From contig NZ_CP075191.1 in assembly GCF_020510625.1 (NCBI RefSeq), forward strand, positions 968,001-1,032,000: a stretch of DNA of 64,000 nt, in the 5' to 3' direction. Source of the stretch: Ferribacterium limneticum (lineage in GTDB: Bacteria > Pseudomonadota > Gammaproteobacteria > Burkholderiales > Rhodocyclaceae). The position numbers and the translations under genes are program-made. The first letter of the stretch is position 1. Each line of letters opens with the position of its first letter. Shown here piece after piece: positions 1-64,000 of this stretch. The notes under the pieces were generated by a model. That model saw only the letters and a list, made by a program, of their open reading frames with translations, did no database searches and was not told the origin of the DNA.

Positions 1-602
1 CCGGCAGCCAGCCCTACGATGGCCTGGTGACGCCGGATGGCCGCTACTTCCTGGCCGGCCTGTTCGGCGAGGACGGAGTGGCGATGCTTGATCTCTGGCA
101 GCCGGAAAAGGGCGCGAAGAAGATTCTCGAAAACTACGGCCGCGGTCAGGAAAAACTGCCGGTCTTCAAGATGCCGCATCTGCGCGGCTGGTCGGTGGCA
201 CAGGGCAAGGCCTACTTGCCGGCGATCGGTCGCCATGAAGTGCTGGTTGTCGATGTCGCGACCTGGAAGGAAGTTGGGCGCATTCCGGTGCGCGGCCAGC
301 CAGTCTTCGTCATGGCACGGCCGGATGGTCGCCAGATTTGGGTTAATTTTGCTTTCCCGGACAATGGCAAGGTCGACGTGATCGACACCTTGGCCGGCCA
401 GGTTGTGCACAAGATGGAGCCGGGCAAGGGCATCCTGCACATGGAGTTTGCCCCGCGAGGTGAGAATGTCTGGCTGTCGGCGCGCGACGATAACAAGGTG
501 GTCATCTACAACACCGAAACTTTCGCCAAACAGGGTGAAATCCCTGCGGAAAGCCCCTCCGGCATTTTCTTTACCTCCCGCGCCGTGCGTATTGGCTTCT
601 GA
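1..602 (+). CDS. nirF: NirF, haem d1 biosynthesis protein (5' partial)
   Basis: The reading frame is already open at the left edge, so the start lies outside the window; about 200 C-terminal residues are present. The protein shows the repeated beta-propeller blades of the NirF/cytochrome cd1 d1-domain family, with motifs such as TPDGRYFLAGLFGEDG and a C-terminal blade with WLSARDDNKV. NirF is a periplasmic protein that binds haem d1 or its precursor late in the pathway. The stop overlaps the start of the next gene (TGATG), so it is translationally coupled to nirDL. The family call rests on this overlap, the propeller motifs and the order nirF-D-L-G-H. The missing N-terminus prevents a check for a lipoprotein signal. 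Confidence 0.9.
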   Translation, partial: GSQPYDGLVTPDGRYFLAGLFGEDGVAMLDLWQPEKGAKKILENYGRGQEKLPVFKMPHLRGWSVAQGKAYLPAIGRHEVLVVDVATWKEVGRIPVRGQPVFVMARPDGRQIWVNFAFPDNGKVDVIDTLAGQVVHKMEPGKGILHMEFAPRGENVWLSARDDNKVVIYNTETFAKQGEIPAESPSGIFFTSRAVRIGF

Positions 603-1570
603 TGGCCGACGCGCTCGACTTCCAGTTGCTCAACGATTTCCAGCGTGATTTTCCGCTGGTGTCGGCCCCGTTTGCCGAACTGGCCTCACGCCTGGGGGTA
701 GGCGAGAAGGTCGTGCTCGGCCGGCTCGAAAACCTGCGTCGCGAAGGCAAGATTTCCCGGGTGGGCGCCGTTTTCGCGCCCAAGCGCATCGGCGCCTCGA
801 CGCTGGCGGCGATGGCAGTGCCGCCGGAAAAACTGGAGGCAGTCGCGGCGGCGGTCAATCGCTTTCCCGAGGTCAATCACAACTACGAGCGCGAGCATCG
901 CTACAACCTGTGGTTCGTCGTTACTGCGGCCAGTGAGGGGCGTTTGCAGGCCAGCCTTGGCGCTATCGAACAGGCTGCCGGTTATCCGCTGCTGGCTTTG
1001 CCTTTGCTGGAAGAGTTTCATATTGATCTCGGTTTTTGCCTGAACGGTGGCAAGCAGAAATCGGTGGCGACGGCCCTGCCGGTAAAGCCCGTCGCCCTGA
1101 TGGATGAAGCCGAGCGTCGTCTGGTTTCGGTGTTGCAGGAGGGCCTGCCTTTGTTCATTCGGCCCTTCGCCTTGATCGCCGAGCGCGTTGGCGCCTCCGA
1201 GCCGGAGGTTATCGGCCGCATCCGGCGCTGGCTGGAGGAAGGAGCGATCAAGCGCTTCGGTGTTGTCGTTCGCCATCACGAGCTCGGCTTTCGCGCCAAT
1301 GCCATGCTGGTTCATGACATCCCGGATGACCAGGTCAGCGCCATCGGCCGCGCATTGGCCGAAGAGCCGGGGGTGACGCTGTGCTACCGCCGGCCGCGTC
1401 GCCTGCCTGACTGGCCGTACAACCTGTTCTGCATGATCCATGGTCGTGAGCGTGGCGAGGTTGAAGCCACCATTGCCGAACTCCGCCAACGCCATGGGCT
1501 TGAGACCTGCGCCCACGAAGTCCTCTTCTCGTTAACCCGCTTCAAGCAGAACGGGGCCCGTTATGCCTGA
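602..1570 (+). CDS. nirDL: NirDL fusion, sirohaem decarboxylase subunits
   Basis: The 322-residue protein contains two consecutive AsnC/Lrp-like units. Residues about 1-150 are NirD-like and about 165-315 NirL-like; each has a winged-helix N-part and a ferredoxin-like ligand-binding C-part, with NHNYEREHRYNLWFV in the first and CYRRPRRLPDWPYNLFCMIHG in the second. These proteins decarboxylate sirohaem (or 12,18-didecarboxysirohaem) side chains on the way to haem d1. Separate nirD and nirL genes are about 150-180 residues each, so this is a natural fusion, as known in some pseudomonads. It overlaps nirF by 1 nt and nirG by 8 nt, marking a tightly coupled operon. Confidence 0.92.
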   Translation: MADALDFQLLNDFQRDFPLVSAPFAELASRLGVGEKVVLGRLENLRREGKISRVGAVFAPKRIGASTLAAMAVPPEKLEAVAAAVNRFPEVNHNYEREHRYNLWFVVTAASEGRLQASLGAIEQAAGYPLLALPLLEEFHIDLGFCLNGGKQKSVATALPVKPVALMDEAERRLVSVLQEGLPLFIRPFALIAERVGASEPEVIGRIRRWLEEGAIKRFGVVVRHHELGFRANAMLVHDIPDDQVSAIGRALAEEPGVTLCYRRPRRLPDWPYNLFCMIHGRERGEVEATIAELRQRHGLETCAHEVLFSLTRFKQNGARYA

Positions 1571-2021
1571 ACTCTCCGAACTCGACCGGAAAATCCTCGC
1601 CCAATTGCAAGGCGACTTTCCGATCTGCGAACACCCCTATGCCGAGGCTGCGTCACAACTCGGTATTGATGAGGCCGAGTTGCTGGAGCGCCTCCAGCGT
1701 TTGCTGGCCGACAAGGTGCTGACCCGTTTCGGGCCGATGTTCCAGATCGAGGAAATGGGCGGTGCTTTCGTGCTGGCTGCACTGGCCGCGCCTGAGGCGC
1801 GTTACGACGAGGTGACGGCGCTGGTCAATGCACTGCCGCAGGTCGCCCACAACTACCGTCGCGAGCACGAACTGAACATGTGGTTCGTGCTGGCTACCGA
1901 AACGAAAGATGGTATCGCCGAAGCGATCGCCCGCATCGAGCGCGATACCGGCTTGCCAGTCTATGCCTTCCCCAAGGAGCGCGAGTTCTTTGTCGAAATG
2001 AAGCTGGAGGCAAGGCTGTGA
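1563..2021 (+). CDS. nirG: NirG, sirohaem decarboxylase subunit
   Basis: This 152-residue AsnC/Lrp-family paralogue resembles the NirD half of the upstream fusion: a winged-helix segment (residues about 1-60), then HNYRREHELNMWFVLATE in the ligand-binding part. It acts in cytoplasmic haem d1 synthesis, with NirD, NirL and NirH, in sirohaem decarboxylation. Its ATG lies inside the end of nirDL and its stop overlaps the nirH start. Assignment to G rather than D rests on gene order and on pairing with NirH next door. Confidence 0.88.
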   Translation: MPELSELDRKILAQLQGDFPICEHPYAEAASQLGIDEAELLERLQRLLADKVLTRFGPMFQIEEMGGAFVLAALAAPEARYDEVTALVNALPQVAHNYRREHELNMWFVLATETKDGIAEAIARIERDTGLPVYAFPKEREFFVEMKLEARL

Positions 2022-2506
2022 TCGACCAGAAAATTGACGATGTCGACCGCTCGCTAATTGTCGCCACCCAGGGCGGTCTGCCGCTTGTCTCACGCCCCTA
2101 TCACGCGATTGCCGAGCAGCTGGGCTTGAGTCCCGACGAGGTCATGCAGCGACTGCGGGCCATGCTGGCCTCGGGCATCATTCGCCGCATCGGTGCCGTG
2201 CCCAATCACTACGCCATCGGCTGGACCGCCAACGGCATGACGGTGTGGGATGTTGCCGACGATCAGGTGGACGAACTCGGTGCCCGCATCGGCGCCCTGG
2301 ATTTTGTCACCCACTGCTATCGCCGCCCGCGCGCCCTGCCGGCCTGGCCTTATAACCTGTTCGCCATGGTGCATGGTGCCTCACGTCAAGAGTGCTCGGC
2401 CAAGGCGGCGGAAATACGCGCCCTGCTGGGCGATGCCTGCCGGGCGAACGATATTCTCTATTCGACCCGCATCCTGAAAAAAACGGGTTTGCGCATCAGT
2501 CGCTGA
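2018..2506 (+). CDS. nirH: NirH, sirohaem decarboxylase subunit
   Basis: The start is placed at GTG 2018, which overlaps the nirG stop in a GTGA junction. This gives 162 residues of the usual family length and removes an unrelated upstream extension. The protein is NirL-like, with a winged helix followed by CYRRPRALPAWPYNLFAMVHG. It should form the second decarboxylase complex with NirG. It ends the nirF-DL-G-H block and is followed by a strong hairpin. Confidence 0.9.
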   Translation: MIDQKIDDVDRSLIVATQGGLPLVSRPYHAIAEQLGLSPDEVMQRLRAMLASGIIRRIGAVPNHYAIGWTANGMTVWDVADDQVDELGARIGALDFVTHCYRRPRALPAWPYNLFAMVHGASRQECSAKAAEIRALLGDACRANDILYSTRILKKTGLRISR

Positions 2507-2532
2507 CTGAAAGCTCCGAGGTCTTCTTGGAT

Positions 2533-2568
2533 GTGAAATGGGTGTGCCGTTTGGCGCGCCCATTTCAC
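2533..2568 (+). terminator. Hairpin after nirH
   Basis: A 16-bp stem (two G-T wobbles) closes a 4-nt GTTT loop just after nirH. The outer arms are GTGAAATGGG and CCCATTTCAC. There is no long U-run on the plus strand, so it is either a weak intrinsic terminator or an mRNA-stabilising hairpin. It also sits at the 3' end of the convergent small gene. Confidence 0.6.
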
Positions 2569-2569
2569 T

Positions 2570-2785
2570 TCATGGGTGGCCGTCGTTAACCGTCGGTAAC
2601 CCATCGTTTTCCTCATCAAGTATCCGCCAGACGTACATCAGGCTGGATTCGTTGAATTCGTGACCGCTTTCCACGTCTTGCCACCAGACCTGCGATCGGG
2701 CATCCGGCCCGAGGTATCGCCAGCGACGAATCTCGCCGCTGCATAATTCGATGCGAAATATGGCTCGTGATCTCAGTGCAGCCAC
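2570..2785 (-). CDS. Small hypothetical protein
   Basis: This 71-residue reading frame lies between nirH and the ferredoxin-NADP reductase, on the reductase strand. The product has a basic N-terminus and a tryptophan-rich middle (RRWRYLGPDARSQVWW), with no signal peptide, membrane segment or recognisable domain. It occupies space not used by any better frame and its composition is protein-like. No homologue can be named, so it could still be spurious. Confidence 0.4.
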   Translation of the reverse strand: MAALRSRAIFRIELCSGEIRRWRYLGPDARSQVWWQDVESGHEFNESSLMYVWRILDEENDGLPTVNDGHP

Positions 2786-2821
2786 AGCGAGCAGTTCCTT
2801 TCAGTGGGCAGATTACTCACT

Positions 2822-3658
2822 TTACCAATAATTCTCGCAGGCAAAGTGGCCGGGGGCTCGCCCAAGATCGGGGCGGAAGCCGCGAGCGCTCAGTACCTGG
2901 CGCACGTCGTCAAGCATTTGGGGGTTGCCGCAGATCAGCATGCGAGCTCGTTCGGTATCGATGGGCAGACCGATGCTTCTCTCCAGTTCTCCATCGTGCA
3001 GCAGGTCGGTCAGTCGACGATTCAGCATGCCCGGAACCGCTTCCCGCGTGACAATCGGAGCAAAGCGCAACTTGTGGCGGTGCTCAGCGAAAGCTTCGTC
3101 TTGCGCGATGGCGGCAATCTCATTTCGATAGGCGAGTTCGGAAATGTGGCGAACGCTGTAGGCGAGCACCAGATTGTCGTACTGCGCCCAGACCTCTGGG
3201 TCACGAAGGATGGACAGGAATGGCGCAATCCCGGTGCCGGTGGCCAGCATCCAGAGATCCTGCCCGCCGACAAAGCGGCTTGTTGTCAGGTAACCGTAGG
3301 GCTGCTTTTCGACATAAAGCGTATCTCCGACCGACGCTTCGGCCAATTTTGTGCTGAAGGCGCCGTTGGGCACGATGATCGAAAAGAATTCCAGATGCTC
3401 ATCGTAATTGGCCGAAACCATCGAATAGGGGCGCCAGATCGTGCCACCACTGCCACTGGCGATGCCAATCCGCGCGAATTGGCCCGGCTGGAAGCGGAAT
3501 GACAGACTGCGTGTGGTGCGTACCGAGATCAGCTTGTCGGTCCATCGCCGGATGTCGAGAATATGCTCGGCAGTCGCTTTGTCGGTGGGCGCTGGTGGCG
3601 GGCCGCGGCGGAATGTAGATGCGGATGTCAGCATGAATTGGCTTTCAACGGGAGTCAT
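2822..3658 (-). CDS. fpr: Ferredoxin--NADP+ reductase
   Basis: This 278-residue flavoprotein reversibly transfers electrons between NADPH and ferredoxin or flavodoxin in the cytoplasm. It shows the plant-type FNR layout: an FAD-binding barrel with RPYSM, then an NADP-binding half with GTGIAPFLS, ending in the bacterial FNR C-terminus ENYW. An alternative ATG eight codons downstream (position 3634) would give a more typical N-terminus. It sits between haem d1 blocks, where it might supply electrons for radical SAM or other redox chemistry, but that is inference. Confidence 0.88.
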   Translation of the reverse strand: MTPVESQFMLTSASTFRRGPPPAPTDKATAEHILDIRRWTDKLISVRTTRSLSFRFQPGQFARIGIASGSGGTIWRPYSMVSANYDEHLEFFSIIVPNGAFSTKLAEASVGDTLYVEKQPYGYLTTSRFVGGQDLWMLATGTGIAPFLSILRDPEVWAQYDNLVLAYSVRHISELAYRNEIAAIAQDEAFAEHRHKLRFAPIVTREAVPGMLNRRLTDLLHDGELERSIGLPIDTERARMLICGNPQMLDDVRQVLSARGFRPDLGRAPGHFACENYW

Positions 3659-3827
3659 GACCGAACAACATGCAAGGTAGCGGCGAGTTTTAATCGCGCT
3701 GTAGCGGGTGTTCTTATCTAGGGTAGTCAGTCAAGCCGCTAGCGAAGTTCCCGCCTGTACGATGTAATTCGTGGGCAGGGGGCAATCGTTGCTATCCCAA
3801 CATCAGGATTCATGGCCTCAAAAAGCG

Positions 3828-3851
3828 AAGGCCCGGCATCGGCCGGGCCTT
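3828..3851 (-). terminator. Terminator of the cyanophycin operon
   Basis: A perfect 10-bp stem (AAGGCCCGGC / GCCGGGCCTT) with an ATCG loop sits 26 nt after the cphA stop. On the minus strand it is followed by a short T-run (CTTTTTG), as in an intrinsic terminator. Confidence 0.85.
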
Positions 3852-3876
3852 TGTTCTACTCGATGGAGAGCAAGGT

Positions 3877-6447
3877 TTAGCCGGCTGCGATCCGTTTTTC
3901 GATATGCGCCAGCGCCTCTTCCACCTGATCGATCAGGATCAGACAGAGGTCGCCGGGTTGCAGGCGGTTCAATGCGGTGTCGATGGCCAGGAACTCGCCG
4001 GTAATGGCGTCGATCTGCTTGGTGCGGCTGGCGTTGGCCAGACCGGCACGCAACAGGCCGATCACTTCGCCGTCGGCTCTGCCGCGCTGGCAGGCGTCCT
4101 GGTAGAGGATCACGTCGTCGAAGGCTTCGCCGAGGATTTCGGTTTGCTGGCGGATGTCCTCGTCACGACGGTCACCGGCGCCGCTGATGACGACCGAGCG
4201 ACGCACGGCCGGCATGTTTTCGACGGCTTTGACCAGCGCCAGAATGGCGTCCGGGTTATGGCCATAATCGGCGATCAATGTCGCGCCCTTGAAGTCGAAG
4301 ACGTTGAAACGGCCCGGGGCGGTCATTGCATCGCTGACGAAATTGGCCAGGGCACGTTCGATAACCGGCCATTCGTAGCCGAGCGCCCAGCCAGTGGCAG
4401 CGGCCGCCATGGCGTTCTCGATCTGGAAGCCGATGCTGCCGTTACGGGTCAGCGGGACATTCGCCAGCGGCACGCGGTGTTTCTTGCGGCCCTCGCCGAA
4501 AATGATCGCATCGCGCTCGACATAAACCACCCGCTTGCCTTGGGCGCGGTGCGTGGCCAGGACGTGATGGTTGCGGTCGCGGGCGAAGAAAATGACGTCG
4601 CCCGGGCAATGGTTGGCCATCGAGGCGACAATCGGATCGGTTGCGTTGAGTACGGCGGTGCCGTGTGGCGAGACGTTTTCGACAATGACCCGCTTGACCA
4701 CGGCCAGTTCGTCGACCGTGGTGACGTAATTGAGGCCGAGGTGATCGCCGAGGCCGATGTTGGTGACGACGGCGACATCGCACAGGTCGAAGCCGAGGCC
4801 TTCGCGCAATACGCCGCCACGCGCCGTTTCGAACACCGCCGCATCGACATCCGGGTGCATCAGAACGTTGCGGGCACTGCGCGGGCCGGAACAATCGCCG
4901 GTGTCGATACGCTTGTTTTCGATATAGATGCCATCGGTGCTGGTCATGCCGACACGCAGGCCGTTCGATTCGAAAATGCGGCCGATCAGTCGGCTGGTCG
5001 TCGTCTTGCCGTTGGTGCCGGCGATGGCGACGACCGGGATGCGGGCATTGTCACCATCCGGGAACATCATGCCGACGATGGCTTCACCAACCGGACGACC
5101 CTTGCCGAAGGACGGATCGAGGTGCATGCGCAGGCCGGGGGCAGCGTTGCATTCGACGATGCCGCCGCCTTGCTCTTCGAGCGGCTTGAGCATGGTGTCG
5201 CAGACGACGTCGATGCCGCAGATGTCGAGGCCAACGGTCTGGGCGGCAGCCACAGCGGCGGCAGCCAGTTCAGGGTGAACGTCATCGGTCACGTCGGTGG
5301 CCGTGCCGCCGGTGGACAGGTTGGCGTTGTTACGGAGCACGACGCGGACGCCACGGCCGGGAACGGAATCGGCACTGAAGCCTTGTTCGGCCAGGCGGGC
5401 AAGGGCGATTTCGTCGAAGCGAATTTTGGTTAACGAGGTGGCGTGACCATCCGAGCGACGCGGGTCGCTATTGACGATATTGACCAGTTCACCGACGGTA
5501 TGCGTACCGTCGCCGATGACCAGCGGCGGATCACGGCGGGCGGCGGCGATCAGCTTGTCGCCGATGACCAGCAGGCGCCAGTCGTGGCCGGACAGGAATT
5601 TCTCGACCATGATGTCGTCGCGGAATTCGATGGCGACACGGTAGGCGCGGCGAACCTGTTCTTCGGTGGTCAGGTTGACCGAAATGCCCTTGCCCTGGTT
5701 GCCGTCCTGCGGCTTGACGACGACCGGCAGGCCAATTTCCTGGGCGGCCACCCAGGCGTCGTCTTCATCTTCGACCGGACGACCGAAAGGCACCGCAACG
5801 CCGGAGGCGTGCAGCAATTTCTTGGTCAACTCCTTGTCCTGGGCGATCGCTTCGCCGATGGCGCTGGTGAAACTTGTTTCGGCCGCCTGGATGCGCTTCT
5901 GCTTGCTGCCCCAGCCGAACTGAACCAGGCTGCCCTGGGTCAGGCGGCGGATCGGGATGCCGCGGGCGATGGCTGCCGAGACGATGGCGCCAGTCGAGGG
6001 GCCGAGGCGGATGTCTTCATCGATATCGCGCAGTTCCTTGAGCACGCCGTCGAGATCGAAGGGGGTGTCGTCGAGGGCAGCCTGGCACAGTTGCTCGGCG
6101 CGCTCGAAGGCCAGCCGGCCGACGTCTTCTTCGGAGTATTCAACAACGACTTGATAAACGCCGGCATCGACGGTCTGTGTTGTCCGGCTGAAAGTGACCG
6201 GGCAACCTGCCTGGGCTTGCAGGCCGAGGGCGCAGAACTCCAGCGCGTGGGCCATCGAGACGGTGTCGAGGTGATCCGACGGGATCAGGTCGCCGAGTTC
6301 CGGGAAGCGCTCGCGCAGGCGGGCTTCGAAGCCGGGCAGGTCGGCAATGGCACATTCACCACCTTGGCAGGTGACGATGGCCTGAATCGCGGTGTGGCGG
6401 CTCCACAGGTTGGGGCCGCGCAAGGCACGAATGCGGGAAACGTCCAT
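3877..6447 (-). CDS. cphA: Cyanophycin synthetase (canonical CphA)
   Basis: This 856-residue cytoplasmic enzyme adds Asp to the backbone and then Arg to the side chain of cyanophycin, using ATP. It has the N-terminal cyanophycin domain, an ATP-grasp module (about residues 200-450, with VVVKPQDGNQGKG), and a complete Mur-ligase-like half. That half has an intact P-loop, GTNGKTT at residues 477-483, and the C-terminal ligase domain containing DYGHNPDAILAL. All parts needed for both ligations are present. It lies 15 nt after the second synthetase gene and ends at a strong terminator, so the two are probably one transcript. Confidence 0.93.
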   Translation of the reverse strand: MDVSRIRALRGPNLWSRHTAIQAIVTCQGGECAIADLPGFEARLRERFPELGDLIPSDHLDTVSMAHALEFCALGLQAQAGCPVTFSRTTQTVDAGVYQVVVEYSEEDVGRLAFERAEQLCQAALDDTPFDLDGVLKELRDIDEDIRLGPSTGAIVSAAIARGIPIRRLTQGSLVQFGWGSKQKRIQAAETSFTSAIGEAIAQDKELTKKLLHASGVAVPFGRPVEDEDDAWVAAQEIGLPVVVKPQDGNQGKGISVNLTTEEQVRRAYRVAIEFRDDIMVEKFLSGHDWRLLVIGDKLIAAARRDPPLVIGDGTHTVGELVNIVNSDPRRSDGHATSLTKIRFDEIALARLAEQGFSADSVPGRGVRVVLRNNANLSTGGTATDVTDDVHPELAAAAVAAAQTVGLDICGIDVVCDTMLKPLEEQGGGIVECNAAPGLRMHLDPSFGKGRPVGEAIVGMMFPDGDNARIPVVAIAGTNGKTTTSRLIGRIFESNGLRVGMTSTDGIYIENKRIDTGDCSGPRSARNVLMHPDVDAAVFETARGGVLREGLGFDLCDVAVVTNIGLGDHLGLNYVTTVDELAVVKRVIVENVSPHGTAVLNATDPIVASMANHCPGDVIFFARDRNHHVLATHRAQGKRVVYVERDAIIFGEGRKKHRVPLANVPLTRNGSIGFQIENAMAAAATGWALGYEWPVIERALANFVSDAMTAPGRFNVFDFKGATLIADYGHNPDAILALVKAVENMPAVRRSVVISGAGDRRDEDIRQQTEILGEAFDDVILYQDACQRGRADGEVIGLLRAGLANASRTKQIDAITGEFLAIDTALNRLQPGDLCLILIDQVEEALAHIEKRIAAG

Positions 6448-6462
6448 GACGCTAAATCCTTG

Positions 6463-8718
6463 TTATTTCCGGGTGATCGCCGGCTTCTTGGCGGGTTGCG
6501 GTTTGCGGGCACGCTGCGGGAGCAGGGCTGCCGGGTCGGCGATTTCGAGGCTGAAGGTCTTGATGCCGATGGTCAGCACTTCCTGGCTGAGACCCATGGC
6601 CCAGCCGCCGGCAATCGCTGCCAGCACGTTGGCAATGCTGGTGGGCAGCTTGGCCTTGCCAATGTAGGGGGCGTCGACCAGGCGGCAGAGGCGGATTTCG
6701 TCGGCACCGGAGCGCAGCACAATGCGGTTGTCGACCACGGTGACGCCGCGTTTGCCGGCGGCCAGATGGGCGACCAGCGTCGGGTTGGTGGCGTCGCAGG
6801 CAAAGAAAATCACTTCGCCATCGCACAGTTCGGCGAAATCGGCGACCAGTTCGTCTTCGGCATTGAGCACGGCATGGCCGTTCGGTAGTACGACATCGAC
6901 CTGGGTCCGGTAAATCGAACGCGGCGTCGTGTAGTACTCGCCGCCGGTCGGCTGGACATCCCAGCGCGACAGGTCTTCGTCTTCCGGCACGATATTGGTC
7001 ACGATGCCGACCGAGCAGCGGTCGTAGGCCAGGCCTTCGCCGAGAATGACCTCGGCGCCGTTCTCGATCACGGCAGCTTGCGCGGCGCGATTGAGCAGCA
7101 GGCGGCGGCCGCCTTCCCAGTTGGCCGCACTGGTTTTCTGGACCTGGCGGCGGGCGAGGAAGATACCGTCCGTGCAGGCCAGGCCGCCATGCTGGCCGGA
7201 AAGATAGATCAGGTGGGCGACCAGCTTGGCGACAGTATTGCGGCCGTGGGTGCCGGTCACGCCGACGAGCGGAATGCGACCGCTTTCTTCCGGCGCAAAC
7301 AGATTGTCGACAATCGCCTGACCAACCGGGCGCGGCTTGCCGATGCCCGGCTTGATGTGCATCAGCAGGCTGGGGCCGGCATTGACTTCGACGATGGCGC
7401 CGCCTTGTTCGGCCAGCGGCTTCGAGACGTCCCGGCAGACCAGGTCGATGCCGGCGATGTCGAGGCCGACGACGCGGGCGGCCAGCGAGGCAACGGCGGC
7501 GGTGTCGGGATGGACTTCGTCGGTGCAGTCGAAGGCGTGGTTGGCGTTGCGCTGGATCAGCACCTCGCGGCCCTTGGCCGGCACGCTGTCAGCATCCAGT
7601 TTCTGGCGCTCGAGTTCCATTTTGGCAGCCGTGTCGATCTTGATGATCGACAGCGGGTGCAGTTCGGTGATGCCGCGGCGGGGGTCGGTGTTGACCTGGG
7701 TGTCGATCAGTTGCTGCACGGTCGATTTGCCGTCGCCGGTCACGGTGATCAGGTCGCTGCGGTTGGCGGCGACCAGCTTGCCGCCGACAATCAGAAGGCG
7801 GTGTTCGATGCCCTGGATCGAGCGCTCGACCAGCACGCCGGAACCTTCTTCGGTCGCAATGGCGTAGGCCTTGGCGACTTCTTCCTTGCTCATCAGGTCG
7901 ATGAATACGCCGCGGCCGTGGTTGCCGTCGGTCGGCTTGACGACGACCGGGAAGCCGATGTCTTCGGCCGCCTCGCCGGCATCTTCGGCGCTGTCGACTT
8001 CGCGGCCTTCGGGGACCGGTACGCCGACCGAGGAGATCAGTTCCTTGGTTAGGTCCTTGTCGCGCGAGATGGTTTCGGCGATGGCGCTGGTCTGGTCGGT
8101 TTCGGCCGTCCAGATGCGGCGCATCGCGGCACCGTAGCCGAGCTGGACGAGGTTGCCGTCATCGAGCAGGCGGATGTGCGGAATCTTGCGGGCTTCAGCC
8201 GCATTGACGATGGCCGCAGTCGATGGGCCGAGATACTTGCGGTCAACCCGGCGGCGCAGCGGCCTGATCGCCTCTTCAAGATCGAAGGGTTCGTTCTTGA
8301 TCGCGGCGAGAACCAGTTCGCGACCGGTGTCTAACGCCAGTCGGGTGCATTCTTCGTGGAAATTGCTGACCACCAGCTTGTAAATACCGCGGGTGGTCGT
8401 CTCGCGGGTACGGCCGAAGCCGTCCGGCAATCCGGCCAGTGTCATCAGTTCGAGCACGACATGCTCAAGAATGTGGCCAGGCCAGGTGCCTTCCTTCAGG
8501 CGACGCAGAAAGCCGCCGCGCTCGTCGTAGTTGCAGCGGTGCTCGACGAGGCCGGGTAGCCAGGCGGCCAGGCGGTCGTAGAGGCCGGGAATCTTGTCGG
8601 AAGGGAAGTCTTCGAGTTCGCCGATGTCGATCCAGGTTTCAATCGAAGGCGGGTAGGTCCAGATGCTCGGGCCACGCAGCGAAATCGTGTCCCGGAAAAT
8701 AATGTCCTTGTTCTTCAT
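6463..8718 (-). CDS. Second cyanophycin synthetase-like protein, degenerate ligase half (CphA2-like)
   Basis: This 751-residue paralogue of CphA has an intact N-terminal domain and ATP-grasp region (VVVKPTDGNHGRG). The Mur-ligase P-loop reads GTHGRNT at residues 489-495, so the invariant Lys is Arg493 and the following Thr is Asn494. The protein ends soon after the central Mur domain, in a basic tail, and lacks the roughly 100-residue C-terminal ligase domain seen in its neighbour. By analogy with cyanobacterial CphA2, which polymerises beta-Asp-Arg dipeptides with one active site, it may be a single-function ligase. Many betaproteobacteria carry two cphA-type genes in tandem. Confidence 0.85.
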   Translation of the reverse strand: MKNKDIIFRDTISLRGPSIWTYPPSIETWIDIGELEDFPSDKIPGLYDRLAAWLPGLVEHRCNYDERGGFLRRLKEGTWPGHILEHVVLELMTLAGLPDGFGRTRETTTRGIYKLVVSNFHEECTRLALDTGRELVLAAIKNEPFDLEEAIRPLRRRVDRKYLGPSTAAIVNAAEARKIPHIRLLDDGNLVQLGYGAAMRRIWTAETDQTSAIAETISRDKDLTKELISSVGVPVPEGREVDSAEDAGEAAEDIGFPVVVKPTDGNHGRGVFIDLMSKEEVAKAYAIATEEGSGVLVERSIQGIEHRLLIVGGKLVAANRSDLITVTGDGKSTVQQLIDTQVNTDPRRGITELHPLSIIKIDTAAKMELERQKLDADSVPAKGREVLIQRNANHAFDCTDEVHPDTAAVASLAARVVGLDIAGIDLVCRDVSKPLAEQGGAIVEVNAGPSLLMHIKPGIGKPRPVGQAIVDNLFAPEESGRIPLVGVTGTHGRNTVAKLVAHLIYLSGQHGGLACTDGIFLARRQVQKTSAANWEGGRRLLLNRAAQAAVIENGAEVILGEGLAYDRCSVGIVTNIVPEDEDLSRWDVQPTGGEYYTTPRSIYRTQVDVVLPNGHAVLNAEDELVADFAELCDGEVIFFACDATNPTLVAHLAAGKRGVTVVDNRIVLRSGADEIRLCRLVDAPYIGKAKLPTSIANVLAAIAGGWAMGLSQEVLTIGIKTFSLEIADPAALLPQRARKPQPAKKPAITRK

Positions 8719-8775
8719 GCTCTTGGCTAGGGCTCCAGTGGCCGGCAGTGATGAATGTCTTGTTTCAGCATTATT

Positions 8776-8833
8776 AACGCTTTCGCGTTGTTTGCGGCTG
8801 ACCGCTGTGCAAAATTGTCACACTTCTGCACAG
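8776..8833. promoter_or_regulatory. Inverted repeats upstream of the cphA pair
   Basis: The 131-bp gap upstream of the synthetase pair holds two inverted repeats: AACGC-TTTC-GCGTT (8776-8789), and CTGTGCA (8805-8811) with TGCACAG (8827-8833). The local sequence is more AT-rich than its surroundings. These are candidate operator sites or part of the cyanophycin promoter. No known factor can be assigned. Confidence 0.3.
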
Positions 8834-8849
8834 GCTGTTACACAACGAT

Positions 8850-9320
8850 TTACAGGAAACGGTCGAGCAGCTTGCGGCTGTTGCGATCAAGCTGGGTCAG
8901 GTCGCGAACGAGGAACTGGATGCCGTTGGCGTCGGCGATCAGCAGGCGCGTCTGGCTCAGGCGGCGAATATCTTCCTCGCCCTTCAGGATCAGCTCAGCC
9001 TGGCCGCGATTGGTCACCAGTTGCCAGGTGCTCGGGCAGGCAAAGCTGGAGACGCCTTCGATGCGTTCGATTTCCGGCACGAACTCGCGGCTGGCCAGGT
9101 CGGCTTCGATCAGTTGGGCGATTGCAGACGGCAAGTCGGCCAGATTCTCGATCCAGGCGACTTCATGGCCTTCGTAATTGACCAGCGACAGGCCTTCGTC
9201 GGGGGCAGCGATCGGGAAGGCGCGCACCGGGGTGACGCCTTCGTGGACATCGCCATTGGCGGTGGTGAGAACGAGTCGACCGTAGCTGTCACGTTGCAGT
9301 TGGAAATTGGCGTTCGACAT
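8850..9320 (-). CDS. DUF1854 family protein linked to cyanophycin metabolism
   Basis: The start at ATG 9320 is preferred because GGAA lies about 8 nt upstream; an in-frame ATG at 9335 overlaps the ABC transporter gene. The product is about 156 residues, soluble, with no signal peptide. It resembles the DUF1854 family (VRAFPIAAPDEGLSLVN near the middle of the N-half and a C-terminal IQFLVRDLTQLDRNSRKLL). Members commonly neighbour cphA genes and the ABC transporter found here. Its biochemical role is unknown. Confidence 0.75.
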   Translation of the reverse strand: MSNANFQLQRDSYGRLVLTTANGDVHEGVTPVRAFPIAAPDEGLSLVNYEGHEVAWIENLADLPSAIAQLIEADLASREFVPEIERIEGVSSFACPSTWQLVTNRGQAELILKGEEDIRRLSQTRLLIADANGIQFLVRDLTQLDRNSRKLLDRFL

Positions 9321-9324
9321 GGGT

Positions 9325-11622
9325 TCATTCCGCATGGGTTTTTGGCTGGTTCGGCGAGCGCGGCAGTTCCGGCTCGGTATCGACGTTACGGGCCTGGGCC
9401 TGGTAGAGCTTGTAGTAATGGCCTTCGATGGCCATCAACTGGTCGTGGTTGCCGATTTCGACGATCTTGCCGCGGTCCATGACGACCAGCCGGTCGGCCT
9501 TGCGCAGCGTGCTCAGACGGTGGGCGATGGCGATGGTGGTGCGGCCCTTGACCAGGTTGTCGAGCGCCTTCTGGATTTCCTTTTCAGTCTCGGTGTCGAC
9601 GGCGGAAGTCGCTTCGTCGAGGATCAGGATGCGCGGATCGATCAACAGGGCGCGGGCGATGGAGATGCGCTGGCGCTCGCCGCCGGACAAACCCTGGCCG
9701 CGTTCGCCGACCAGCGAGTCGTAGCCGTGCGGCAGGCGCAGGATGAACTCGTGGGCATGGGCGGCGCGGGCGGCGGCGATGATTTCCTGGCGCGTCGCGT
9801 GCGGCTTGCCGTAGGCGATGTTGTCGGCGATGGTGCCGAAGAACAGGAAGGGTTCCTGCAGCACGAGGCCGATGTGTTGGCGGAACTCGGCAACCGGTAC
9901 CGAGCGGACATCGACGCCGTCGATCAGCACCTGGCCTTCGGAAACGTCGTAGAAGCGGCAGATCAGGTTGACCAGCGTCGATTTGCCGGAGCCGGAGTGG
10001 CCGACCAGACCGATCATTTCACCCGGCTGAATGACCAGATCGACATCGCGGGTGACCGAGCGGGTGCCATAGCGGAAGCTGGCTTTCTTCAGCTCGAGCT
10101 GGCCGGTGACCTTGCTCAGATGCACCGGGTTGGTCGGTTCGGGCACGCTGGAAACATGGTCGAGAATGTCGAAGATGCGCTTGGTGCTCGACGCAGCACG
10201 CTGGGTGGCCGAGACGATGCGGCTCATCGAATCAAGGCGGGTGTAGAAGCGGCCGATGTAGGCGAGGAAGGCGGTGAGCACGCCGACCGTGCTATCGCCC
10301 TTGGAAATCTGCCAGATGCCGAAGACCCAGACGACGAGCAGGCCGACTTCGGTGAGCAGCGTGACGGTGGGCGTGAACAGCGACCAGGTCTTGTTCAGCT
10401 TGTCATTCATCTGCAGGTTGTGCTCGTTGGCGGCGCGAAAACGCTCGCCTTCGCGCTTTTCCTGGGCAAAGGCTTTCACCACGCGAATGCCGGGGATGGT
10501 GTCGGCCAGCACGTTGGTCACTTCGGCCCAGACGCGGTCGATCTTCTCGAAACCGGTGCGCAGCTTCTCGCGAACGAAATGGATCAGCCAGCCGATGATC
10601 GGCAACGGCAGCAGGGTGACCAGCGCCAGCCACGGGTTGATCGAGAACAGGATGACGGCGGTCATCGAGATCATCAGCACGTCGGTGGCGAAATTGAGCA
10701 GGTCGAGCGACAGGAAGATGTTGATGCGGTCGGTTTCGTTGCCGATTCGCGCCATCAGGTCGCCGGTGCGCTTGCCGCCGAAGTATTCGAGCGACAGGCC
10801 GAGCAGGTGATCGTAGGTGGTGGTGCGCAGGTCGCGGCCCATGCGTTCGGAGACCAGCGACAGGATGTAGGTGCGAATCCAGCCCAGCACCCAGGCCAGC
10901 ACGGCGGCGCCAAACAGACCGCCGAGGTACATCAAAACCAGCGGCCAATCGATCGGCTTGCCGTTCTGGAACGGGATCAGCACGTTATCCATCAGCGGCA
11001 TGGTCAGGTAGGGCGGGACCAGCGTCGCGGCGGTCGAGGCCAGCGTCAGCAGGAAACCGGTGAGCAGTTGCCAGCGGTAGGGGCGGGCGAAACGCCACAG
11101 GCGGAACAATGTCCAGGTCGAGGGCGCAACGGTCGATTCACGGTTGCAGATCGGGCATTCGTCCTCGCCCGGTGGCAAGGGGGCCTTGCATTTCGGGCAA
11201 CAGTCTTCGCTGGCGCGCTGTACCGGCTGGCCGGAAACGACGCTGTCGCGGTTGAGATCGAACTCGCTGATGACGCGCAGGGCGGCCAGGTTCTTGGCCA
11301 GCGTGTAACGCCAGGTGGCCAGTTGGCCGTGTTCGTCGATCAATTCCAGCGCGCCGACGCCGGCGTGGTCGTGGTGATTCAGGGTCAGGCCACCGCGCAG
11401 GGGCCATTCCTGCCAGCCGGTTTCGCCAGCCGCCTGAGCGAGCAGGCGGCGATCGGTCACCAAAACCAAGCCGTTCGAGAACTTCAGGCGGTTATCGAGG
11501 TCGATTTCCAACCACGCCTGCGTTGTTTCGCCGGGAGTCAGCCTGGGCTCGATTGCAGCAGCCCAATGGCCGGGGAGCGCCAGCTCGTTGCTGGCTGAAT
11601 TCAGTAGTTTCGCGCTCATCAT
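9325..11622 (-). CDS. ABC exporter with N-terminal zinc ribbon, cyanophycin-associated
   Basis: From ATG 11622 the protein is 765 residues. Residues about 1-140 form a soluble N-terminal region, followed by a CPKC...CPIC zinc-ribbon-like segment, a six-helix ABC exporter membrane domain, and a nucleotide-binding domain with GHSGSGKST, signature LSGGERQRISIARAL and Walker B ILILDEAT. A single fused half-transporter of this kind should act as a homodimer in the inner membrane. It is encoded upstream of DUF1854 and the two cphA genes, so a link to cyanophycin or its peptides is likely; the substrate is unknown. No clear ribosome binding site precedes 11622. A TATACT hexamer lies 6 nt upstream, so a leaderless transcript or an upstream GTG start (11649) is possible. 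Confidence 0.82.
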   Translation of the reverse strand: MMSAKLLNSASNELALPGHWAAAIEPRLTPGETTQAWLEIDLDNRLKFSNGLVLVTDRRLLAQAAGETGWQEWPLRGGLTLNHHDHAGVGALELIDEHGQLATWRYTLAKNLAALRVISEFDLNRDSVVSGQPVQRASEDCCPKCKAPLPPGEDECPICNRESTVAPSTWTLFRLWRFARPYRWQLLTGFLLTLASTAATLVPPYLTMPLMDNVLIPFQNGKPIDWPLVLMYLGGLFGAAVLAWVLGWIRTYILSLVSERMGRDLRTTTYDHLLGLSLEYFGGKRTGDLMARIGNETDRINIFLSLDLLNFATDVLMISMTAVILFSINPWLALVTLLPLPIIGWLIHFVREKLRTGFEKIDRVWAEVTNVLADTIPGIRVVKAFAQEKREGERFRAANEHNLQMNDKLNKTWSLFTPTVTLLTEVGLLVVWVFGIWQISKGDSTVGVLTAFLAYIGRFYTRLDSMSRIVSATQRAASSTKRIFDILDHVSSVPEPTNPVHLSKVTGQLELKKASFRYGTRSVTRDVDLVIQPGEMIGLVGHSGSGKSTLVNLICRFYDVSEGQVLIDGVDVRSVPVAEFRQHIGLVLQEPFLFFGTIADNIAYGKPHATRQEIIAAARAAHAHEFILRLPHGYDSLVGERGQGLSGGERQRISIARALLIDPRILILDEATSAVDTETEKEIQKALDNLVKGRTTIAIAHRLSTLRKADRLVVMDRGKIVEIGNHDQLMAIEGHYYKLYQAQARNVDTEPELPRSPNQPKTHAE

Positions 11623-11676
11623 GGGAGTATACCGCAAGGGTGAGGCCACGGGCCGAGCCGCCCAATCCGGCAGTGA

Positions 11677-11690
11677 TTGACCCAGGTCAA
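11677..11690 (+). promoter_or_regulatory. FNR/DNR-type binding site upstream of nirJ
   Basis: The perfect palindrome TTGAC-CCAG-GTCAA matches the TTGAY-N4-RTCAA consensus of FNR/ANR/DNR regulators. It lies 55 nt before the nirJ start codon in the divergent gap with the ABC transporter. It would place nirJN under low-oxygen or nitric oxide control, as is usual for denitrification genes. Confidence 0.75.
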
Positions 11691-11745
11691 GGCGTCGCCA
11701 GGCGCGCTACCATTGAATGTCGCAGGACCAAACATCAGGAAAACC

Positions 11746-12885
11746 ATGTTTCGCATCTCTCAATACATGCAGGAAATCGCCGAGCCAACGCCGCTCGGGC
11801 CAAAACGCAACCCGCCCGGCCCGGTGGTCATCTGGAACCTGATCCGGCGATGCAATTTGACCTGCAAGCATTGCTACTCGATTTCGGCCGATACCAACTT
11901 CCCCGGCGAGTTGAGCACCGAGCAGGTTTTCACGGTGATGGACGACCTCAAGGGCTTCAAGGTGCCGGTGTTGATCCTTTCCGGCGGCGAACCGCTGCTG
12001 CGCCCGGATATCTACGACATCGCCAAACGCGCCAAGGCCAAGGGCTTCTATGTCGGGCTGTCGTCGAATGGCACGCTGATCGACGAAAACAATATCGGCA
12101 AGATCGCCGAGTGTGATTTCAACTACGTCGGCGTTTCGCTCGATGGCATCCGCGAAACGCACGACAAGTTCCGCCGTATGGACGGCGCCTTCGAGGCGTC
12201 GTTGAAGGGCATCCGCCTGTGTCGCGATCTCGGCCTGAAAATCGGCGTCCGCTTCACGATGACACAGGACAATGCCCACGACCTGCCCGGCCTGCTCAAG
12301 CTGGTCGAGGACGAAGGCATCGACCGCTTCTATTTCTCGCACCTGAATTACGCCGGGCGCGGCAACAAGAACCGCAAGGACGACGCCCAGCACAAGCTGA
12401 CACGCTGGGCGATGGACCTGCTGTTCGATACCTGCTGGGAATACAACCAGCGCGGGCTGGAGAAGGAATTCACCACCGGCAACAACGATGCCGACGGAGT
12501 CTATTTCTTGCACTGGGTGCGCCGGCGCTTCCCGGACAAGGCGGCGCATGTCGAGGCCAAGCTGCGCCAGTGGGGCGGCAATTCGTCGGGCGTCAATGTG
12601 GCCAATATCGACAACCTCGGCAACGTGCATCCGGACACCATGTGGTGGCACCACAACTTGGGCAACGTCAAGGATCGGCCGTTTTCCGAAATCTGGCCCG
12701 ATACCTCGGATGCCCTGATGGCCGGCCTCAAGCAGCACCCGCGTGCGGTCAATGGGCGCTGCGGCGAATGTGCCTATCTGCAGATCTGCAACGGCAATAC
12801 CCGGGTCCGTGCCCAGCAGATGACCGGCGATGCCTGGGCCGAAGATCCGGGTTGCTATCTTTCCGACGAGGAAATCGGCGTATGA
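11746..12885 (+). CDS. nirJ: NirJ, radical SAM haem d1 synthase
   Basis: The start is set at ATG 11746, preceded by CAGGA, giving 379 residues; an upstream in-frame TTG at 11677 lies in the regulatory palindrome. The radical SAM motif is CNLTCKHC (C36, C40, C43), followed by the GGEPLLRPD motif. A second cysteine cluster near the C-terminus (CGECAYLQICNGN and a final Cys in EDPGCYL) is SPASM/twitch-like and would bind an auxiliary FeS cluster. NirJ replaces two propionate side chains of didecarboxysirohaem with oxo groups during haem d1 synthesis. It overlaps nirN by 4 nt (ATGA). It is separated from nirF-DL-G-H by about 9 kb of opposite-strand genes. Confidence 0.93.
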   Translation: MFRISQYMQEIAEPTPLGPKRNPPGPVVIWNLIRRCNLTCKHCYSISADTNFPGELSTEQVFTVMDDLKGFKVPVLILSGGEPLLRPDIYDIAKRAKAKGFYVGLSSNGTLIDENNIGKIAECDFNYVGVSLDGIRETHDKFRRMDGAFEASLKGIRLCRDLGLKIGVRFTMTQDNAHDLPGLLKLVEDEGIDRFYFSHLNYAGRGNKNRKDDAQHKLTRWAMDLLFDTCWEYNQRGLEKEFTTGNNDADGVYFLHWVRRRFPDKAAHVEAKLRQWGGNSSGVNVANIDNLGNVHPDTMWWHHNLGNVKDRPFSEIWPDTSDALMAGLKQHPRAVNGRCGECAYLQICNGNTRVRAQQMTGDAWAEDPGCYLSDEEIGV

Positions 12886-14453
12886 ACTGGAACATCCTGA
12901 TCCCGGCCGGCTTTGCCGCCTGCACCCTGTTGATGATGGCCGAGCTGGCCCAGGCCGCCGATGCGCCGAGCGCCTACAAGGAGCATTGCGCCTCTTGTCA
13001 CGGCGAGGCTCGGCTCGGCGGCATCGGCCCGGCGCTGATCCCGGAAAACCTGGCCCGGCTGCGCAAGCCGGAAGCCGAAAAGGTCATCAAGGAAGGCCGC
13101 CCGGCGACCCAGATGCTGGGCTTTGGCGACAAGCTGTCGGGCGAAGAAATCAAGGCGCTGGTCGACTACGCCTACACGCCGATCAAGCCGATGCCGGCGT
13201 GGGGCGAGAAGGAAATCGGCGCCTCGCGTATCGTCCATGAAAAGCAGCCCTTGCCGGACAAGCCGGTGTTCAAGGCTGACCCGATGAATCTCTTCGTCGT
13301 GGTAGAAAGCGGTGACCACCATGTCTCCATCCTCGATGGCGACAAGCTGGAACCAATCCACCGCTTCCAGTCGCGCTTCGCCCTGCACGGCGGGCCGAAA
13401 TTCACGCCGGATGGACGTTACGTCTTCTTCGCCTCGCGCGACGGCTGGGTCACCAAATTCGATCTGTGGAACCTGAAAGTGATTGCCGAGGTGCGTGCCG
13501 GCATCAATACCCGTAACGCGGCGGTCTCCGGCGATGGAAAATGGGTGGCGGTGGCCAATTATCTTCCGCACAGCCTGGTCATCCTCGATGCTGACCTCAA
13601 CCTCAAAAAGATACTGCCGGTGGCCGACAAGGACGGCAAGGTGACCTCGCGCGTTTCGGCGGTCTATGACGCCTCACCGCGCCAGAGTTTTGTCGCCGCC
13701 TTGAAGGATGTGAAAGAGGTTTGGGAGGTTTCGTACAACCCGAAGGCCGACGACATCCCGGCCGGCATGATCCACGACTTCAAGTACAAGGAAGGCAGCT
13801 TCGTTCCCGGCTTCCTCAACCCGCAGCGCACGCAGCTCGACGACTACCTCGACGACTTCTACTTCACGCAGGGCTACGACGAGGTGATGGGCGCTTCGCG
13901 CAACGACGCCAAGGCGGCAGTGACCGGCCAGGTGGTCAATCTCGATGCGCGCAAGAAAATCGCCGATCTCCAGCTACCCGGCATGCCGCACCTCGGCTCC
14001 GGCATCAGCTGGACATGGCAGGGCAAGACCGTAATGGCGACGCCGAACCTGAACGAAGGCCTGATCAGCATCATCGACATGAAAACCTGGCAGACCATCA
14101 AACAGATCAAGACGCGCGGCCCGGGCTTCTTCATGCGCAGCCACGAAAACAGCCGCTACGCCTGGACCGATTCGATGATGAGCAAGGAATTCAAGGACAC
14201 CATGCAGATCATCGACAAGGAAACGCTGGAAATCGTCGCCGAACTGAAGCCCGAGCCGGGCAAGACCTTCGCCCACGTCGAATTCACCAAGGACGGCAAG
14301 TATGTACTGGCCAGCCTGTGGGACATGGACGGCGCGCTGATCATCTACGACGCGGTGACGCTGAAGGAAGTGAAGCGCCTGCCGATGAAGAAGCCGGTGG
14401 GCAAGTACAACGTGTGGAACAAGATTACGAAGTCGGAAGGCACCAGCCACTGA
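12882..14453 (+). CDS. nirN: NirN, dihydro-haem d1 dehydrogenase (cytochrome cd1-like)
   Basis: This 523-residue periplasmic protein has a Sec signal peptide (about residues 1-25), a short c-type cytochrome domain with CASCH (C36, C39, H40) and an eight-bladed d1-type propeller. NirN oxidises dihydro-haem d1 to haem d1 in the last biosynthetic step. The close nitrite reductase NirS is the main alternative. NirN is favoured by the segment GGIGPALIPENLARLRKPEAEKV and by its coupling to nirJ. If it were NirS, the substrate-binding His pair of the d1 domain should be recognisable, which needs an alignment to settle. Confidence 0.85.
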   Translation: MNWNILIPAGFAACTLLMMAELAQAADAPSAYKEHCASCHGEARLGGIGPALIPENLARLRKPEAEKVIKEGRPATQMLGFGDKLSGEEIKALVDYAYTPIKPMPAWGEKEIGASRIVHEKQPLPDKPVFKADPMNLFVVVESGDHHVSILDGDKLEPIHRFQSRFALHGGPKFTPDGRYVFFASRDGWVTKFDLWNLKVIAEVRAGINTRNAAVSGDGKWVAVANYLPHSLVILDADLNLKKILPVADKDGKVTSRVSAVYDASPRQSFVAALKDVKEVWEVSYNPKADDIPAGMIHDFKYKEGSFVPGFLNPQRTQLDDYLDDFYFTQGYDEVMGASRNDAKAAVTGQVVNLDARKKIADLQLPGMPHLGSGISWTWQGKTVMATPNLNEGLISIIDMKTWQTIKQIKTRGPGFFMRSHENSRYAWTDSMMSKEFKDTMQIIDKETLEIVAELKPEPGKTFAHVEFTKDGKYVLASLWDMDGALIIYDAVTLKEVKRLPMKKPVGKYNVWNKITKSEGTSH

Positions 14454-14526
14454 GTTGCATCTTCCTGGCCGTCGAATTTTGGCGGCCAAATGAGTCGACA
14501 AGCGTCGTGGTCTTGCCTAAATAAAA

Positions 14527-14549
14527 CGGCGCGGTAACTTACCGCGCCG
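14527..14549 (-). terminator. Terminator between nirN and the iodate reductase operon
   Basis: CGGCGCGGTAA-C-TTACCGCGCCG is a perfect 11-bp inverted repeat. On the minus strand it is followed by TTTTAT, so it is a good intrinsic terminator for the cytochrome gene. It can also stop readthrough from nirN. Confidence 0.85.
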
Positions 14550-14580
14550 CTATAAAGAGGGATGAAACCGTAACAAGAGC

Positions 14581-14898
14581 TTACTTCAGGGTCAGGACGA
14601 AATCGACCAGTACCTTGATGTCGGCATCCTTGACCGTGGCGTTGGGCGGCATCGGAATCGGCCCCCAGGCACCCTTGGTGCCCTTCTTGACCTTGACGAC
14701 CAGTTGCTCGGCTGCGGCAGGATCACCAGCGTATTTCTTGCCGACTTCGTTCCAGGCGGGGCCGACCAGCTTTTTGTCGAGCGCATGGCAGGCCAGACAG
14801 CCGTTCTTCTTGGCGATTTCCATTGCCGTGGCTTGATCAGCAGCCAGACCTGGCAGGGCAAGGCTGGCCAGTGCGACAAGTGCGAGAATTTTCTTCAT
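14581..14898 (-). CDS. Periplasmic monohaem cytochrome c (c551-like)
   Basis: This 105-residue precursor has a signal peptide ending near LPGLAA, a single CLACH haem site (C34, C37, H38) and a probable axial Met in IPMPPN, typical of small class I cytochromes c. It follows the molybdoenzyme gene by 48 nt on the same strand, with its own Shine-Dalgarno (GGAG) and before the terminator. It is therefore probably the last gene of the operon. A role as electron donor to the reductase or to the dihaem proteins is likely but inferred. Confidence 0.9.
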   Translation of the reverse strand: MKKILALVALASLALPGLAADQATAMEIAKKNGCLACHALDKKLVGPAWNEVGKKYAGDPAAAEQLVVKVKKGTKGAWGPIPMPPNATVKDADIKVLVDFVLTLK

Positions 14899-14946
14899 GC
14901 TTGAATCTCCAGGGTTCGGGCGGGATTGCTCCCGCCCGTATTCGGT

Positions 14947-17622
14947 TTAGACGATGGGACGGGGCTTCAGGCTCATCCGGGTCAGGTCGGTCTTGTATTC
15001 CGACTCGCCCACCTTGGTCAGCGTGCCGCGGCCGAGCTTGTAGCGGTAGTTGTTGGTCATCGGGTCCGGTACGGCCGAGACCACCGAGTTGGCCATCGAC
15101 TTCGGTGTGTTGAAGTTCGACTTGGCAACGCCCTCCTTGATTTCGTCCGACACGATGGCGACGGCGCGGAAACGTCCCTCGGCCACCTTGATGTGACCGT
15201 CCTTCATCAATTGGTTGAAGGTCAGGTCAGCATCGAGCACGCCTTGCGGCTGGCCGGTCTGCACATACACCGTGTCGTTGTGGATCTCGACCCAGTCGCC
15301 CGATTCGATACCGCGCTTCTTGGCGTCGTTCGGGTTGATGATGATGAAGTTGTCCGGCCAGCGCTGGTTCAGGTAGGGCTTGCGACGGTCGTCAAAACCG
15401 GACTGCCAGGTTTCGTTGATGCGGCCGTTAGTCACCCACAGTTCGTTCTTCTCGGCGCGCGGCTTCACGGCTTCGAAGAACTGGTACCAGCCAGCGAACT
15501 TCCACGGGCTCTTGAGCAGGATGGCCTTGCCGGAGTGCGTGTTGAAGGCATAGAGCCAGCGGCGCTGGACTTCGCTGCTTTCGATCTCGCCCCAGTTGTT
15601 GGCCGGGTCGTGCAGGCGCTGCGTGCCGACCAGCTTGCCGTCTCGAACCCGAACCGGCGTCTGGATGCCGGTGGTGCCCATGGTGCGCAGCAATTCGTGG
15701 CCCTTGACACCCATTTCCTTAGCCTTGGTGACCAGCGGCTGGTAGTTGAGCACGCCGCCGCGACCGAAGCGCGCCGCTTCCTCGAACACATCGTTCGACG
15801 ACTGCCAGTTGTAGCTGCCGTCGGCGGTGTAGCCCATCTTGTCGGCAAATTTCGCTACCGCCCACCAGTCCGGCTTGGCCTCGCCCGGTGCATCGTAGAA
15901 CTTGGCGTAGAGACGCAGACGGCGCTCGGAGTTACAGCGGGTCAGGTCATCTTCGCCCCAGGTGGCGGCCGGTAGCACGATGTCGGAAAACTCGGTACCG
16001 ACTGGTTCGCAAGGGTAGATGTCGGAATCGACCATCACCATGCCGCCGGAATCGACGCGCTTCTTCAGCACTTCAAAGATCGCGGCGCGGTCGAGGCTGG
16101 TGATCTGGTGCGGGTTGCCGACGGTCAGTTCCTTCAAGCGGGCGCCGAGCGCGTCGGAGGCCATCATCGCCGCTACCCAGGTGGTGCCGAAGACCCAGGC
16201 GAATTTGACCTCGCCAGCCATGACCCAACGGTCGAGGTTGAAACTCTTCTTGCGACGACCGGGATACTTTTCTGGCGACAGCCAGCCGGAACCGCCACCG
16301 GCGCCCATCATGCCGCGCTGGTGACCGCCGCCGCGCGAGATCATGCGGCCCGGCCGGTTGCCAGCGCCGCAGATCAGGCCCAGTGCGGCGAACGAGGCCG
16401 TGTTCATGTAGTTGTTGGACCAGTAGTTGCCCTTCTCGCACATGAACGAGGTCTTCGGCGCCTTGCCGTTGACCGGCTTGGCGATCCACTCGGTGGCCTT
16501 GACGATGTCTTCGGCCTTGATGCCGGTGATCCTGGCGGCAACCTCCAGTTTCGATTCTTCCTGGGCCAGGATGAATTTCTTGTAATCCGCCCAGTCGCTC
16601 TGCCAGGTGCCCCAAGTGGTGCGCCACTGCCAGCCGGTGTTGCGCGTGCCGCGGCCGTAGCCTTCATCGACTTCCCAAGGTTTGGCGATCCACTGGTCGA
16701 TGAATGCCTGATCCTGCCAGTTGTTTTCGATGATGATGCGGGCGATCGCCATGTGCAGCACGGTATCGGTGCCGAGGTTGATCGGCAGCCACATGCCACG
16801 CCCCTGCGATACCGCCCAGGCGACGCCCATGGTCTTGTGCGGGGTGACGAAGATGAATTTCTTGTCGCCCGGCATCATCCAGGTGGTGAACAGCGTCGTC
16901 TTGGTTTCGTAAGGATCGACGCCCGACAGGAAAGCAACTTCGCAATCGGCCCAATCCTGGTAGCTGGAGGCAAAGGAGTCGATGCCGGCATCGTCGAGGC
17001 CCGTGGCGTCATTGGTGTTCGAGCACTTGTCGTGCGGCGCAATGGATGGCGTACCGACCGAGGTCATGCCCAGCTTGGTGATGGCGTAGGTGTTCTCGAA
17101 ATACTGGTAGGAGTACATCTTGATCGCCCAGGCGTGTTCGCCGTGCTTGGCCAGGATGTACTTCGAGATGTCGGCCATCGCTTCGGTAGCCAGATCCCAA
17201 CTGACCGGAGTCAGCTTGCCATTGACGCGGATCATCGGGCTGGTCAGGCGCTCGCGGGTAGCGGTGTCCGGGTTGTAGCACTTCTGGCCCAGCGTGCCGC
17301 CGCGAATCGAGTGGTTGCCGCCAACGTTGACCACGGTCGCATCCTTGTCCGGCACGACGATGACGTGATGCTTCTGGCCCTTGTGGGTGACCACGTTGTA
17401 CTGCGCCGGGCTGACCCACGAGGTCATCATGGCCTGATGCGGGAAGTCCGCCTTCAGCGCATTCTGGCTGGCTTGCGGGCCGCCTTCCTTGCCCACCGGC
17501 CAGCGATAGACCTTGTAGCCGCAGGCGATGGTGCAGTAGTCGCAGGCCGTGGTCAGGACTTCAGCATCCTTCGGCGGCAGCGGGATGCGATCAACGGCGA
17601 TGTGTTTGTCGTTCTTGCTCAT
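14947..17622 (-). CDS. idrA: Iodate reductase catalytic subunit IdrA (AioA-like molybdoenzyme)
   Basis: The start at 17622 is chosen because GAGGAG lies 7 nt upstream; it gives 891 residues. It is a DMSO-reductase-family bis-MGD enzyme of the arsenite oxidase branch. The N-terminal CDYCTIAC (C27, C30, C34) provides only three cysteines, as expected for the 3Fe-4S cluster of AioA/IdrA. There is no signal peptide, so export should occur with the Tat-signalled Rieske partner. AioA was considered. The iodate reductase call comes from the two dihaem peroxidase genes (P1, P2) in the same operon, the hallmark of idr clusters and absent from aio operons. The expected reaction is periplasmic reduction of iodate, with the peroxidase-like partners handling reactive intermediates. 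Confidence 0.85.
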   Translation of the reverse strand: MSKNDKHIAVDRIPLPPKDAEVLTTACDYCTIACGYKVYRWPVGKEGGPQASQNALKADFPHQAMMTSWVSPAQYNVVTHKGQKHHVIVVPDKDATVVNVGGNHSIRGGTLGQKCYNPDTATRERLTSPMIRVNGKLTPVSWDLATEAMADISKYILAKHGEHAWAIKMYSYQYFENTYAITKLGMTSVGTPSIAPHDKCSNTNDATGLDDAGIDSFASSYQDWADCEVAFLSGVDPYETKTTLFTTWMMPGDKKFIFVTPHKTMGVAWAVSQGRGMWLPINLGTDTVLHMAIARIIIENNWQDQAFIDQWIAKPWEVDEGYGRGTRNTGWQWRTTWGTWQSDWADYKKFILAQEESKLEVAARITGIKAEDIVKATEWIAKPVNGKAPKTSFMCEKGNYWSNNYMNTASFAALGLICGAGNRPGRMISRGGGHQRGMMGAGGGSGWLSPEKYPGRRKKSFNLDRWVMAGEVKFAWVFGTTWVAAMMASDALGARLKELTVGNPHQITSLDRAAIFEVLKKRVDSGGMVMVDSDIYPCEPVGTEFSDIVLPAATWGEDDLTRCNSERRLRLYAKFYDAPGEAKPDWWAVAKFADKMGYTADGSYNWQSSNDVFEEAARFGRGGVLNYQPLVTKAKEMGVKGHELLRTMGTTGIQTPVRVRDGKLVGTQRLHDPANNWGEIESSEVQRRWLYAFNTHSGKAILLKSPWKFAGWYQFFEAVKPRAEKNELWVTNGRINETWQSGFDDRRKPYLNQRWPDNFIIINPNDAKKRGIESGDWVEIHNDTVYVQTGQPQGVLDADLTFNQLMKDGHIKVAEGRFRAVAIVSDEIKEGVAKSNFNTPKSMANSVVSAVPDPMTNNYRYKLGRGTLTKVGESEYKTDLTRMSLKPRPIV

Positions 17623-17633
17623 GTCCAATCTCC

Positions 17634-18212
17634 TCAAGCGCGGGCGGTCATGGCGCTATAGCCATAGACCAGCCCCATGACGCCGACGGCGTAGATGTCG
17701 TCGCCCTGCACTTCGAGCACGATCTGCGGCAGGCTTTCCGTGCCGTGGCCGGAAATGACCATGCCGTGCTTGGTCAGGTCGAAAGTCGTCAGGTGCAGCG
17801 GGCAAGGGCCAAGGGCCTGGAAGGCATCCTTGTAGGTGCCCTGCAGCGGCCCACCCATGTGCGTGCATTGCTGGTTGAAGGCAACGATGTCCTTGTCGGC
17901 GCCAACGCCGCCACCGGCGACCGTGCCCAGCTTGACCAGGATGTTCTGGACGTCGGGATACGGGTAGGCGAAGTCGAGCGGAATGCCTTTCTTCAGGGCC
18001 GCCAAACTGCCGATCTTCTGCTTCGGAAAACTGGCTTTCAGGGCGTGGATCGGTGCGGCTTCCGCCGTACCCGGCAGGCCAATGGCGGCCAGCGTGACCA
18101 TCGCCCCGCCGGCCAGCAGAAATTGGCGGCGGCTCATGCACAGGCGGTCATGGTGATCGTCGTGGCGATTGCTGTGACCATCCGCATGAACGGAAATGAC
18201 TTTGTTCGTCAT
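17634..18212 (-). CDS. idrB: Iodate reductase Rieske subunit IdrB
   Basis: This 192-residue small subunit carries a twin-arginine signal (SRRQF at residues 27-31 with the hydrophobic stretch after it) preceded by a His-rich N-terminus. The Rieske 2Fe-2S ligands are CTH (C116, H118) and CPLH (C137, H140). The two positions that form a disulfide in many Rieske proteins are Gly121 and Leu139 here, so no such bridge can form. It passes electrons between periplasmic cytochromes and the molybdenum subunit. A strong AAGGAG site precedes the ATG, and the stop lies just before the idrA ribosome binding site. Confidence 0.88.
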   Translation of the reverse strand: MTNKVISVHADGHSNRHDDHHDRLCMSRRQFLLAGGAMVTLAAIGLPGTAEAAPIHALKASFPKQKIGSLAALKKGIPLDFAYPYPDVQNILVKLGTVAGGGVGADKDIVAFNQQCTHMGGPLQGTYKDAFQALGPCPLHLTTFDLTKHGMVISGHGTESLPQIVLEVQGDDIYAVGVMGLVYGYSAMTARA

Positions 18213-18224
18213 GGTGCGTACTCC

Positions 18225-19361
18225 TTACTTGGCAGCCGAGATCGGCGCGGGAAGCGGCTGGTAATCGCCGGGTAGCTTGGGATCGTCTTGCAGCAGCGGC
18301 TCATCCATCGACAGGGCTTCGAGGAAGGCGACCAGATCCTTCTTCTCCTGGGCGCTCAGCTTCAATGGCTTGAGCAACTTGGTCTTGTTCTGGGCCGCAC
18401 CGCCGCCCTGGTTGTAGAACTCGACCACGTCGCCCAGCGTTGCCAGCATGCCGTTGTGCATGTAGGGGCCGGTGTACTTCAGCTCGCGCAGGCTGGGGAC
18501 GCGCCACTTGCCGATGTCCTTCGGGTTCATCGTGATGTAGAACAGACCGGCATCGCCCTTGGCATTGCGGTAGTCGCTTTCGGAAACGCCCTTCTGGTAC
18601 CACTCCCAGCGATGCGTCACCTGGCCGACCGGGTCTTCCGCAAACTGCGGGTGATCCGGCACGCCGGTGGCGAAGAACTGCTGGTTCGAGGCGAGCGGCC
18701 CGTTGTGGCAGGCGATGCAGTTGGCCTTGCCGTTGTAGAGCGCCATACCGCGTTTCTGGCTGTCGTTGAGCGCCTTCTTGTCGCCCATGGCGTAGCGGTC
18801 GGCCGGCACCTTTTTGGCATCCGAATTCAGCGTGCGCTGGTAGGCGGCAATCGCCCGCCAGGCGTCGTTGATGCGTGGCCACTGGCTGCCGAAGACCTTG
18901 TTGAATTCCTGTACGTACTCGGGCAGGAAGCGCAGGCGCATTTCCATCACCGAGTCGTCGCCATTGCCTGCCACGCCACCACCGGCTGCGGCCGGGGCTT
19001 GTTGTTCGAGGCTGGTTACCGAACCTTCCCAGAACAGTTTGTTGTAGTAGCCCGAGTTGAGCACGGTCTGCGAGTTGCGCCAGTGCTTGGTCCCGGGGTA
19101 GCCGCGCGAGATCTGGCCGCCGTCGCCCCAGCCCAGGCCGGGCACGTGGCAGGAGACGCAGGGCATGGAGCCGTCGCCGGACAGGCGGTTATCCCAGAAC
19201 AGTTTCTTGCCGAGTTCCACCTTGGCTGGCGTGTTCGGGTTGTCCTTGGGAATCGGTGGTGGCGGCAAGGGGCCGAGTGCCGGATATTTGTCGGCAGCAG
19301 TCGCCGAAAGGGCCAGCAGCATGGCGCCGGCAGCGAGGGTAAAGCGGGTTGTCGTGTTCAT
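18225..19361 (-). CDS. idrP1: Dihaem cytochrome c peroxidase-like protein IdrP1
   Basis: This 378-residue exported protein has a signal peptide (about residues 1-23) and two haem sites, CVSCH (C68, C71, H72) and CIACH (C214, C217, H218). The C-terminal motif PYMHNGMLATLGDVVEFY is typical of the CcpA/MauG family. In iodate reducers the paired peroxidases are proposed to remove peroxide or hypoiodous acid made during iodate reduction. A GAGGAGG site precedes the ATG and the next gene starts 12 nt on, so it belongs to the same transcript. Numbering P1/P2 follows closeness to idrAB. Confidence 0.85.
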   Translation of the reverse strand: MNTTTRFTLAAGAMLLALSATAADKYPALGPLPPPPIPKDNPNTPAKVELGKKLFWDNRLSGDGSMPCVSCHVPGLGWGDGGQISRGYPGTKHWRNSQTVLNSGYYNKLFWEGSVTSLEQQAPAAAGGGVAGNGDDSVMEMRLRFLPEYVQEFNKVFGSQWPRINDAWRAIAAYQRTLNSDAKKVPADRYAMGDKKALNDSQKRGMALYNGKANCIACHNGPLASNQQFFATGVPDHPQFAEDPVGQVTHRWEWYQKGVSESDYRNAKGDAGLFYITMNPKDIGKWRVPSLRELKYTGPYMHNGMLATLGDVVEFYNQGGGAAQNKTKLLKPLKLSAQEKKDLVAFLEALSMDEPLLQDDPKLPGDYQPLPAPISAAK

Positions 19362-19370
19362 GTCGCCTCC

Positions 19371-20495
19371 TCAGTTCTTGCCGTAGGTCTTCCAGACCTG
19401 CATGTCGGGCTGGCCGGGATCCTTGACCTCAACCTGATCGCCAGACAGGGAAAGCAGAAATGCCTTGAGCGCTTTCTTCTCGCTGGCCGACAGGTTCAGC
19501 GCCTTCAACTCGGAACCGGCGGCGCCGCCCTTGTCGTAGAAATTGATCACGTCGTCGAGCGTGGCCAGCGTGCCGTTGTGCATGTAGGGCGCCGTGTATT
19601 TCAGGTCGCGCAGCTGGGCGGTACGGAATTTACCGATGTCGCGCTTGTCCTTCGTGATGGCGTAAGCGCCGACGTCGGTGCGGGCGTTCATGTAGTTCGG
19701 CATGCCGCTGGTGGCGTAATGGCGCAGCATGGTGATGGTGCGCAGCGGGTTCTTCAAGACGTCCGGGTGCTCGGGCACGCCGGTCTTGTGCAGGTTGCCG
19801 TCAGAACCGATCGGGCCGTTGTGGCAGGCAACGCAGTTGGCCTTGCCCTTGAACAGCGCGTAACCGTCCTTCTGCTCGGAGGTCAGGGCTGATTCATCAC
19901 CCTTCTTGAACTTGTCGAAGGGCGCATTGGTCGTTTCCAGGCTCTTGATGAATTCGCCGATGACATTGAAGACGCGCATGCCGTTGATGTCGTCATTCGG
20001 GCGCCACTTCTGCCACAGCGCGTGGTATTCCGGTACCTGCTTCAGGCGTTCCTGCATCAGGCGGCCGTCCATGTTCATCGTGTGGGCCTCGGTGATCATG
20101 TCGCGAACCAGCGTGCCGGCATCGGAGCCGTCAAGACGGCCATCCCACAGGAAGCGCTTCTGGTGCTTCGAGTTCAGTACGGTCGGTGAATTGCGGAAAT
20201 ACTCCATCGACGGATAGCCAGCTGACAGCGCCATGCCGTCACCCCAGCCTTTTTTCGGATCATGGCAAGAAGCGCAGGAAACGCCCCAGTCGCCGGAGAG
20301 GCGGTTGTCGAAGAAGAAGTATTTGCCGAGTTCGATCATCGTGGCATTGCCCGGCTTGGCTTCGGGCATGGCGGCGAGATCGGGTGCATTACCCTGGGCA
20401 TTGACCGACTGCGGGTCGGCCATCAGGGCAACGGCTGTCGCAACACCCATCACTCCCATGGTTAGCGCCAGACGTTTGCGATGCTGGTTTTTCAT
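19371..20495 (-). CDS. idrP2: Dihaem cytochrome c peroxidase-like protein IdrP2
   Basis: The start is set at ATG 20495, with AGGGGG just upstream; a longer frame from 20567 would begin inside the sigma-54 promoter. The 374-residue precursor has a basic, hydrophobic signal (about residues 1-33) and two haem motifs, CASCH (C74, C77, H78) and CVACH (C221, C224, H225), plus PYMHNGTLATLDDVINFY. It is the first gene of the operon and a paralogue of its neighbour, with shorter loops. The expected role is periplasmic peroxidase paired with IdrP1. Confidence 0.85.
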   Translation of the reverse strand: MKNQHRKRLALTMGVMGVATAVALMADPQSVNAQGNAPDLAAMPEAKPGNATMIELGKYFFFDNRLSGDWGVSCASCHDPKKGWGDGMALSAGYPSMEYFRNSPTVLNSKHQKRFLWDGRLDGSDAGTLVRDMITEAHTMNMDGRLMQERLKQVPEYHALWQKWRPNDDINGMRVFNVIGEFIKSLETTNAPFDKFKKGDESALTSEQKDGYALFKGKANCVACHNGPIGSDGNLHKTGVPEHPDVLKNPLRTITMLRHYATSGMPNYMNARTDVGAYAITKDKRDIGKFRTAQLRDLKYTAPYMHNGTLATLDDVINFYDKGGAAGSELKALNLSASEKKALKAFLLSLSGDQVEVKDPGQPDMQVWKTYGKN

Positions 20496-20550
20496 GATTC
20501 CCCCTGTGGATTGGAGACCTGTGGGAACAGCCCCACAACAGGAAGGGAAT

Positions 20551-20566
20551 TGCACGCTCCGTGCCA
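20551..20566 (-). promoter_or_regulatory. Sigma-54 (-24/-12) promoter of the idr operon
   Basis: On the minus strand the sequence is TGGCACG-GAGC-GTGCA. It matches the RpoN consensus TGGCACG-N4-TTGCW, with GG and GC separated by the required 10 nt and one mismatch in the -12 box. It lies 55 nt before the idrP2 ATG, leaving a leader of about 45 nt. An NtrC-type activator is encoded directly upstream. Confidence 0.85.
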
Positions 20567-20630
20567 TGGCCGGGAGTGGCTGATTATTCGAGGTTTTACG
20601 ATGAAGCCAGTTGTTTGGCAGCGGTCATAA

Positions 20631-20664
20631 ATCAACCGGCCGGTTAATTTCTGACCGGTTTGAT
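20631..20664. promoter_or_regulatory. Candidate enhancer site for the NtrC-type regulator
   Basis: AACCGGCCGGTT (20634-20645) is a perfect 12-bp palindrome inside a near-perfect 18-bp one (20631-20648). A third half-site, CCGGTTTGAT, follows at 20655-20664 and mirrors ATCAACCGG at 20631-20639. The cluster is 65-98 bp upstream of the -24 box, the usual distance for an upstream activating sequence. It could instead be part of a terminator for the regulator gene, but no T-run follows. Confidence 0.6.
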
Positions 20665-20675
20665 AGTGATCGGAA

Positions 20676-22046
20676 TCAGTTTTCCGAACCCTCTTCTGGG
20701 TCGCGCAACTTGTTGCGCAGCGTCAATCGGGTAATGCCGAGCAGTTCGGCAGCCTGCGTCTTGTTGCCATCGCAAAGCTTGAGCACGTGACGAATGTAGT
20801 CTAGTTCGATGTCTGCCAGCGGACGTATTGCGGCGCTGTATTTCGGGCTGTCCGGTGTGCTGTGAACGACGGTTTCACCGGCTATTTCCTTGGGTAGATG
20901 CGGCGTCCCAATAGGTTCGCCACGGGAAAGGATGGCGGCGCGCTCCACCACGTTCCGCAATTCGCGGACATTGCCCGGCCAACGATAGGCTTTGAGCAAT
21001 GGCTCCACCCCGCCTTCAAATCCGGGTGATTCGACCCCGATGACCGGAGCCACCTCGGCCAGGAAGTGCCGGGCCAAAGGCAGGATGTCATCCTGTCGTT
21101 CGCGCAGTGCCGGCAAGTCGATGGCACCGACATTCAGCCGGTAATACAGATCCTCGCGGAACTGCCCGGATTGCACCATGGCCGGCAGGTCGCGGTGCGT
21201 GGCCGAAACGAAGCGGACATCGACGCGGATTTCCTTCTGTCCGCCCAGGCGGCGAAAGGTCTGCGTTTCCAGCACGCGTAGTAGCTTGGGCTGCAGGGCC
21301 AGCGACAGGTCGCCGATTTCATCGAGAAACAGGGTGCCGCCATCGGCCAGTTCGAGCAGGCCGCGCTTCATCTGCTTGGCGTCGGTGAAGGCACCGCGCT
21401 CGTGGCCGAACATCTCGGATTCAAGCAAACCTTCCGGCAAGGCTGAGCAGTTGAGCGTCACCCAAGGGCCATCGGCGCGCGGCGACCGGCAGTGGATGGC
21501 CAGGGCGATGCGCTCCTTGCCGGTGCCCGACTCGCCACGAATCAGCACCGGCACCTTGCCAGCCGAGGCAATCCGCGCCGTCGTGTCGAGCATTTGCCGA
21601 AACGGCGCGCTGTCGCCGATCAGGCCGTCGATGACGCAGTTGTCGGACTGGGCGCGCCGCCATTCGACCTCACGCCGCAGGCGATGCGTCTCCAGCGCCC
21701 GGCGTATCAGTTCCTGCAGGTCTTCCAGATCGAAAGGTTTGTTGATGTAGTCGTAAGCCCCGGCCTTCAGGGCGGCGACTGCGGTACGCACCTCGGGATA
21801 GGCGGTCATGATGACCACCAGCGGACGATCATCCGATTCGCGCACCTTGGCCAGAATGTCGAGGCCATTCATGTCGGGCAGGCGCAGATCGAGCAAGATC
21901 AGGCTGAAAGTGCGTTCCTTGAGCAGTTCGAGGGCCTGCGCGCCATCCTCGGCAACTTCGACATCGAAGCCCTGGCGCGCCAGGAAATTGCCCACCGTTA
22001 CCCGGATGGTGTTGTCGTCTTCAACGATGAGAATCGGTTCGGGCAT
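20676..22046 (-). CDS. Sigma-54-dependent response regulator (NtrC family)
   Basis: The start at 22046 lies 1 nt after the kinase stop and gives 456 residues; an in-frame start at 22091 would overlap the kinase gene. Domains in order are a receiver (phosphoacceptor D53 in LLDLRLPD), an AAA+ module with Walker A GESGTGKE and Walker B GGTLFLDEIGDL, and a C-terminal Fis-type helix-turn-helix (NKTQAAELLGITRLTLRNKL). The sigma-54 contact loop reads GAFTDA instead of the usual GAFTGA. It is very likely the activator of the idr promoter 110 bp downstream. AioR has the same architecture, so naming it after either system would be premature. Confidence 0.9.
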   Translation of the reverse strand: MPEPILIVEDDNTIRVTVGNFLARQGFDVEVAEDGAQALELLKERTFSLILLDLRLPDMNGLDILAKVRESDDRPLVVIMTAYPEVRTAVAALKAGAYDYINKPFDLEDLQELIRRALETHRLRREVEWRRAQSDNCVIDGLIGDSAPFRQMLDTTARIASAGKVPVLIRGESGTGKERIALAIHCRSPRADGPWVTLNCSALPEGLLESEMFGHERGAFTDAKQMKRGLLELADGGTLFLDEIGDLSLALQPKLLRVLETQTFRRLGGQKEIRVDVRFVSATHRDLPAMVQSGQFREDLYYRLNVGAIDLPALRERQDDILPLARHFLAEVAPVIGVESPGFEGGVEPLLKAYRWPGNVRELRNVVERAAILSRGEPIGTPHLPKEIAGETVVHSTPDSPKYSAAIRPLADIELDYIRHVLKLCDGNKTQAAELLGITRLTLRNKLRDPEEGSEN

Positions 22047-22047
22047 G

Positions 22048-24324
22048 TCAGTTTCCAGCAAGAGGCCAAGTGAGGGTGAAGCAGGTTCCATGCCCCGGCG
22101 AACTGGTCACGGCAACGCTTCCGCCGTGCTGTTCGACGATTTTCCTGACGATGGACAGCCCCAGCCCCGTTCCTTCGCGGCGAGTTGTATAGAAAGGCTC
22201 GAAGATGCGTTTCAGCACTTCATCGGACATGCCCACGCCGGTATCCGAGATGCGGATTGTTTTGAAATTCGCCTCGGTTTTTGCATCGACCGTCACAACG
22301 CCCCCCTTGGGCATCGCATGAATGGCATTCATCAACAGGTTGAGAAAAACCTGCTTCAGTTGATGCGGATCGGCCGACAAGGGGGGATTGGTGTCGATAC
22401 CGGCTAGTTCGAATCGAATGTTGCCGCTCTTGGCATCCTTGCGCGTCCAGAACAACACGTCATCCAGCACCTGTGCCAGAGGGCAGGCTTCTCGCGCGAT
22501 CATCTGCGGTGCGGCAAAACCATGGAAGCTGCGCAGGAAACCTGAAAGCCGATCCACCTCCGACTCCATGCGTTTCAATGCCTCGATGAGTCCCGGCGGC
22601 ACATCCTCTTCGTATTGCATCGCCTGTGCAACAGCCTTCATACCAGCCAGCGGGTTGCCGATTTCGTGCGCCACCCCCATCGCCAGTTCGCCCAGCGTGG
22701 TCAACTTTTCCATCTGGAACATCTGGCGGTCCAGTTCACGGCGCTCATCGTGAATTTCGCGTTCCCGGCTGACGTCGCGGGCAACGACAATAAAGCCGGC
22801 GGTCGTTGGCGTGACGGCCAGGGAAATCACTTGCTCGGGCAATTCCAGATCACAGCGGATTGCACCGTGGCTGGCATCAAGCGCGATGCTTTTCCATTGC
22901 GGCCAGAACTGCTCGACATTCAAGCCGAGCGGGTTGTGCGATTCGCCGAGTAAGCGTCCTGCAGCGGGGTTGAGCAGGCGGATGATCCCATCCCGGTCGA
23001 TGGCCAGAATACCGTCTGCCGTGTGCTGGATGACTGCTTCGAGCGAGGCCCGCTCCTGCTCCAACTCCTGTGTGCGGGCCCGAACCTCATCTTCCAGGCG
23101 GTCGCGATGCGCCGTGATGGCGCGGGAGGATTCTTGCAGGCGCGACGCCATGCCGTTGAACTTTTCACCCAGTGCGGCAATTTCATCATTGCCAAGCACC
23201 GAGACGCGGCGCGAAAAATCGCCGTCGGCAATGGCATCCGTCTCTTTCGACAAGTCTTCCAGCGGTCGCAACAGACGCCTTGAAAGCGCATAGCCACCCA
23301 GTGCTGTGACCAGGAGTGCGACAAACAGCACCGCATAGAGCAGGTACAGATTGACCACGGCCATGAACAACTCGCGCTCCGGGAAAGCCAAGGCAATGCG
23401 CCATTTCCCCTTCGAGTTTTCAGCCAGTGCTTGCTGTGCATAGTCGATGGGCGAGTGGGCGACAATCCAGCCTTCACCGAGGCTGGGCGAGTTGCCACTT
23501 TCAATCAGATTGTTCGCGATGCCCGCCGGAAAGAAGCGATGCAGGTTTTCGACCGGTTCCAGCGAAAATGCCCCCGGCTCGCCATCAGCCGAACGGCTGA
23601 CGAAATGTCCCTGACTATCGAGTAGGTAGGCAGTGCCGTGGCGGGCATTGGCCATTTGCTGGATCTGTTCCAGCAGGATGTCGGCATGCAGATTGATGAT
23701 CAGGACACCGACCTTGGCGCCACTTGGTGCGGCCACCGGCGTGGCCACCCGAATGACCGGACGCTCCGGTTTTTCGATCTTGCCGAACTCGACGTTCAGA
23801 TCAAGCGGGGAAACGTAGATCTGCCCGACGCCAACCTCCATCGCATCGCGAAAATAATAGCGATCCCCCTTCGGTTGTAGCGCCTCACGCGGCACGACAT
23901 GCACGCCGTCCGGTTTGCGATCGACGCGCACCCATTCGTTGCCGTCGGCCGTCAGCAGGCGAATCTGGTAGATATGGGGGTAGAGCGTGGCCAGGGCGGC
24001 GTAGTCGCGCTCCAGTCGCGTCGTCGCCAACTGCAGCAACTGGGCATCCCGCGTCTGGCGTGCGGCAAGCACATCAACCAACCCCCGGCTGTTGGCGAGA
24101 TAGAGCAATTCGGATGAAAGCTGGTCAAAAAACCGGCCTATCCCCTGCGAGCGAACCGTGACTTCCTGATTCAAATTGCGCAGCGTTTCGCCTTTGAGCG
24201 CCTGCAAGGACAGATAGACACCTATGGCGCCAGCCAACGCCGTCGGGATGACCGCAGCGACCAGAAACGCGGCGTATATTCGGCGTGAAAGCCCACCTAA
24301 TGCACTGAAATTGGCGAAATCCAT
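22048..24324 (-). CDS. Membrane sensor histidine kinase (dCache-HAMP-PAS-HisKA)
   Basis: This 758-residue inner membrane kinase has a first membrane helix at about residues 17-37, a large periplasmic double-Cache-like sensor (about 40-325), a second helix (about 333-353), HAMP, a coiled coil, a PAS domain (LEAVIQHTADGILAIDRDG), HisKA with the phosphoacceptor in VAHEIGNPLAGMK and an HATPase domain ending TRREGTGLGLSIVRKIV. It is the partner of the adjacent response regulator. Its place upstream of the reductase operon suggests it senses the electron acceptor or a related periplasmic signal. The ligand is unknown. Confidence 0.9.
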   Translation of the reverse strand: MDFANFSALGGLSRRIYAAFLVAAVIPTALAGAIGVYLSLQALKGETLRNLNQEVTVRSQGIGRFFDQLSSELLYLANSRGLVDVLAARQTRDAQLLQLATTRLERDYAALATLYPHIYQIRLLTADGNEWVRVDRKPDGVHVVPREALQPKGDRYYFRDAMEVGVGQIYVSPLDLNVEFGKIEKPERPVIRVATPVAAPSGAKVGVLIINLHADILLEQIQQMANARHGTAYLLDSQGHFVSRSADGEPGAFSLEPVENLHRFFPAGIANNLIESGNSPSLGEGWIVAHSPIDYAQQALAENSKGKWRIALAFPERELFMAVVNLYLLYAVLFVALLVTALGGYALSRRLLRPLEDLSKETDAIADGDFSRRVSVLGNDEIAALGEKFNGMASRLQESSRAITAHRDRLEDEVRARTQELEQERASLEAVIQHTADGILAIDRDGIIRLLNPAAGRLLGESHNPLGLNVEQFWPQWKSIALDASHGAIRCDLELPEQVISLAVTPTTAGFIVVARDVSREREIHDERRELDRQMFQMEKLTTLGELAMGVAHEIGNPLAGMKAVAQAMQYEEDVPPGLIEALKRMESEVDRLSGFLRSFHGFAAPQMIAREACPLAQVLDDVLFWTRKDAKSGNIRFELAGIDTNPPLSADPHQLKQVFLNLLMNAIHAMPKGGVVTVDAKTEANFKTIRISDTGVGMSDEVLKRIFEPFYTTRREGTGLGLSIVRKIVEQHGGSVAVTSSPGHGTCFTLTWPLAGN

Positions 24325-24600
24325 GGTTCATTCTAACAATGAGTGATGCGCCGTTGCCGCTGCGTGACGGCTTTCTTCCCGGTGCGCCGGTCAGGTCAGG
24401 TGCGAAACTGGACGCCGGTCGGCACCGTGGCCCTCCATCCTGAATTCGATTGCATCGTCAAAGCGCATTCGGAAGACAGGCTTATTCAGCCGCCGCATGA
24501 TCGCGGCGACAACGATCGCGATGCGCGCCGCCGTGGGCTGGGGCTGTCCGCGAAAATCGTTCAAAATCGCCCCTTCTCCCGTCTTCGCAGTCTTCCTGTC

Positions 24601-25293
24601 ATGCCCCTTCCGCTCGCATCGAATCAGTTGCTGCTCTGTGTGTCACCCGATTGGGCGACTCCTGCAGGCCGTTTGCAGCGCTTCTTGCGCGCTCAGTCGG
24701 CAAATGACTGGCAGCCAGTCGGGCCATCGATTCCGGTAATGCTGGGCCGTTCCGGGCTGGCTTGGGGGCGGGGTTTGCCTGCCGAGCCAGCCGGGGAGGT
24801 GCGTCTGAAGAGCGAGGGGGACGGTTGTGCCCCGGCCGGTATTTTCGTGATTTCTGCACTGTTTGGTTATGCGAAGCCGGGCAGTACGTTGGCTCATCCT
24901 GCGAAGCTGCCTTATCTGTATGCCAGTCCTGATCTAAAGGCCATCGACGACCCGGCGTCCTCGCATTACAACCGGATTGTCGATCAGTCGTCTGTGGCTT
25001 GCCGAGACTGGACTTCGTGCGAAGACATGCGGCGGGACGACCAGCGCTATGCGATCGGTGCCGTTGTCGCGCATAACCTCGAGCAGGCGCCCGGTGCGGG
25101 CTCGTGCATTTTCCTGCATGTCTGGGAGCGCGAGGGCGTGCCGACGGCCGGGTGTACGGCGATGTCACTGGCCGATATGACGGAGATTGCCCGCTGGCTG
25201 GATGGTGCGGCGGCACCGGTGCTGGTGCAGTTGCCGCGAGCGGAATACGAAGCCTTGCGTGAGGCCTGGGGGCTGCCGCTGTTCGCAGCATGA
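24601..25293 (+). CDS. L,D-transpeptidase (YkuD-like) family protein
   Basis: The start at ATG 24601 is preferred over an upstream frame of low-complexity, Arg-rich residues; it gives 230 residues. The catalytic region reads GSCIFLHVWEREGVPTAGCT, matching the His-x(n)-S/T-x-G-Cys motif of YkuD-type L,D-transpeptidases with Cys as nucleophile. These enzymes cross-link peptidoglycan or attach proteins to it. No convincing signal peptide is visible, which is odd for a cell-wall enzyme. It starts 276 bp after the divergent kinase gene; nothing else is seen in that gap. Confidence 0.75.
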   Translation: MPLPLASNQLLLCVSPDWATPAGRLQRFLRAQSANDWQPVGPSIPVMLGRSGLAWGRGLPAEPAGEVRLKSEGDGCAPAGIFVISALFGYAKPGSTLAHPAKLPYLYASPDLKAIDDPASSHYNRIVDQSSVACRDWTSCEDMRRDDQRYAIGAVVAHNLEQAPGAGSCIFLHVWEREGVPTAGCTAMSLADMTEIARWLDGAAAPVLVQLPRAEYEALREAWGLPLFAA

Positions 25294-25361
25294 CGCTGCG
25301 GTGACAGTCCTCTGCCCGCCGGCTAGACTGGCGGCCTTTTAACCTTCCGGCCTCTTCCCCC

Positions 25362-26606
25362 GTGCTCAATAAAATCTGGGTCGCTTTCATCCTCGTCGGC
25401 TTCGTCGCGGCGGTGGCGCAGTTGCTGCAGGGCGATCTCGATATCTTCACGCGCGTGCTGACCGGGCTGTTCGATACTGCCAAGACGGGATTCGATATCT
25501 CGCTTGGCTTGGTCGGGGTGATGAGCCTGTGGCTCGGCATCATGAAAATCGGCGAGCGGGGCGGGCTGATCCAGCTTTTTGGGCGGGCGCTGGGGCCATT
25601 CTTCCGCCGCGTCTTTCCCGATATTCCGGCCGGTCATCCGGCCAGCGGCAGCATCGTGATGAACGTCAGCGCCAACATGCTCGGCCTGGACAACGCGGCA
25701 ACGCCGCTTGGGCTGAAGGCGATGCGCGAACTGCAGGAAATCAACCCGCAGCCAGACACGGCCAGCAACCCGATGATCATGTTCCTGGTGCTGAATACCG
25801 CCGGCATCACGCTGATCCCGACTTCGGTGATCGCCATCCGCCAGGCCATCGCGCTGAAGCAGGGGCTGGTTGGCTTCAACGCCGCCGATATTTTCCTGCC
25901 GACGCTGCTCGGCACCTTCGTTTCCTTCTGCGCCGGGCTGATCGCGGTTGCCGTCTGGCAGCGCATCAACCTATTCTGCAAGCCGGTGCTCGCCTTTTTT
26001 GCCGGATTCGCTGCACTGATGGGCGGGCTGTACTGGTGGCTGGCCGGCATGCCGCCGGAGCAGATGGCACAGATGATCGGCCTGCTCGGCAGCGGCCTCA
26101 TCGTCGCTATCATCGTGCTTTTCGTTGCCGTCGCCGCCTGGCGGGGCATCGATGTCTACGAAAGCTTCGTCGACGGCGCCAAGGAGGGCTTCGGCGTCGC
26201 CGTGCAGATCATTCCCTACCTGATCGCCATGCTCGTCGCGATCTCGGTCTTCCGCACTACCGGCGGCATGGATGCCCTGATCGGGCTCATCCGTAGCGCC
26301 GTGCTGGCGCTTGGCCTGAACGCCGATTTCGTCCCGGCGCTGCCGGTCGGCCTGATGAAGACGCTGAGCGGCAGCGGCGCGCGCGGCCTGATGGTCGATG
26401 TGATGACGACCTACGGTGTCGATTCCTTCCAGGGCAAGCTGGCGGCGATCATCCAGGGCTCGACGGAAACCACTTTCTACGTGCTGGCCGTCTATTTCGG
26501 TAGCGTCAATATCACCAAAACCCGCTATGCCCTGGCTTGCGGCCTGATCGCCGATGCCGTCGGGCTGGTCGGCGCCATCCTGATCGGCTACGCCTTCTTC
26601 CACTAA
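25362..26606 (+). CDS. Nucleoside recognition (Gate) domain membrane protein, SpmA-SpmB type
   Basis: This 414-residue polytopic inner membrane protein starts at GTG 25362. It has two homologous halves: the first includes GERGGLIQLFGRALGPFFRRVFPDIP and SANMLGLDNAATPLG, the second VPALPVGLMKTLSGSGARG. This is the layout of fused spore maturation proteins A and B, found also in non-sporulating bacteria. The transport substrate is unknown. No good ribosome binding site is seen, so the start is uncertain by a few codons. Confidence 0.82.
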   Translation: MLNKIWVAFILVGFVAAVAQLLQGDLDIFTRVLTGLFDTAKTGFDISLGLVGVMSLWLGIMKIGERGGLIQLFGRALGPFFRRVFPDIPAGHPASGSIVMNVSANMLGLDNAATPLGLKAMRELQEINPQPDTASNPMIMFLVLNTAGITLIPTSVIAIRQAIALKQGLVGFNAADIFLPTLLGTFVSFCAGLIAVAVWQRINLFCKPVLAFFAGFAALMGGLYWWLAGMPPEQMAQMIGLLGSGLIVAIIVLFVAVAAWRGIDVYESFVDGAKEGFGVAVQIIPYLIAMLVAISVFRTTGGMDALIGLIRSAVLALGLNADFVPALPVGLMKTLSGSGARGLMVDVMTTYGVDSFQGKLAAIIQGSTETTFYVLAVYFGSVNITKTRYALACGLIADAVGLVGAILIGYAFFH

Positions 26607-26613
26607 GAGGGGC

Positions 26614-26642
26614 TTAACAACCCGGCGATTCCCCGCTAGAAT
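26614..26642 (+). promoter_or_regulatory. Sigma-70 promoter of tRNA-Leu
   Basis: TTAACA (26614-26619) and TAGAAT (26637-26642) are separated by 17 nt and lie about 50 bp before the tRNA. This is a good match to the housekeeping consensus. Confidence 0.65.
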
Positions 26643-26691
26643 CGCGCCCCTTCATCGACGTACGAAGCAGTCAGCATCCCCGGATGCCGCA

Positions 26692-26777
26692 GCCTTGGTG
26701 GTGAAATTGGTAGACACGCTATCTTGAGGGGGTAGTGGCGCAAGCTGTGCGAGTTCGAGTCTCGCCCAAGGCACCAA
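26692..26777 (+). tRNA. tRNA-Leu (GAG)
   Basis: The acceptor arms GCCTTGG and CCAAGGC pair, the CCA end is encoded, and a long variable arm marks a class II tRNA. The anticodon stem-loop (CTATC-TTGAGGG-GGTAG) gives anticodon GAG, which reads CUC and CUU leucine codons. The T-arm is GCGAG-TTCGAGT-CTCGC. Its 3' end is the target of the small insertion that follows. Confidence 0.95.
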
Positions 26778-26791
26778 ATGCTTTACGTCGA
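26766..26791 (+). repeat. attL-like direct repeat at the tRNA-Leu 3' end
   Basis: This 26-bp sequence covers the last 12 bases of the tRNA (including CCA) and 14 bases beyond. An identical copy occurs at 27654-27679. Direct repeats of a tRNA 3' end are the usual footprint of tyrosine-recombinase integration. Confidence 0.85.
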
Positions 26792-26801
26792 AGTCCCGAG
26801 A

Positions 26802-26826
26802 ACCCGCCTGAGTGCGGGTTTTTTGT
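26802..26826 (+). terminator. Terminator after tRNA-Leu
   Basis: AACCCGC and GCGGGTT form a 7-bp stem with a 6-nt loop, followed directly by a run of T residues. It lies 25 bp after the tRNA, just inside the inserted segment. Confidence 0.85.
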
Positions 26827-26883
26827 TGCCCTTTTGTCCGGTAGTCGGGGCTCACGACGATCAAGCTTGGCCTTGCTTATGCA

Positions 26884-26896
26884 ACGCAAGTTGCGT
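26884..26896. promoter_or_regulatory. Operator and -10 of the toxin-antitoxin operon
   Basis: ACGCAA-G-TTGCGT is a perfect palindrome overlapping a TATATT -10 hexamer (26896-26901), immediately before the toxin ATG at 26908. Antitoxins of this class bind such palindromes to repress their own operon. Confidence 0.55.
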
Positions 26897-26907
26897 ATAT
26901 TTTGCCA

Positions 26908-27247
26908 ATGAAAGCACTGTTCATTGAATTGCCGGCGTTTGCAAAATTTCGCACCGATTACCTTGATGACGAGGGGTTTTCGCGGGCTACAGCAGTCCAT
27001 GCTGAAGAACCCGAAAGCTGGTGATGTAATCGAAGGGACTGGCGGTCTGCGCAAACTGCGTCATGGCGATCCACGCCGTGGCAAAGGTAAGCGCGGTGGG
27101 TTGCGGGTGATTTACTACTGGTGGGATGGTGGCCGGCAATTCTGGCTATTCACCCTGTACGACAAGGATGAAATGGAGAACTTGAGTGCTGACGAAAAGA
27201 AGGCACTCAGGGGAATGTTGAAAGCTGAGCTGGAGGCCAGACGATGA
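26908..27247 (+). pseudogene. HigB/RelE-type toxin, disrupted by a +1 frameshift
   Basis: Translation from ATG 26908 gives MKALFIELPAFAKFRTDYLDD, a typical N-terminus for this toxin family, then the frame breaks after DEGF. The remainder (RGLQQSMLKNPKAGDVIEGT and on through GKRGGLRVIYYWWDGG) continues in the +1 frame to 27247. One extra base in the GGGGTTTT run at 26973-26980 explains this, so the toxin is inactive unless it is a sequencing error or is read by frameshifting. The intact family is a ribosome-dependent mRNA interferase of about 110 residues. The 3' end overlaps the antitoxin start by 4 nt. Confidence 0.85.
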
Positions 27248-27558
27248 AAAAGCGGAACTTGTTTGCGGAGATTGCCGAGGGCTTCGACGCCTTGGCGAAT
27301 GAGCGCACCGGCAAGCAGACGCTGCGCACGCATAAGGTCGAGGTTCTGCCATTGGCGGAGGTTACGGCAGAGGAGCTGGTCTCGCTGCGTGAGCGCCTGC
27401 ATCTGTCGCGCCCGGTGTTTGCTGGCTACCTGCGTACCAACCCGAGAACCTTGGAGAACTGGGAGCAGGGCAGGGCCAAGCCGAACGCCCAAGCCTCGCT
27501 ACTGATTCGCCTGGTCGAGAAATTCCCGGATACGGTTGAGCGGCTTGCCGCGGTTTGA
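27244..27558 (+). CDS. HigA-type antitoxin, XRE helix-turn-helix
   Basis: This 104-residue protein has a flexible N-terminal part and a helix-turn-helix (LHLSRPVFAGYLRTNPRTLE, then NWEQGR) typical of antitoxins encoded after RelE/HigB toxins. It should bind the toxin and the upstream palindrome to repress the operon. Unlike the toxin, its frame is intact. It lies between the two 26-bp repeats and was probably carried in with the insertion. Confidence 0.88.
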   Translation: MKKRNLFAEIAEGFDALANERTGKQTLRTHKVEVLPLAEVTAEELVSLRERLHLSRPVFAGYLRTNPRTLENWEQGRAKPNAQASLLIRLVEKFPDTVERLAAV

Positions 27559-27653
27559 TTGCTTACCAGTAAGCAGGCTGTGTTTCAGGCCCTGCCGAAA
27601 GGCGGGGTTTCTGCTCCGCGCTGCAATTGATTTGGCGAGCCGGTTCATTCCAA

Positions 27654-27679
27654 CCCAAGGCACCAAATGCTTTACGTCG
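27654..27679 (+). repeat. attR-like direct repeat of the tRNA-Leu 3' end
   Basis: This is an exact 26-bp copy of 26766-26791, 888 bp away, with no tRNA body upstream of it. It marks the right end of the small insertion. No integrase gene lies between the two copies. Confidence 0.85.
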
Positions 27680-27756
27680 CTGGCTGTCGGTCTCTAGGGG
27701 CAACGGTCAAAATCGGCGAAAATTGAATTCCCGCTTCGTCACAGAAATTCACCGCC

Positions 27757-28332
27757 GTGTCCTCCATCGTTTTGTTCAACAAGCCTTACGGCGTTCTCAG
27801 CCAGTTCACGCCGGAGGGCAAGTGGCGGGCGTTGAACGAGTTCATCGCGGTCAAGGATGTCTACGTGGCCGGCCGGCTCGATGCCGATAGCGAAGGCCTG
27901 CTGATCCTGACCGACGACGGCAAGTTGCAGGCGAAGATTGCCGATCCCAAACACAAGCTGGAAAAAACCTATTGGGCGCAGGTCGAAGGCGTGCCGGAAG
28001 AAGCGGCGTTGGACCAGCTACGTGCCGGCATCAAGTTGTCGGATTTCACCGCCAAGCCGGCCAAGGTGCGGCTGATCGAGGAACCGGCCGGCCTGTGGCA
28101 GCGCGATCCGCCGATTCGCTTTCGTGCGGCGATTCCGACTTCGTGGCTGGAAATCCGTATCAGCGAGGGCAAGAACCGCCAGGTCAGGCGGATGACGGCG
28201 GCCATCGGTTATCCTACGCTGCGCTTGATAAGGGCGGCCATCGGGGCGGCGACGCTGGATGGTCTGGCGCTGGGGCAATGGCGAAAAATCGACGGCAGTT
28301 ACCAGGATTTGCAAGGAAGATTCAATGAATAA
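27757..28332 (+). CDS. Pseudouridine synthase, RluE-like (RsuA family)
   Basis: This 191-residue protein begins at GTG 27757 and carries the family motifs NKPYGVLSQF, the catalytic-Asp motif GRLDADSEGLLILT, and EGKNRQVRRMTAAIGYPTLRLIR. It lacks an N-terminal S4 domain, like RluE, which modifies U2457 of 23S rRNA. It overlaps the next gene by 8 nt. The likely substrate follows the closest characterised relative and is not proven by sequence. Confidence 0.88.
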   Translation: MSSIVLFNKPYGVLSQFTPEGKWRALNEFIAVKDVYVAGRLDADSEGLLILTDDGKLQAKIADPKHKLEKTYWAQVEGVPEEAALDQLRAGIKLSDFTAKPAKVRLIEEPAGLWQRDPPIRFRAAIPTSWLEIRISEGKNRQVRRMTAAIGYPTLRLIRAAIGAATLDGLALGQWRKIDGSYQDLQGRFNE

Positions 28333-28768
28333 GACACTCGTTGGCGCACTCATCGGCTTGGCTGTGAGCGCTGCCGCCTGGGCGCAGAACGCCATGCCGG
28401 TCATGGAGCTGAGCGCCGGTTTTCATCGCATCGAGGCCGAAGTGGCCGCCACTGATGCCAATCGCCAACTTGGCCTGATGAACCGCAAGGCGATGCCGGC
28501 CCAGCACGGCATGCTCTTCGTCTTTACCCAGAACAACACGCATTGCATGTGGATGCGCAACACGCTGTTGCCGCTGTCGGTGGCCTTCATGGATGAGGAA
28601 GGCAAGATCATCAACATCGAGGACATGCAGCCGCAGACCGAAGACAACCACTGCGCCCGCCGGCCGGCCCGCTACGCGCTGGAAATGAATATCGGCTGGT
28701 TTGCCCAGCGTGGTATCAAGCCGGGCATGAAGCTGAACGGCATTGAAAAGGCGCCGCGGCCTCAATAA
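28325..28768 (+). CDS. DUF192 family exported protein
   Basis: The ATG at 28325 lies inside the end of the pseudouridine synthase gene, giving 147 residues. A signal peptide (about residues 1-21, ending AAAWAQ) is followed by the DUF192 core with GLMNRKAMPAQHGMLFVF, MWMRNTLLPLSVAFMD and a C-terminal glycine-rich loop. The family is widespread and small, with unknown function. Its stop shares one base with the ubiC start (TAATG). Confidence 0.85.
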   Translation: MNKTLVGALIGLAVSAAAWAQNAMPVMELSAGFHRIEAEVAATDANRQLGLMNRKAMPAQHGMLFVFTQNNTHCMWMRNTLLPLSVAFMDEEGKIINIEDMQPQTEDNHCARRPARYALEMNIGWFAQRGIKPGMKLNGIEKAPRPQ

Positions 28769-29298
28769 TGAAACGCAGCAAATGGCGGACTCGCTTCGCA
28801 GGTGCTTCCTGCAACCCCATTCTCCGCTCTTGGCTGAGCGAGCCGGACTCGCTGACAGCGCGCTGCCAGCGGGCGAGTTCGGCTTTTTGCGTGCGCCTGT
28901 TGCGCTACGGCAAAGGCCAGGCGCTGGCCGACGAGGCCGTGGACGGCAAGGTCGGCCGGCATCCGGCCTGGGTGCGCGAAGTGGCGCTCGAATGCGATGG
29001 CGTGCCGGTGATCTTCGCCCACACCACGCTATCGACTGCCGTTGATGGCCGGATGACGCGCTGGATGGCAGGTCTGGGCAGTCGCTCGCTGGGCTCCCTG
29101 CTTTTTGCCTATCCCGGCTTCAAGCGGGGGAGCATCGAATTTCTTCGGCTTGATCAGCGTCACCCGCTTTATCGGCGTGCTGCAGCCTTGGGCGCGGTAC
29201 AAAAGACCCTGTGGGCGCGCCGTTCGCTGCACAAACTTGGCCGGCAGCAGGTGCTGGTGACGGAAGTCTTCCTGCCGGCGATCACTACGCTGAAGTGA
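28768..29298 (+). CDS. ubiC: Chorismate pyruvate-lyase UbiC
   Basis: This 176-residue enzyme makes 4-hydroxybenzoate from chorismate, the first step in ubiquinone synthesis. Family signatures are VREVALECDGVPVIFAHTTL, LGSRSLGSLLFAYPG and LWARRSLHKLG. It is cytoplasmic and coupled to the preceding gene. Ubiquinone is needed for the respiratory chains implied elsewhere in the window. Confidence 0.9.
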   Translation: MKRSKWRTRFAGASCNPILRSWLSEPDSLTARCQRASSAFCVRLLRYGKGQALADEAVDGKVGRHPAWVREVALECDGVPVIFAHTTLSTAVDGRMTRWMAGLGSRSLGSLLFAYPGFKRGSIEFLRLDQRHPLYRRAAALGAVQKTLWARRSLHKLGRQQVLVTEVFLPAITTLK

Positions 29299-29336
29299 TG
29301 CGCTTGGCGCTGGCGAGTTTCCAGAAAGGAAAAATC

Positions 29337-30203
29337 ATGCAGCCCAGTACGACAGAAACCATCGACATTCGCGGCTTGCGCTATCACGTGCGCCACTGGG
29401 GGCCGGTCGATGCGCCGAAGCTCTTCCTGTTGCACGGCTGGATGGATTCGTCGGCCACCTTCCAATTCGTCGTCGACGCCTTCCGGAAATCCTGGCATGT
29501 CATTGCGCCGGACTGGCGAGGCTATGGCGACAGCGAGTGGCTGGGGCGACCCTACTGGTTTCCCGATTACTACGCCGATCTCGATGCCCTGCTCCAGCAT
29601 TACTCGCCGGATGCGCCGGCCCAGCTGGTTGGGCACAGCATGGGCGCGAACATTGCCGCGACCTATGCCGGCTTGCGGCCGCAGCGGGTGGCGCGGCTGG
29701 CCATGCTCGATTTTCTTGGCTTGAAGCCGGACCCGGTCGTCGATGCACCGACCCAACTTGGCAAATGGCTGGACGAGATTGTTGAAACGCCCCGCCTGCG
29801 CGTCTATCCGGATCATGCGGCACTGGCCCGTCGCTTGCGCCTGGTTAATCCCCGCCTGAGCGTCGAGCGGGGCGATTTCCTGGCTGCTTCAGTCAGCCGG
29901 GTGCGCGCCGACGGACAGGTCGAGATGGCCTGCGACCCGTGGCACAAGATTGCCTCGCCAACCTTGTACCGCATTGACGATGCGCAAGCGAGCTGGCGCC
30001 GGATCAGCGCACCGGTGCTGCAGGTGATTGCCGCACAAGGCTTTGTCCAGTATCGCTTCGGCAACCTGCCCGAGGAGTTTCAGCGGCGCCTGGCCTGTTT
30101 TGCCGATTTGCGCATCGAAACCATTGCCGATGCCGGTCACAATTTGCATCACGATCAGCCGGAGGCCGTTGCCGCAGTGCTTGAGGCTTTCGTTCAGGAC
30201 TAG
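29337..30203 (+). CDS. Alpha/beta hydrolase
   Basis: The start at 29337 follows AGAAAGGA; an in-frame ATG at 29298 is possible. The 288-residue protein has the oxyanion region LFLLHGWMDSSATF, nucleophile elbow GHSMGAN (Ser) and a C-terminal GHNLHHD His. It is soluble with no signal peptide. The substrate cannot be deduced; it is downstream of ubiC but probably not involved in quinone synthesis. Confidence 0.82.
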   Translation: MQPSTTETIDIRGLRYHVRHWGPVDAPKLFLLHGWMDSSATFQFVVDAFRKSWHVIAPDWRGYGDSEWLGRPYWFPDYYADLDALLQHYSPDAPAQLVGHSMGANIAATYAGLRPQRVARLAMLDFLGLKPDPVVDAPTQLGKWLDEIVETPRLRVYPDHAALARRLRLVNPRLSVERGDFLAASVSRVRADGQVEMACDPWHKIASPTLYRIDDAQASWRRISAPVLQVIAAQGFVQYRFGNLPEEFQRRLACFADLRIETIADAGHNLHHDQPEAVAAVLEAFVQD

Positions 30204-30503
30204 GGGTTGGCAAATTCCGAGGGTGGCTGCGGCAAAACAGGCCTCCCTGGTCAGTTGGCAGTTGGCGGCCGGTATAAAAAAAGGGCGGTCCGGGCTGGCT
30301 GATTGATCCCGATAGGCCCCCGATTCAGGCTTCGTCTGCTTTGATGTCGATGTAATGCCGGTGCAATGATGAAGAAATATTCCCTGGCTACGATGGGCGG
30401 CGCCAATGCATCGCCGGAATCAAAAGAATAATCGGTGATTGTGGCATTCAGGCGCTCGTTAACTCGTTTGGCTTCCCGCCCATTCCATTCAGGAGTCTCG
30501 TTC
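30204..30503. other. 300-bp gap before phoA, no gene seen
   Basis: No convincing coding frame occurs here. The stretch should hold the phoA promoter. A search by eye for two CTGTCAT-type Pho repeats found nothing convincing. The only clear site is AGGAG before the phoA ATG. Confidence 0.5.
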
Positions 30504-32054
30504 ATGCACAAACTCAATCGCAAGGCCATCGTTTCGGCCATTGCCCTCGCTATTTCCGCCGGCGCCATGCCCGCTTTCGCTGCTGATCCGGTCGTTCAGG
30601 GGCCGGAATCCGTCCAGGACTGGTACAAGCAAGGCCAGCATTTCATTCGCCATAGCGAAAGAATGCACCACGACAACCATCGTCACGCCAAGAACGTCAT
30701 CCTGTTCGTCGGCGACGGCATGGGCGTTTCGACTGTGACCGCTGCCCGCATCCTCGAAGGCCAGCTGAATGGCAAGCCGGGCGAAGAAAACCGCCTGTCC
30801 TTCGAACACTTCCCGAACCTGGCCCTCTCCAAGACCTACTCCTGGGACCAGCAGACCTCTGACTCCGCCCCGACGATGACCGCCATGGTTACCGGCTACA
30901 AGGCCCGTGAAGGCATGCTTTCGGTCAACCACCTGACCGCCCGCGGCGAATGCGATGCCGCCAAGATCGCCGCCAACAGCCTGCCGACCATCCTCGAACA
31001 GGCCGCTGCCGCCGGCAAGGCGACCGGTGTCGTCTCGACCGCCCGCATCACGCACGCCACCCCGGCTGCCACCTACGCCCACACCGCCGTGCGCGACTGG
31101 GAACATGACGGTCTGGTCGCCAAGGCTTGCGCCGGTGTTGCCAACCCGGTCAAGGACATTGCCCGCCAGTTGATCGAAGTCTCGCCGACCGTGGCCAAGA
31201 GCCTGAAAGTTGCTCTCGGCGGTGGCCGTGAATATTTCCGCCCGAACACCCAGTTCGATCCGGAAGACACCACCAAGAAGGGCCTGCGTACCGACGGTCG
31301 CGACCTGACCGCCGAATGGGTCGGCACCCGCGGCGCCAACGCCAAGTTCGTCTACGACCAGGCTGGTTTCGATGCCGCCACCCCGGCCAACACCAGCCAC
31401 CTGCTCGGCCTGTTCGAGCGTTCGCACATGGAGTACGAGGCTGACCGTGCCAACGACACCGCCAAGGAACCGTCGCTGACCGAGATGACCACCAAGGCCA
31501 TCGACATGCTCGACAACAACCGTCGCGGCTTCTTCCTGCACGTCGAGGCTGGCCGTATCGATCACGCCCACCACGCCGGCAACGCCAAGCGCGCCCTGCT
31601 CGACACCATCGAGTTCGCCAACGCGATCAAGAAGGCCTACGAGATGACCGACCCGCGCGAGACGATGATCATCGTTACCGCCGACCACAGCCACGTGTTC
31701 ACCATCGCCGGCTACCCGCATCGCGGCAACGACATCCTCGGCCTGAGCAAGGAAGTGCCGGCAGTTGATGGCGCGCCGACGGCACCGACCAAGGCTGGCG
31801 ACGGCATGCCCTACACCACGCTGGGCTACCAGAACGGCCCGGGCGCTGCCAGCAACCCGCGCAGCAACGACCTGAGCAGCGTCGATACCACGGCCCTGAA
31901 CTACCTGCAGCAAGCCGTTGTGCCGATGGGTTCGGAAACCCACGCCGGTGAAGACGTCGCCATCTACGCGACCGGTCCGAAGTCCCACCTGGTCCGCGGC
32001 AGCATGGAACAGAACTGGATCTACCACGTGATGAAGGAAGCCTTCGGCTTCTGA
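30504..32054 (+). CDS. phoA: Alkaline phosphatase PhoA family
   Basis: This 516-residue periplasmic enzyme starts at ATG 30504 after AGGAG and has a Sec signal peptide ending AMPAFA. The metal and nucleophile sites are recognisable: NVILFVGDGMG, SDSAPTMTAM (nucleophile Ser), HVEAGRIDHAHHAGN and VTADHSHVF. It hydrolyses phosphate monoesters to supply inorganic phosphate. The Asp-Ser-Ala catalytic triplet is present. A His-rich exported protein is encoded 90 bp downstream on the same strand. Confidence 0.92.
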   Translation: MHKLNRKAIVSAIALAISAGAMPAFAADPVVQGPESVQDWYKQGQHFIRHSERMHHDNHRHAKNVILFVGDGMGVSTVTAARILEGQLNGKPGEENRLSFEHFPNLALSKTYSWDQQTSDSAPTMTAMVTGYKAREGMLSVNHLTARGECDAAKIAANSLPTILEQAAAAGKATGVVSTARITHATPAATYAHTAVRDWEHDGLVAKACAGVANPVKDIARQLIEVSPTVAKSLKVALGGGREYFRPNTQFDPEDTTKKGLRTDGRDLTAEWVGTRGANAKFVYDQAGFDAATPANTSHLLGLFERSHMEYEADRANDTAKEPSLTEMTTKAIDMLDNNRRGFFLHVEAGRIDHAHHAGNAKRALLDTIEFANAIKKAYEMTDPRETMIIVTADHSHVFTIAGYPHRGNDILGLSKEVPAVDGAPTAPTKAGDGMPYTTLGYQNGPGAASNPRSNDLSSVDTTALNYLQQAVVPMGSETHAGEDVAIYATGPKSHLVRGSMEQNWIYHVMKEAFGF

Positions 32055-32144
32055 TCGCTGTCCCGGGCGGCGGTCAATCCGCTGCCCGGTACTTGCAACA
32101 AGGGCGTCCTGCGGGGCGCCCGCTGCGTTTATAGAGGAAGTTGA

Positions 32145-32864
32145 GTGAACCTGAAAAAAACAGTGATTTTGAGTTGCCTGGGCCTGAGCATCATGGCCGG
32201 CGCCCATGCCCACGAAGCGCATCACGAACATCAGGCGACGGCCGGCGCCTCATCCGCCGCCAGCCAGCCGCTCAAGCCGCTGGCTGCCCGCTACGACCTG
32301 AGCAACAACAAGGTACGCACCGAGTGGTATCTGTGGCGCGATGCGGATGCAGTCGAGACCGCCGACCTGGCCACCGGCCAGAACAATATCTGGGAGCGCC
32401 AGGGCAAGGACGACTACAGCTATCGCCGCGTCTTCCACCGCGACCAGCGTGTCGTCGAATACACGCCGGGCGAGATTCGCACGCGCAATGCCCAGCCCGA
32501 CTGGGTCAAGCTCGCCTCGGTGGTCTCCCCCGAGTTGCTGGCAAGCCTGAAGCGCGGCCCGAGCAAGATGCAGTTTGGTCAGAAATCCGTGCGCTACAGC
32601 GGCACGCTGAATGGCCAGAAGATCGACATATGGTGGCTGGAGCAGGCGCAGTTGCCGGCCCGCCTGCAGATCGTCGGCCCGCAACAGCGCATGGAACTCA
32701 GCCTGAAGGAAATCCAGGCCGAAGCACCGGCTGCCTGGCCGCGTGCCACCGATGAACGCATCGCCAGCTACGGCAAGATCGATGCCGCCGATTTTGGCGA
32801 CATGGAAAGCGACCCCTTCGTCGCCCGCGTCATGCACCAGGACGGCCACCACCACTCGCACTGA
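32145..32864 (+). CDS. His-rich exported protein of unknown function
   Basis: This 239-residue protein starts at GTG 32145 after GAGGAAG. It has a Sec signal peptide ending GAHA, a His-rich mature N-terminus (HEAHHEHQ) and a His-rich C-terminus (HQDGHHHSH). The central region has no family that I can name. The histidine clusters suggest metal binding, which would suit a partner of the zinc-dependent PhoA upstream, but this is inference from position and composition. Confidence 0.7.
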   Translation: MNLKKTVILSCLGLSIMAGAHAHEAHHEHQATAGASSAASQPLKPLAARYDLSNNKVRTEWYLWRDADAVETADLATGQNNIWERQGKDDYSYRRVFHRDQRVVEYTPGEIRTRNAQPDWVKLASVVSPELLASLKRGPSKMQFGQKSVRYSGTLNGQKIDIWWLEQAQLPARLQIVGPQQRMELSLKEIQAEAPAAWPRATDERIASYGKIDAADFGDMESDPFVARVMHQDGHHHSH

Positions 32865-32900
32865 GTTATTCCCGAGCTGATGGCCCGTCAGCAATGAAAA

Positions 32901-32932
32901 CAGGCCCTGCGGCGATGACGCCGCAGGGCCTG
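32901..32932. terminator. Bidirectional terminator between the His-rich gene and the phasin
   Basis: CAGGCCCTGCGGCG and CGCCGCAGGGCCTG form a perfect 14-bp stem with an ATGA loop between two convergent genes. The preceding GAAAA gives a short T-run on the minus strand. Confidence 0.85.
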
Positions 32933-32952
32933 TTGCTATCTGACGCACTAAA

Positions 32953-33519
32953 TCAGGCGGCTTTTTCGACAGCCTTCACGGCCTTGGCCTTGGTGACCTT
33001 GCTTGCCTTGACCGTGCTCTCGGACAGCGCGGCCAGCTTGGACTGGGTCGATTCGGTGGCTTGCTTGACGACGTTCTGCAGCGAATCCATTGCCTCGTTG
33101 GCTGTGGTCAGCGCATTCCTGACCGCTTCCACAACCGGTTCGGCGCCCTGCGGCACATTCTTCATCGTCGCTTCGACGGCGGCGACGAACTGCTGTTGGG
33201 CATCGGCCATCCGGGCTTCAACCAACTCGCTGAATTCGTTGCCCAGGCCAATGGCGATGCCGAACAGGTTGTGGTTGTAGGCGGCAGCCTTCTCGGCCAG
33301 ATCCTGCAGGGCGTTGTTGTGCAGCTTCGACAGTTCCTTGATGTCCTTGCTGCTGAGCAGCGAGTGGGCATGCTCGTGATGGCGTTCCAGGGAATTCTTC
33401 GAGGTTTCCAGGTTCAGGTGGGCAAGCTTCTCGATCGTTTCCAGTGCCTTGCTGCTCATCTCGTGCAGGGCGGAAAGTTGGGCCTTGTGGGCAGCAATGA
33501 CTTTTTCGGCGTTCATCAT
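32953..33519 (-). CDS. Phasin family protein
   Basis: The start at 33519 is preceded by GGAG; the longer frame from 33552 adds 11 unlikely residues. The 188-residue protein is almost entirely helical with heptad-like repeats (residues about 1-150) and a lysine/alanine-rich tail, as in PhaP-type proteins that coat polyhydroxyalkanoate granules. No PHA synthase lies nearby in the window. Confidence 0.85.
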   Translation of the reverse strand: MMNAEKVIAAHKAQLSALHEMSSKALETIEKLAHLNLETSKNSLERHHEHAHSLLSSKDIKELSKLHNNALQDLAEKAAAYNHNLFGIAIGLGNEFSELVEARMADAQQQFVAAVEATMKNVPQGAEPVVEAVRNALTTANEAMDSLQNVVKQATESTQSKLAALSESTVKASKVTKAKAVKAVEKAA

Positions 33520-33597
33520 GAGACTTCTCCAATAGGTGGGTTGATTCGGCAAATACCTTAATTCCGGTGCGTTACATGTTTATTGCGGTGCCGCCGC

Positions 33598-35322
33598 TCA
33601 GACGGCAACCAGCTTGCGATTGGCGGCGCCCGGCAAAGTGCGCAGCGATTTGCCCGGCAGCAGGGTGTATTCCGCCGCCTTGACGGTGCTGACGTAATGC
33701 CAGTCGGCACGGCACTCTCCGGCCGTCGCCGTGATCACCATGTAGCCACGGTCGCCGGTATTGGCGTATTTGAGAGGGCCGATGATGGCTTCCAGCCCGG
33801 CGGCGACCAGGGCGGGGTTCTCGTTCGGGAAATAGGCTTCGAAGCCGGGCGAGCTGACCGAGGAAACGGCGTATTCGACGCCGGCGGTGCGACCCAGGTA
33901 ATCCTGCAGGTCGCTGGCCCAGGCGTTGTGCGTATCGCCGGCCAGCACGACCAGATTCTTGTCCAGCGCGCGCGACATGCCGAGCACCGTCTCGCGGGCC
34001 ATTGCATAACCATCCCAGGCGTCGAGGTTGTACGGAATGGCGGGCTGGGCCAGGATGGCCTGCTCGGTGGCGGTCAGGCTGCCGGGTGCGGTCTGTGCCT
34101 TGGCCACCAGCGCGGAGTAGGCCGAGAAGCTGATCTGGCCGAGCACCAGCGGGGCGGGAATGTTCATGCGGCCCATCAGCACCTGCTGACCGAGCACCTG
34201 CCAGATGGCGCCGGAGCCGGCCATCTGTTCCTGCAGCCAGAGCAGTTGCTCGACGCCCAGCAACTGGCGGTCGGCATCGGCCATGTCGGCAGCGAAACGG
34301 GCACTGTCGAAACTGCCTGTGCTGCCGAAGTAATTGGCGTAGTCGAAGGCCTGGTCGCGGGCGATGACCCGGGTGTCCAGCATGTGCAAGGCGAGCAGGT
34401 CGCCGAAGGCAAACGAGCGATGAATCTTTTCCGGATGCTTCAGGTCCGGCGTGCGGATCGGCAGCCACTCATGGAAGGCGCGCAGAGCGGCGGCGCGGCG
34501 GGTCGAAAATTCGCCTTCGGTCGCCGAATCGTGGTTTTCAGCCCCGTCCTTCCAAGTGTCGTTGGCGATTTCGTGGTCGTCCCAGACATGAATGAAAGGC
34601 ATGGCGGCGTGCACGGCCTGGAGGTCCGGGTCGGTGCGGTACTGGGCATAACGCTGGCGGTAGTCGTCGAGGCTCAGCAGTTCATGGGCCGGCTCGACTT
34701 CGCGGTCGAGCGCGGCGGCATCTTCCGAGGCGTATTCACCACGGCCATACTCGTAGATGTAGTCGCCGAGGTGGATGGCAGCCTGGATGTCGTCGCGCTT
34801 GGCGGCCTCGGCATAGACGTGGAAATAGCCGGCTGGATAGTTGGAGCAGGTGAAGACGGCCAATTTGACCTGGGTCGGTTTGCCAACCGGCAGCGTGCGG
34901 GTGCGGCCAACCGGCGAAACCCGATGCCCGGCGATGAAGCGGTAAAAATAGACCGTATTCGGCTGCAGGCGGGTGGCATCGACCTTGACCGTGTAGTCGC
35001 GGTGCGCATCGGTCAGCGCCGTGCCGGCCCGGACAATGCGCTCGAAATTCTTGTCCAGCGCCAATTCCCAGCGGACCGGGAGGCGGCCGGCCCGGATGCC
35101 GTCCACGCGTGTCCACAGAATCACCTGCCGGGCCAGGGGGTCGCCGCTGGCGACGCCATGTTTGAAGGACAGCCGGGCATGCGCCGCCCGCCGGTCATCG
35201 TCGTGATCGTGGCCGTGGGCCAGGGCGCTCGCCGGCAGCAGGGCGCTACCGGAGAGGGCGAGCGAGCCAGCGCCCAGTTGATGAACGAAATGGCGGCGTG
35301 ATTTGCGGAGACGGGTGGTCAT
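33598..35322 (-). CDS. phoD: Alkaline phosphatase D-like phosphodiesterase (PhoD)
   Basis: This 574-residue protein has a twin-arginine signal (SRRHFVHQL) and the PhoD layout: an N-terminal Ig-like domain (about residues 50-140), then the metallophosphoesterase core with CSNYPAGYF, HLGDYIYEYG, WDDHEIANDTW and AGDTHNAWASDL. It binds iron and calcium in characterised relatives and releases phosphate from mono- and diesters outside the cytoplasm. A His/Asp-rich stretch (HGHDHDDD) follows the signal. It lies upstream of the phasin and downstream of a secretion-type operon. Confidence 0.9.
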   Translation of the reverse strand: MTTRLRKSRRHFVHQLGAGSLALSGSALLPASALAHGHDHDDDRRAAHARLSFKHGVASGDPLARQVILWTRVDGIRAGRLPVRWELALDKNFERIVRAGTALTDAHRDYTVKVDATRLQPNTVYFYRFIAGHRVSPVGRTRTLPVGKPTQVKLAVFTCSNYPAGYFHVYAEAAKRDDIQAAIHLGDYIYEYGRGEYASEDAAALDREVEPAHELLSLDDYRQRYAQYRTDPDLQAVHAAMPFIHVWDDHEIANDTWKDGAENHDSATEGEFSTRRAAALRAFHEWLPIRTPDLKHPEKIHRSFAFGDLLALHMLDTRVIARDQAFDYANYFGSTGSFDSARFAADMADADRQLLGVEQLLWLQEQMAGSGAIWQVLGQQVLMGRMNIPAPLVLGQISFSAYSALVAKAQTAPGSLTATEQAILAQPAIPYNLDAWDGYAMARETVLGMSRALDKNLVVLAGDTHNAWASDLQDYLGRTAGVEYAVSSVSSPGFEAYFPNENPALVAAGLEAIIGPLKYANTGDRGYMVITATAGECRADWHYVSTVKAAEYTLLPGKSLRTLPGAANRKLVAV

Positions 35323-35418
35323 GGCGATCCATAGAAGGAGTGAAGATCGCCGCAGACTATCGCGCCGGCATTACCGGAAAATGTCGCTGGTATGACTGCA
35401 GATTACTGCGCACGTGCC

Positions 35419-35943
35419 CTAGATGGCGCCCGTGGCCAGAACCTGGCGCTCCTGCAGCGGCTGGTAAACGAAGACGACCTTGCCGGCCGAGATTTCCTCG
35501 ACCGCATAGGTGCCGTTGATCACGTCGCCAACCTTGATGACGAGGTGTCGCCCCTGATCCTTGATGAAGACCCGGACTTCGCCGTCTTCGATCAGTTGCC
35601 CGAGGAACTGGAAGGGCAAGGGCGGCGCCCGGGGTTTGGGCGGCGGGGGCGGCGGCGGGGCGATGAACCAGCTCTTGGTGCGGAAGGGGTCGATGGTTTC
35701 CGGTGTTTCCTCTTTCTCACCGGCCGTTTCGTCCTTCTCCGGCGAGGCTTCCGCCGGGGCGAGGGAGGCGGTTGGCACCATCCCGGCCATGGCTTCGCTA
35801 CTTGCTGGCAGCTTGCGCTTGGCCGGTCGCTCGGCGGGTTCGGGGGGCGCCGTATCATCTTCGACAAAAACGGCCGCTGCCACCGTGCCGAGCAACAGCG
35901 CACCGAGTATCAGCCAGCGTTGGCGTGGGCCGGGCTTGTTCAT
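35419..35943 (-). CDS. GspC/PilP-like inner membrane protein
   Basis: This 174-residue protein has one N-terminal membrane helix (about residues 10-27), a long acidic Pro/Glu-rich linker, and a small C-terminal beta domain (LPFQFLGQLIEDGEVRVFI to VKVGDVINGTY) like the homology region of GspC or PilP. Such proteins connect the inner membrane platform to a secretin. The proline run (APPPPPPPK) is notable. It is the last gene of the operon and overlaps the previous gene by 4 nt. Confidence 0.75.
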   Translation of the reverse strand: MNKPGPRQRWLILGALLLGTVAAAVFVEDDTAPPEPAERPAKRKLPASSEAMAGMVPTASLAPAEASPEKDETAGEKEETPETIDPFRTKSWFIAPPPPPPPKPRAPPLPFQFLGQLIEDGEVRVFIKDQGRHLVIKVGDVINGTYAVEEISAGKVVFVYQPLQERQVLATGAI

Positions 35944-36497
35944 TGGCTTTCCTGGCGACGGAAGAAGATGACCAGGCGCAACTGTGCATCGACGGCGCCG
36001 GCACCGATGTTTTCCCGGCGCAGGGTGACATCCTCGATGGCCAGCGCCGGGAACTCGCTGCGGATGGTCGTCAGGTAAGTCCGCAGGTCGCGGTAGCTGC
36101 CCTGCACCGGCAGGTTCAGCACGTAACGGTCGAACAGTTTGTCCTTGCCGGCCAGCAGCCGGTATTCGCCGGCCGATAGCTGCAGGCCTTTTTCGCTAGC
36201 CAGTTCGAGCAGGCGACCGAGCTCGGCGTGCAGGCGCTCCTCGTCGGGAAAGCGCTCGAGCAGGCTGAGTCGCGCTTGCTCCGGCGTCGCCTGGGTGAGC
36301 TGGCGATCGATCTGGGCGCGCCGGCTGGCCCGTTCGAGCTGTTGTAACTGCCGTTCGCCAGCCTCGATCGCTGTTTCGCGGCCGGGCAGCACAATCAGAT
36401 GCAGGCCGGCCGCAATCAGCACGAGCAGGCCGCCGGCCAGCGGCAGCCACTGCGGATTGGCCAGGGCAAAACGGCCGCGGGCGAGCCAGTTGTTCAT
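35940..36497 (-). CDS. PilO/GspM-like platform protein
   Basis: The start at 36497 gives an ATGA overlap with the previous gene and 185 residues; an in-frame ATG lies at 36512. Features are one membrane helix (about residues 20-40), a coiled coil (about 45-100) and a ferredoxin-like C-terminal domain (FDRYVLNLPVQGSYRDLRTYL). This matches the PilO/GspM fold, which forms the periplasmic ring of the assembly platform. Confidence 0.78.
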   Translation of the reverse strand: MNNWLARGRFALANPQWLPLAGGLLVLIAAGLHLIVLPGRETAIEAGERQLQQLERASRRAQIDRQLTQATPEQARLSLLERFPDEERLHAELGRLLELASEKGLQLSAGEYRLLAGKDKLFDRYVLNLPVQGSYRDLRTYLTTIRSEFPALAIEDVTLRRENIGAGAVDAQLRLVIFFRRQESQ

Positions 36498-37024
36498 GGT
36501 GTGCTGGTCCATGTGGCGGCAATTTCGAAGCTGACCGGGCGTTGCGGGTCGTCGGTCTTGATCTTGTGGGAGAGCAGGCTGACCTGCGACAAGGGCGGCC
36601 GGCGCAAGGCGTCGACAAAACCGAGCGCCGCCTGCAGGTTGCGCGCCTCGCCGGAAATCTGCAGCGATTTGGCCGCGGCATTCGGCGTGATGCCCAGCAG
36701 ACTGACATCTTCCGGCGTTGCCCGCTCGATCTGCAGGTACAGCCCGTCCCAGTCGATGCGGATGGCGGCGACCGCCTGTTGCAGCGCCTTGCCCTGTTCG
36801 GCCGGCAGGGCGGCTTCGCGCTGCGCCGCCTCGCGGCTGGCCCGGTTCAGCCGGTCGGCCCGCCGCTTGGCTTGCTCCTGACGCGATTCCAGGTCGGCCA
36901 GTTGGGCGTTCTGCTGGCTGGCCTCCAGCCAGGCATCGGCACAGAGCACGGCGCCGACCAGCAACAGAATGAAGGGCAGCAGGCCGGGGCGGCGGGGCTG
37001 GAAGTCCAGCGCGAGATCACGCAT
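36494..37024 (-). CDS. PilN-like platform protein
   Basis: Starting at ATG 37024 the protein is 176 residues; a longer upstream frame would overlap most of the preceding gene. It has a short cytoplasmic N-terminus (MRDLALDFQPRRP), one membrane helix (about 14-32), a coiled coil (about 38-75) and a ferredoxin-like C-terminal domain. This is the PilN layout. It overlaps both neighbours. Confidence 0.75.
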   Translation of the reverse strand: MRDLALDFQPRRPGLLPFILLLVGAVLCADAWLEASQQNAQLADLESRQEQAKRRADRLNRASREAAQREAALPAEQGKALQQAVAAIRIDWDGLYLQIERATPEDVSLLGITPNAAAKSLQISGEARNLQAALGFVDALRRPPLSQVSLLSHKIKTDDPQRPVSFEIAATWTSTP

Positions 37025-37784
37025 GGGCACCGCCTTCGAGCCGCGACATCTGCTGTTCGATCTCCCAGTCGCCGAGCGTCTTTGGCCAGGCATCACGACT
37101 GAAAATGTGTACTTTTTTCCGGTCGACTGCCGCATCTTCGGCGGCCAGCAGGCCCTGCAACTCGGCACCCAGTTGCTCTGGCTCGGCATGCGTCCGGTGA
37201 TTGCGCAGCAGCGTGATGTTGCCGTTGCACAGGCCGAGCAGCGTCAGCCAGCCATCGTCGGGGAAGACCACGCAGCCGTCGCCGACCGATAGTCGGCAAC
37301 TCGCCAGGTTGCTGGTCAGGCGCGGTTGCAGGCTGTCGAGGCGCAGGCGACGGCTTTTGACCATCTGGCGCAGCGCCGCCAGCAGGCCGCCGGGAATGCC
37401 GGCCGCCAGGCCATTCAGGCCGAAAGCGGGGCGATCGAGCGCGAGGCTCAAGTGTTCTGCCTGTTCGCCCAGGCTATTGCGGAGCAGGGCCTTGGCCATG
37501 CCGAGTCGTGCCTTGTCGCCGAGCACGCTGTCGCTCCACGGCAGCACGGCAAAGCGGACGAACTGGTTGGCGATGACGATCTTCAGGCGGCCAAAGGTAC
37601 TTGCCTTGGTAGCGAGCAGGGCTGTGGCGGCGGCCAGCGCCGGTTGCCAGTCGGCTTCGTCGGGCTGGGCAGGCGGCACTTCGGCCGTGAAGCGCTGGGC
37701 CGGGCCGCGCCACGGCTTGCGGTCGAGCACGATGTGCCGGGGATGGACGAGCAGGGTGTGCCGGTCAAGCCACGAAAGTGACAC
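37017..37784 (-). CDS. PilM/GspL-like cytoplasmic scaffold
   Basis: This 255-residue protein lacks a membrane helix and resembles the actin-like fold of PilM and the cytoplasmic part of GspL. Starting at GTG 37784, it overlaps the ATPase gene by 20 nt. Sequence signals are weak, and the call relies on position between the ATPase and a PilN-like gene. It would dock the ATPase to the membrane platform. Confidence 0.65.
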   Translation of the reverse strand: MSLSWLDRHTLLVHPRHIVLDRKPWRGPAQRFTAEVPPAQPDEADWQPALAAATALLATKASTFGRLKIVIANQFVRFAVLPWSDSVLGDKARLGMAKALLRNSLGEQAEHLSLALDRPAFGLNGLAAGIPGGLLAALRQMVKSRRLRLDSLQPRLTSNLASCRLSVGDGCVVFPDDGWLTLLGLCNGNITLLRNHRTHAEPEQLGAELQGLLAAEDAAVDRKKVHIFSRDAWPKTLGDWEIEQQMSRLEGGAHA

Positions 37785-39459
37785 GGTTGGCCTCCTCCAG
37801 ACTGGTGATGCCGACCTTGACCAGATCGAGCGCCGATTCGCGCAGCGAGCGCGTGCCGCCGCGCCGGGCGGCTTCCTTCAATTGGCGGATCGGGGCGCGG
37901 GCGAGGATCAGTTCGCGGATTTCATCGTCGAGCGCCAGCAGTTCGGCAATGGCCCGCCGGCCGCGATAGCCGGTGCCGCGACAACTGCCACAGCCGACGG
38001 CATGGCGGAACTGCCAGTCGGCAGCAGCCAGGGGGTCGATCTCGGCATTGGCCAGCGCTTCGGGGGTCGGCGTCGTCGGGCTGGCGCAGGCCGGGCACAG
38101 CGTGCGGATCAGGCGCTGGGCCACGACGCCGTTCAGTGCCGAGACGAGGTTGTAGGGGTCGACCTCCATGTGCAGGAAGCGGCCGATCACGTCAAAGACG
38201 TTGTTGGCATGCACCGTGGTGAACACGAGGTGGCCGGTCAGCGCCGCCTGCACGGCGATCTGGGCGGTTTCCGAGTCGCGGATTTCGCCGACCATGATCT
38301 TGTCCGGGTCGTGGCGCAGGATGGAGCGCAGGCCGCGAGCGAAGCTCAGGCCTTTCTTTTCATTAACCGGAATCTGCAGTACGCCGGATAGCTGGTATTC
38401 GACCGGGTCCTCGATGGTGACGATCTTGTCCTCGCCGCGGTTGATCTCGGACAGCGCGGCGTAGAGGGTCGTCGTCTTGCCGCTACCGGTCGGGCCGGTA
38501 ACCAGCAGCATGCCGTAAGGTTCGGCCGACAGGCGGCGAATGCGGTACATGGTGTCGGCGTCAAAGCCCATGACGTCGAGGCGCAGGCCGTCGAGATGGT
38601 CGCTCAGCGCCTGCTTGTCGAGGACGCGCAGCACGGCATCCTCGCCCCAGATGCTGGGCATGATCGAGACGCGGATGTCGATTTCACGGCCCTGCCAATT
38701 GACCTTGAAGCGACCGTCCTGCGGCACCCGCCGTTCGGCAATGTCGAGCTCGGAAAGCACCTTGATGCGCGAAATCATCTGTTCGGCGGTGTCGCTGCCA
38801 TCGATGGCGCCGGCAAAATTGAGCACGCCATCGATGCGGTACTTGATCGCCAGGCCGCGATTGTTGGCTTCGATGTGAATATCGCTGGCCCCGGCTTTCA
38901 GGCCATCGTGCAGGGTCGAACGCACCAGCCGGACGATATTGCTGCCTTCCTCCGAAATGCCCTGCAGCGAGAGGTCTTCGGCGTTTTCGCCGGTGCTGAC
39001 CTGGGAGTGATCACCCTTGAAGTCGCCGTCCAGCGCCCGGACGCGAGATTCTTCGCGGGCCAGGTAGGCGGTGATCACCGAGGCCGGCGCCAGGCGCCAT
39101 TCGATGCGCCGGCTCAGCGGCAGCAGGCCTTCCAGCCAGTCGCGCAGGCCGGCATCAAGCGGGTTGGGGGCGACGACCAGACAGGCGGCTTCGGTGTCAA
39201 TGACCAGCACCTGGCGCCGGAGGTATTCGGCGAAGGAGGCCAGCGACAGGGCCAGGGCGTGTTCCGGCAGCTCGCTCAGGCGAATGCTGGTCAGGCCGAA
39301 GGCGGCAGCGGTGATTTCGGCTGCCTTCTGCTCGTCCATGCCATGCGTAGCCTGCAGCCCGGCAATGGCGGCCGATATTCCGTTGAGCCGCGTTAACTGA
39401 CGGGCTGCTTCAAGCAGCGTGTTGTGTTCAAGCAGGCCGGTGTCGACGAGTGAATTCAT
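37765..39459 (-). CDS. Type II secretion/type IV pilus assembly ATPase (GspE/PilB family)
   Basis: This 564-residue hexameric ATPase has an N-terminal MshEN-like domain, Walker A GPTGSGKTT, an Asp box with DKIVTIEDPVEYQL, Walker B region RHDPDKIMVGEIRDSETA, the His box HLVFTTVHANN and a four-cysteine zinc motif (CPAC...CGSC). It powers pseudopilus or pilus assembly at the inner membrane. It sits in an order G-F-E followed by PilMNOP-like genes. Confidence 0.92.
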   Translation of the reverse strand: MNSLVDTGLLEHNTLLEAARQLTRLNGISAAIAGLQATHGMDEQKAAEITAAAFGLTSIRLSELPEHALALSLASFAEYLRRQVLVIDTEAACLVVAPNPLDAGLRDWLEGLLPLSRRIEWRLAPASVITAYLAREESRVRALDGDFKGDHSQVSTGENAEDLSLQGISEEGSNIVRLVRSTLHDGLKAGASDIHIEANNRGLAIKYRIDGVLNFAGAIDGSDTAEQMISRIKVLSELDIAERRVPQDGRFKVNWQGREIDIRVSIMPSIWGEDAVLRVLDKQALSDHLDGLRLDVMGFDADTMYRIRRLSAEPYGMLLVTGPTGSGKTTTLYAALSEINRGEDKIVTIEDPVEYQLSGVLQIPVNEKKGLSFARGLRSILRHDPDKIMVGEIRDSETAQIAVQAALTGHLVFTTVHANNVFDVIGRFLHMEVDPYNLVSALNGVVAQRLIRTLCPACASPTTPTPEALANAEIDPLAAADWQFRHAVGCGSCRGTGYRGRRAIAELLALDDEIRELILARAPIRQLKEAARRGGTRSLRESALDLVKVGITSLEEANRVTFVA

Positions 39460-39468
39460 GGTCAGCCC

Positions 39469-40668
39469 CTATTGAAAATTGCCGGCCAATTCGAAAATCG
39501 GCATGTACAGAAGGAGGACGATGCCGCCGATCACGCCGCCGATGCCGGTCATCAGCAGTGGCTCGAACAGGCGGCTGAAGGTATCGACCAGACGGTTGAT
39601 TTCCTCGTCGTAGAAACTGGCCACCGATTCCAGCATGCTGCCGAGCTGGCCGCTTTTCTCGCCGACGGCGATCATGCGCCGGGCGATTGGCGTGCTCAGG
39701 CCGCCGTGCAGGGCGGCATCCGAAAAGGCTTGGCCGTGCTCGATGTCGCTGATCGCCCGCTGCAAGCCCTCGCGCAAGGCAACGGGCAGGATGTCAGCGA
39801 CCATGACCAGCGTCGTGCGCAGCGGAATACCGGCGCGCAGCAGCATGCCGACGGTGCGGTAGAAGCGGGCGAGATAGACGATGCGCAGGCGTTCGCCGAT
39901 GCCCGGCAGGCGCCAGATCACCCGGGCCAGCATGGCGCGGACAGGGGGCAGGGAGAGCAGGGCGGCGATCCCGAAGGCGGCCAGCAGGCTGCCGATGGCC
40001 AGGCCGGCGGCATGCTGGTTGACGAAATCGCCCCAGCTGAACAGCAACGAGGAAAGGCCTTCCGGCTGCCGGCCGCTGTCGGCGAAGACCAGCGCAAAGC
40101 GCGGCACGACGAAGCCGAGCAGGAAGAAGGTGACGAGCAGGCCGACGGCAAGCAGCAGGACCGGATAGATGGCGGCGCTGACCAGTTTCTTTTTCAGTTC
40201 GCGCAGCTTTTCGTCGAAGGTCAGGTAGCGGCGCAGCGATTCCGGCATGTCGCCGGTTCGCTCGCTGGCCTTGACCGTAGCGACATAGAGCTCCGGGAAA
40301 ACCTCCGGAAAGCGCTGCAGCGCGGTCGACAGGGATTGGCCCTGGCGCAGCGCGGTGAGCAGGCCATTCAGGACATCGCTTGAGCCTGAACCCTGGTCCT
40401 GTTCGGCCAGCGTTTCCAGCCCCTCGACAACATTGAGGCCGGCTTCGAGCAGCGAGAGCAACTGGCGGGTAAACAGCGGCAACTGGAACTTGCCGCTGCG
40501 ACTCTTGCCGCGTTTTTGCCCGACCGGATCGGCCGAGACGATGACGGCGCCAAGCAGTGAGGTGGCCTGCGGCAAATCGTTCGCGCTATCGGCGGCGACG
40601 CGCAAGCGCGACACGCCCTGGCCGGGGAAAACCGCGACGACGTCGAATTCCATCAGCCGGACGCTCAC
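39469..40668 (-). CDS. Type II secretion/type IV pilus inner membrane platform protein (GspF/PilC family)
   Basis: This 399-residue protein has two T2SSF domains, each with SLLEAGLNVVEGLETL-like and LLRAGIPLRTTLVMVADIL motifs, and three membrane helices (about residues 170, 220 and 375). It forms the central platform against which the ATPase works. It overlaps the pseudopilin gene by 4 nt and is followed by the ATPase gene after 9 nt. Confidence 0.92.
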   Translation of the reverse strand: MSVRLMEFDVVAVFPGQGVSRLRVAADSANDLPQATSLLGAVIVSADPVGQKRGKSRSGKFQLPLFTRQLLSLLEAGLNVVEGLETLAEQDQGSGSSDVLNGLLTALRQGQSLSTALQRFPEVFPELYVATVKASERTGDMPESLRRYLTFDEKLRELKKKLVSAAIYPVLLLAVGLLVTFFLLGFVVPRFALVFADSGRQPEGLSSLLFSWGDFVNQHAAGLAIGSLLAAFGIAALLSLPPVRAMLARVIWRLPGIGERLRIVYLARFYRTVGMLLRAGIPLRTTLVMVADILPVALREGLQRAISDIEHGQAFSDAALHGGLSTPIARRMIAVGEKSGQLGSMLESVASFYDEEINRLVDTFSRLFEPLLMTGIGGVIGGIVLLLYMPIFELAGNFQ

Positions 40669-41099
40669 CAGTTGCCGATGTCGGCGGCTTCGCCCTCGCC
40701 ACCGGGCTTGCCATCCTTGCCCAGCGAGAAGAGATCGAATTCGCCGTGTTCACCGGGCTGGGCGTACAGGTAGGGCTGGCCCCAGGGGTCGGCCGGCACT
40801 TCCTTGCGCAGGTAAGGGCCCTGCCAGCGGTTCTCGGACGGGGGGCGCTTCATCAACGCCGCCAGGCCGTTTTCGCTGGTCGGATAGCGGCCGACATCGA
40901 GACGATACTGGTCCAGCGCTTTTTCCAGGGCGTCGATCTGGGCGCGCGCCGCCTTGACCTCGGACTTGCCGATCTGGGCAAAATATTTCGGGCCGACATA
41001 ACCGGCCAGCAGGCCGATGATGACCATGACGACGAGCAGTTCGAGCAGCGTGAAACCGCGCTGGAGCGACGAAACGAACGAACGGGGAATAAGCGCCAC
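40665..41099 (-). CDS. gspG: Major pseudopilin, GspG type
   Basis: This 144-residue prepilin has a short leader ending in Gly and the class III signal RG-FTLLELLVVMVIIGLLA, to be cut by a prepilin peptidase before Phe. The C-terminal part (GRYPTSENGLAALMKRP, DPWGQPYLYAQPG, DLFSLGKDGKPGG) is typical of GspG, including the calcium-binding loop region. It is the first gene of the operon. No minor pseudopilins, secretin or peptidase are in the window. Confidence 0.92.
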   Translation of the reverse strand: MALIPRSFVSSLQRGFTLLELLVVMVIIGLLAGYVGPKYFAQIGKSEVKAARAQIDALEKALDQYRLDVGRYPTSENGLAALMKRPPSENRWQGPYLRKEVPADPWGQPYLYAQPGEHGEFDLFSLGKDGKPGGEGEAADIGNW

Positions 41100-41211
41100 G
41101 GTGTGCAGACGATTGATGACAGGACCGCTGATGTTATGGCCGATGCGTTACAGCGAAATGACATTGGCAGCGTCAAACCGCTGTAACAGACGGGGCATAT
41201 TCTTCGCGACC

Positions 41212-41841
41212 ATGTCCCCGATGTTGCGCCGCGTCCTTTTCCTTATTTCGATCGCCTTGCCCCTGCCTGCGCTGGCTTCGGCCAACGGTGCGATCTACGG
41301 TTTCGTCGATGAGGATGGCGTCGAACGCTTCAGCAATGTGCCCGATGACCGGCGCTACAAGCTGGTACTGGCCGACCGGCTGGCCCCGGCCACGGCCGCC
41401 TTGCAGGTGCCGCGCGGTGTCTTCGCCCTGCCTTTCGAGCAGCGGCCATTCCACGGTGCGATCCACGAGGCCAGCCGCAGCACCGGCGTCGACGCGGCCT
41501 TGCTGCATGCCGTCATCTCGGTTGAATCGGGTTACCGGGATCGCGCCGTTTCACCCAAGGGTGCGTCCGGCCTGATGCAATTGATGCCGGCCACGGCCCG
41601 CCGCTATGGCCTGGTCAACCTGCAGGATCCGGCCGAAAACATCCGGGCTGGCGCCCGCTATCTGCGCGACCTGCTGGCCATGTTCGACAACGATATCGAA
41701 CTGGCCCTGGCCGCCTACAACGCCGGCGAAAACGCCGTGCTGCGCTTCGGCCGGCGCATCCCGCCCTACGGTGAAACAAAACGCTACGTGCCGCTCGTCA
41801 TGGCGCACTACCAACGGATCAACGCCAATACCCGTCGCTGA
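41212..41841 (+). CDS. Lytic transglycosylase, SLT family
   Basis: The start at 41212 gives 209 residues with a Sec signal (MLRRVLFLISIALPLPALAS) and removes an upstream frame that overlaps gspG. A DUF4124-like segment (IYGFVDEDGVERFSNVP) precedes the SLT domain with catalytic Glu in AVISVESGYRDRAVS, SGLMQLMPATARRYG and AYNAGENAV. It cleaves peptidoglycan glycan strands in the periplasm and could open the wall for the secretion-type assembly encoded divergently. Confidence 0.88.
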   Translation: MSPMLRRVLFLISIALPLPALASANGAIYGFVDEDGVERFSNVPDDRRYKLVLADRLAPATAALQVPRGVFALPFEQRPFHGAIHEASRSTGVDAALLHAVISVESGYRDRAVSPKGASGLMQLMPATARRYGLVNLQDPAENIRAGARYLRDLLAMFDNDIELALAAYNAGENAVLRFGRRIPPYGETKRYVPLVMAHYQRINANTRR

Positions 41842-41925
41842 TACGGGGCCGGGGCGATGCCTGGCCGTGTCCTGATAGCGGACAGTTCCTTCTGTTCCTC
41901 CAAGAGCGTGCCGCTCGCAGGGAGA

Positions 41926-42825
41926 TTACGGCGCACTCTGTAATGATTTATCCGATCCCCCGGTGGCTTGAATACTCGCGGCTTGAATGAGAATCGGCGC
42001 CAGCGTTGTCCGAAGCTTTGCCACCACCTCAGGCAGTGGGGCCATGACAATTTCGTTCTTTTTCAGAAATGCTTGCCACATTGCCTGACGCGATGTGTCG
42101 GTTGCGAATTCATCTGTCAGGCCAACAGGCAAGACGACCGGGAGCGGCATGCCTCGCCGGATGAAGGTTGCGGCGATTGCCTTTGCCAGCGTATTGGCAT
42201 TCAGCACCTCGCGATCAAGCAACACCCAAATATCCAGGTAATCCTTCAAGCGGCTGTTGGTCATGCCGAGTAGGGCGATGGCATGCAGTTTTTCGGCGAT
42301 GACCGTATAGACGGGGTTGGTCCGTAGTTGAGGCGCGGGCAAGTCGTCGATCAGAACCGGATAGGCTGCGTGCACCGGACCGGGGGTGACCGCATCTCCG
42401 AAGCCGATGTCGATCTGCGTTTTGCAGCGTGCCTTGGCAATTTCAGCGGTGATCAGAACGCGGGCTCCGGCATAGCCTGCATCCTTGCGGATTTCCTCGA
42501 CGCTGACAGAGGCTGGATCGAAGACAATCCCATCCGCTACCTCAATGCTGGCGATGTCATGGAAGGTCCGGGCTATCGATTCGAGATCGCTTGCCCCAAA
42601 ACCGAGAAGATCGGCATCCCTCGTACTCCGGTGGGGCATGTCATACCACAGTGTGAAGAGCAGTGCCCCCTTGAGCAGAAAGTGATCGGCGTACGCCGAC
42701 TGGCTCAACCGGTAAAGGATTCGCTCCAATGCAAAGCGCACCAGTATCTGGTTGAAATCCGCGCCTTGTGCTTTCGCGGTATTCAGCAAGCGCGCCCTGA
42801 CTGATGTGGCGAGATCCTTTTTCAT
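41926..42825 (-). CDS. AbiEii-type nucleotidyltransferase toxin
   Basis: This 299-residue protein contains the DUF1814/AbiEii nucleotidyltransferase core with FLLKGALLFTLW, then RSTRDADLLGFG, and the later KLHAIALLG...DYLDIWVLL. AbiEii is the toxin half of a type IV toxin-antitoxin system that aborts phage infection. It overlaps the antitoxin gene by 4 nt. The motif is LKGALLF rather than the commoner KGGTAL-type, so activity should be checked. Confidence 0.88.
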   Translation of the reverse strand: MKKDLATSVRARLLNTAKAQGADFNQILVRFALERILYRLSQSAYADHFLLKGALLFTLWYDMPHRSTRDADLLGFGASDLESIARTFHDIASIEVADGIVFDPASVSVEEIRKDAGYAGARVLITAEIAKARCKTQIDIGFGDAVTPGPVHAAYPVLIDDLPAPQLRTNPVYTVIAEKLHAIALLGMTNSRLKDYLDIWVLLDREVLNANTLAKAIAATFIRRGMPLPVVLPVGLTDEFATDTSRQAMWQAFLKKNEIVMAPLPEVVAKLRTTLAPILIQAASIQATGGSDKSLQSAP

Positions 42826-43427
42826 TCGAGCGCCTCAAGATAGGGACGCATCACATTGGCAACCCGGCAAATTTTGGCGAAGCGCCAGAGTTCGTCGGCA
42901 GAGGCCTTTTTCTGTGCCTTTGCATCCTTCAATGCCTCCAGCGCAACGTCGAGCCCGATTTTGTTGCGGTGCTTGAAACAGTCGGCTATGGTCTTCGCAA
43001 CACAATAAATCCGAAGCTTGACCTGATCGCGCTCCACGACCTCAATCCCTTCAGCGTAGGAATCTCCCGCAAACTGGACCATCTTCAATGGCGGGTAGTT
43101 GATCTTCGGTGTGTGGCTTCCGCGTGGCATTGCAATCCATATCCGGCGCGGCAGCTGGGTGGTGAGTTCATGAAACTGCAAGGCGGTGAGCAGGCAGAAG
43201 ACTGCTTGCGGCACTTTGGTTGCGATGGCGAGCAGGTTTTCATGTTCAGAAACCTGACTGTCCGGGAGTCGATAGATTCCCCGCCCCGTTTTTTCCAGCA
43301 GGCCAGTGGTCGTCAGGCGCGTCAGGATCACTCGGGGGGCACCGATTTCATCAAGGTCGCGCGAACGCAGCGTTCCCTTCTGGCGGGCCAGGTCCAGGAC
43401 TCGTTGGGTGTGGGTGTTAGGGCTCAT
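42822..43427 (-). CDS. AbiEi-type antitoxin
   Basis: From ATG 43427 the protein is 201 residues; a start at 43448 is also possible. It has an N-terminal winged helix (LRSRDLDEIGAPRVILTRL, TGRGIYRL) and the AbiEi C-terminal domain (RDQVKLRIYCVAKTIADCFKHRNKI). In this family the antitoxin represses the operon and neutralises the toxin. It is the first gene of the pair. Confidence 0.88.
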   Translation of the reverse strand: MSPNTHTQRVLDLARQKGTLRSRDLDEIGAPRVILTRLTTTGLLEKTGRGIYRLPDSQVSEHENLLAIATKVPQAVFCLLTALQFHELTTQLPRRIWIAMPRGSHTPKINYPPLKMVQFAGDSYAEGIEVVERDQVKLRIYCVAKTIADCFKHRNKIGLDVALEALKDAKAQKKASADELWRFAKICRVANVMRPYLEALE

Positions 43428-43559
43428 GATTGGCCAAGTTTGTTCCATATATTCGTTTTATGCAAATAAATAACGAATTAACGGAACATATGGTAGCCTC
43501 GGAGAAGAAGCCCTTTGTTCCCCATTCCGGCCGGGCCTTTTGGCCGGCGCATCCGGCTT

Positions 43560-44855
43560 TCAGTTGGGCAAAGCGGGTAGGCGAGTCGCCAGCACTTCGT
43601 CGACCCGGTTCTTTTCCATGTCCATGATCTCGAAGTGCCAGTCACCCCAGTCGAAAGCTTCCGTCTTTTTCGGAATCCGGCCGAGATGAACGATGACGAA
43701 GCCGCCAACCGTGTGGAAATTGCCCAGGTCTTCTTCGGGCAGTTCCTTGATGCCGAGCAGTTCCTTCATCTCGTCGATGGCCAGCAGCCCGTCGAGCAGC
43801 CAGCTGCCGTCGCCGCGCTGGATGGCCAGCGGCGACTCGACCGCACCCGACAGCACATCACCGACCACGGTGCCCATCAGGTCGGAAAGCGTGACCAGCC
43901 CTTCGGTCGCTCCGAATTCGTTGGCGACCAGCGCCGTCTGCGTCTGATTGGCCTTGAAGAATTCGAGCAGGCCGATCAGCGACAGGGTGCCGGGCACGTA
44001 GTGCGGCGGGCTGGGCGACAGCTTGCCGAAATCCAGATCCTTGCCGTTGAGCAAGACCTGCAGCAGTTCGCGGCTCTCGACAAAGCCCAGGGCGTTGGCA
44101 ATCCCGCCCTTGCACACCAGAAACCGGGAAACGGCCCGTTCCTGCAGAGTTTTCAGGTTTTCCTCGCGGCTGATGCTGAGGTCCAGGTAAGCGATGCCGG
44201 CCGCTGGCGTCATGATCCCGGCGACCCGCCGGTTGTCGAGACGAAAGACATTGCCGAGGATTTCGCTCTCCGTCTGGTCGAGGTTCCCGTCCTTGCGGCC
44301 GGCTTCGATCAGGAAACGGATTTCATCGGCAGCCGTCGCTTCGGCCGAGCCCTTGCTTGGGAAGAGGGCCAGAATCCAGTCGGCTGTTTTCGAGACGACC
44401 AGCACCAAGGGGTGGGCCAGCCGGAGCAGCACGGAGATCAGCCCGGCCAGTGCTTCGGCCAGCGCTTCAGGATGGGAAAGGGCGAGACGTTTCGGAATGA
44501 CCTCGCCGAAAACAATCGAGAAGAAGGTGATGACGGTGACGACGATGCCCAGCGCAACCCCGTAGGCCGGCCCCTCAGCCAGCGGGAGCAGGCCGGAAAG
44601 CCAGGCCTGCAGGCGGGGCACCCACAGCGCTTCGCCATAAACCCCGGACAGCATGGCCAACGCAGTGATACCCAGCTGGGTCGTCGCCAGCAGACGGCTG
44701 GCGTGCTGGCGAAACCCCAGCACCGCCGAAGCCGCCGCCGAACCCTGCTCGGCCCGCATGGCGAGATGGGAAATACGGCTCGCCCCGACAGCCATCTCGG
44801 CCATGGCCAGGACACCACAGCCCAATATCAGCGCCACCAGAATCCAGATTTCCAT
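43560..44855 (-). CDS. CNNM/CorC (HlyC) family membrane protein with CBS pair
   Basis: Starting at ATG 44855 it is 431 residues: four membrane segments in an N-terminal CNNM (DUF21) domain, a CBS pair (about residues 205-330) and a C-terminal CorC_HlyC domain (VNTVGGFVIVHLGRIP-like FHTVGGFVIVHLGR). Relatives mediate magnesium or cobalt efflux or resistance. It lies between the AbiE pair and the transposon-disrupted gene and is itself of core composition. Confidence 0.88.
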   Translation of the reverse strand: MEIWILVALILGCGVLAMAEMAVGASRISHLAMRAEQGSAAASAVLGFRQHASRLLATTQLGITALAMLSGVYGEALWVPRLQAWLSGLLPLAEGPAYGVALGIVVTVITFFSIVFGEVIPKRLALSHPEALAEALAGLISVLLRLAHPLVLVVSKTADWILALFPSKGSAEATAADEIRFLIEAGRKDGNLDQTESEILGNVFRLDNRRVAGIMTPAAGIAYLDLSISREENLKTLQERAVSRFLVCKGGIANALGFVESRELLQVLLNGKDLDFGKLSPSPPHYVPGTLSLIGLLEFFKANQTQTALVANEFGATEGLVTLSDLMGTVVGDVLSGAVESPLAIQRGDGSWLLDGLLAIDEMKELLGIKELPEEDLGNFHTVGGFVIVHLGRIPKKTEAFDWGDWHFEIMDMEKNRVDEVLATRLPALPN

Positions 44856-45229
44856 ATCCCCTCCTTTTGCCTCGATCAGGCCGGGCAATGCCCGTCAAAT
44901 CAATGCTGGCACAAGCCGGCGGTTTTGGGGTGTGAAATTGCGGGGGGCAGTGGGGCGGTTGCCAGGGCTGCGACGAATGGGTGATGCGCCTTCGTCTTCG
45001 GGTAATCGGTCGTTGCTGCCGTTGGGCTGTTGGACAGGTTTGGGCCTCAATACGCCGGTTACCTTGTCGTTCAACCGCTGATGGAGGCGCGTTTAGCTTC
45101 TGCTTTGAATCCACGATCTACAATTTTGGCATCACTAAAAAGCTAGAATACAAGCAGTTCACCACGTTACAGGCCAAGCTCTATTGCTAACGATTTTGTG
45201 CTGGCCGGCAACCGTATCAATATGGAGAG
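44856..45229. other. Non-coding gap with falling GC content
   Basis: No supported gene. The left part is GC-rich, while from about 45100 the sequence becomes AT-rich, like the disrupted gene that follows. GGAGAG (45224-45229) at the right end is the ribosome binding site of that gene. Confidence 0.5.
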
Positions 45230-45298
45230 ATGATGCCGTTCAGATACGACGCAGCAAAAGATAAGCTACAAGCTCTGGTAAATCATTTTCGGGCATTA
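45230..45298 (+). pseudogene. 5' fragment of the interrupted nuclease-NTPase gene
   Basis: After GGAGAG an ATG-ATG start opens a frame of 23 codons (MMPFRYDAAKDKLQAL, then a further seven) that ends exactly at the TA before the IS left end. Joined to 46406 with one TA copy, the frame continues without a break. It is the original N-terminus of the gene whose body is at 46406-48805. Confidence 0.88.
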
Positions 45299-45318
45299 TT
45301 AACCCGGCAATCAAATAG
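45299..45318 (+). repeat. Left inverted repeat of the IS630 element
   Basis: A 20-bp terminal repeat, identical in inverse orientation to 46384-46403. The adjoining TA at 45297-45298 is the target duplication. Confidence 0.95.
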
Positions 45319-45341
45319 CCGATTTTGATATAATACTGGGC

Positions 45342-46391
45342 ATGGAAAAGTTCGATGCCCGTAAATTGCCCCGCGATGCCCAAGACGAAATGCGTCGGCA
45401 GGCGATGCGGATGCGTGAAGAACTGAAATTGTCCTGGAAGGCCATTGCAAAGGTAGTTGGGGTGCATGTGAGCACGGTCATTGGTTGGTCCAAGCGCTAT
45501 TCAATGGAAGGCTCGACGGGTCTGAAATCGAAGACGCGGGGTCGCCGTTATTTGTCGGGGCGGACGCTGACTTTGGCTCAGGAATGGCAATTGCGCTCGA
45601 TCATCGTGGGCGAGAATCCAAAGCAGTTGAGTTTGCCGTTTGCCTTGTGGAATCGCCGTGCGGTGATGCAAATGGTCAAGGTTCTCTTTGACATCGACAT
45701 GCCGATTCGCACGGTGGGCGAATACCTGCTGCGCTGGGGCTACACCCCGCAGCGACCGATGAAGCGGGCGCTGGAGCAGAACCCCGTCAAGGTTGAGCAG
45801 TGGCTCAATGACACCTACCCGACAATCGCTGCCCGGGCTAAGGCTGAAGGAGCCACCATCTATTGGGGTGATGAGACAGCGGTGGCGGAAGACGGGCACT
45901 GGCTTCGCGGTTATGCGCCGGCTGGCCAAACACCAGTCCTGGCTGCACCGAGCAAGCGACATGGCTTGTCGATGGTCTCTGCCATCAGCAACCAGGGGCT
46001 GGTTCGCTTCGAGTTCATTGAAGAAGCCATGAACACCGACCTGTTCATTGGGTTCATGGAAAGGCTGATCGCCGACAGCGGCCAGAAAGTCTTTCTCATT
46101 CTCGATAACCTGAAAGTCCATCACGCCAAGCTGGTCACCGCGTGGCTGGCGGAGAGGACGGATCAAATTGAGGTCTTCTATCTCCCGCCGTACTCGCCGG
46201 AGATTAATCCCGACGAATACCTGAACCGGGATTTCAAAACCGGGCTGCGTTCCTCTGACCGTGCCACCAGCAAAAAGGCGTTGCTGCAAAAGGCGACCGG
46301 ATTCATGGAATTCCTCAGCAAAACACCGGAACGGGTGATGGCTTATTTCAATCATTCGGCTGTCCAATATGCAGCTTTGTCATCTATTTGA
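45342..46391 (+). CDS. IS630 family transposase
   Basis: This 349-residue transposase has an N-terminal helix-turn-helix (SWKAIAKVVGVHVSTVIGW), a second winged-helix part, and a DDE catalytic domain with WGDETAV (first Asp), LILDNLKVHHA (second Asp) and YLPPYSPEINPDEYLNRDF (final Glu). All catalytic residues are present. Its stop overlaps a TTG that starts the continuing downstream frame. Confidence 0.95.
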   Translation: MEKFDARKLPRDAQDEMRRQAMRMREELKLSWKAIAKVVGVHVSTVIGWSKRYSMEGSTGLKSKTRGRRYLSGRTLTLAQEWQLRSIIVGENPKQLSLPFALWNRRAVMQMVKVLFDIDMPIRTVGEYLLRWGYTPQRPMKRALEQNPVKVEQWLNDTYPTIAARAKAEGATIYWGDETAVAEDGHWLRGYAPAGQTPVLAAPSKRHGLSMVSAISNQGLVRFEFIEEAMNTDLFIGFMERLIADSGQKVFLILDNLKVHHAKLVTAWLAERTDQIEVFYLPPYSPEINPDEYLNRDFKTGLRSSDRATSKKALLQKATGFMEFLSKTPERVMAYFNHSAVQYAALSSI

Positions 46392-46403
46392 TTGCCGGGT
46401 TAA
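46384..46403 (-). repeat. Right inverted repeat of the IS630 element
   Basis: A 20-bp terminal repeat matching the left end perfectly. TA at 46404-46405 is the second copy of the target site. Confidence 0.95.
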
Positions 46404-46405
46404 TA

Positions 46406-48805
46406 GATTGCCTCAATGAGGCAGAGACTCGGTTCCAATTTATTGATCAATTCTTGGTCGATTGCCTTGGCTGGGACCGAAATCTTGTCAGGGTGGAACG
46501 GTATGAAAATGGTGATTTTACTGATTATGAGTTGGGCGATCCGCGTGGCCTAATACTTGAGGCAAAACGCGATAATCGATACTTCGAAATACCTGCCCGG
46601 AATAAAGCGAAACTAGTCACCTCTATACGCTCGATATGTGACTTAAGCCCAAGCGCTAAAGACGCTATTGAGCAGGTTCAGCGCTATTGCTCATCTCGTG
46701 GAGTCCGCCTTGCTGCGGTATCCAATGGATCTCAGTTAATCGCATTCATCGGCAGTCGTTATGATGGGAAATCGCCACTAGATGGAACTGCACTCATTCT
46801 CGACGGCTTCGATGAGTTGCTAGAGAATTTCGGAAGAGTTTATGAATGCTTATCCCCTTCTGGCGTTTCTGCCAACAAACTAGCTTCGTTCTTAGAGGAG
46901 AATAGCGTTGCAGGTATCCCAGAAAAAATTTCCACATTTATTCGCAACTATCCATCCTTCCGGTATCAGACAAACTCTGCGAGCCAATTACGTCTCATCG
47001 CTGAACTCCTACTGGAGGATGTAATCAGAACGGAAGAGGTTGAAAAGCAGTTTTATAAGGAATGTTATTGCGAAAGTGGAGCACTGGCCCAAGATGCATT
47101 AGTTAGCAAAAATTTGCTTCGTACTCGTTATGCAGCGCTTTTCGATCCATCGGAGGCATCTCCTGTGCTTTCACCTGCAAAGCCCAAAGGAGGAGCTTCA
47201 ATCTCGGCTGAAATTTTGGCCGAGGGGCTTTCACGGCGACCAATTATTTTAATTGGAGATGTCGGTGTAGGGAAAACATCGTTTATTAAGAACCTGATTT
47301 TAGTCCTTGCTGAGAAAGAGTTTAAGGAGTCCATCTATTTGTATTTGGATCTTGGGGTGAACGTTGTTCTTGAAAATGGAGTTGAGGACTATGTTCATCG
47401 AGAAATACAAAAACAATTAGAGCAGAAGTACGATATAGATATCTCCTCTCTCGCATTTATATCTAATGTATACAAGGAAGATATCACCAAATTTGAGCGA
47501 GGAATCTTCGGACCTCTTAAAGTGACAGATAGTTCTCTGTACCAACTTAAATTATGTGAAATGCTGGAAAGCAAGGTCAAATCCGTCGAACAACATTTGC
47601 GTTACGCTTTTCAAAAAATCAGCAAAGAAACCCGCAAGCAGGTTGTTGTAATCATCGACAACATTGACCAACGAGATCTCGAACTGCAACAGAAAGCCTT
47701 CATTATTTCTCAGAGCATTGCTCAGCACTGGGGCGCGATTGTCTTTCTTGCCGTACGCCCAAATACTTTCCATGAGTCGAAGCGCTCAGGGTCACTTTCT
47801 GCATATCCCAATAAGATTTTTTACATCATGCCACCTCGACCTGAGCAGGTGTTAGAACGGAGACTGGTGTTTGCATTGAATATGGCAGAGGGGCGGATGC
47901 CTATAGAGTCTCTCTCCAGCGTCAGTCTGAATCTCACTGAAATCGCTTTGTTCTTTAAAGCTCTTTTATTGGCACTGAGAAAAAACCCCCAAGTCTCGGA
48001 GTTTTTGTCAAACATAACCGGTGGCAATGTTCGCTCAATGATCGATTTTGTAACGAAATTTATCGGGAGCCCAAATGTTGACTCCGATAAAATTGTTGGC
48101 CATATGAAAGATGGCGACGGATACATCATACCTGTTCATGAGTTTTCGAAAGCAGCATTACTGGGTGATTATGCTCACTATGACCCAGGATCTTCATTAG
48201 CCATAAATTTATTTGACGTGAGGTACCCTGATCGTCGAGAGCACTTTTTGTCCACGCTAATACTTGGTTATTTAAACTACGACCCTTCCCATGGACGATC
48301 TGACGGTTTCGTAGGAATTCTGGATTTGCTTTCTGAGCTTCAATCACAAGGTTTCTCTAAGGAACAGGTTGGAAGTGCGCTGCGCCGACTTACAAATAAA
48401 AAACTAATTGAAACCAGCCAACGTGTGACTTTTGAGGAGACCACTGGAGTCGAGCTTCTCGGTGACCTTCCTGAGTCATTCCGAATAACGACCGTCGGTG
48501 CGTACCATCTAACTAGATGGTGTGGAACATTTGCGTACATTGACGCGATGGTTTTCGATACCCCGATTTTTGATAGTGAATTAAGGAAATTGTGCAGTTT
48601 TGAATATGAGTCATTTGACATCGCCCATCGCTACGAACGCTCTATCAACTTCAGGCACTACTTGAACGAGACATGGGGTTTAGCAGGAATTAGTGTTCCA
48701 TACTTCAATTGGAATACTGTACGCGATCAATCTCAATCTACTTTCGATAGTGTGAACAGTTTTATCAAGAGTGGAGTTAAACCTCGAAGAACGAAACATC
48801 GCTGA
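46406..48805 (+). pseudogene. Nuclease-NTPase defence-like gene, 5' end cut by IS630
   Basis: The remaining 799 codons encode an N-terminal restriction-nuclease-like region and a P-loop NTPase. The nuclease-like part has DYELGDPRGLILEAKR with a PD-(D/E)xK-type EAK, and AVSNGSQLIAF as in HsdR N-domains. The NTPase has Walker A GDVGVGKT at 47255-47278 and Walker B VVVIIDNID near 47645. A helical, winged-helix-like C-terminal part follows. The codon use is much more AT-rich than its neighbours, suggesting horizontal transfer. The first 23 codons lie on the far side of the IS element. Translation could restart at TTG 46388, which overlaps the transposase stop, so a shortened protein is possible. 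No named family is claimed. Confidence 0.8.
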
Positions 48806-49005
48806 GCTTGATGTGTCGTACCCTGTCATAACGAACACGACAGCGGTAACGGTAGCGAGTTGGATGCCGTCCTGTGCTGCGGATGGCAGCTGCCATTAGC
48901 CACCGTACGACAGGTTGCCGGTATATTGCAGCCAGATACTGCGCAAAAGCCCAAAGGCATAAAAGGCCGATTAATTGCCATTCTGGGTAAACCTGAGTCA
49001 ACGAA

Positions 49006-49028
49006 AAAGGGAGCTGCTAGCTCCCTTT
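49006..49028 (-). terminator. sodB terminator
   Basis: AAAGGGAGCT and AGCTCCCTTT form a 10-bp stem with a 3-nt loop. On the minus strand the stem runs into TTTTT. It lies 26 nt after the sodB stop. Confidence 0.88.
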
Positions 49029-49053
49029 GGTCCTGAAATATCAGAAACAGAAA

Positions 49054-49638
49054 TCAGGCGAAGTTGGCTTCGACGAAGGACCAGTTGACCAGCGAGGCCA
49101 GGAAGGTTTCGACGAACTTCGGACGCATGTTGCGGTAGTCGATGTAGTAGGCGTGTTCCCAGACGTCGACGCAGAGCAGGGCCTTGTCGCCGGTGGTCAG
49201 CGGGGTGCCGGCGGCGCCCATGTTGACGATGTCGAGGGAACCGTCGGCCTTCTTGACCAGCCAGGTCCAGCCGGAACCGAAGTTGCCGACCGCGGAGGTC
49301 TGGAAGGCGGTCTTGAAGGCATCCAGCGAGCCCCACTTGGCATCGATGGCTGCAGCCAGCGCGCCGGTCGGAGCGCCGCCGCCGTTCGGCTTCATGCAGT
49401 TCCAGAAGAAGCTGTGGTTCCAGACCTGGGCTGCGTTGTTATAGACGCCGCCGGCCGGGGCCTTCTTGACGATGGCTTCGAGGTCGAGGTTTTCGTACTC
49501 GGTGCCCTTGATCAGGTTGTTCAGGTTGGTGACATAGGCCTGATGGTGCTTGCTGTAGTGGTAGTCGAAGGTCTCGGCCGACATGTGCGGGGCGAGTGCG
49601 TCCTTGGCGTACGGCAGCTGGGGCAGTTGATGTTCCAT
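49054..49638 (-). CDS. sodB: Superoxide dismutase [Fe] SodB
   Basis: This 194-residue cytoplasmic enzyme converts superoxide to peroxide and oxygen. Metal ligands are recognisable in [25 protein letters not shown] and [13 protein letters not shown]. The iron form is favoured by [13 protein letters not shown] and by FGSGWTWLV, though Fe/Mn selectivity cannot be certain from sequence. The usual length is about 193. Confidence 0.93.
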
Positions 49639-49677
49639 TTATATTCTCCGTTGTATTTGAGGGGTGAAACGAAAATT

Positions 49678-51054
49678 CTAGTCAGCTTCGGGCGTTGTCA
49701 CAACCTGATTGACGGTGGCCGTGGCCGAGCCGCGAGCAAAGCTGAGCTTGAGGGCATCGCCGGGTGCCAGCGCCGAGGCATCGCGGATGGCGCGGCCGTC
49801 GGGGCCAATGGCCAGCGCATAACCACGGGTCAGTACCGCATGCGGATCCAGCTGCTTGAGACTGCTGGATAGCGAATTAAGTTTCCCGGAATGTTGAGAA
49901 AGTGCCCATTGGGTCTGTTTGGCCAGGCGGTGGCGCAGGTGTTCCAGGGCTCCGGCCTGTAATTCAGGGCGCGGCCGGGCCGTTGTCTGGCGCTGGCCGA
50001 GGGTGGTCAGTTGCAGGCGGGAGCGATCGATCTGGCGAAACAGGGCGCGCTGCAGGCGCAGGCCGAGTGCGTCGTTTTCCTGATGGCGTTGGCGAATCCG
50101 TTCGGCCGGGTGGATCAGGCGGCCGCCCAGCCAGTCGATACGCTGTTGCTGGTCGGCCAGCGAACGTTCGACCCGTCGCCGGATCTGATTTTCTAGTTGG
50201 CCGAGGCGGTTGAGCAGGCTGTCGCGGTCGGGGCTGACCAGCTCGGCGGCGGCGGTTGGCGTCGGGGCGCGCAGGTCGGCGGCAAAATCGGCAATGGTGA
50301 AGTCGGTTTCATGGCCGATGCCGGAAATGACCGGAATGGCCGAGGCGCGAATGGCGCGGGCGACGCATTCCTCGTTGAAGGCCCACAGGTCTTCGATACT
50401 GCCGCCGCCGCGGCACAGGATGATCGTATCGCATCCGCCGTTGGCGGCCTGGCCAAGCGCTTCGGCGATTTTGGCGCCGGCGCCTTCACCCTGGACGAGA
50501 GTCGGGAAGATGGTGATGCGCAGGTGGGGCGCCCGTCGATGCAGGGTGGTCAATACATCGCGCAGGGCGGCTGCCTGCAGGCTGCTGACAATGGCAATGT
50601 GCCGGGGGAAGGCGGGAATCGGGCGTTTGTTCTCGGGGGCGAACAGTCCTTCGGCTTCAAGTTGCGCCTTCAGACGCAGGAAGCGTTCAAACAGATCGCC
50701 CTGACCGGCCCGGCGGACGGCTTCGATGTTGAGCTGGAATTCGCCGCGCGGCTCATAAAACGAAACCAGCGCCCGCGCCTCGATCTTCTGGCCATTTTCC
50801 AGGCGCCAGCCCAGCAGTTGGGCACGGCTGCGCCAGATGACGCAGCGAACCTGGGCGCTGCTGTCTTTCAGCGAAAAGTAGACATGGCCCGACGCGGCAT
50901 AGGTCAGATTGGAAATCTCGCCGCCGACCCAGGTGAGCGGAAAGGCCGCTTCCAGACAGTCCCGCACCAGGCGGTTCAGGCTGGCAACGCTGAGGACGGA
51001 GTTGCCGACAGGCGGGGTGGGTATGAGCATGGCCGGATTGTAACTCGTGGCCAA
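49678..51054 (-). CDS. xseA: Exodeoxyribonuclease VII large subunit
   Basis: This 458-residue protein has the N-terminal OB-fold (LTWVGGEISNLTYAASGHVYFSLKD), the catalytic domain with AIVSSLQAAALRDVLTTL, CRGGGSIEDLWAFNEE and SGIGHETDFTIADF, and a long coiled coil to the C-terminus. With XseB it degrades single-stranded DNA. A start a few codons downstream (MLIPTPP) is also reasonable. The xseB gene is not adjacent. Confidence 0.93.
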   Translation of the reverse strand: MATSYNPAMLIPTPPVGNSVLSVASLNRLVRDCLEAAFPLTWVGGEISNLTYAASGHVYFSLKDSSAQVRCVIWRSRAQLLGWRLENGQKIEARALVSFYEPRGEFQLNIEAVRRAGQGDLFERFLRLKAQLEAEGLFAPENKRPIPAFPRHIAIVSSLQAAALRDVLTTLHRRAPHLRITIFPTLVQGEGAGAKIAEALGQAANGGCDTIILCRGGGSIEDLWAFNEECVARAIRASAIPVISGIGHETDFTIADFAADLRAPTPTAAAELVSPDRDSLLNRLGQLENQIRRRVERSLADQQQRIDWLGGRLIHPAERIRQRHQENDALGLRLQRALFRQIDRSRLQLTTLGQRQTTARPRPELQAGALEHLRHRLAKQTQWALSQHSGKLNSLSSSLKQLDPHAVLTRGYALAIGPDGRAIRDASALAPGDALKLSFARGSATATVNQVVTTPEAD

Positions 51055-51201
51055 AATTGCATGTCGTCTGTTGACAGGCTGAAGTTTTCTTAAGTGACTG
51101 ATTTTAAATGGTTCAAATTATATGCCTTGTTTTTTGGCAGAGCAGGAAAAGTCCTTTGTGGAAGGGGGTTTAGCGCAGTTGATGACAACCGATTCACAGA
51201 C

Positions 51202-51225
51202 TTATCCACAGGTTTTGGGGATAAG
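51202..51225 (+). promoter_or_regulatory. DnaA-box-like sequence in a small hairpin upstream of exbB
   Basis: TTATCCACA (51202-51210) is a perfect DnaA-box consensus. CTTATCC (51201-51207) and GGATAAG (51219-51225) form a 7-bp inverted repeat. It is a single copy in the 258-bp gap between xseA and exbB. Whether it binds DnaA is unknown. Confidence 0.35.
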
Positions 51226-51312
51226 CCGCGGCGAGGGCGGTATTTCGTCGCTTGCTCTGTAGCGGGGGGCAGGGCAGAATTGCGGGCTAATATTCCACCA
51301 AGGATTTCCACA

Positions 51313-51918
51313 GTGTTAGCTATCGTTCAAGCGGCCGGCTGGCCAATTTGGCCCCTGTTACTGGCTTCGGTTATTTCGGTCGCGCTGATTATCGAGCGTC
51401 TGGTTGCCTTGCGCCGCTCCAAGGTGGTGCCGACAGGTTTGCTCCAGCGCGCCGTCGGCGAGTTCAAGCGTGGCGCCAACAACGACAAGTTGCTGGAAGA
51501 GCTGGATGCCCATTCACCGCTTGGCCGTGTGCTGTCGGCTGGTCTGCGCAACGTTAATTCGACCCGCGAGATCATGAAGGAGTCCATCGAAGAATCCGGT
51601 TCTGCAGTCTCCCATGAGCTGAACCGTTATCTGACGACGCTTGGCACTATCGCCTCGATCAGCCCGCTGATGGGCCTGTTCGGTACCGTGGTCGGCATGA
51701 TCGAAATCTTCGGTTCGCAGTCGCCGACTGGCGCCAATCCGATGCAACTGGCCCACGGTATTTCCGTGGCCCTGTACAACACCGGCTTCGGTCTGGTCAT
51801 CGCCATCCCCAGCCTGATCTTCTGGCGGCATTTCCGGGCGCTGGCCGATGGCTTCGTCGTCGAGATGGAGCAGCAGGCCGTTCGCCTCGTCGAGTACATG
51901 CACGGCGACCGGAAGTAA
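51313..51918 (+). CDS. exbB: ExbB/MotA/TolQ family proton channel
   Basis: Starting at GTG 51313 after AAGGA, the protein has 201 residues; the frame continues upstream but without protein-like sequence. It has three membrane helices and the family motif LGTIASISPLMGLFGTVVGMI. With the next gene product it forms an ExbBD proton channel. The exbB-exbD-lpxK order is common in betaproteobacteria. Confidence 0.9.
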   Translation: MLAIVQAAGWPIWPLLLASVISVALIIERLVALRRSKVVPTGLLQRAVGEFKRGANNDKLLEELDAHSPLGRVLSAGLRNVNSTREIMKESIEESGSAVSHELNRYLTTLGTIASISPLMGLFGTVVGMIEIFGSQSPTGANPMQLAHGISVALYNTGFGLVIAIPSLIFWRHFRALADGFVVEMEQQAVRLVEYMHGDRK

Positions 51919-51921
51919 GTC

Positions 51922-52335
51922 ATGAATTTTCAGCGCGGCCGTAGCCGGGAAGAGCCGGAAATCAACCTGATTCCGTTGATCGACGTCCTGCTGGTCATCA
52001 TCATCTTCCTGATGCTGACCACCACTTACGCCAAGTTCTCCGGGCTGGAAATCAACCTGCCGACGGCGGATGCCAGCAAGCAGGCCGAGCAGCCGAACGA
52101 AGTCGATGTTGCTGTGACCGCCAGCGGTCAGATCCTGGTCAACAAGTCACCGTTGACGGCCACCGACGTCAAGAGCATTGCCGATGGCCTGCGCCGGGCG
52201 GCGGGCAGTCGTGAGGATCCGCTGATCGTCATCAATGCCGATGCCAAGGCAACGCATCAAAGCGTGGTCGACGTGATGCAGGCGGCGCAGACGGCCGGTT
52301 ATCCGCACATTTCCTTCGCCACCCAGAATCGCTGA
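51922..52335 (+). CDS. exbD: ExbD/TolR family protein
   Basis: This 137-residue protein has one N-terminal membrane helix with the protonated Asp in INLIPLIDVLLVIIIFLML and a periplasmic domain ending AQTAGYPHISFAT. It starts 4 nt after exbB and its stop shares a base with the lpxK start. It couples the proton gradient to outer-membrane processes. Confidence 0.92.
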   Translation: MNFQRGRSREEPEINLIPLIDVLLVIIIFLMLTTTYAKFSGLEINLPTADASKQAEQPNEVDVAVTASGQILVNKSPLTATDVKSIADGLRRAAGSREDPLIVINADAKATHQSVVDVMQAAQTAGYPHISFATQNR

Positions 52336-53336
52336 TGCTGGCACGCTGGTTACAGCGACAGTGGTTTGAGCAACGCCGGCTGACGCCGGCGTTGTGGCTT
52401 TTGCTGCCGCTCGCCTGGCTGTATGCCGGTTTGAGCGCGCTCAATCGCCGTTTCACCAAGCCGCAACGCCTGCCGGTGCCGGTCATTGTGGTTGGCAACA
52501 TCATCGTCGGCGGTGCGGGCAAGACGCCGCTGACCCTGTGGCTGGCTCGCCAATTGCGCGATCGCGGCTGGCGACCGGGGATTGTCAGCCGTGGCTACGG
52601 TCGTTCCGGGGATGAAGTCATTGCGGTGAGTGCCGCATCGCGGCCGGAGGAGGTCGGGGATGAGCCTTTGTTGCTCGCCCGGCGCAGCGGTGTTCCCGTC
52701 TGGGTCGGGCGCCATCGGGCGGCGGCTGGCGAGGCTTTGCTGGCTGCCCATCCGGAAGTCGATGTCGTGCTCTGCGACGACGGATTGCAGCATTACGCCC
52801 TGGCGCGGGACGTCGAACTGGTTGTCTTTGATGCCCGCGGCGCCGGCAATGGCTGGCGCTTGCCGGTCGGGCCCTTGCGTGAGCCGGTTTCACGGCTGGC
52901 GACAGTCGATGCCATCATTTGCAACGGCTTGCCGGAAACTGGCTTGTCTACTGCGACGCCGAGCTTCGCGATGACTCTCAAGCCTGACTTGTTCTATCGC
53001 CTTGGCGCCACCGGGCAAACGGCTTCGGCCGAGAGTCTGCGTGGCCGAGGTGCGCTTCACGCCCTCGCCGGTATTGGCAATCCGGAGCGCTTTTTCCGGA
53101 CGCTGGCGTCGCTCGGCTTGCACTGCGAAAACCATCCTTTTCCGGATCATCATCGCTATGTTGCTGCCGATCTGGCTTTCGCCAGGGACGGCATCCTGCT
53201 GATGACCGAGAAGGATGCAGTAAAATGTGCCGGACTGACGGCGGGTGAAACCTGGGTTCTGCCCGTCGAGGCCGAGCTTTCGCAGGCCCTTATTGAACTG
53301 ATTTTGGAGAAACTCCGTGGACGCCAGGTTGCTTGA
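52335..53336 (+). CDS. lpxK: Tetraacyldisaccharide 4'-kinase LpxK
   Basis: This 333-residue enzyme phosphorylates the 4' position of the lipid A disaccharide. Signatures are [20 protein letters not shown] (P-loop), [20 protein letters not shown] and MTEKDAVKC. It overlaps the next small gene by 20 nt, so the two are translated together. Confidence 0.93.
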
Positions 53337-53493
53337 TATTCTCGTCTGCCCGATTTGCAAGGGCAATCTCGAACACCGCAAGGCCGAAAAGGAACTGGTC
53401 TGCAAGCCTTGCAAACTGGCTTTCCCGATCCGCGACGACATTCCCATCATGCTCGAGGACGAAGCGCGCCAACTCAACGCGGACGGGCAGTAA
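53317..53493 (+). CDS. Trm112-like zinc-ribbon protein
   Basis: Starting at GTG 53317, inside the end of lpxK, it encodes 58 residues beginning [18 protein letters not shown], with CPIC and CKPC zinc-binding pairs and the ending [16 protein letters not shown]. It is the conserved small protein (YcaR-like/Trm112 family) found between lpxK and kdsB in many proteobacteria. Its stop shares a base with the kdsB start. Confidence 0.88.
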
Positions 53494-54278
53494 TGTCCGG
53501 TCTGGCATTCAAGGTCGTCATTCCGGCTCGTTACGCGTCGACCCGTCTGCCAGCCAAGCCGCTGCTCGATCTTGGCGGCAAGCCGATGGTCGTCCGGGTA
53601 GCCGAGCGGGCGCGACTGTCGGGGGCCGAGGAAATCTGGGTGGCAACCGATCACCCCGAAGTTCGCGCCGCGGCCGAAGCGCACGAAGTGGCCGCCCTGA
53701 TGACGCGCAGCGACCATGCCACCGGGACCGACCGTCTGGCTGAAGTGGTCGAGCAGCGCGGCTGGGCGGGTGACACCATCATCGTCAATGTGCAGGGCGA
53801 CGAGCCGCTGATTGAGCCGGAAGTGATCATCCAGACGGCACGCCAACTTGCGGCCAGCGGTGCCGACATCGCGACGGTGGCGCACCCGATTACCGATGCG
53901 GCAGATTTCTTCAATCCGAACGTCGTCAAGGTGGTGTGCCGGGCCGATGGCGATGCCGCCTACTTTTCCCGGGCGCCGATTCCTTATGCCCGCGATCATT
54001 TCGCCAAAGAGGATGGGGGCGAAACCTTGCCCGCCAACTTCCCGGCTTATCGCCATGTCGGCTTGTATGCCTATCGGGCCAGCTTCCTGAAGGCCTACGC
54101 CGGATTGACGCCGGCACCCACCGAGCATTTTGAGTCGCTGGAACAACTGCGTGCGTTGTGGCACGGCTACCGGATCAGCGTCACGCTGATCGATGCTGCG
54201 CCAGCGCCCGGCGTCGATACGCCCGAAGACGCAGAGCGGATGCGCAAACTGTTTGACCGTGCCAATAATTGCGAGTAA
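53493..54278 (+). CDS. kdsB: CMP-KDO synthetase KdsB
   Basis: This 261-residue enzyme activates KDO with CTP for lipopolysaccharide synthesis. Signatures include [45 protein letters not shown] and [12 protein letters not shown]. The start ATG 53493 follows directly on the trm112-like gene (TAATG). Confidence 0.94.
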
Positions 54279-54292
54279 TTTTCCGCTCTTAG

Positions 54293-55006
<714 letters not shown>

Positions 55007-55016
55007 GGAGCTAAAG

Positions 55017-56276
55017 ATGGCGGCGAAAAATGCCTTCTACGCGCAGTCGGGGGGCGTAACTGCCGTCATCAACGCAACGGCGTGCGGCCTGATTCAGGAA
55101 GCACGCCGGCATCCCGAGAAGATCGGGAAAGTCTACGCCGGGCGCGATGGCATCATCGGGGCGCTGACGGAAGACCTGATTGATACCAGCCTCGAATCCG
55201 ACGAGGATATCGCCCGCCTGCGGCACACGCCGGGCGGCGCTTTCGGTTCCTGTCGTTACAAACTGAAAAGCCTGGAGCAGCATCGGGCGCAATACGAACG
55301 CCTGATCGAAGTCTTCAAGGCGCACGACATCGGCTATTTCTTCTACAACGGCGGCAACGACTCCATGGATACCGCCTGGAAGGTGTCGCAGATCGCCGAA
55401 AAGATGGGTTACCCGGTGGTCTGTGTCGGCGTGCCGAAAACCGTTGATAACGACCTGCCTCATACCGATTGTTGTCCCGGTTTTGGTTCGGTCGCCAAGT
55501 ACGTGGCAACGTCGATCCGTGAGGCCGGCTACGATGTGGCTTCGATGGCGCGGACCTCGACCAAGATTTTCGTGCTGGAAGTGATGGGGCGTCATGCCGG
55601 CTGGATCACTGCCGCTTGCGGCCTGGCTTCGGAAAATGCCGGCGAACCGCCGCATATCCTGCTTTTCCCGGAAGTGCCTTTCGATCCCGAGCGTTTCCTC
55701 GCTCGCGTCGATGAGTGCGTCAAGCAATACGGCTACTGTACGGTGGCGGTTTCCGAGGGCTTGTCCGACGCCGCCGGCAATCTGATCGCCGAGTCCGGAA
55801 CCAAGGATGCTTTCGGGCATTCACAACTGGGCGGTGTCGGTCAGATGGTGGCCCAGTTGGTCAAGGACAAGCTGGGTTACAAGTACCACTGGGCGCTGGC
55901 TGATTACCTGCAGCGCTCGGCCCGACATCTGGCCTCGAAAACCGATCTGGAACAGGCGCATGCCCTGGGTGTTGCGGCCGTCGATCTGGCCTTGCAGGGC
56001 AAGAATGCGGTGATGGCGACCATCGAGCGTCTGGACGATGCCCCGTACCGCTGGCAGATCGGCAACGCGCCGCTGGCCGAGATCGCCAACGTCGAGCGCA
56101 AGATGCCGCCCGAGTTCATCTCGCCGGATGGCTTCCATATCACCGATGCGTGCCGTGCCTATCTGCAGCCATTGATTCATGGCGAGGAGCCGCCGCCCTA
56201 TCGCAACGGCCTGCCGGATTACATTCGCCTGAAGAATATTTCTGTCGCCAAAAAGCTGGGGAGTTTTAACGTTTGA
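55017..56276 (+). CDS. pfp: PPi-dependent 6-phosphofructokinase
   Basis: This 419-residue enzyme interconverts fructose 6-phosphate and fructose 1,6-bisphosphate with pyrophosphate. The PPi type is indicated by GGNDSMDT and by the Lys in [10 protein letters not shown], positions that are Gly in ATP-dependent enzymes. Other motifs include [16 protein letters not shown]. It is encoded just before a pyrophosphatase pump, which suggests shared use of PPi. Confidence 0.9.
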
Positions 56277-56304
56277 TTTCGTTGTTAACCAAGGAGGGGG
56301 AATA

Positions 56305-58362
56305 ATGAGTACAGCGTTGTTGCTGGCGCTAGGTTGCGCCGTGTTGGCAGTCCTGTATGGCTGGATTTCCAGTCGACAGATCCTCGCGTTGCCCGCCGGC
56401 AACGAGCGAATGCAGGAGATCGCCAAAGCCATCCAGCAGGGGGCGGAAGCGTATCTCAGCCGCCAGTACAAGACTATTGCGATGGTTGGCGTCATCCTCT
56501 TCCTGGTGATCGGACTCATCCCCAAGCTGGGCTGGTTGACTGCTTTCGGCTTCCTGATCGGTGCTGTGCTCTCTGGCGCGGCCGGCTTCATCGGCATGAA
56601 CGTTTCCGTGCGCGCCAATGTCCGGACGGCTGAAGCGGCCCGTAGCGGAATTTCTGCTGCACTGGATGTCGCCTTCAAGGGCGGCGCGATTACCGGCATG
56701 CTGGTGGTTGGTCTGGGTCTGCTCGGTGTGGCTGGCTACTTTGCTTTCCTGAAATCGGCCAGTGCGCCAGGCGCTGACCTGCACCACATCATCGAGCCGC
56801 TGGTCGGTCTGGCCTTTGGTTCTTCGCTGATCTCCATCTTTGCCCGACTGGGTGGCGGTATCTTCACCAAGGGTGCTGACGTTGGTGCCGACCTGGTGGG
56901 CAAGGTCGAAGCCGGCATTCCCGAAGACGACCCGCGCAACCCGGCCGTTATCGCCGACAACGTTGGTGACAACGTCGGTGACTGTGCCGGTATGGCGGCC
57001 GACCTGTTTGAAACCTACGCGGTGACGGTCGTCGCGACCATGGTTCTGGCCGCGCTGACCATCAAGTCCTTCCCGGGCTTGGGTGAAAATCTTGTGCTCT
57101 ATCCGCTGGCCCTGGGCGGCGTGTCGATCATCGCGTCCATCGTCGGCTGCTATTTCGTCAAGGCGACCGAAGGCGGCAAGATCATGGCGGCGCTTTATCG
57201 CGGCCTGATCGTCGCCGGGGTGCTGGCGCTGGCCGCCTATTATCCGATCACCTCATGGCTGATCGGGGCCGGTGATGCCGCTGCCAAGATCACGACCGCC
57301 TCGATGTTCGGCTGCTCGGTCGTCGGTCTTGTCCTGACCGCTGCACTGGTCTGGATTACCGAGTACTACACCGGTACCGACTACGCGCCGGTCAAGCATG
57401 TTGCTTCGTCCTGCCAGACCGGTCATGCGACCAATATCATCGCCGGTATCGGCGTCTCGATGAAGGCTTGCGCCTGGCCGGTGCTCTCCGTCTGTGCGGC
57501 GATCTATGCTGCCTTCGCGATGGGTGGCCTGTTCGGTATCGCCATTGCTGCAACGTCGATGCTGTCGATGGCCGGTATCGTCGTGGCGCTTGATGCCTAT
57601 GGTCCGATCACCGACAACGCCGGTGGTATTGCCGAAATGGCCGAACTGCCGAAGGAAGTCCGCAATGTGACCGATCCGCTCGATGCCGTCGGTAACACGA
57701 CCAAGGCCGTAACCAAGGGCTATGCCATTGGTTCCGCCGGTCTGGCGGCTCTGGTGCTGTTCGCCGACTACACGCACGGTCTGGAAGCGGCTTCCGGCAA
57801 GGTCTTTACCTTCGATCTGTCGAACCATCTGGTCATCATCGGCCTCTTCATCGGCGGCCTGATTCCTTACCTGTTTGGCGCCATGGCGATGGAGGCGGTG
57901 GGCCGTTCGGCCAGCGCCGTGGTCATGGAAGTGCGTCGTCAGTTCAAGGAAATCCCCGGCATCATGGAAGGGACGGCCAAGCCGGACTATTCCCGTGCCG
58001 TCGATATGCTGACCGTTGCGGCCATCAAGGAAATGATGATTCCGTCCATCCTGCCGGTGGCTGTGCCGATCGTTGTCGGTCTGGTGCTTGGGCCACAGGC
58101 GCTGGGCGGCCTGCTGGTCGGGACCATCGTGACTGGCCTGTTCGTGGCCATTTCGATGACCACCGGCGGCGGCGCATGGGATAACGCCAAGAAGTACATC
58201 GAGGATGGTCACTTCGGTGGCAAGGGCTCGGAGGCCCACAAGGCAGCCGTGACCGGCGACACCGTTGGCGATCCGTATAAGGATACGGCGGGTCCGGCCG
58301 TTAATCCGCTGATCAAGATCATCAATCTGGTCGCCCTGCTGATTGTTCCGTTGATTGCTTGA
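56305..58362 (+). CDS. hppA: Membrane H+-translocating pyrophosphatase, K+-independent type
   Basis: This 685-residue polytopic pump couples PPi hydrolysis to proton transport. The conserved site reads [18 protein letters not shown], then [19 protein letters not shown]. The [17 protein letters not shown] segment has Lys where K+-dependent enzymes have Ala, so it should be K+-independent. It is 28 nt downstream of the PPi-linked phosphofructokinase gene and is followed by a strong terminator. Confidence 0.94.
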
Positions 58363-58381
58363 TCAACTCAGGGCTTTCGTG

Positions 58382-58407
58382 AAAAAGGCGGTCTCGGCCG
58401 CCTTTTT
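58382..58407 (+). terminator. Terminator after hppA
   Basis: AAAAAGGCGG and CCGCCTTTTT form a stem with a TCTCGG loop, followed by the T-run. It is 20 nt after the hppA stop. Confidence 0.9.
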
Positions 58408-58467
58408 ACATTTCTTTGAATTGCCATTATCAAGCCAAGCTAGAATCGCCAAAAATCAGGGAGTGGC

Positions 58468-60645
58468 ATGAGCGAAGTTGCGAGCAGGTCTGCGGGTGTC
58501 GGCGTATCCGGGGTGCGGGAAGATATCCTGCATCATGACCCGCTGTTGGATTGTCTGGTTGAACTGACGCGAATTCACGGCCGGCCGAGTACCCGGGCCG
58601 CGCTGGTTGCCGGATTGCCCCTCGAGAAGGGTGTCTTGCCGCCTTCCATGTTTGCACGCGCGGCTAGTCGGGCCGGTCTTTCGGCCAAGGTGGTCAGGCG
58701 CTCGCTGGAGCGCATCGACGACGTGCTGCTGCCGGCAGTTTTGCTGCTTAATAACGAGGAGGCCTGCGTGCTCCTCGGTTGGGATGCGTCTGGACAAACC
58801 GCCCGCTTGCTGTTTCCGGAAACTGCTCAGGGAACGGTGCTGTTGTCCCGAGATGCCCTGGCAGAGCGCTTCTCGGGCATTGCGATTTTTTCGCGGCCGC
58901 ATTTCAGGTTCGACAGTCGTACGCCGCAGGTGGGCGATATCAAGCTTCGCCACTGGTTCTGGGGTGCGCTGGCCGATCAGTGGATGGTTTACCGCGATGT
59001 CCTTGGCGCGGCCTTGCTGATCAACCTGATGGCGCTGGCCATGCCGCTGTTCACGATGAATGTTTACGACCGCGTGGTGCCGAACCGGGCGACCGAGACA
59101 CTCTGGGTCCTGGCCCTTGGCGTCATGCTGGTCATTGGTATCGACATGATCCTGCGCTCCCTGCGCGGCTACTTTATCGATCTGGCCAGCGCGCGGATCG
59201 ACATGCAGCTTTCCGCCAGGATCATGGAGCGCGTTCTTGGTGTTCGCATGGAGGCCAGGCCGGCCGCCGTTGGCGCGTTTTCATCGAATCTGCGCTCATT
59301 CGAGTCGGTGCGTGATTTCATTACCTCGGCTTCGGTCACCGCCTTCATTGATCTGCCTTTTGCCCTGCTGTTCGTGCTTGTTATCGCGATCATTGCGTGG
59401 CAATTGATCATCCCCGTCCTGCTGGCGATCGTTGTCGTCGTTATCTACGCCTACGTGCTGCAGCATAAGATGCACGCGCTGTCGGAGACGACCTATCGGG
59501 CATCGGCGCAGCGAAATGCCACGCTGATCGAAAGCCTGACCGCCCTGGAAACCATCAAGACCCAGGGCGCCGAAGGCGTGATGCAGGCGAAGTGGGAAAA
59601 AACCGTAGCCTTCGTCGCACGGGTCAATAACCAGATGCGTTTCCTCTCCGCCGCGGCCACCAATGGCGCCATGGAAATCCAGCAGATTGTTAACGTTGTC
59701 GTCGTGATTGCCGGCGTTTATCTGATCGGCAATGGCCAATTGAGCATGGGCGGCCTGATCGCCTGTACGATGCTGACCTCGCGGGCCGTTGCGCCCTTGG
59801 GGCAAATGGTCGGGCTGCTGATGCAGTACCACAACGCCAAGGTGGCGCTGACCTCGCTCGAGCAGATCATGAATAACCCGGTCGAACGGCCGGCCGACGC
59901 CAATTTCGTCCATCGTCCGGAGCTGAAGGGCGATATCGAGTTTCGCGATGTCGAGTTCAGCTATCCCAATGCCCAGATTGCCGCATTGCGCGGTCTGAGT
60001 TGCAAGATCAACGCCGGCGACAAGGTGGTTGTCATCGGTCGCGTCGGTTCTGGTAAAACCACCCTGCAGAAACTGCTGCTCGGCTTGTACCAGCCGACGG
60101 GCGGGGCGGTCAGCATCGATGGTGTCGATCTCCGCCAACTGGATCCGGCCGACCTGCGGCGCAATATCGGCTACGTCGCCCAGGATCTGACGCTGTTCTA
60201 TGGCACTTTGCGCGAAAACATCGCCATCGGCGCGCCTTACGCCGACGATGCCGCCATCGTGGCGGCGGCCGAGGCGGGTGGTTTGACCGAATTCGTCAAT
60301 CGTCATCCGGATGGTTTCGACATGATGATCGGCGAGCGGGGCGATTCCCTGTCTGGCGGTCAGCGCCAGGGGGTGGCGATTGCCCGTGCCTTCCTGATGG
60401 ATCCGCCGATTCTGTTGCTGGATGAGCCGACCAGCGCCATGGATTTCTCCTCGGAGCAGCAGTTCAAGGAAAGGCTGCGCCTGACGGCCGCCCACAAGAC
60501 GGTATTGATCGTCACCCACCGCAACAGCCTGCTCGATCTGGCGACGCGCGTCATCGTCGTCGATGATGGCCGCATCGTGGCGGATGGTCCGCGGGATCAG
60601 GTGATTCAGGCGCTGCAGAGCGGTCGCGTCGGGAGGGCGTCATGA
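58468..60645 (+). CDS. Type I secretion ABC transporter (LapB-like)
   Basis: This 725-residue protein has an N-terminal C39-like domain without a catalytic Cys (about residues 20-150), a six-helix exporter domain, and a nucleotide-binding domain with GRVGSGKTT, LSGGQRQGVAIARA and ILLLDEPTSAMD. Inactive C39 domains bind the passenger in adhesin exporters. With the HlyD-type adaptor overlapping it by 4 nt, it should export the giant protein encoded at 62791. The outer-membrane channel (TolC-like) is not in view. Confidence 0.9.
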   Translation: MSEVASRSAGVGVSGVREDILHHDPLLDCLVELTRIHGRPSTRAALVAGLPLEKGVLPPSMFARAASRAGLSAKVVRRSLERIDDVLLPAVLLLNNEEACVLLGWDASGQTARLLFPETAQGTVLLSRDALAERFSGIAIFSRPHFRFDSRTPQVGDIKLRHWFWGALADQWMVYRDVLGAALLINLMALAMPLFTMNVYDRVVPNRATETLWVLALGVMLVIGIDMILRSLRGYFIDLASARIDMQLSARIMERVLGVRMEARPAAVGAFSSNLRSFESVRDFITSASVTAFIDLPFALLFVLVIAIIAWQLIIPVLLAIVVVVIYAYVLQHKMHALSETTYRASAQRNATLIESLTALETIKTQGAEGVMQAKWEKTVAFVARVNNQMRFLSAAATNGAMEIQQIVNVVVVIAGVYLIGNGQLSMGGLIACTMLTSRAVAPLGQMVGLLMQYHNAKVALTSLEQIMNNPVERPADANFVHRPELKGDIEFRDVEFSYPNAQIAALRGLSCKINAGDKVVVIGRVGSGKTTLQKLLLGLYQPTGGAVSIDGVDLRQLDPADLRRNIGYVAQDLTLFYGTLRENIAIGAPYADDAAIVAAAEAGGLTEFVNRHPDGFDMMIGERGDSLSGGQRQGVAIARAFLMDPPILLLDEPTSAMDFSSEQQFKERLRLTAAHKTVLIVTHRNSLLDLATRVIVVDDGRIVADGPRDQVIQALQSGRVGRAS

Positions 60646-62057
60646 GTCGCGCCAAAGCCTTGTTGGGGGCCACACATGCCTGGCTGGAGCATGTCGCCCA
60701 GCGCGGTGCGCCGTATGTCGAAAAGGTTCTCGGGCGCTTGCCGAACCGGGAGGAAATCGAGGTCGTCGATTTTGCAACGGATGCCGATCTCGCCATGCTG
60801 CGTCAGGAGCCATTGCGGGCTCGCGTCCTTTTACGCGCCATCAGCGTCGTGTTCATTGCATTCGTTCTCTGGGCAGCGATTGCCCAGCTGGATGAAGTGA
60901 CCCGTGGCGAGGGCAGGGTCATTCCGTCGCGCCAGGTCCAGATTCTGCAGAGCATCGATGGCGGGCTGGTTTCCGAAATTCTGGTCAAGGAAGGCGAGGT
61001 CGTTCAGCCCAATCAGTTGTTGATCAAGATCGACGAAACGCGCTTCGTCTCCTCAGTGAAGGAAAATCAGGCGCAGTATCTTGGCCTGGTCGCCAAGGCT
61101 TCCCGTCTGCGGGCAATTTCCGAAGGCAAGCCCTTCGTGCCGCCGCCGGAAGTGCTCAAGGCGGATGCCTCGATCGTCCAGCAGGAACGCCAATTCTACG
61201 AAGCGAGAAACGACGAGCTGAATGCCGCCGTTTCCATTGCTCGTCAGCAGCTTGCCCAGCGTCAGCAGGAGCTGAATGAAGCGCAGGCCAAGAGGGCGCA
61301 GGCTTCACAAGGCTATGACCTGACCTCCAGGGAACTGGCGGTGACCAAGCCCCTGATCAACTCCGGTGCCGTTTCCGAAGTTGAGTTGCTCCGCCTTGAG
61401 CGCGATGTCTCGCGCTACCGTGGCGAACGTGACATGGCTGCGGCCCAGATTTCCCGCGTTCAGGCATCGATCAACGAAGCTCAGCGCAAGATCGAGGAGG
61501 TAGAACTGACCTTCCGCAATGACGCCAGCAAGGAGCTCTCCGAAACCATGGCCAAGTTGAACAGCCTGGCGGAAGGCAGCGTCGCGTTGTCGGATCGAGT
61601 CAAGCAGTCGTCCATTCGTTCGCCGGTCAAGGGGACGGTCAAGCGTCTGCTGGTCAATACCGTGGGCGGCGTCATCCAGCCCGGCAAGGACATGATCGAA
61701 ATTGTTCCCCTGGAAGACACGCTGTTGCTGGAGGCCAGAGTATTGCCGCGCGACATCGCCTTCTTGCGCCCGGGGCAGCCGGCCATGGTCAAGTTCACCG
61801 CCTACGATTTCTCCATTTATGGCGGGCTGGAGGGCACCCTCGAACACATCGGGGCCGACACCGTCATGGACGATAAGGGCAATGCCTTCTATACCGTGCG
61901 GGTTCGGACCAACAAACCCGGTTTTGGCGATGCCAATCTGCCGATCATTCCGGGCATGGTCGCCGAGGTCGATATCCTGACCGGCAAGAAGAGTGTCCTG
62001 GCCTATCTGGTCAAGCCGGTGCTCAGGGCCAAGAGCGTGGCCTTGACGGAACGCTGA
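60642..62057 (+). CDS. HlyD-family membrane fusion protein (LapC-like)
   Basis: This 471-residue adaptor has one membrane helix (about residues 65-85), a lipoyl-like barrel (EGRVIPSRQVQILQSIDGG), long coiled coils (about 170-310) and the C-terminal beta-domain with PIIPGMVAEVDILTGKKSV. It links the ABC transporter to the outer-membrane channel. The ATG overlaps the transporter stop. Confidence 0.92.
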   Translation: MSRAKALLGATHAWLEHVAQRGAPYVEKVLGRLPNREEIEVVDFATDADLAMLRQEPLRARVLLRAISVVFIAFVLWAAIAQLDEVTRGEGRVIPSRQVQILQSIDGGLVSEILVKEGEVVQPNQLLIKIDETRFVSSVKENQAQYLGLVAKASRLRAISEGKPFVPPPEVLKADASIVQQERQFYEARNDELNAAVSIARQQLAQRQQELNEAQAKRAQASQGYDLTSRELAVTKPLINSGAVSEVELLRLERDVSRYRGERDMAAAQISRVQASINEAQRKIEEVELTFRNDASKELSETMAKLNSLAEGSVALSDRVKQSSIRSPVKGTVKRLLVNTVGGVIQPGKDMIEIVPLEDTLLLEARVLPRDIAFLRPGQPAMVKFTAYDFSIYGGLEGTLEHIGADTVMDDKGNAFYTVRVRTNKPGFGDANLPIIPGMVAEVDILTGKKSVLAYLVKPVLRAKSVALTER

Positions 62058-62674
62058 TGAATCACTACTTCGTTGATCGCGACGCGGCGCCCTTGCCGAC
62101 CTGGCTGGCCGCTTTCCCGCAAGCCCGGGCATTGCGCCGGGACGAAAATATGGCGTTTCCCGCCGGCCAACCCGCGATTGTCTGGTATCGATGCCGGGCT
62201 GGCGAATCCGTGGAATCGGTCTTGCATTTTCATGTTCATCAAGCCGGTCAGCGCGTGGTGCTGTTGGCAGATGAGCCGGATGAATCCGTCGTCGAGGCCG
62301 CCCTGGCCCTGGGGGCCTCGGGCTGTTGCAACAGCCATGCGGCACCCGAGGTTCTGCGTCAGGTCGCACTGGTGGTCGAGAACGGCGGCTTGTGGGTTGG
62401 CCAGTCGTTGTTGCTGCGCCTGGTCGGTGGGGCATCACGTGCCCTGGCGGCGAAATCTGAAAGACCGCCGCGGGTGAACTGGGCGACGCTGCTTTCCGAG
62501 CGCGAGGTCCAGGTGGCCAGACTGGTTGCCGGTGGCGCCAGCAACCGTGAGGTGGCCGACCAGTTGTCGATTACCGAGCGGACGGTCAAGGCACACATGT
62601 CGGCGATCTTTGAAAAGCTTGGTCTGCGCGATCGCTTGCAGCTCTCGCTGCACATCAATGGCGTAAATCTTTAA
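62057..62674 (+). CDS. LuxR-family transcriptional regulator
   Basis: This 205-residue protein has an N-terminal receiver-like segment lacking a clear phosphoacceptor Asp, and a C-terminal LuxR helix-turn-helix (LSEREVQVARLVAGGASNRE, then TERTVKAHMSAIFEKLGL). The missing Asp suggests it is not controlled by ordinary phosphorylation. Its place between the exporter and the adhesin gene suggests control of the adhesin. Confidence 0.82.
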   Translation: MNHYFVDRDAAPLPTWLAAFPQARALRRDENMAFPAGQPAIVWYRCRAGESVESVLHFHVHQAGQRVVLLADEPDESVVEAALALGASGCCNSHAAPEVLRQVALVVENGGLWVGQSLLLRLVGGASRALAAKSERPPRVNWATLLSEREVQVARLVAGGASNREVADQLSITERTVKAHMSAIFEKLGLRDRLQLSLHINGVNL

Positions 62675-62680
62675 CGCCTG

Positions 62681-62706
62681 AGCGTGGAATTACTCACGCT
62701 TTTTTA
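62681..62706 (+). terminator. Terminator after the LuxR-type gene
   Basis: AGCGTG and CACGCT form a 6-bp stem, followed by TTTTTT. It separates the export operon from the adhesin gene. Confidence 0.65.
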
Positions 62707-62758
62707 CAATAACTGTACTTTGGTTCAATAGCCGGGAGGCACGGGCAGCCCTAGACTT

Positions 62759-62771
62759 TTAGCATTGCTAA
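62759..62771. promoter_or_regulatory. Palindrome upstream of the adhesin gene
   Basis: TTAGCA-T-TGCTAA is a perfect palindrome 20 bp before the adhesin start. It is a candidate operator, perhaps for the adjacent LuxR-type regulator, or a small leader hairpin. Confidence 0.4.
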
Positions 62772-62790
62772 TAGTGTCTGGAGTTTCACC

Positions 62791-64000
62791 GTGGCCCAAT
62801 CCCAAATCATCGCTAAAGTTTCCGAACTGTCCGGTCAGGCGTTTGCCCGAGATAGCGCAGGAAACATGCGCCGCCTCAAGTTGGGTGACGTGATTCGCGA
62901 AGGCGAGAGCGTGGTGGCGGCCGATGGGGCCAAACTTGTACTGGCGCTGGCCGATGGCCGTGAGATGAGCGTTCGCCCGGGCGAAACGGTCAGGCTGGAT
63001 GCCGAAGTGGCGGCTGCAGTGAAGCCGGATGCCGCCGACAGTGCCGTCGTCAATAACCAAGCCGGGTTCCAGAAAATCGCCAAGGCCCTGCAGTCGGGTG
63101 GCGACCTCGATGCGCTGCTTGAAGAAGAAGCACCGGCGGCCGGTCTGGTTGGTCAGGGTGGCAACGAAGGGCATACCTTTGTCGAACTCCTGCGTATCGT
63201 CGAAACGGTCGATCCGCTGGCCTATCAGTTTGGGACCAATCGCGGTCGGCCGATCGAGACCATTGAAGGGGCGCCTGTCACGGTGGCTGCTGCCGGTGAG
63301 CCGGAGCAAGTCCTTTTCGCGCGCAACGATGCCAATGCAGTGAGCGAGTTGGTCGATAGCGCCGCAGCCAGCAAGGTCAGCGGCAATGTGTTGGCGGCTG
63401 GTGCGGTAAGCGATGTTGCCGACAGCGGTTTGCCGGGGGCTGTGCTGGCTGTGACCCAGATTCGCTTCGGGGCGACTGTTGCCGCACCGGGCAGCGTCAT
63501 TGCGCTGGCGCACGGAACGCTGGTGGTTGCTGCCGATGGTTCCTATACCTATACGCTCAGCAATACCGATCCAGCAGTCAATGCCCTCAATGTCGGTGAC
63601 CAGCTTTCCGAGCAGGTGACCTACACGATCACCGACGGCCTGGGCCATACGGCGCAGGCAAACCTGACCCTGACCATCAATGGGGCGAACGACTCGCCGA
63701 CGGCGACACCCTCTGTGACGCCAATCGTGGCCGTGGAGGATAGTTCCGTTGCGGTGCCGGTCGGCGGTAGCGATCCGGATAGTCCGATCGCTTTCGTCAC
63801 GGTAACGACTCTGCCGACTGATGGCGTTCTGCTCAAACCAGATGGCACGCCGGTGGTTGCTGGCGAAGCGATTCCCGTTGATCCGGTCACGCACCAGGCA
63901 CTGCTCACTTTCGTCCCGAGTGCAAATTTCAGCGGCCCGGTTTCCTTCCCCTTCACCGTGACCGATACCGGCGGGCTGACTTCCGCTCAGGCGACCCAGC
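62791..64000 (+). CDS. LapA-type giant adhesin, retention-module protein (3' partial)
   Basis: A frame starting at GTG 62791, with GGAG about 8 nt upstream, stays open to the window end (403 codons). Residues about 1-150 form a retention module (SELSGQAFARDSAGNMRRLK, then GDVIREGESV), ending in a di-alanine site PAAG at residues 115-118, the pattern cut by LapG proteases. VCBS/Ig-like repeats follow (GTLVVAADGSYTYTLSNTDP, VTYTITDGLGH). Such proteins stay on the outer membrane until LapG releases them, controlled by LapD and c-di-GMP. The exporter lies directly upstream. The C-terminal repeats and secretion signal are beyond the window. Confidence 0.9.
   Translation, partial: MAQSQIIAKVSELSGQAFARDSAGNMRRLKLGDVIREGESVVAADGAKLVLALADGREMSVRPGETVRLDAEVAAAVKPDAADSAVVNNQAGFQKIAKALQSGGDLDALLEEEAPAAGLVGQGGNEGHTFVELLRIVETVDPLAYQFGTNRGRPIETIEGAPVTVAAAGEPEQVLFARNDANAVSELVDSAAASKVSGNVLAAGAVSDVADSGLPGAVLAVTQIRFGATVAAPGSVIALAHGTLVVAADGSYTYTLSNTDPAVNALNVGDQLSEQVTYTITDGLGHTAQANLTLTINGANDSPTATPSVTPIVAVEDSSVAVPVGGSDPDSPIAFVTVTTLPTDGVLLKPDGTPVVAGEAIPVDPVTHQALLTFVPSANFSGPVSFPFTVTDTGGLTSAQATQ

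Follow-up and report, generated by a model that had tools for sequence, protein, structure and literature searches.

Among described systems, the idr locus of Denitromonas iodatirespirans IR-12 is the one in which deletion of idrA abolishes growth on iodate, with complementation also reported, and peroxidase homologues are said to tell such Idr loci from arsenite oxidase (Aio) loci (PMC8692401; here and below, papers are cited for their available sections). Iodate reduction is also described for Roseovarius azorensis and Notoacmeibacter marinus (PMC11445184), and the gene cluster, its synteny, an adjacent two-component system and a cytochrome c551 have been published for other Rhodocyclales (PMC8801600, PMC10149662). 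We analyzed a 64,000-nucleotide stretch of DNA from Ferribacterium limneticum, which we call the window, and found in it a further example of the iodate reduction island already described, rather than a system of a new type. We hold with considerable confidence that it is a complete operon of the iodate reductase (idr) family, with idrP2-P1-B-A followed by the gene of a c551-type cytochrome, through which the cell can likely respire iodate; the adjacent kinase and regulator are predicted to turn the operon on from a sigma-54 promoter. Growth or cometabolism on iodate is predicted.

The locus shares with that of IR-12 (L029) the gene order kinase, regulator, P2, P1, B, A, cytochrome c and a sigma-54 pattern in the same spacer (TGGCACGCAAGCTGC in IR-12). 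The two IdrA proteins are 75% identical, whereas the regulators and kinases share 64% and 53% identity, and the activator array of IR-12 is degenerate, with one site bearing three mismatches. A plasmid of Azonexus hydrophilus NCP973 (NZ_CP151407.1, L089) has all seven genes in the same order and two weak activator sites (-105/-90) spaced as in the window, but it also carries an extra moaA and, downstream, Tn7-like transposition genes, and its IdrA (78% identical) is of another reductase lineage. The closest IdrA proteins (87-88%, with 80-84% for P1 and P2) are found in Sulfuritalea and Thiobacillus MAG clusters (L009, L012). The regulatory half of the window's locus does not come from these clusters, since their regulators are 65% and their kinases 56-59% identical to those of the window.

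The original prediction placed here a head-to-tail operon idrP2-P1-B-A with a cytochrome c gene, and the ORF list and our reading of the sequence indeed show five genes at that place, all on the minus strand and with open reading frames, in the order P2, P1, Rieske IdrB, IdrA and cytochrome c551. Both idrP2 (19371-20495) and idrP1 (18225-19361) encode di-haem proteins of the MauG/CCP family, in line with the dihaem peroxidase-like cytochromes that had been proposed, each matching PF03150 and containing two CXXCH motifs; which of the two genes is called P1 and which P2 is our assumption. The Rieske subunit encoded by idrB (17634-18212) matches the arsenite_ox_S model and is probably exported by the Tat route, as anticipated, judging from its twin-arginine motif SRRQFL; a twin-arginine motif is present in 76 of 77 IdrB rows. 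The Mo-bisMGD catalytic subunit of 891 aa encoded by idrA (14947-17622) matches arsenite_ox_L, PF00384 and PF01568 and contains the [3Fe-4S] motif CX2CX3CX70S (C32, C35, C39 and S110 in the 896-aa numbering from TTG 17637), which is also given for IdrA of DN11 (PMC10149662). The last gene (14581-14898) encodes a c551/c552-type cytochrome c (PF00034, one CXXCH), the predicted electron donor to IdrB, whose nearest solved chains are cytochrome c-552/c551.

Inspected by eye, the translations are compatible with Sec signals on P1 and P2 and with no signal on IdrA. GGAG or AGGGGG stretches lie 5' of the gene starts, in keeping with the ribosome binding sites that had been claimed. The single terminator of the original prediction corresponds to a predicted intrinsic terminator on the minus strand just 3' of the cytochrome gene (14525-14551), with a 12-pair stem and a T-rich tail; it is the longest of ten terminator-like candidates, and such stems are not enriched overall (10 found versus 10.1 expected in shuffles). 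The place of all five ORFs stood, but two of the starts did not. P2 likely starts at 20495 and not at ATG 20567, because AGGGGG precedes the former and the latter overlaps the predicted sigma-54 promoter, and IdrA likely starts at ATG 17622 and not at TTG 17637, because the resulting 891 aa equal the length of a database record with 100% identity (P0001). The database holds 17 further protein records at 95-96% identity.

To place IdrA, we then built a tree from 84 Idr and 7 AioA sequences (quick search, SH-aLRT branch support; we assume the AioA label of the unannotated L093 and of L098 to be right). The window's protein lies inside the IdrA group, which also holds those of IR-12, R. azorensis and N. 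marinus, and apart from the seven AioA, with a support of 100 on the split, so that the enzyme falls outside the AioA clade, as expected from its original assignment to iodate reductases rather than arsenite oxidases. Its identity is 27-31% to the seven AioA versus 53-88% to the 80 retained Idr loci. At 11 positions, at least 97% of the Idr rows share one residue from which six AioA rows differ, and the window carries the Idr residue at every one of these, including D203, D210 and R441 (HQR in Idr versus HQE in AioA); the AioA residues aligned with H202, D210, R435 and H439 of the window are presumably those of the arsenite pocket. The P1/P2 pairing, put forward as the mark of iodate reductase, also distinguishes Idr from Aio loci in our set, in agreement with the available text of PMC8692401: of 82 Idr loci (L009-L089 and L091), 77 have at least one labelled homologue, versus none of the seven AioA loci within 4-kb flanks. 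In the five Idr loci without one (L016, L023, L024, L051 and L082), idrA is less than 700 bp from a contig end; L090, which is split by the start of a circular record and contains two cytochrome c peroxidase genes, stands outside the count.

Both subunits exceed the NCBIfam arsenite oxidase cut-offs (440.3 versus 359.05 bits for arsenite_ox_L and 111.5 versus 95.65 bits for arsenite_ox_S), which would explain an automatic arsenite oxidase name, and the listed matches include no Idr model to compete with these; AioA and AioB are also the nearest solved structures by sequence. Arsenite oxidases (NT-26, pSinA and others) share the Mo-bisMGD and Rieske pair and the [3Fe-4S] motif with the window, and at the NT-26 and pSinA loci a cytochrome c and a two-component system likewise lie close by, but AioAB differs in its separate clade, in lacking P1/P2 within 4-kb flanks and in its residues at the 11 type-specific positions. 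Neither aioX nor ars genes were found among 20 frames scanned around the operon.

The operon is part of a block of about 10 kb (14455-24600, with the right end between 24324 and about 24664) that adjoins nirN and has no counterpart at the site in the congeners examined, as 14 of the 15 congeners selected carry different DNA there, 0.7-7.4 kb long. Within the genus, idrA is present in only 2 of 76 genomes; L033 was rejected as an independent genome because it had an exact match over a 1-kb test stretch in G090, the second congener with idrA. The block was likely gained as foreign DNA, and inspection by eye revealed no GC or skew signature of an island. There is no moaA in the block or among the neighboring frames scanned, and five of the ten iodate-island genomes of PMC8801600, in its available part, are also without it; the two-component system and c551 gene adjoin the cluster as in the accessory set of that paper. 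The denitrifier-like setting noted originally is supported by nirJ and a NirN-like gene next to the operon and, at other places in the genome, by two frames for cytochrome cd1 that are roughly as long as NirS. We found no match to the chlorite dismutase (Cld) family (PF06778) in the genome, with the control matching in 7 of 14 genomes; a Cld step therefore does not fit, and Cld-dependent detoxification was rejected.

Upstream of the operon, also on the minus strand, are genes for an NtrC-type sigma-54-dependent response regulator (20676-22091; PF00072, PF00158 and PF02954) and a sensor histidine kinase (22048-24324; dCache, HAMP, PAS, HisKA and HATPase_c). This pair (20676-24324) was absent from the original prediction. 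Regulator and kinase recur in the same order at related idr loci, and this conserved gene neighborhood is the basis on which we predict the kinase to be a sensor of the iodate pathway. The spacer before idrP2 contains a predicted sigma-54 promoter on the minus strand, TGGCACGGAGCGTGCA (20551-20566), of the pattern TGGCAY-N5-NTGC, which we take to represent the -24/-12 consensus. Three predicted activator sites of the pattern CGGTCA-N5-TGACCG lie farther upstream on the same strand: site 3, CGGTTGATTTATGACCG (20622-20638, two mismatches), site 2, CGGTCAGAAATTAACCG (20641-20657, one mismatch), and the weak site 1 (20656-20672, three mismatches). With RpoN present in the genome, the sequence features expected of a sigma-54 enhancer-type system are found, namely, a -24/-12 element at fixed spacing, upstream sites, an adjacent activator gene and RpoN.

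Counted on the same 16 loci from which both motifs were derived, the promoter pattern lies between regulator and idrP2 in 16/16 loci (0.096 expected), and 34 candidate activator sites occur in 15/16 loci (0.83 expected). Control Idr loci without such a regulator upstream have the promoter pattern in 3/52 cases and 13 sites in 11 loci versus 8.2 sites in 7.4 loci expected. L048 has no activator site at three mismatches or fewer, and L029 and L089 have three-mismatch sites only. Motifs and regulator do not always go together: L015 and L017 have both the promoter pattern and sites, yet no such regulator is labelled in the stretch examined, L086 has the promoter pattern with a 48% regulator on the opposite strand, L025 has a 65% regulator downstream and no promoter pattern before P2, and the pattern is likewise missing from L065 and L078, with regulators at 50%. 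A held-out Thiothrix plasmid has a consensus promoter before P2 and only one weak site. It is the sole test of the regulator-bearing case, since the four class-level genomes examined out of 14 others with a match (L159-L162) have no such regulator within 15 kb (L159 and L161), a divergent pair at 37% and 26% (L160) or no labelled P gene (L162); neither promoter pattern nor sites were present in the 600 bases searched in L159, L160 and L161. Four other order-level genomes with a match were already in the locus set (L010, L049, L031/L076 and L057). Genome-wide, the loose site pattern occurs at 30 places, fewer than its backward control (152 places), and only the idr spacer has two within 60 bp. 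A sigma-70 promoter reading was rejected, as a search of 14350-24700 gave 0 matches versus 2.2 expected. Among the papers listed by our literature search, we found no earlier description of a shared idr promoter and activator sites.

The module is a chimera. In 7/7 triplets tested, the kinase and regulator match one idr lineage together with the promoter and 5' idrP2, and P1-B-A match another (A and B in our own naming), with the switch located in 5' idrP2; the cytochrome gene does not fall clearly into either. This would explain the disagreement between regulator and reductase trees of the island. We tentatively propose, at somewhat less than even confidence, that iodate respiration is spread by two cassettes that can be exchanged, one for the signal (kinase, regulator, activator array and sigma-54 promoter) and one for the reductase (P2-P1-B-A), whose lineages recombine inside 5' idrP2. 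The window would be one hybrid and Aromatoleum toluvorans roughly its partial mirror image, and a reductase would through such recombination gain a foreign but self-matched iodate switch.

In the mechanism that we infer, the dCache kinase would sense iodate or a product thereof, and the phosphorylated regulator would bind the activator array, starting 72-106 bp upstream of the -24 box, so that RpoN polymerase could start at TGGCACGGAGCGTGCA. IdrA would be carried to the periplasm together with Tat-exported IdrB. By analogy with the published Denitromonas model, electrons may flow from the bc1 complex through c551, the Rieske centre and the [3Fe-4S] cluster to the Mo site, which would reduce iodate to hypoiodous acid with four electrons. 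Hypoiodous acid would then disproportionate to iodide and iodate, and P1 and P2 may remove peroxide or other oxidants.

The alternative that survives best, improbable as we judge it, is an IdrA-clade enzyme that serves mainly other oxidised halogen species or oxidant defence and reduces iodate as a side reaction. Peroxidase-like proteins do accompany the reductase, and the available part of PMC11445184 describes Idr clusters in aerobic bacteria, calls their roles unclear and reports iodate reduction mainly under static conditions; however, IR-12 needs idrA for growth by iodate respiration, its IdrA is 75% identical to that of the window, and the host has nitrite-respiration genes. Next, and also with a small chance of being right, comes an intact operon that is silent or mis-regulated in its host, being a gained block with regulatory and reductase halves of different lineages. 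The rarity of idrA in the genus and the switch within idrP2 favor this, but the frames are open, ribosome-site-like stretches, promoter and activator sites are kept, close protein records exist, and the promoter moves together with the regulator half, which should keep the switch matched. Very improbable is that the cluster encodes an arsenite oxidase (AioAB) together with accessory cytochromes, the name that automatic annotation would give it from the model scores and nearest structures, a reading rejected on the tree, the identities, the gene neighborhood and the type-specific residues.

The iodate:iodide ratio in waters is held to be set in part by iodate-reducing bacteria (PMC8692401 and PMC11445184), which also bear on radioiodine clean-up (PMC10149662). 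Induction has already been measured in Roseovarius (PMC11445184, available part), whose idr locus has a regulator different from that of the window. The complete idr operon described here is a further, chromosomal example from the Dechloromonas/Azonexus group, and the shared promoter and activator sites provide a concrete model for how iodate may induce the operon.

All five genes of the iodate reductase operon proposed in the original prediction were recovered as open frames on the minus strand within the claimed span (14581-20566), with family scans that fit. They encode P2 (19371-20495) and P1 (18225-19361), both PF03150 di-haem proteins, the Rieske protein IdrB (17634-18212), the Mo-bisMGD oxidoreductase IdrA (14947-17622), and a class I c-type cytochrome (14581-14898), downstream of whose gene lies a terminator-like stem of 12 pairs. 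By sequence, the nearest solved chains were AioA for IdrA, AioB for IdrB, di-haem enzymes or cytochrome c551 peroxidases for P1 and P2, and cytochrome c-552/c551 for the cytochrome. PMC8692401 describes the iodate reductase cluster as idrABP1P2, with the arsenite oxidase subunit AioA as nearest characterized relative, and aio neighborhoods without the peroxidases.

An alignment of 11 IdrA sequences, used to scan named genomes, gave 182 relatives, the best 80 of which were kept; three Idr and seven AioA loci were taken in addition from among 439 matching plasmid records. In the resulting 91-row tree (quick search, SH-aLRT only, several AioA rows being long branches), the window IdrA fell in the IdrA group, with the seven AioA rows apart, which upholds its predicted identity. 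It grouped with sequences from Sulfuritalea and Thiobacillus metagenome-assembled genomes (MAGs) (support of 98 for five rows and 100 for seven), and the enclosing group also includes Denitromonas IR-12, Roseovarius azorensis, and Notoacmeibacter marinus. Of 82 Idr loci (L009-L089 plus L091), 77 have one or more labeled P homologues, though not every locus is labeled with both P1 and P2; in the other five (L016, L023, L024, L051, and L082), idrA lies <700 bp from a contig end. L090, split by the start of a circular record, has two cytochrome c peroxidase genes, and no P homologue accompanies any of the seven AioA loci within 4-kb flanks. Eleven alignment columns (S176, Y177, D203, D210, F222, D241, Y405, S415, R441, D552, and R567) show ≥97% uniformity across the 84 Idr rows and a single, different letter in six AioA rows (the Cytobacillus row excluded); the window IdrA carries the Idr letter at all eleven.

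Two diverged IdrA-like clusters occur in each of two MAGs, Sulfuritalea bin.273 (L009 and L037) and Betaproteobacteria NC_groundwater_329 (L031 and L076). An IdrA relative (E value, 1e-200) was found in 14 of 368 other class-level genomes, 13 of them only 47 to 54% identical (compare 47% for the Vibrio megaplasmid copy, L091). One same-class genome (G812, locus L162) has an IdrA/IdrB-like pair at 52 to 57% identity, with no P1/P2 homologue labeled in ∼11 kb upstream.

Upstream of idrP2, family scans identified genes absent from the original prediction, for an NtrC-type response regulator (20676-22091, minus strand) and a dCache-HAMP-PAS histidine kinase (22048-24324, minus strand). Earlier papers report sigma-54 regulator and kinase genes adjoining idr in Azoarcus DN11 (PMC10149662) and suggest such a pair as an iodate sensor (PMC8801600). 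RpoN is encoded in the host genome. In 16 loci, counting the window, idrP2 is immediately preceded by the gene for a regulator that shares >60% identity with that of the window. The predicted sigma-54 promoter pattern TGGCAY-N5-NTGC follows the regulator stop and precedes idrP2 in all 16, versus 0.096 loci expected by first-order shuffling; the stretch searched was 180 bases in the window and 269 to 425 in the others, where it reached into the first part of idrP2. Of 52 Idr loci without that arrangement, 3 have the pattern (L015, L017, and L086; 0.14 expected), and it is absent from L025, with a 65% identical regulator downstream, and from L065 and L078, with 50% identical regulators. In a check locus outside the motif discovery set, a Thiothrix subterranea plasmid, TGGCACAACTCTTGC precedes idrP2, but with a single weak site and the regulator downstream of the reductase.

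Upstream of the promoter pattern lies an array of predicted activator sites, CGGTCA-N5-TGACCG, with 34 sites at ≤3 mismatches (6 at three) versus 0.83 expected. They are present in 15 of the 16 loci; the Aromatoleum toluvorans locus (L048) has none at ≤3 mismatches. In the 52 control loci, for which 8.2 sites spread over 7.4 loci would be expected, 13 sites were counted, distributed over 11 loci; 12 of the 13 have three mismatches. Relative to the -24 box, the window sites are three in number, at -106, -91, and -72, a spacing shared by L021, L022, and the Rhodocyclaceae locus L033. Genome-wide, a looser pattern matched 30 places versus 152 for a backward control, and two such sites lie close together only in the idr spacer. 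Among the open-access papers listed on iodate with sigma-54, two-component/enhancer, or recombination, no title or abstract opening describes this promoter, its activator sites, or a chimeric module.

In L015 and L017, the first peroxidase gene is preceded by both the sigma-54 pattern and activator-like sites, with no such regulator labeled in the stretch examined; one may be encoded elsewhere in the genome. Nine Roseovarius/Notoacmeibacter-group loci (L040, L041, L043-L047, L050, and L062) have a different regulator on the opposite strand (30 to 38% identical to the window's) and a kinase-like gene at 25 to 32%, and seem to use another switch.

The module is of mosaic ancestry. The window kinase and regulator group with Azonexus, Oxalobacteraceae, L033, and Azoarcus (support of 100 and 96, seven-row groups), and IdrA and P2 group with Sulfuritalea, Thiobacillus, and kin (98 to 100 and 95). 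Identity along the module switches lineage within 5' idrP2; at the cytochrome end neither lineage is clearly favored, and the cytochrome tree gave the window protein no supported group. In seven triplets chosen by us from 24 possible (four lineage A by six lineage B loci), the best single breakpoint fell at 19830-20364, with left and right parts favoring opposite parents. No permutation of 2,000 was as extreme in any triplet, a zero that is not an exact probability because linkage between sites is ignored. In L048 the two lineages are combined the other way round, on weaker support (85 for the regulator and 94 for the kinase).

The block was likely gained beside nirN, since congeners carry other DNA there and, among 76 genomes in the genus, idrA (E value, 1e-150) occurs in only two, that of the window and G090. 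Among 15 congeners picked from 59 searched for having both flanks, a nonrandom set, similarity breaks off where nirN stops (14453-14460, or 14443 in two). It resumes at 24664-24944 in 14 of them, which have 0.7 to 7.4 kb of other DNA in the gap; G067, the fifteenth, has its flanks ∼18 kb apart. This spot (14454-24600) is thus variable in the genus. The G090 module has no nirN beside it within the 19.5 kb read, and nothing stood out in the GC content of the window block. On the Azonexus hydrophilus plasmid (L089), genes annotated as a TnsA N-terminal domain protein, an AAA ATPase, and a TnsD-like protein (17320-26691) lie 1 to 10 kb downstream of a full idr module and moaA; these Tn7-like transposition genes are a possible vehicle for the idr island.

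Genes of nitrite respiration occur in this host: nirJ lies inside the window, and a PF02239 search of the genome returned frames of 575 and 580 aa, both near NirS in size, along with the window NirN-like frame, a 395-aa frame across the left window edge, and, weakly, a 315-aa frame. Between nirJ, which belongs to the haem d1 cluster, and siroheme decarboxylase-like genes at 602-2021, the minus strand (3877-11649) encodes two proteins resembling cyanophycin synthetase, a DUF1854 protein, and an ABC exporter.

We found no chlorite dismutase (Cld)-family protein in the genome, so the Denitromonas model published in PMC8692401 fits better than a Cld model. Only sequence features are observed here; every step from signal to iodide is predicted from family knowledge. 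The assignment to the iodate reductase family is sound and ordinary; the useful additions concern regulation and evolution.
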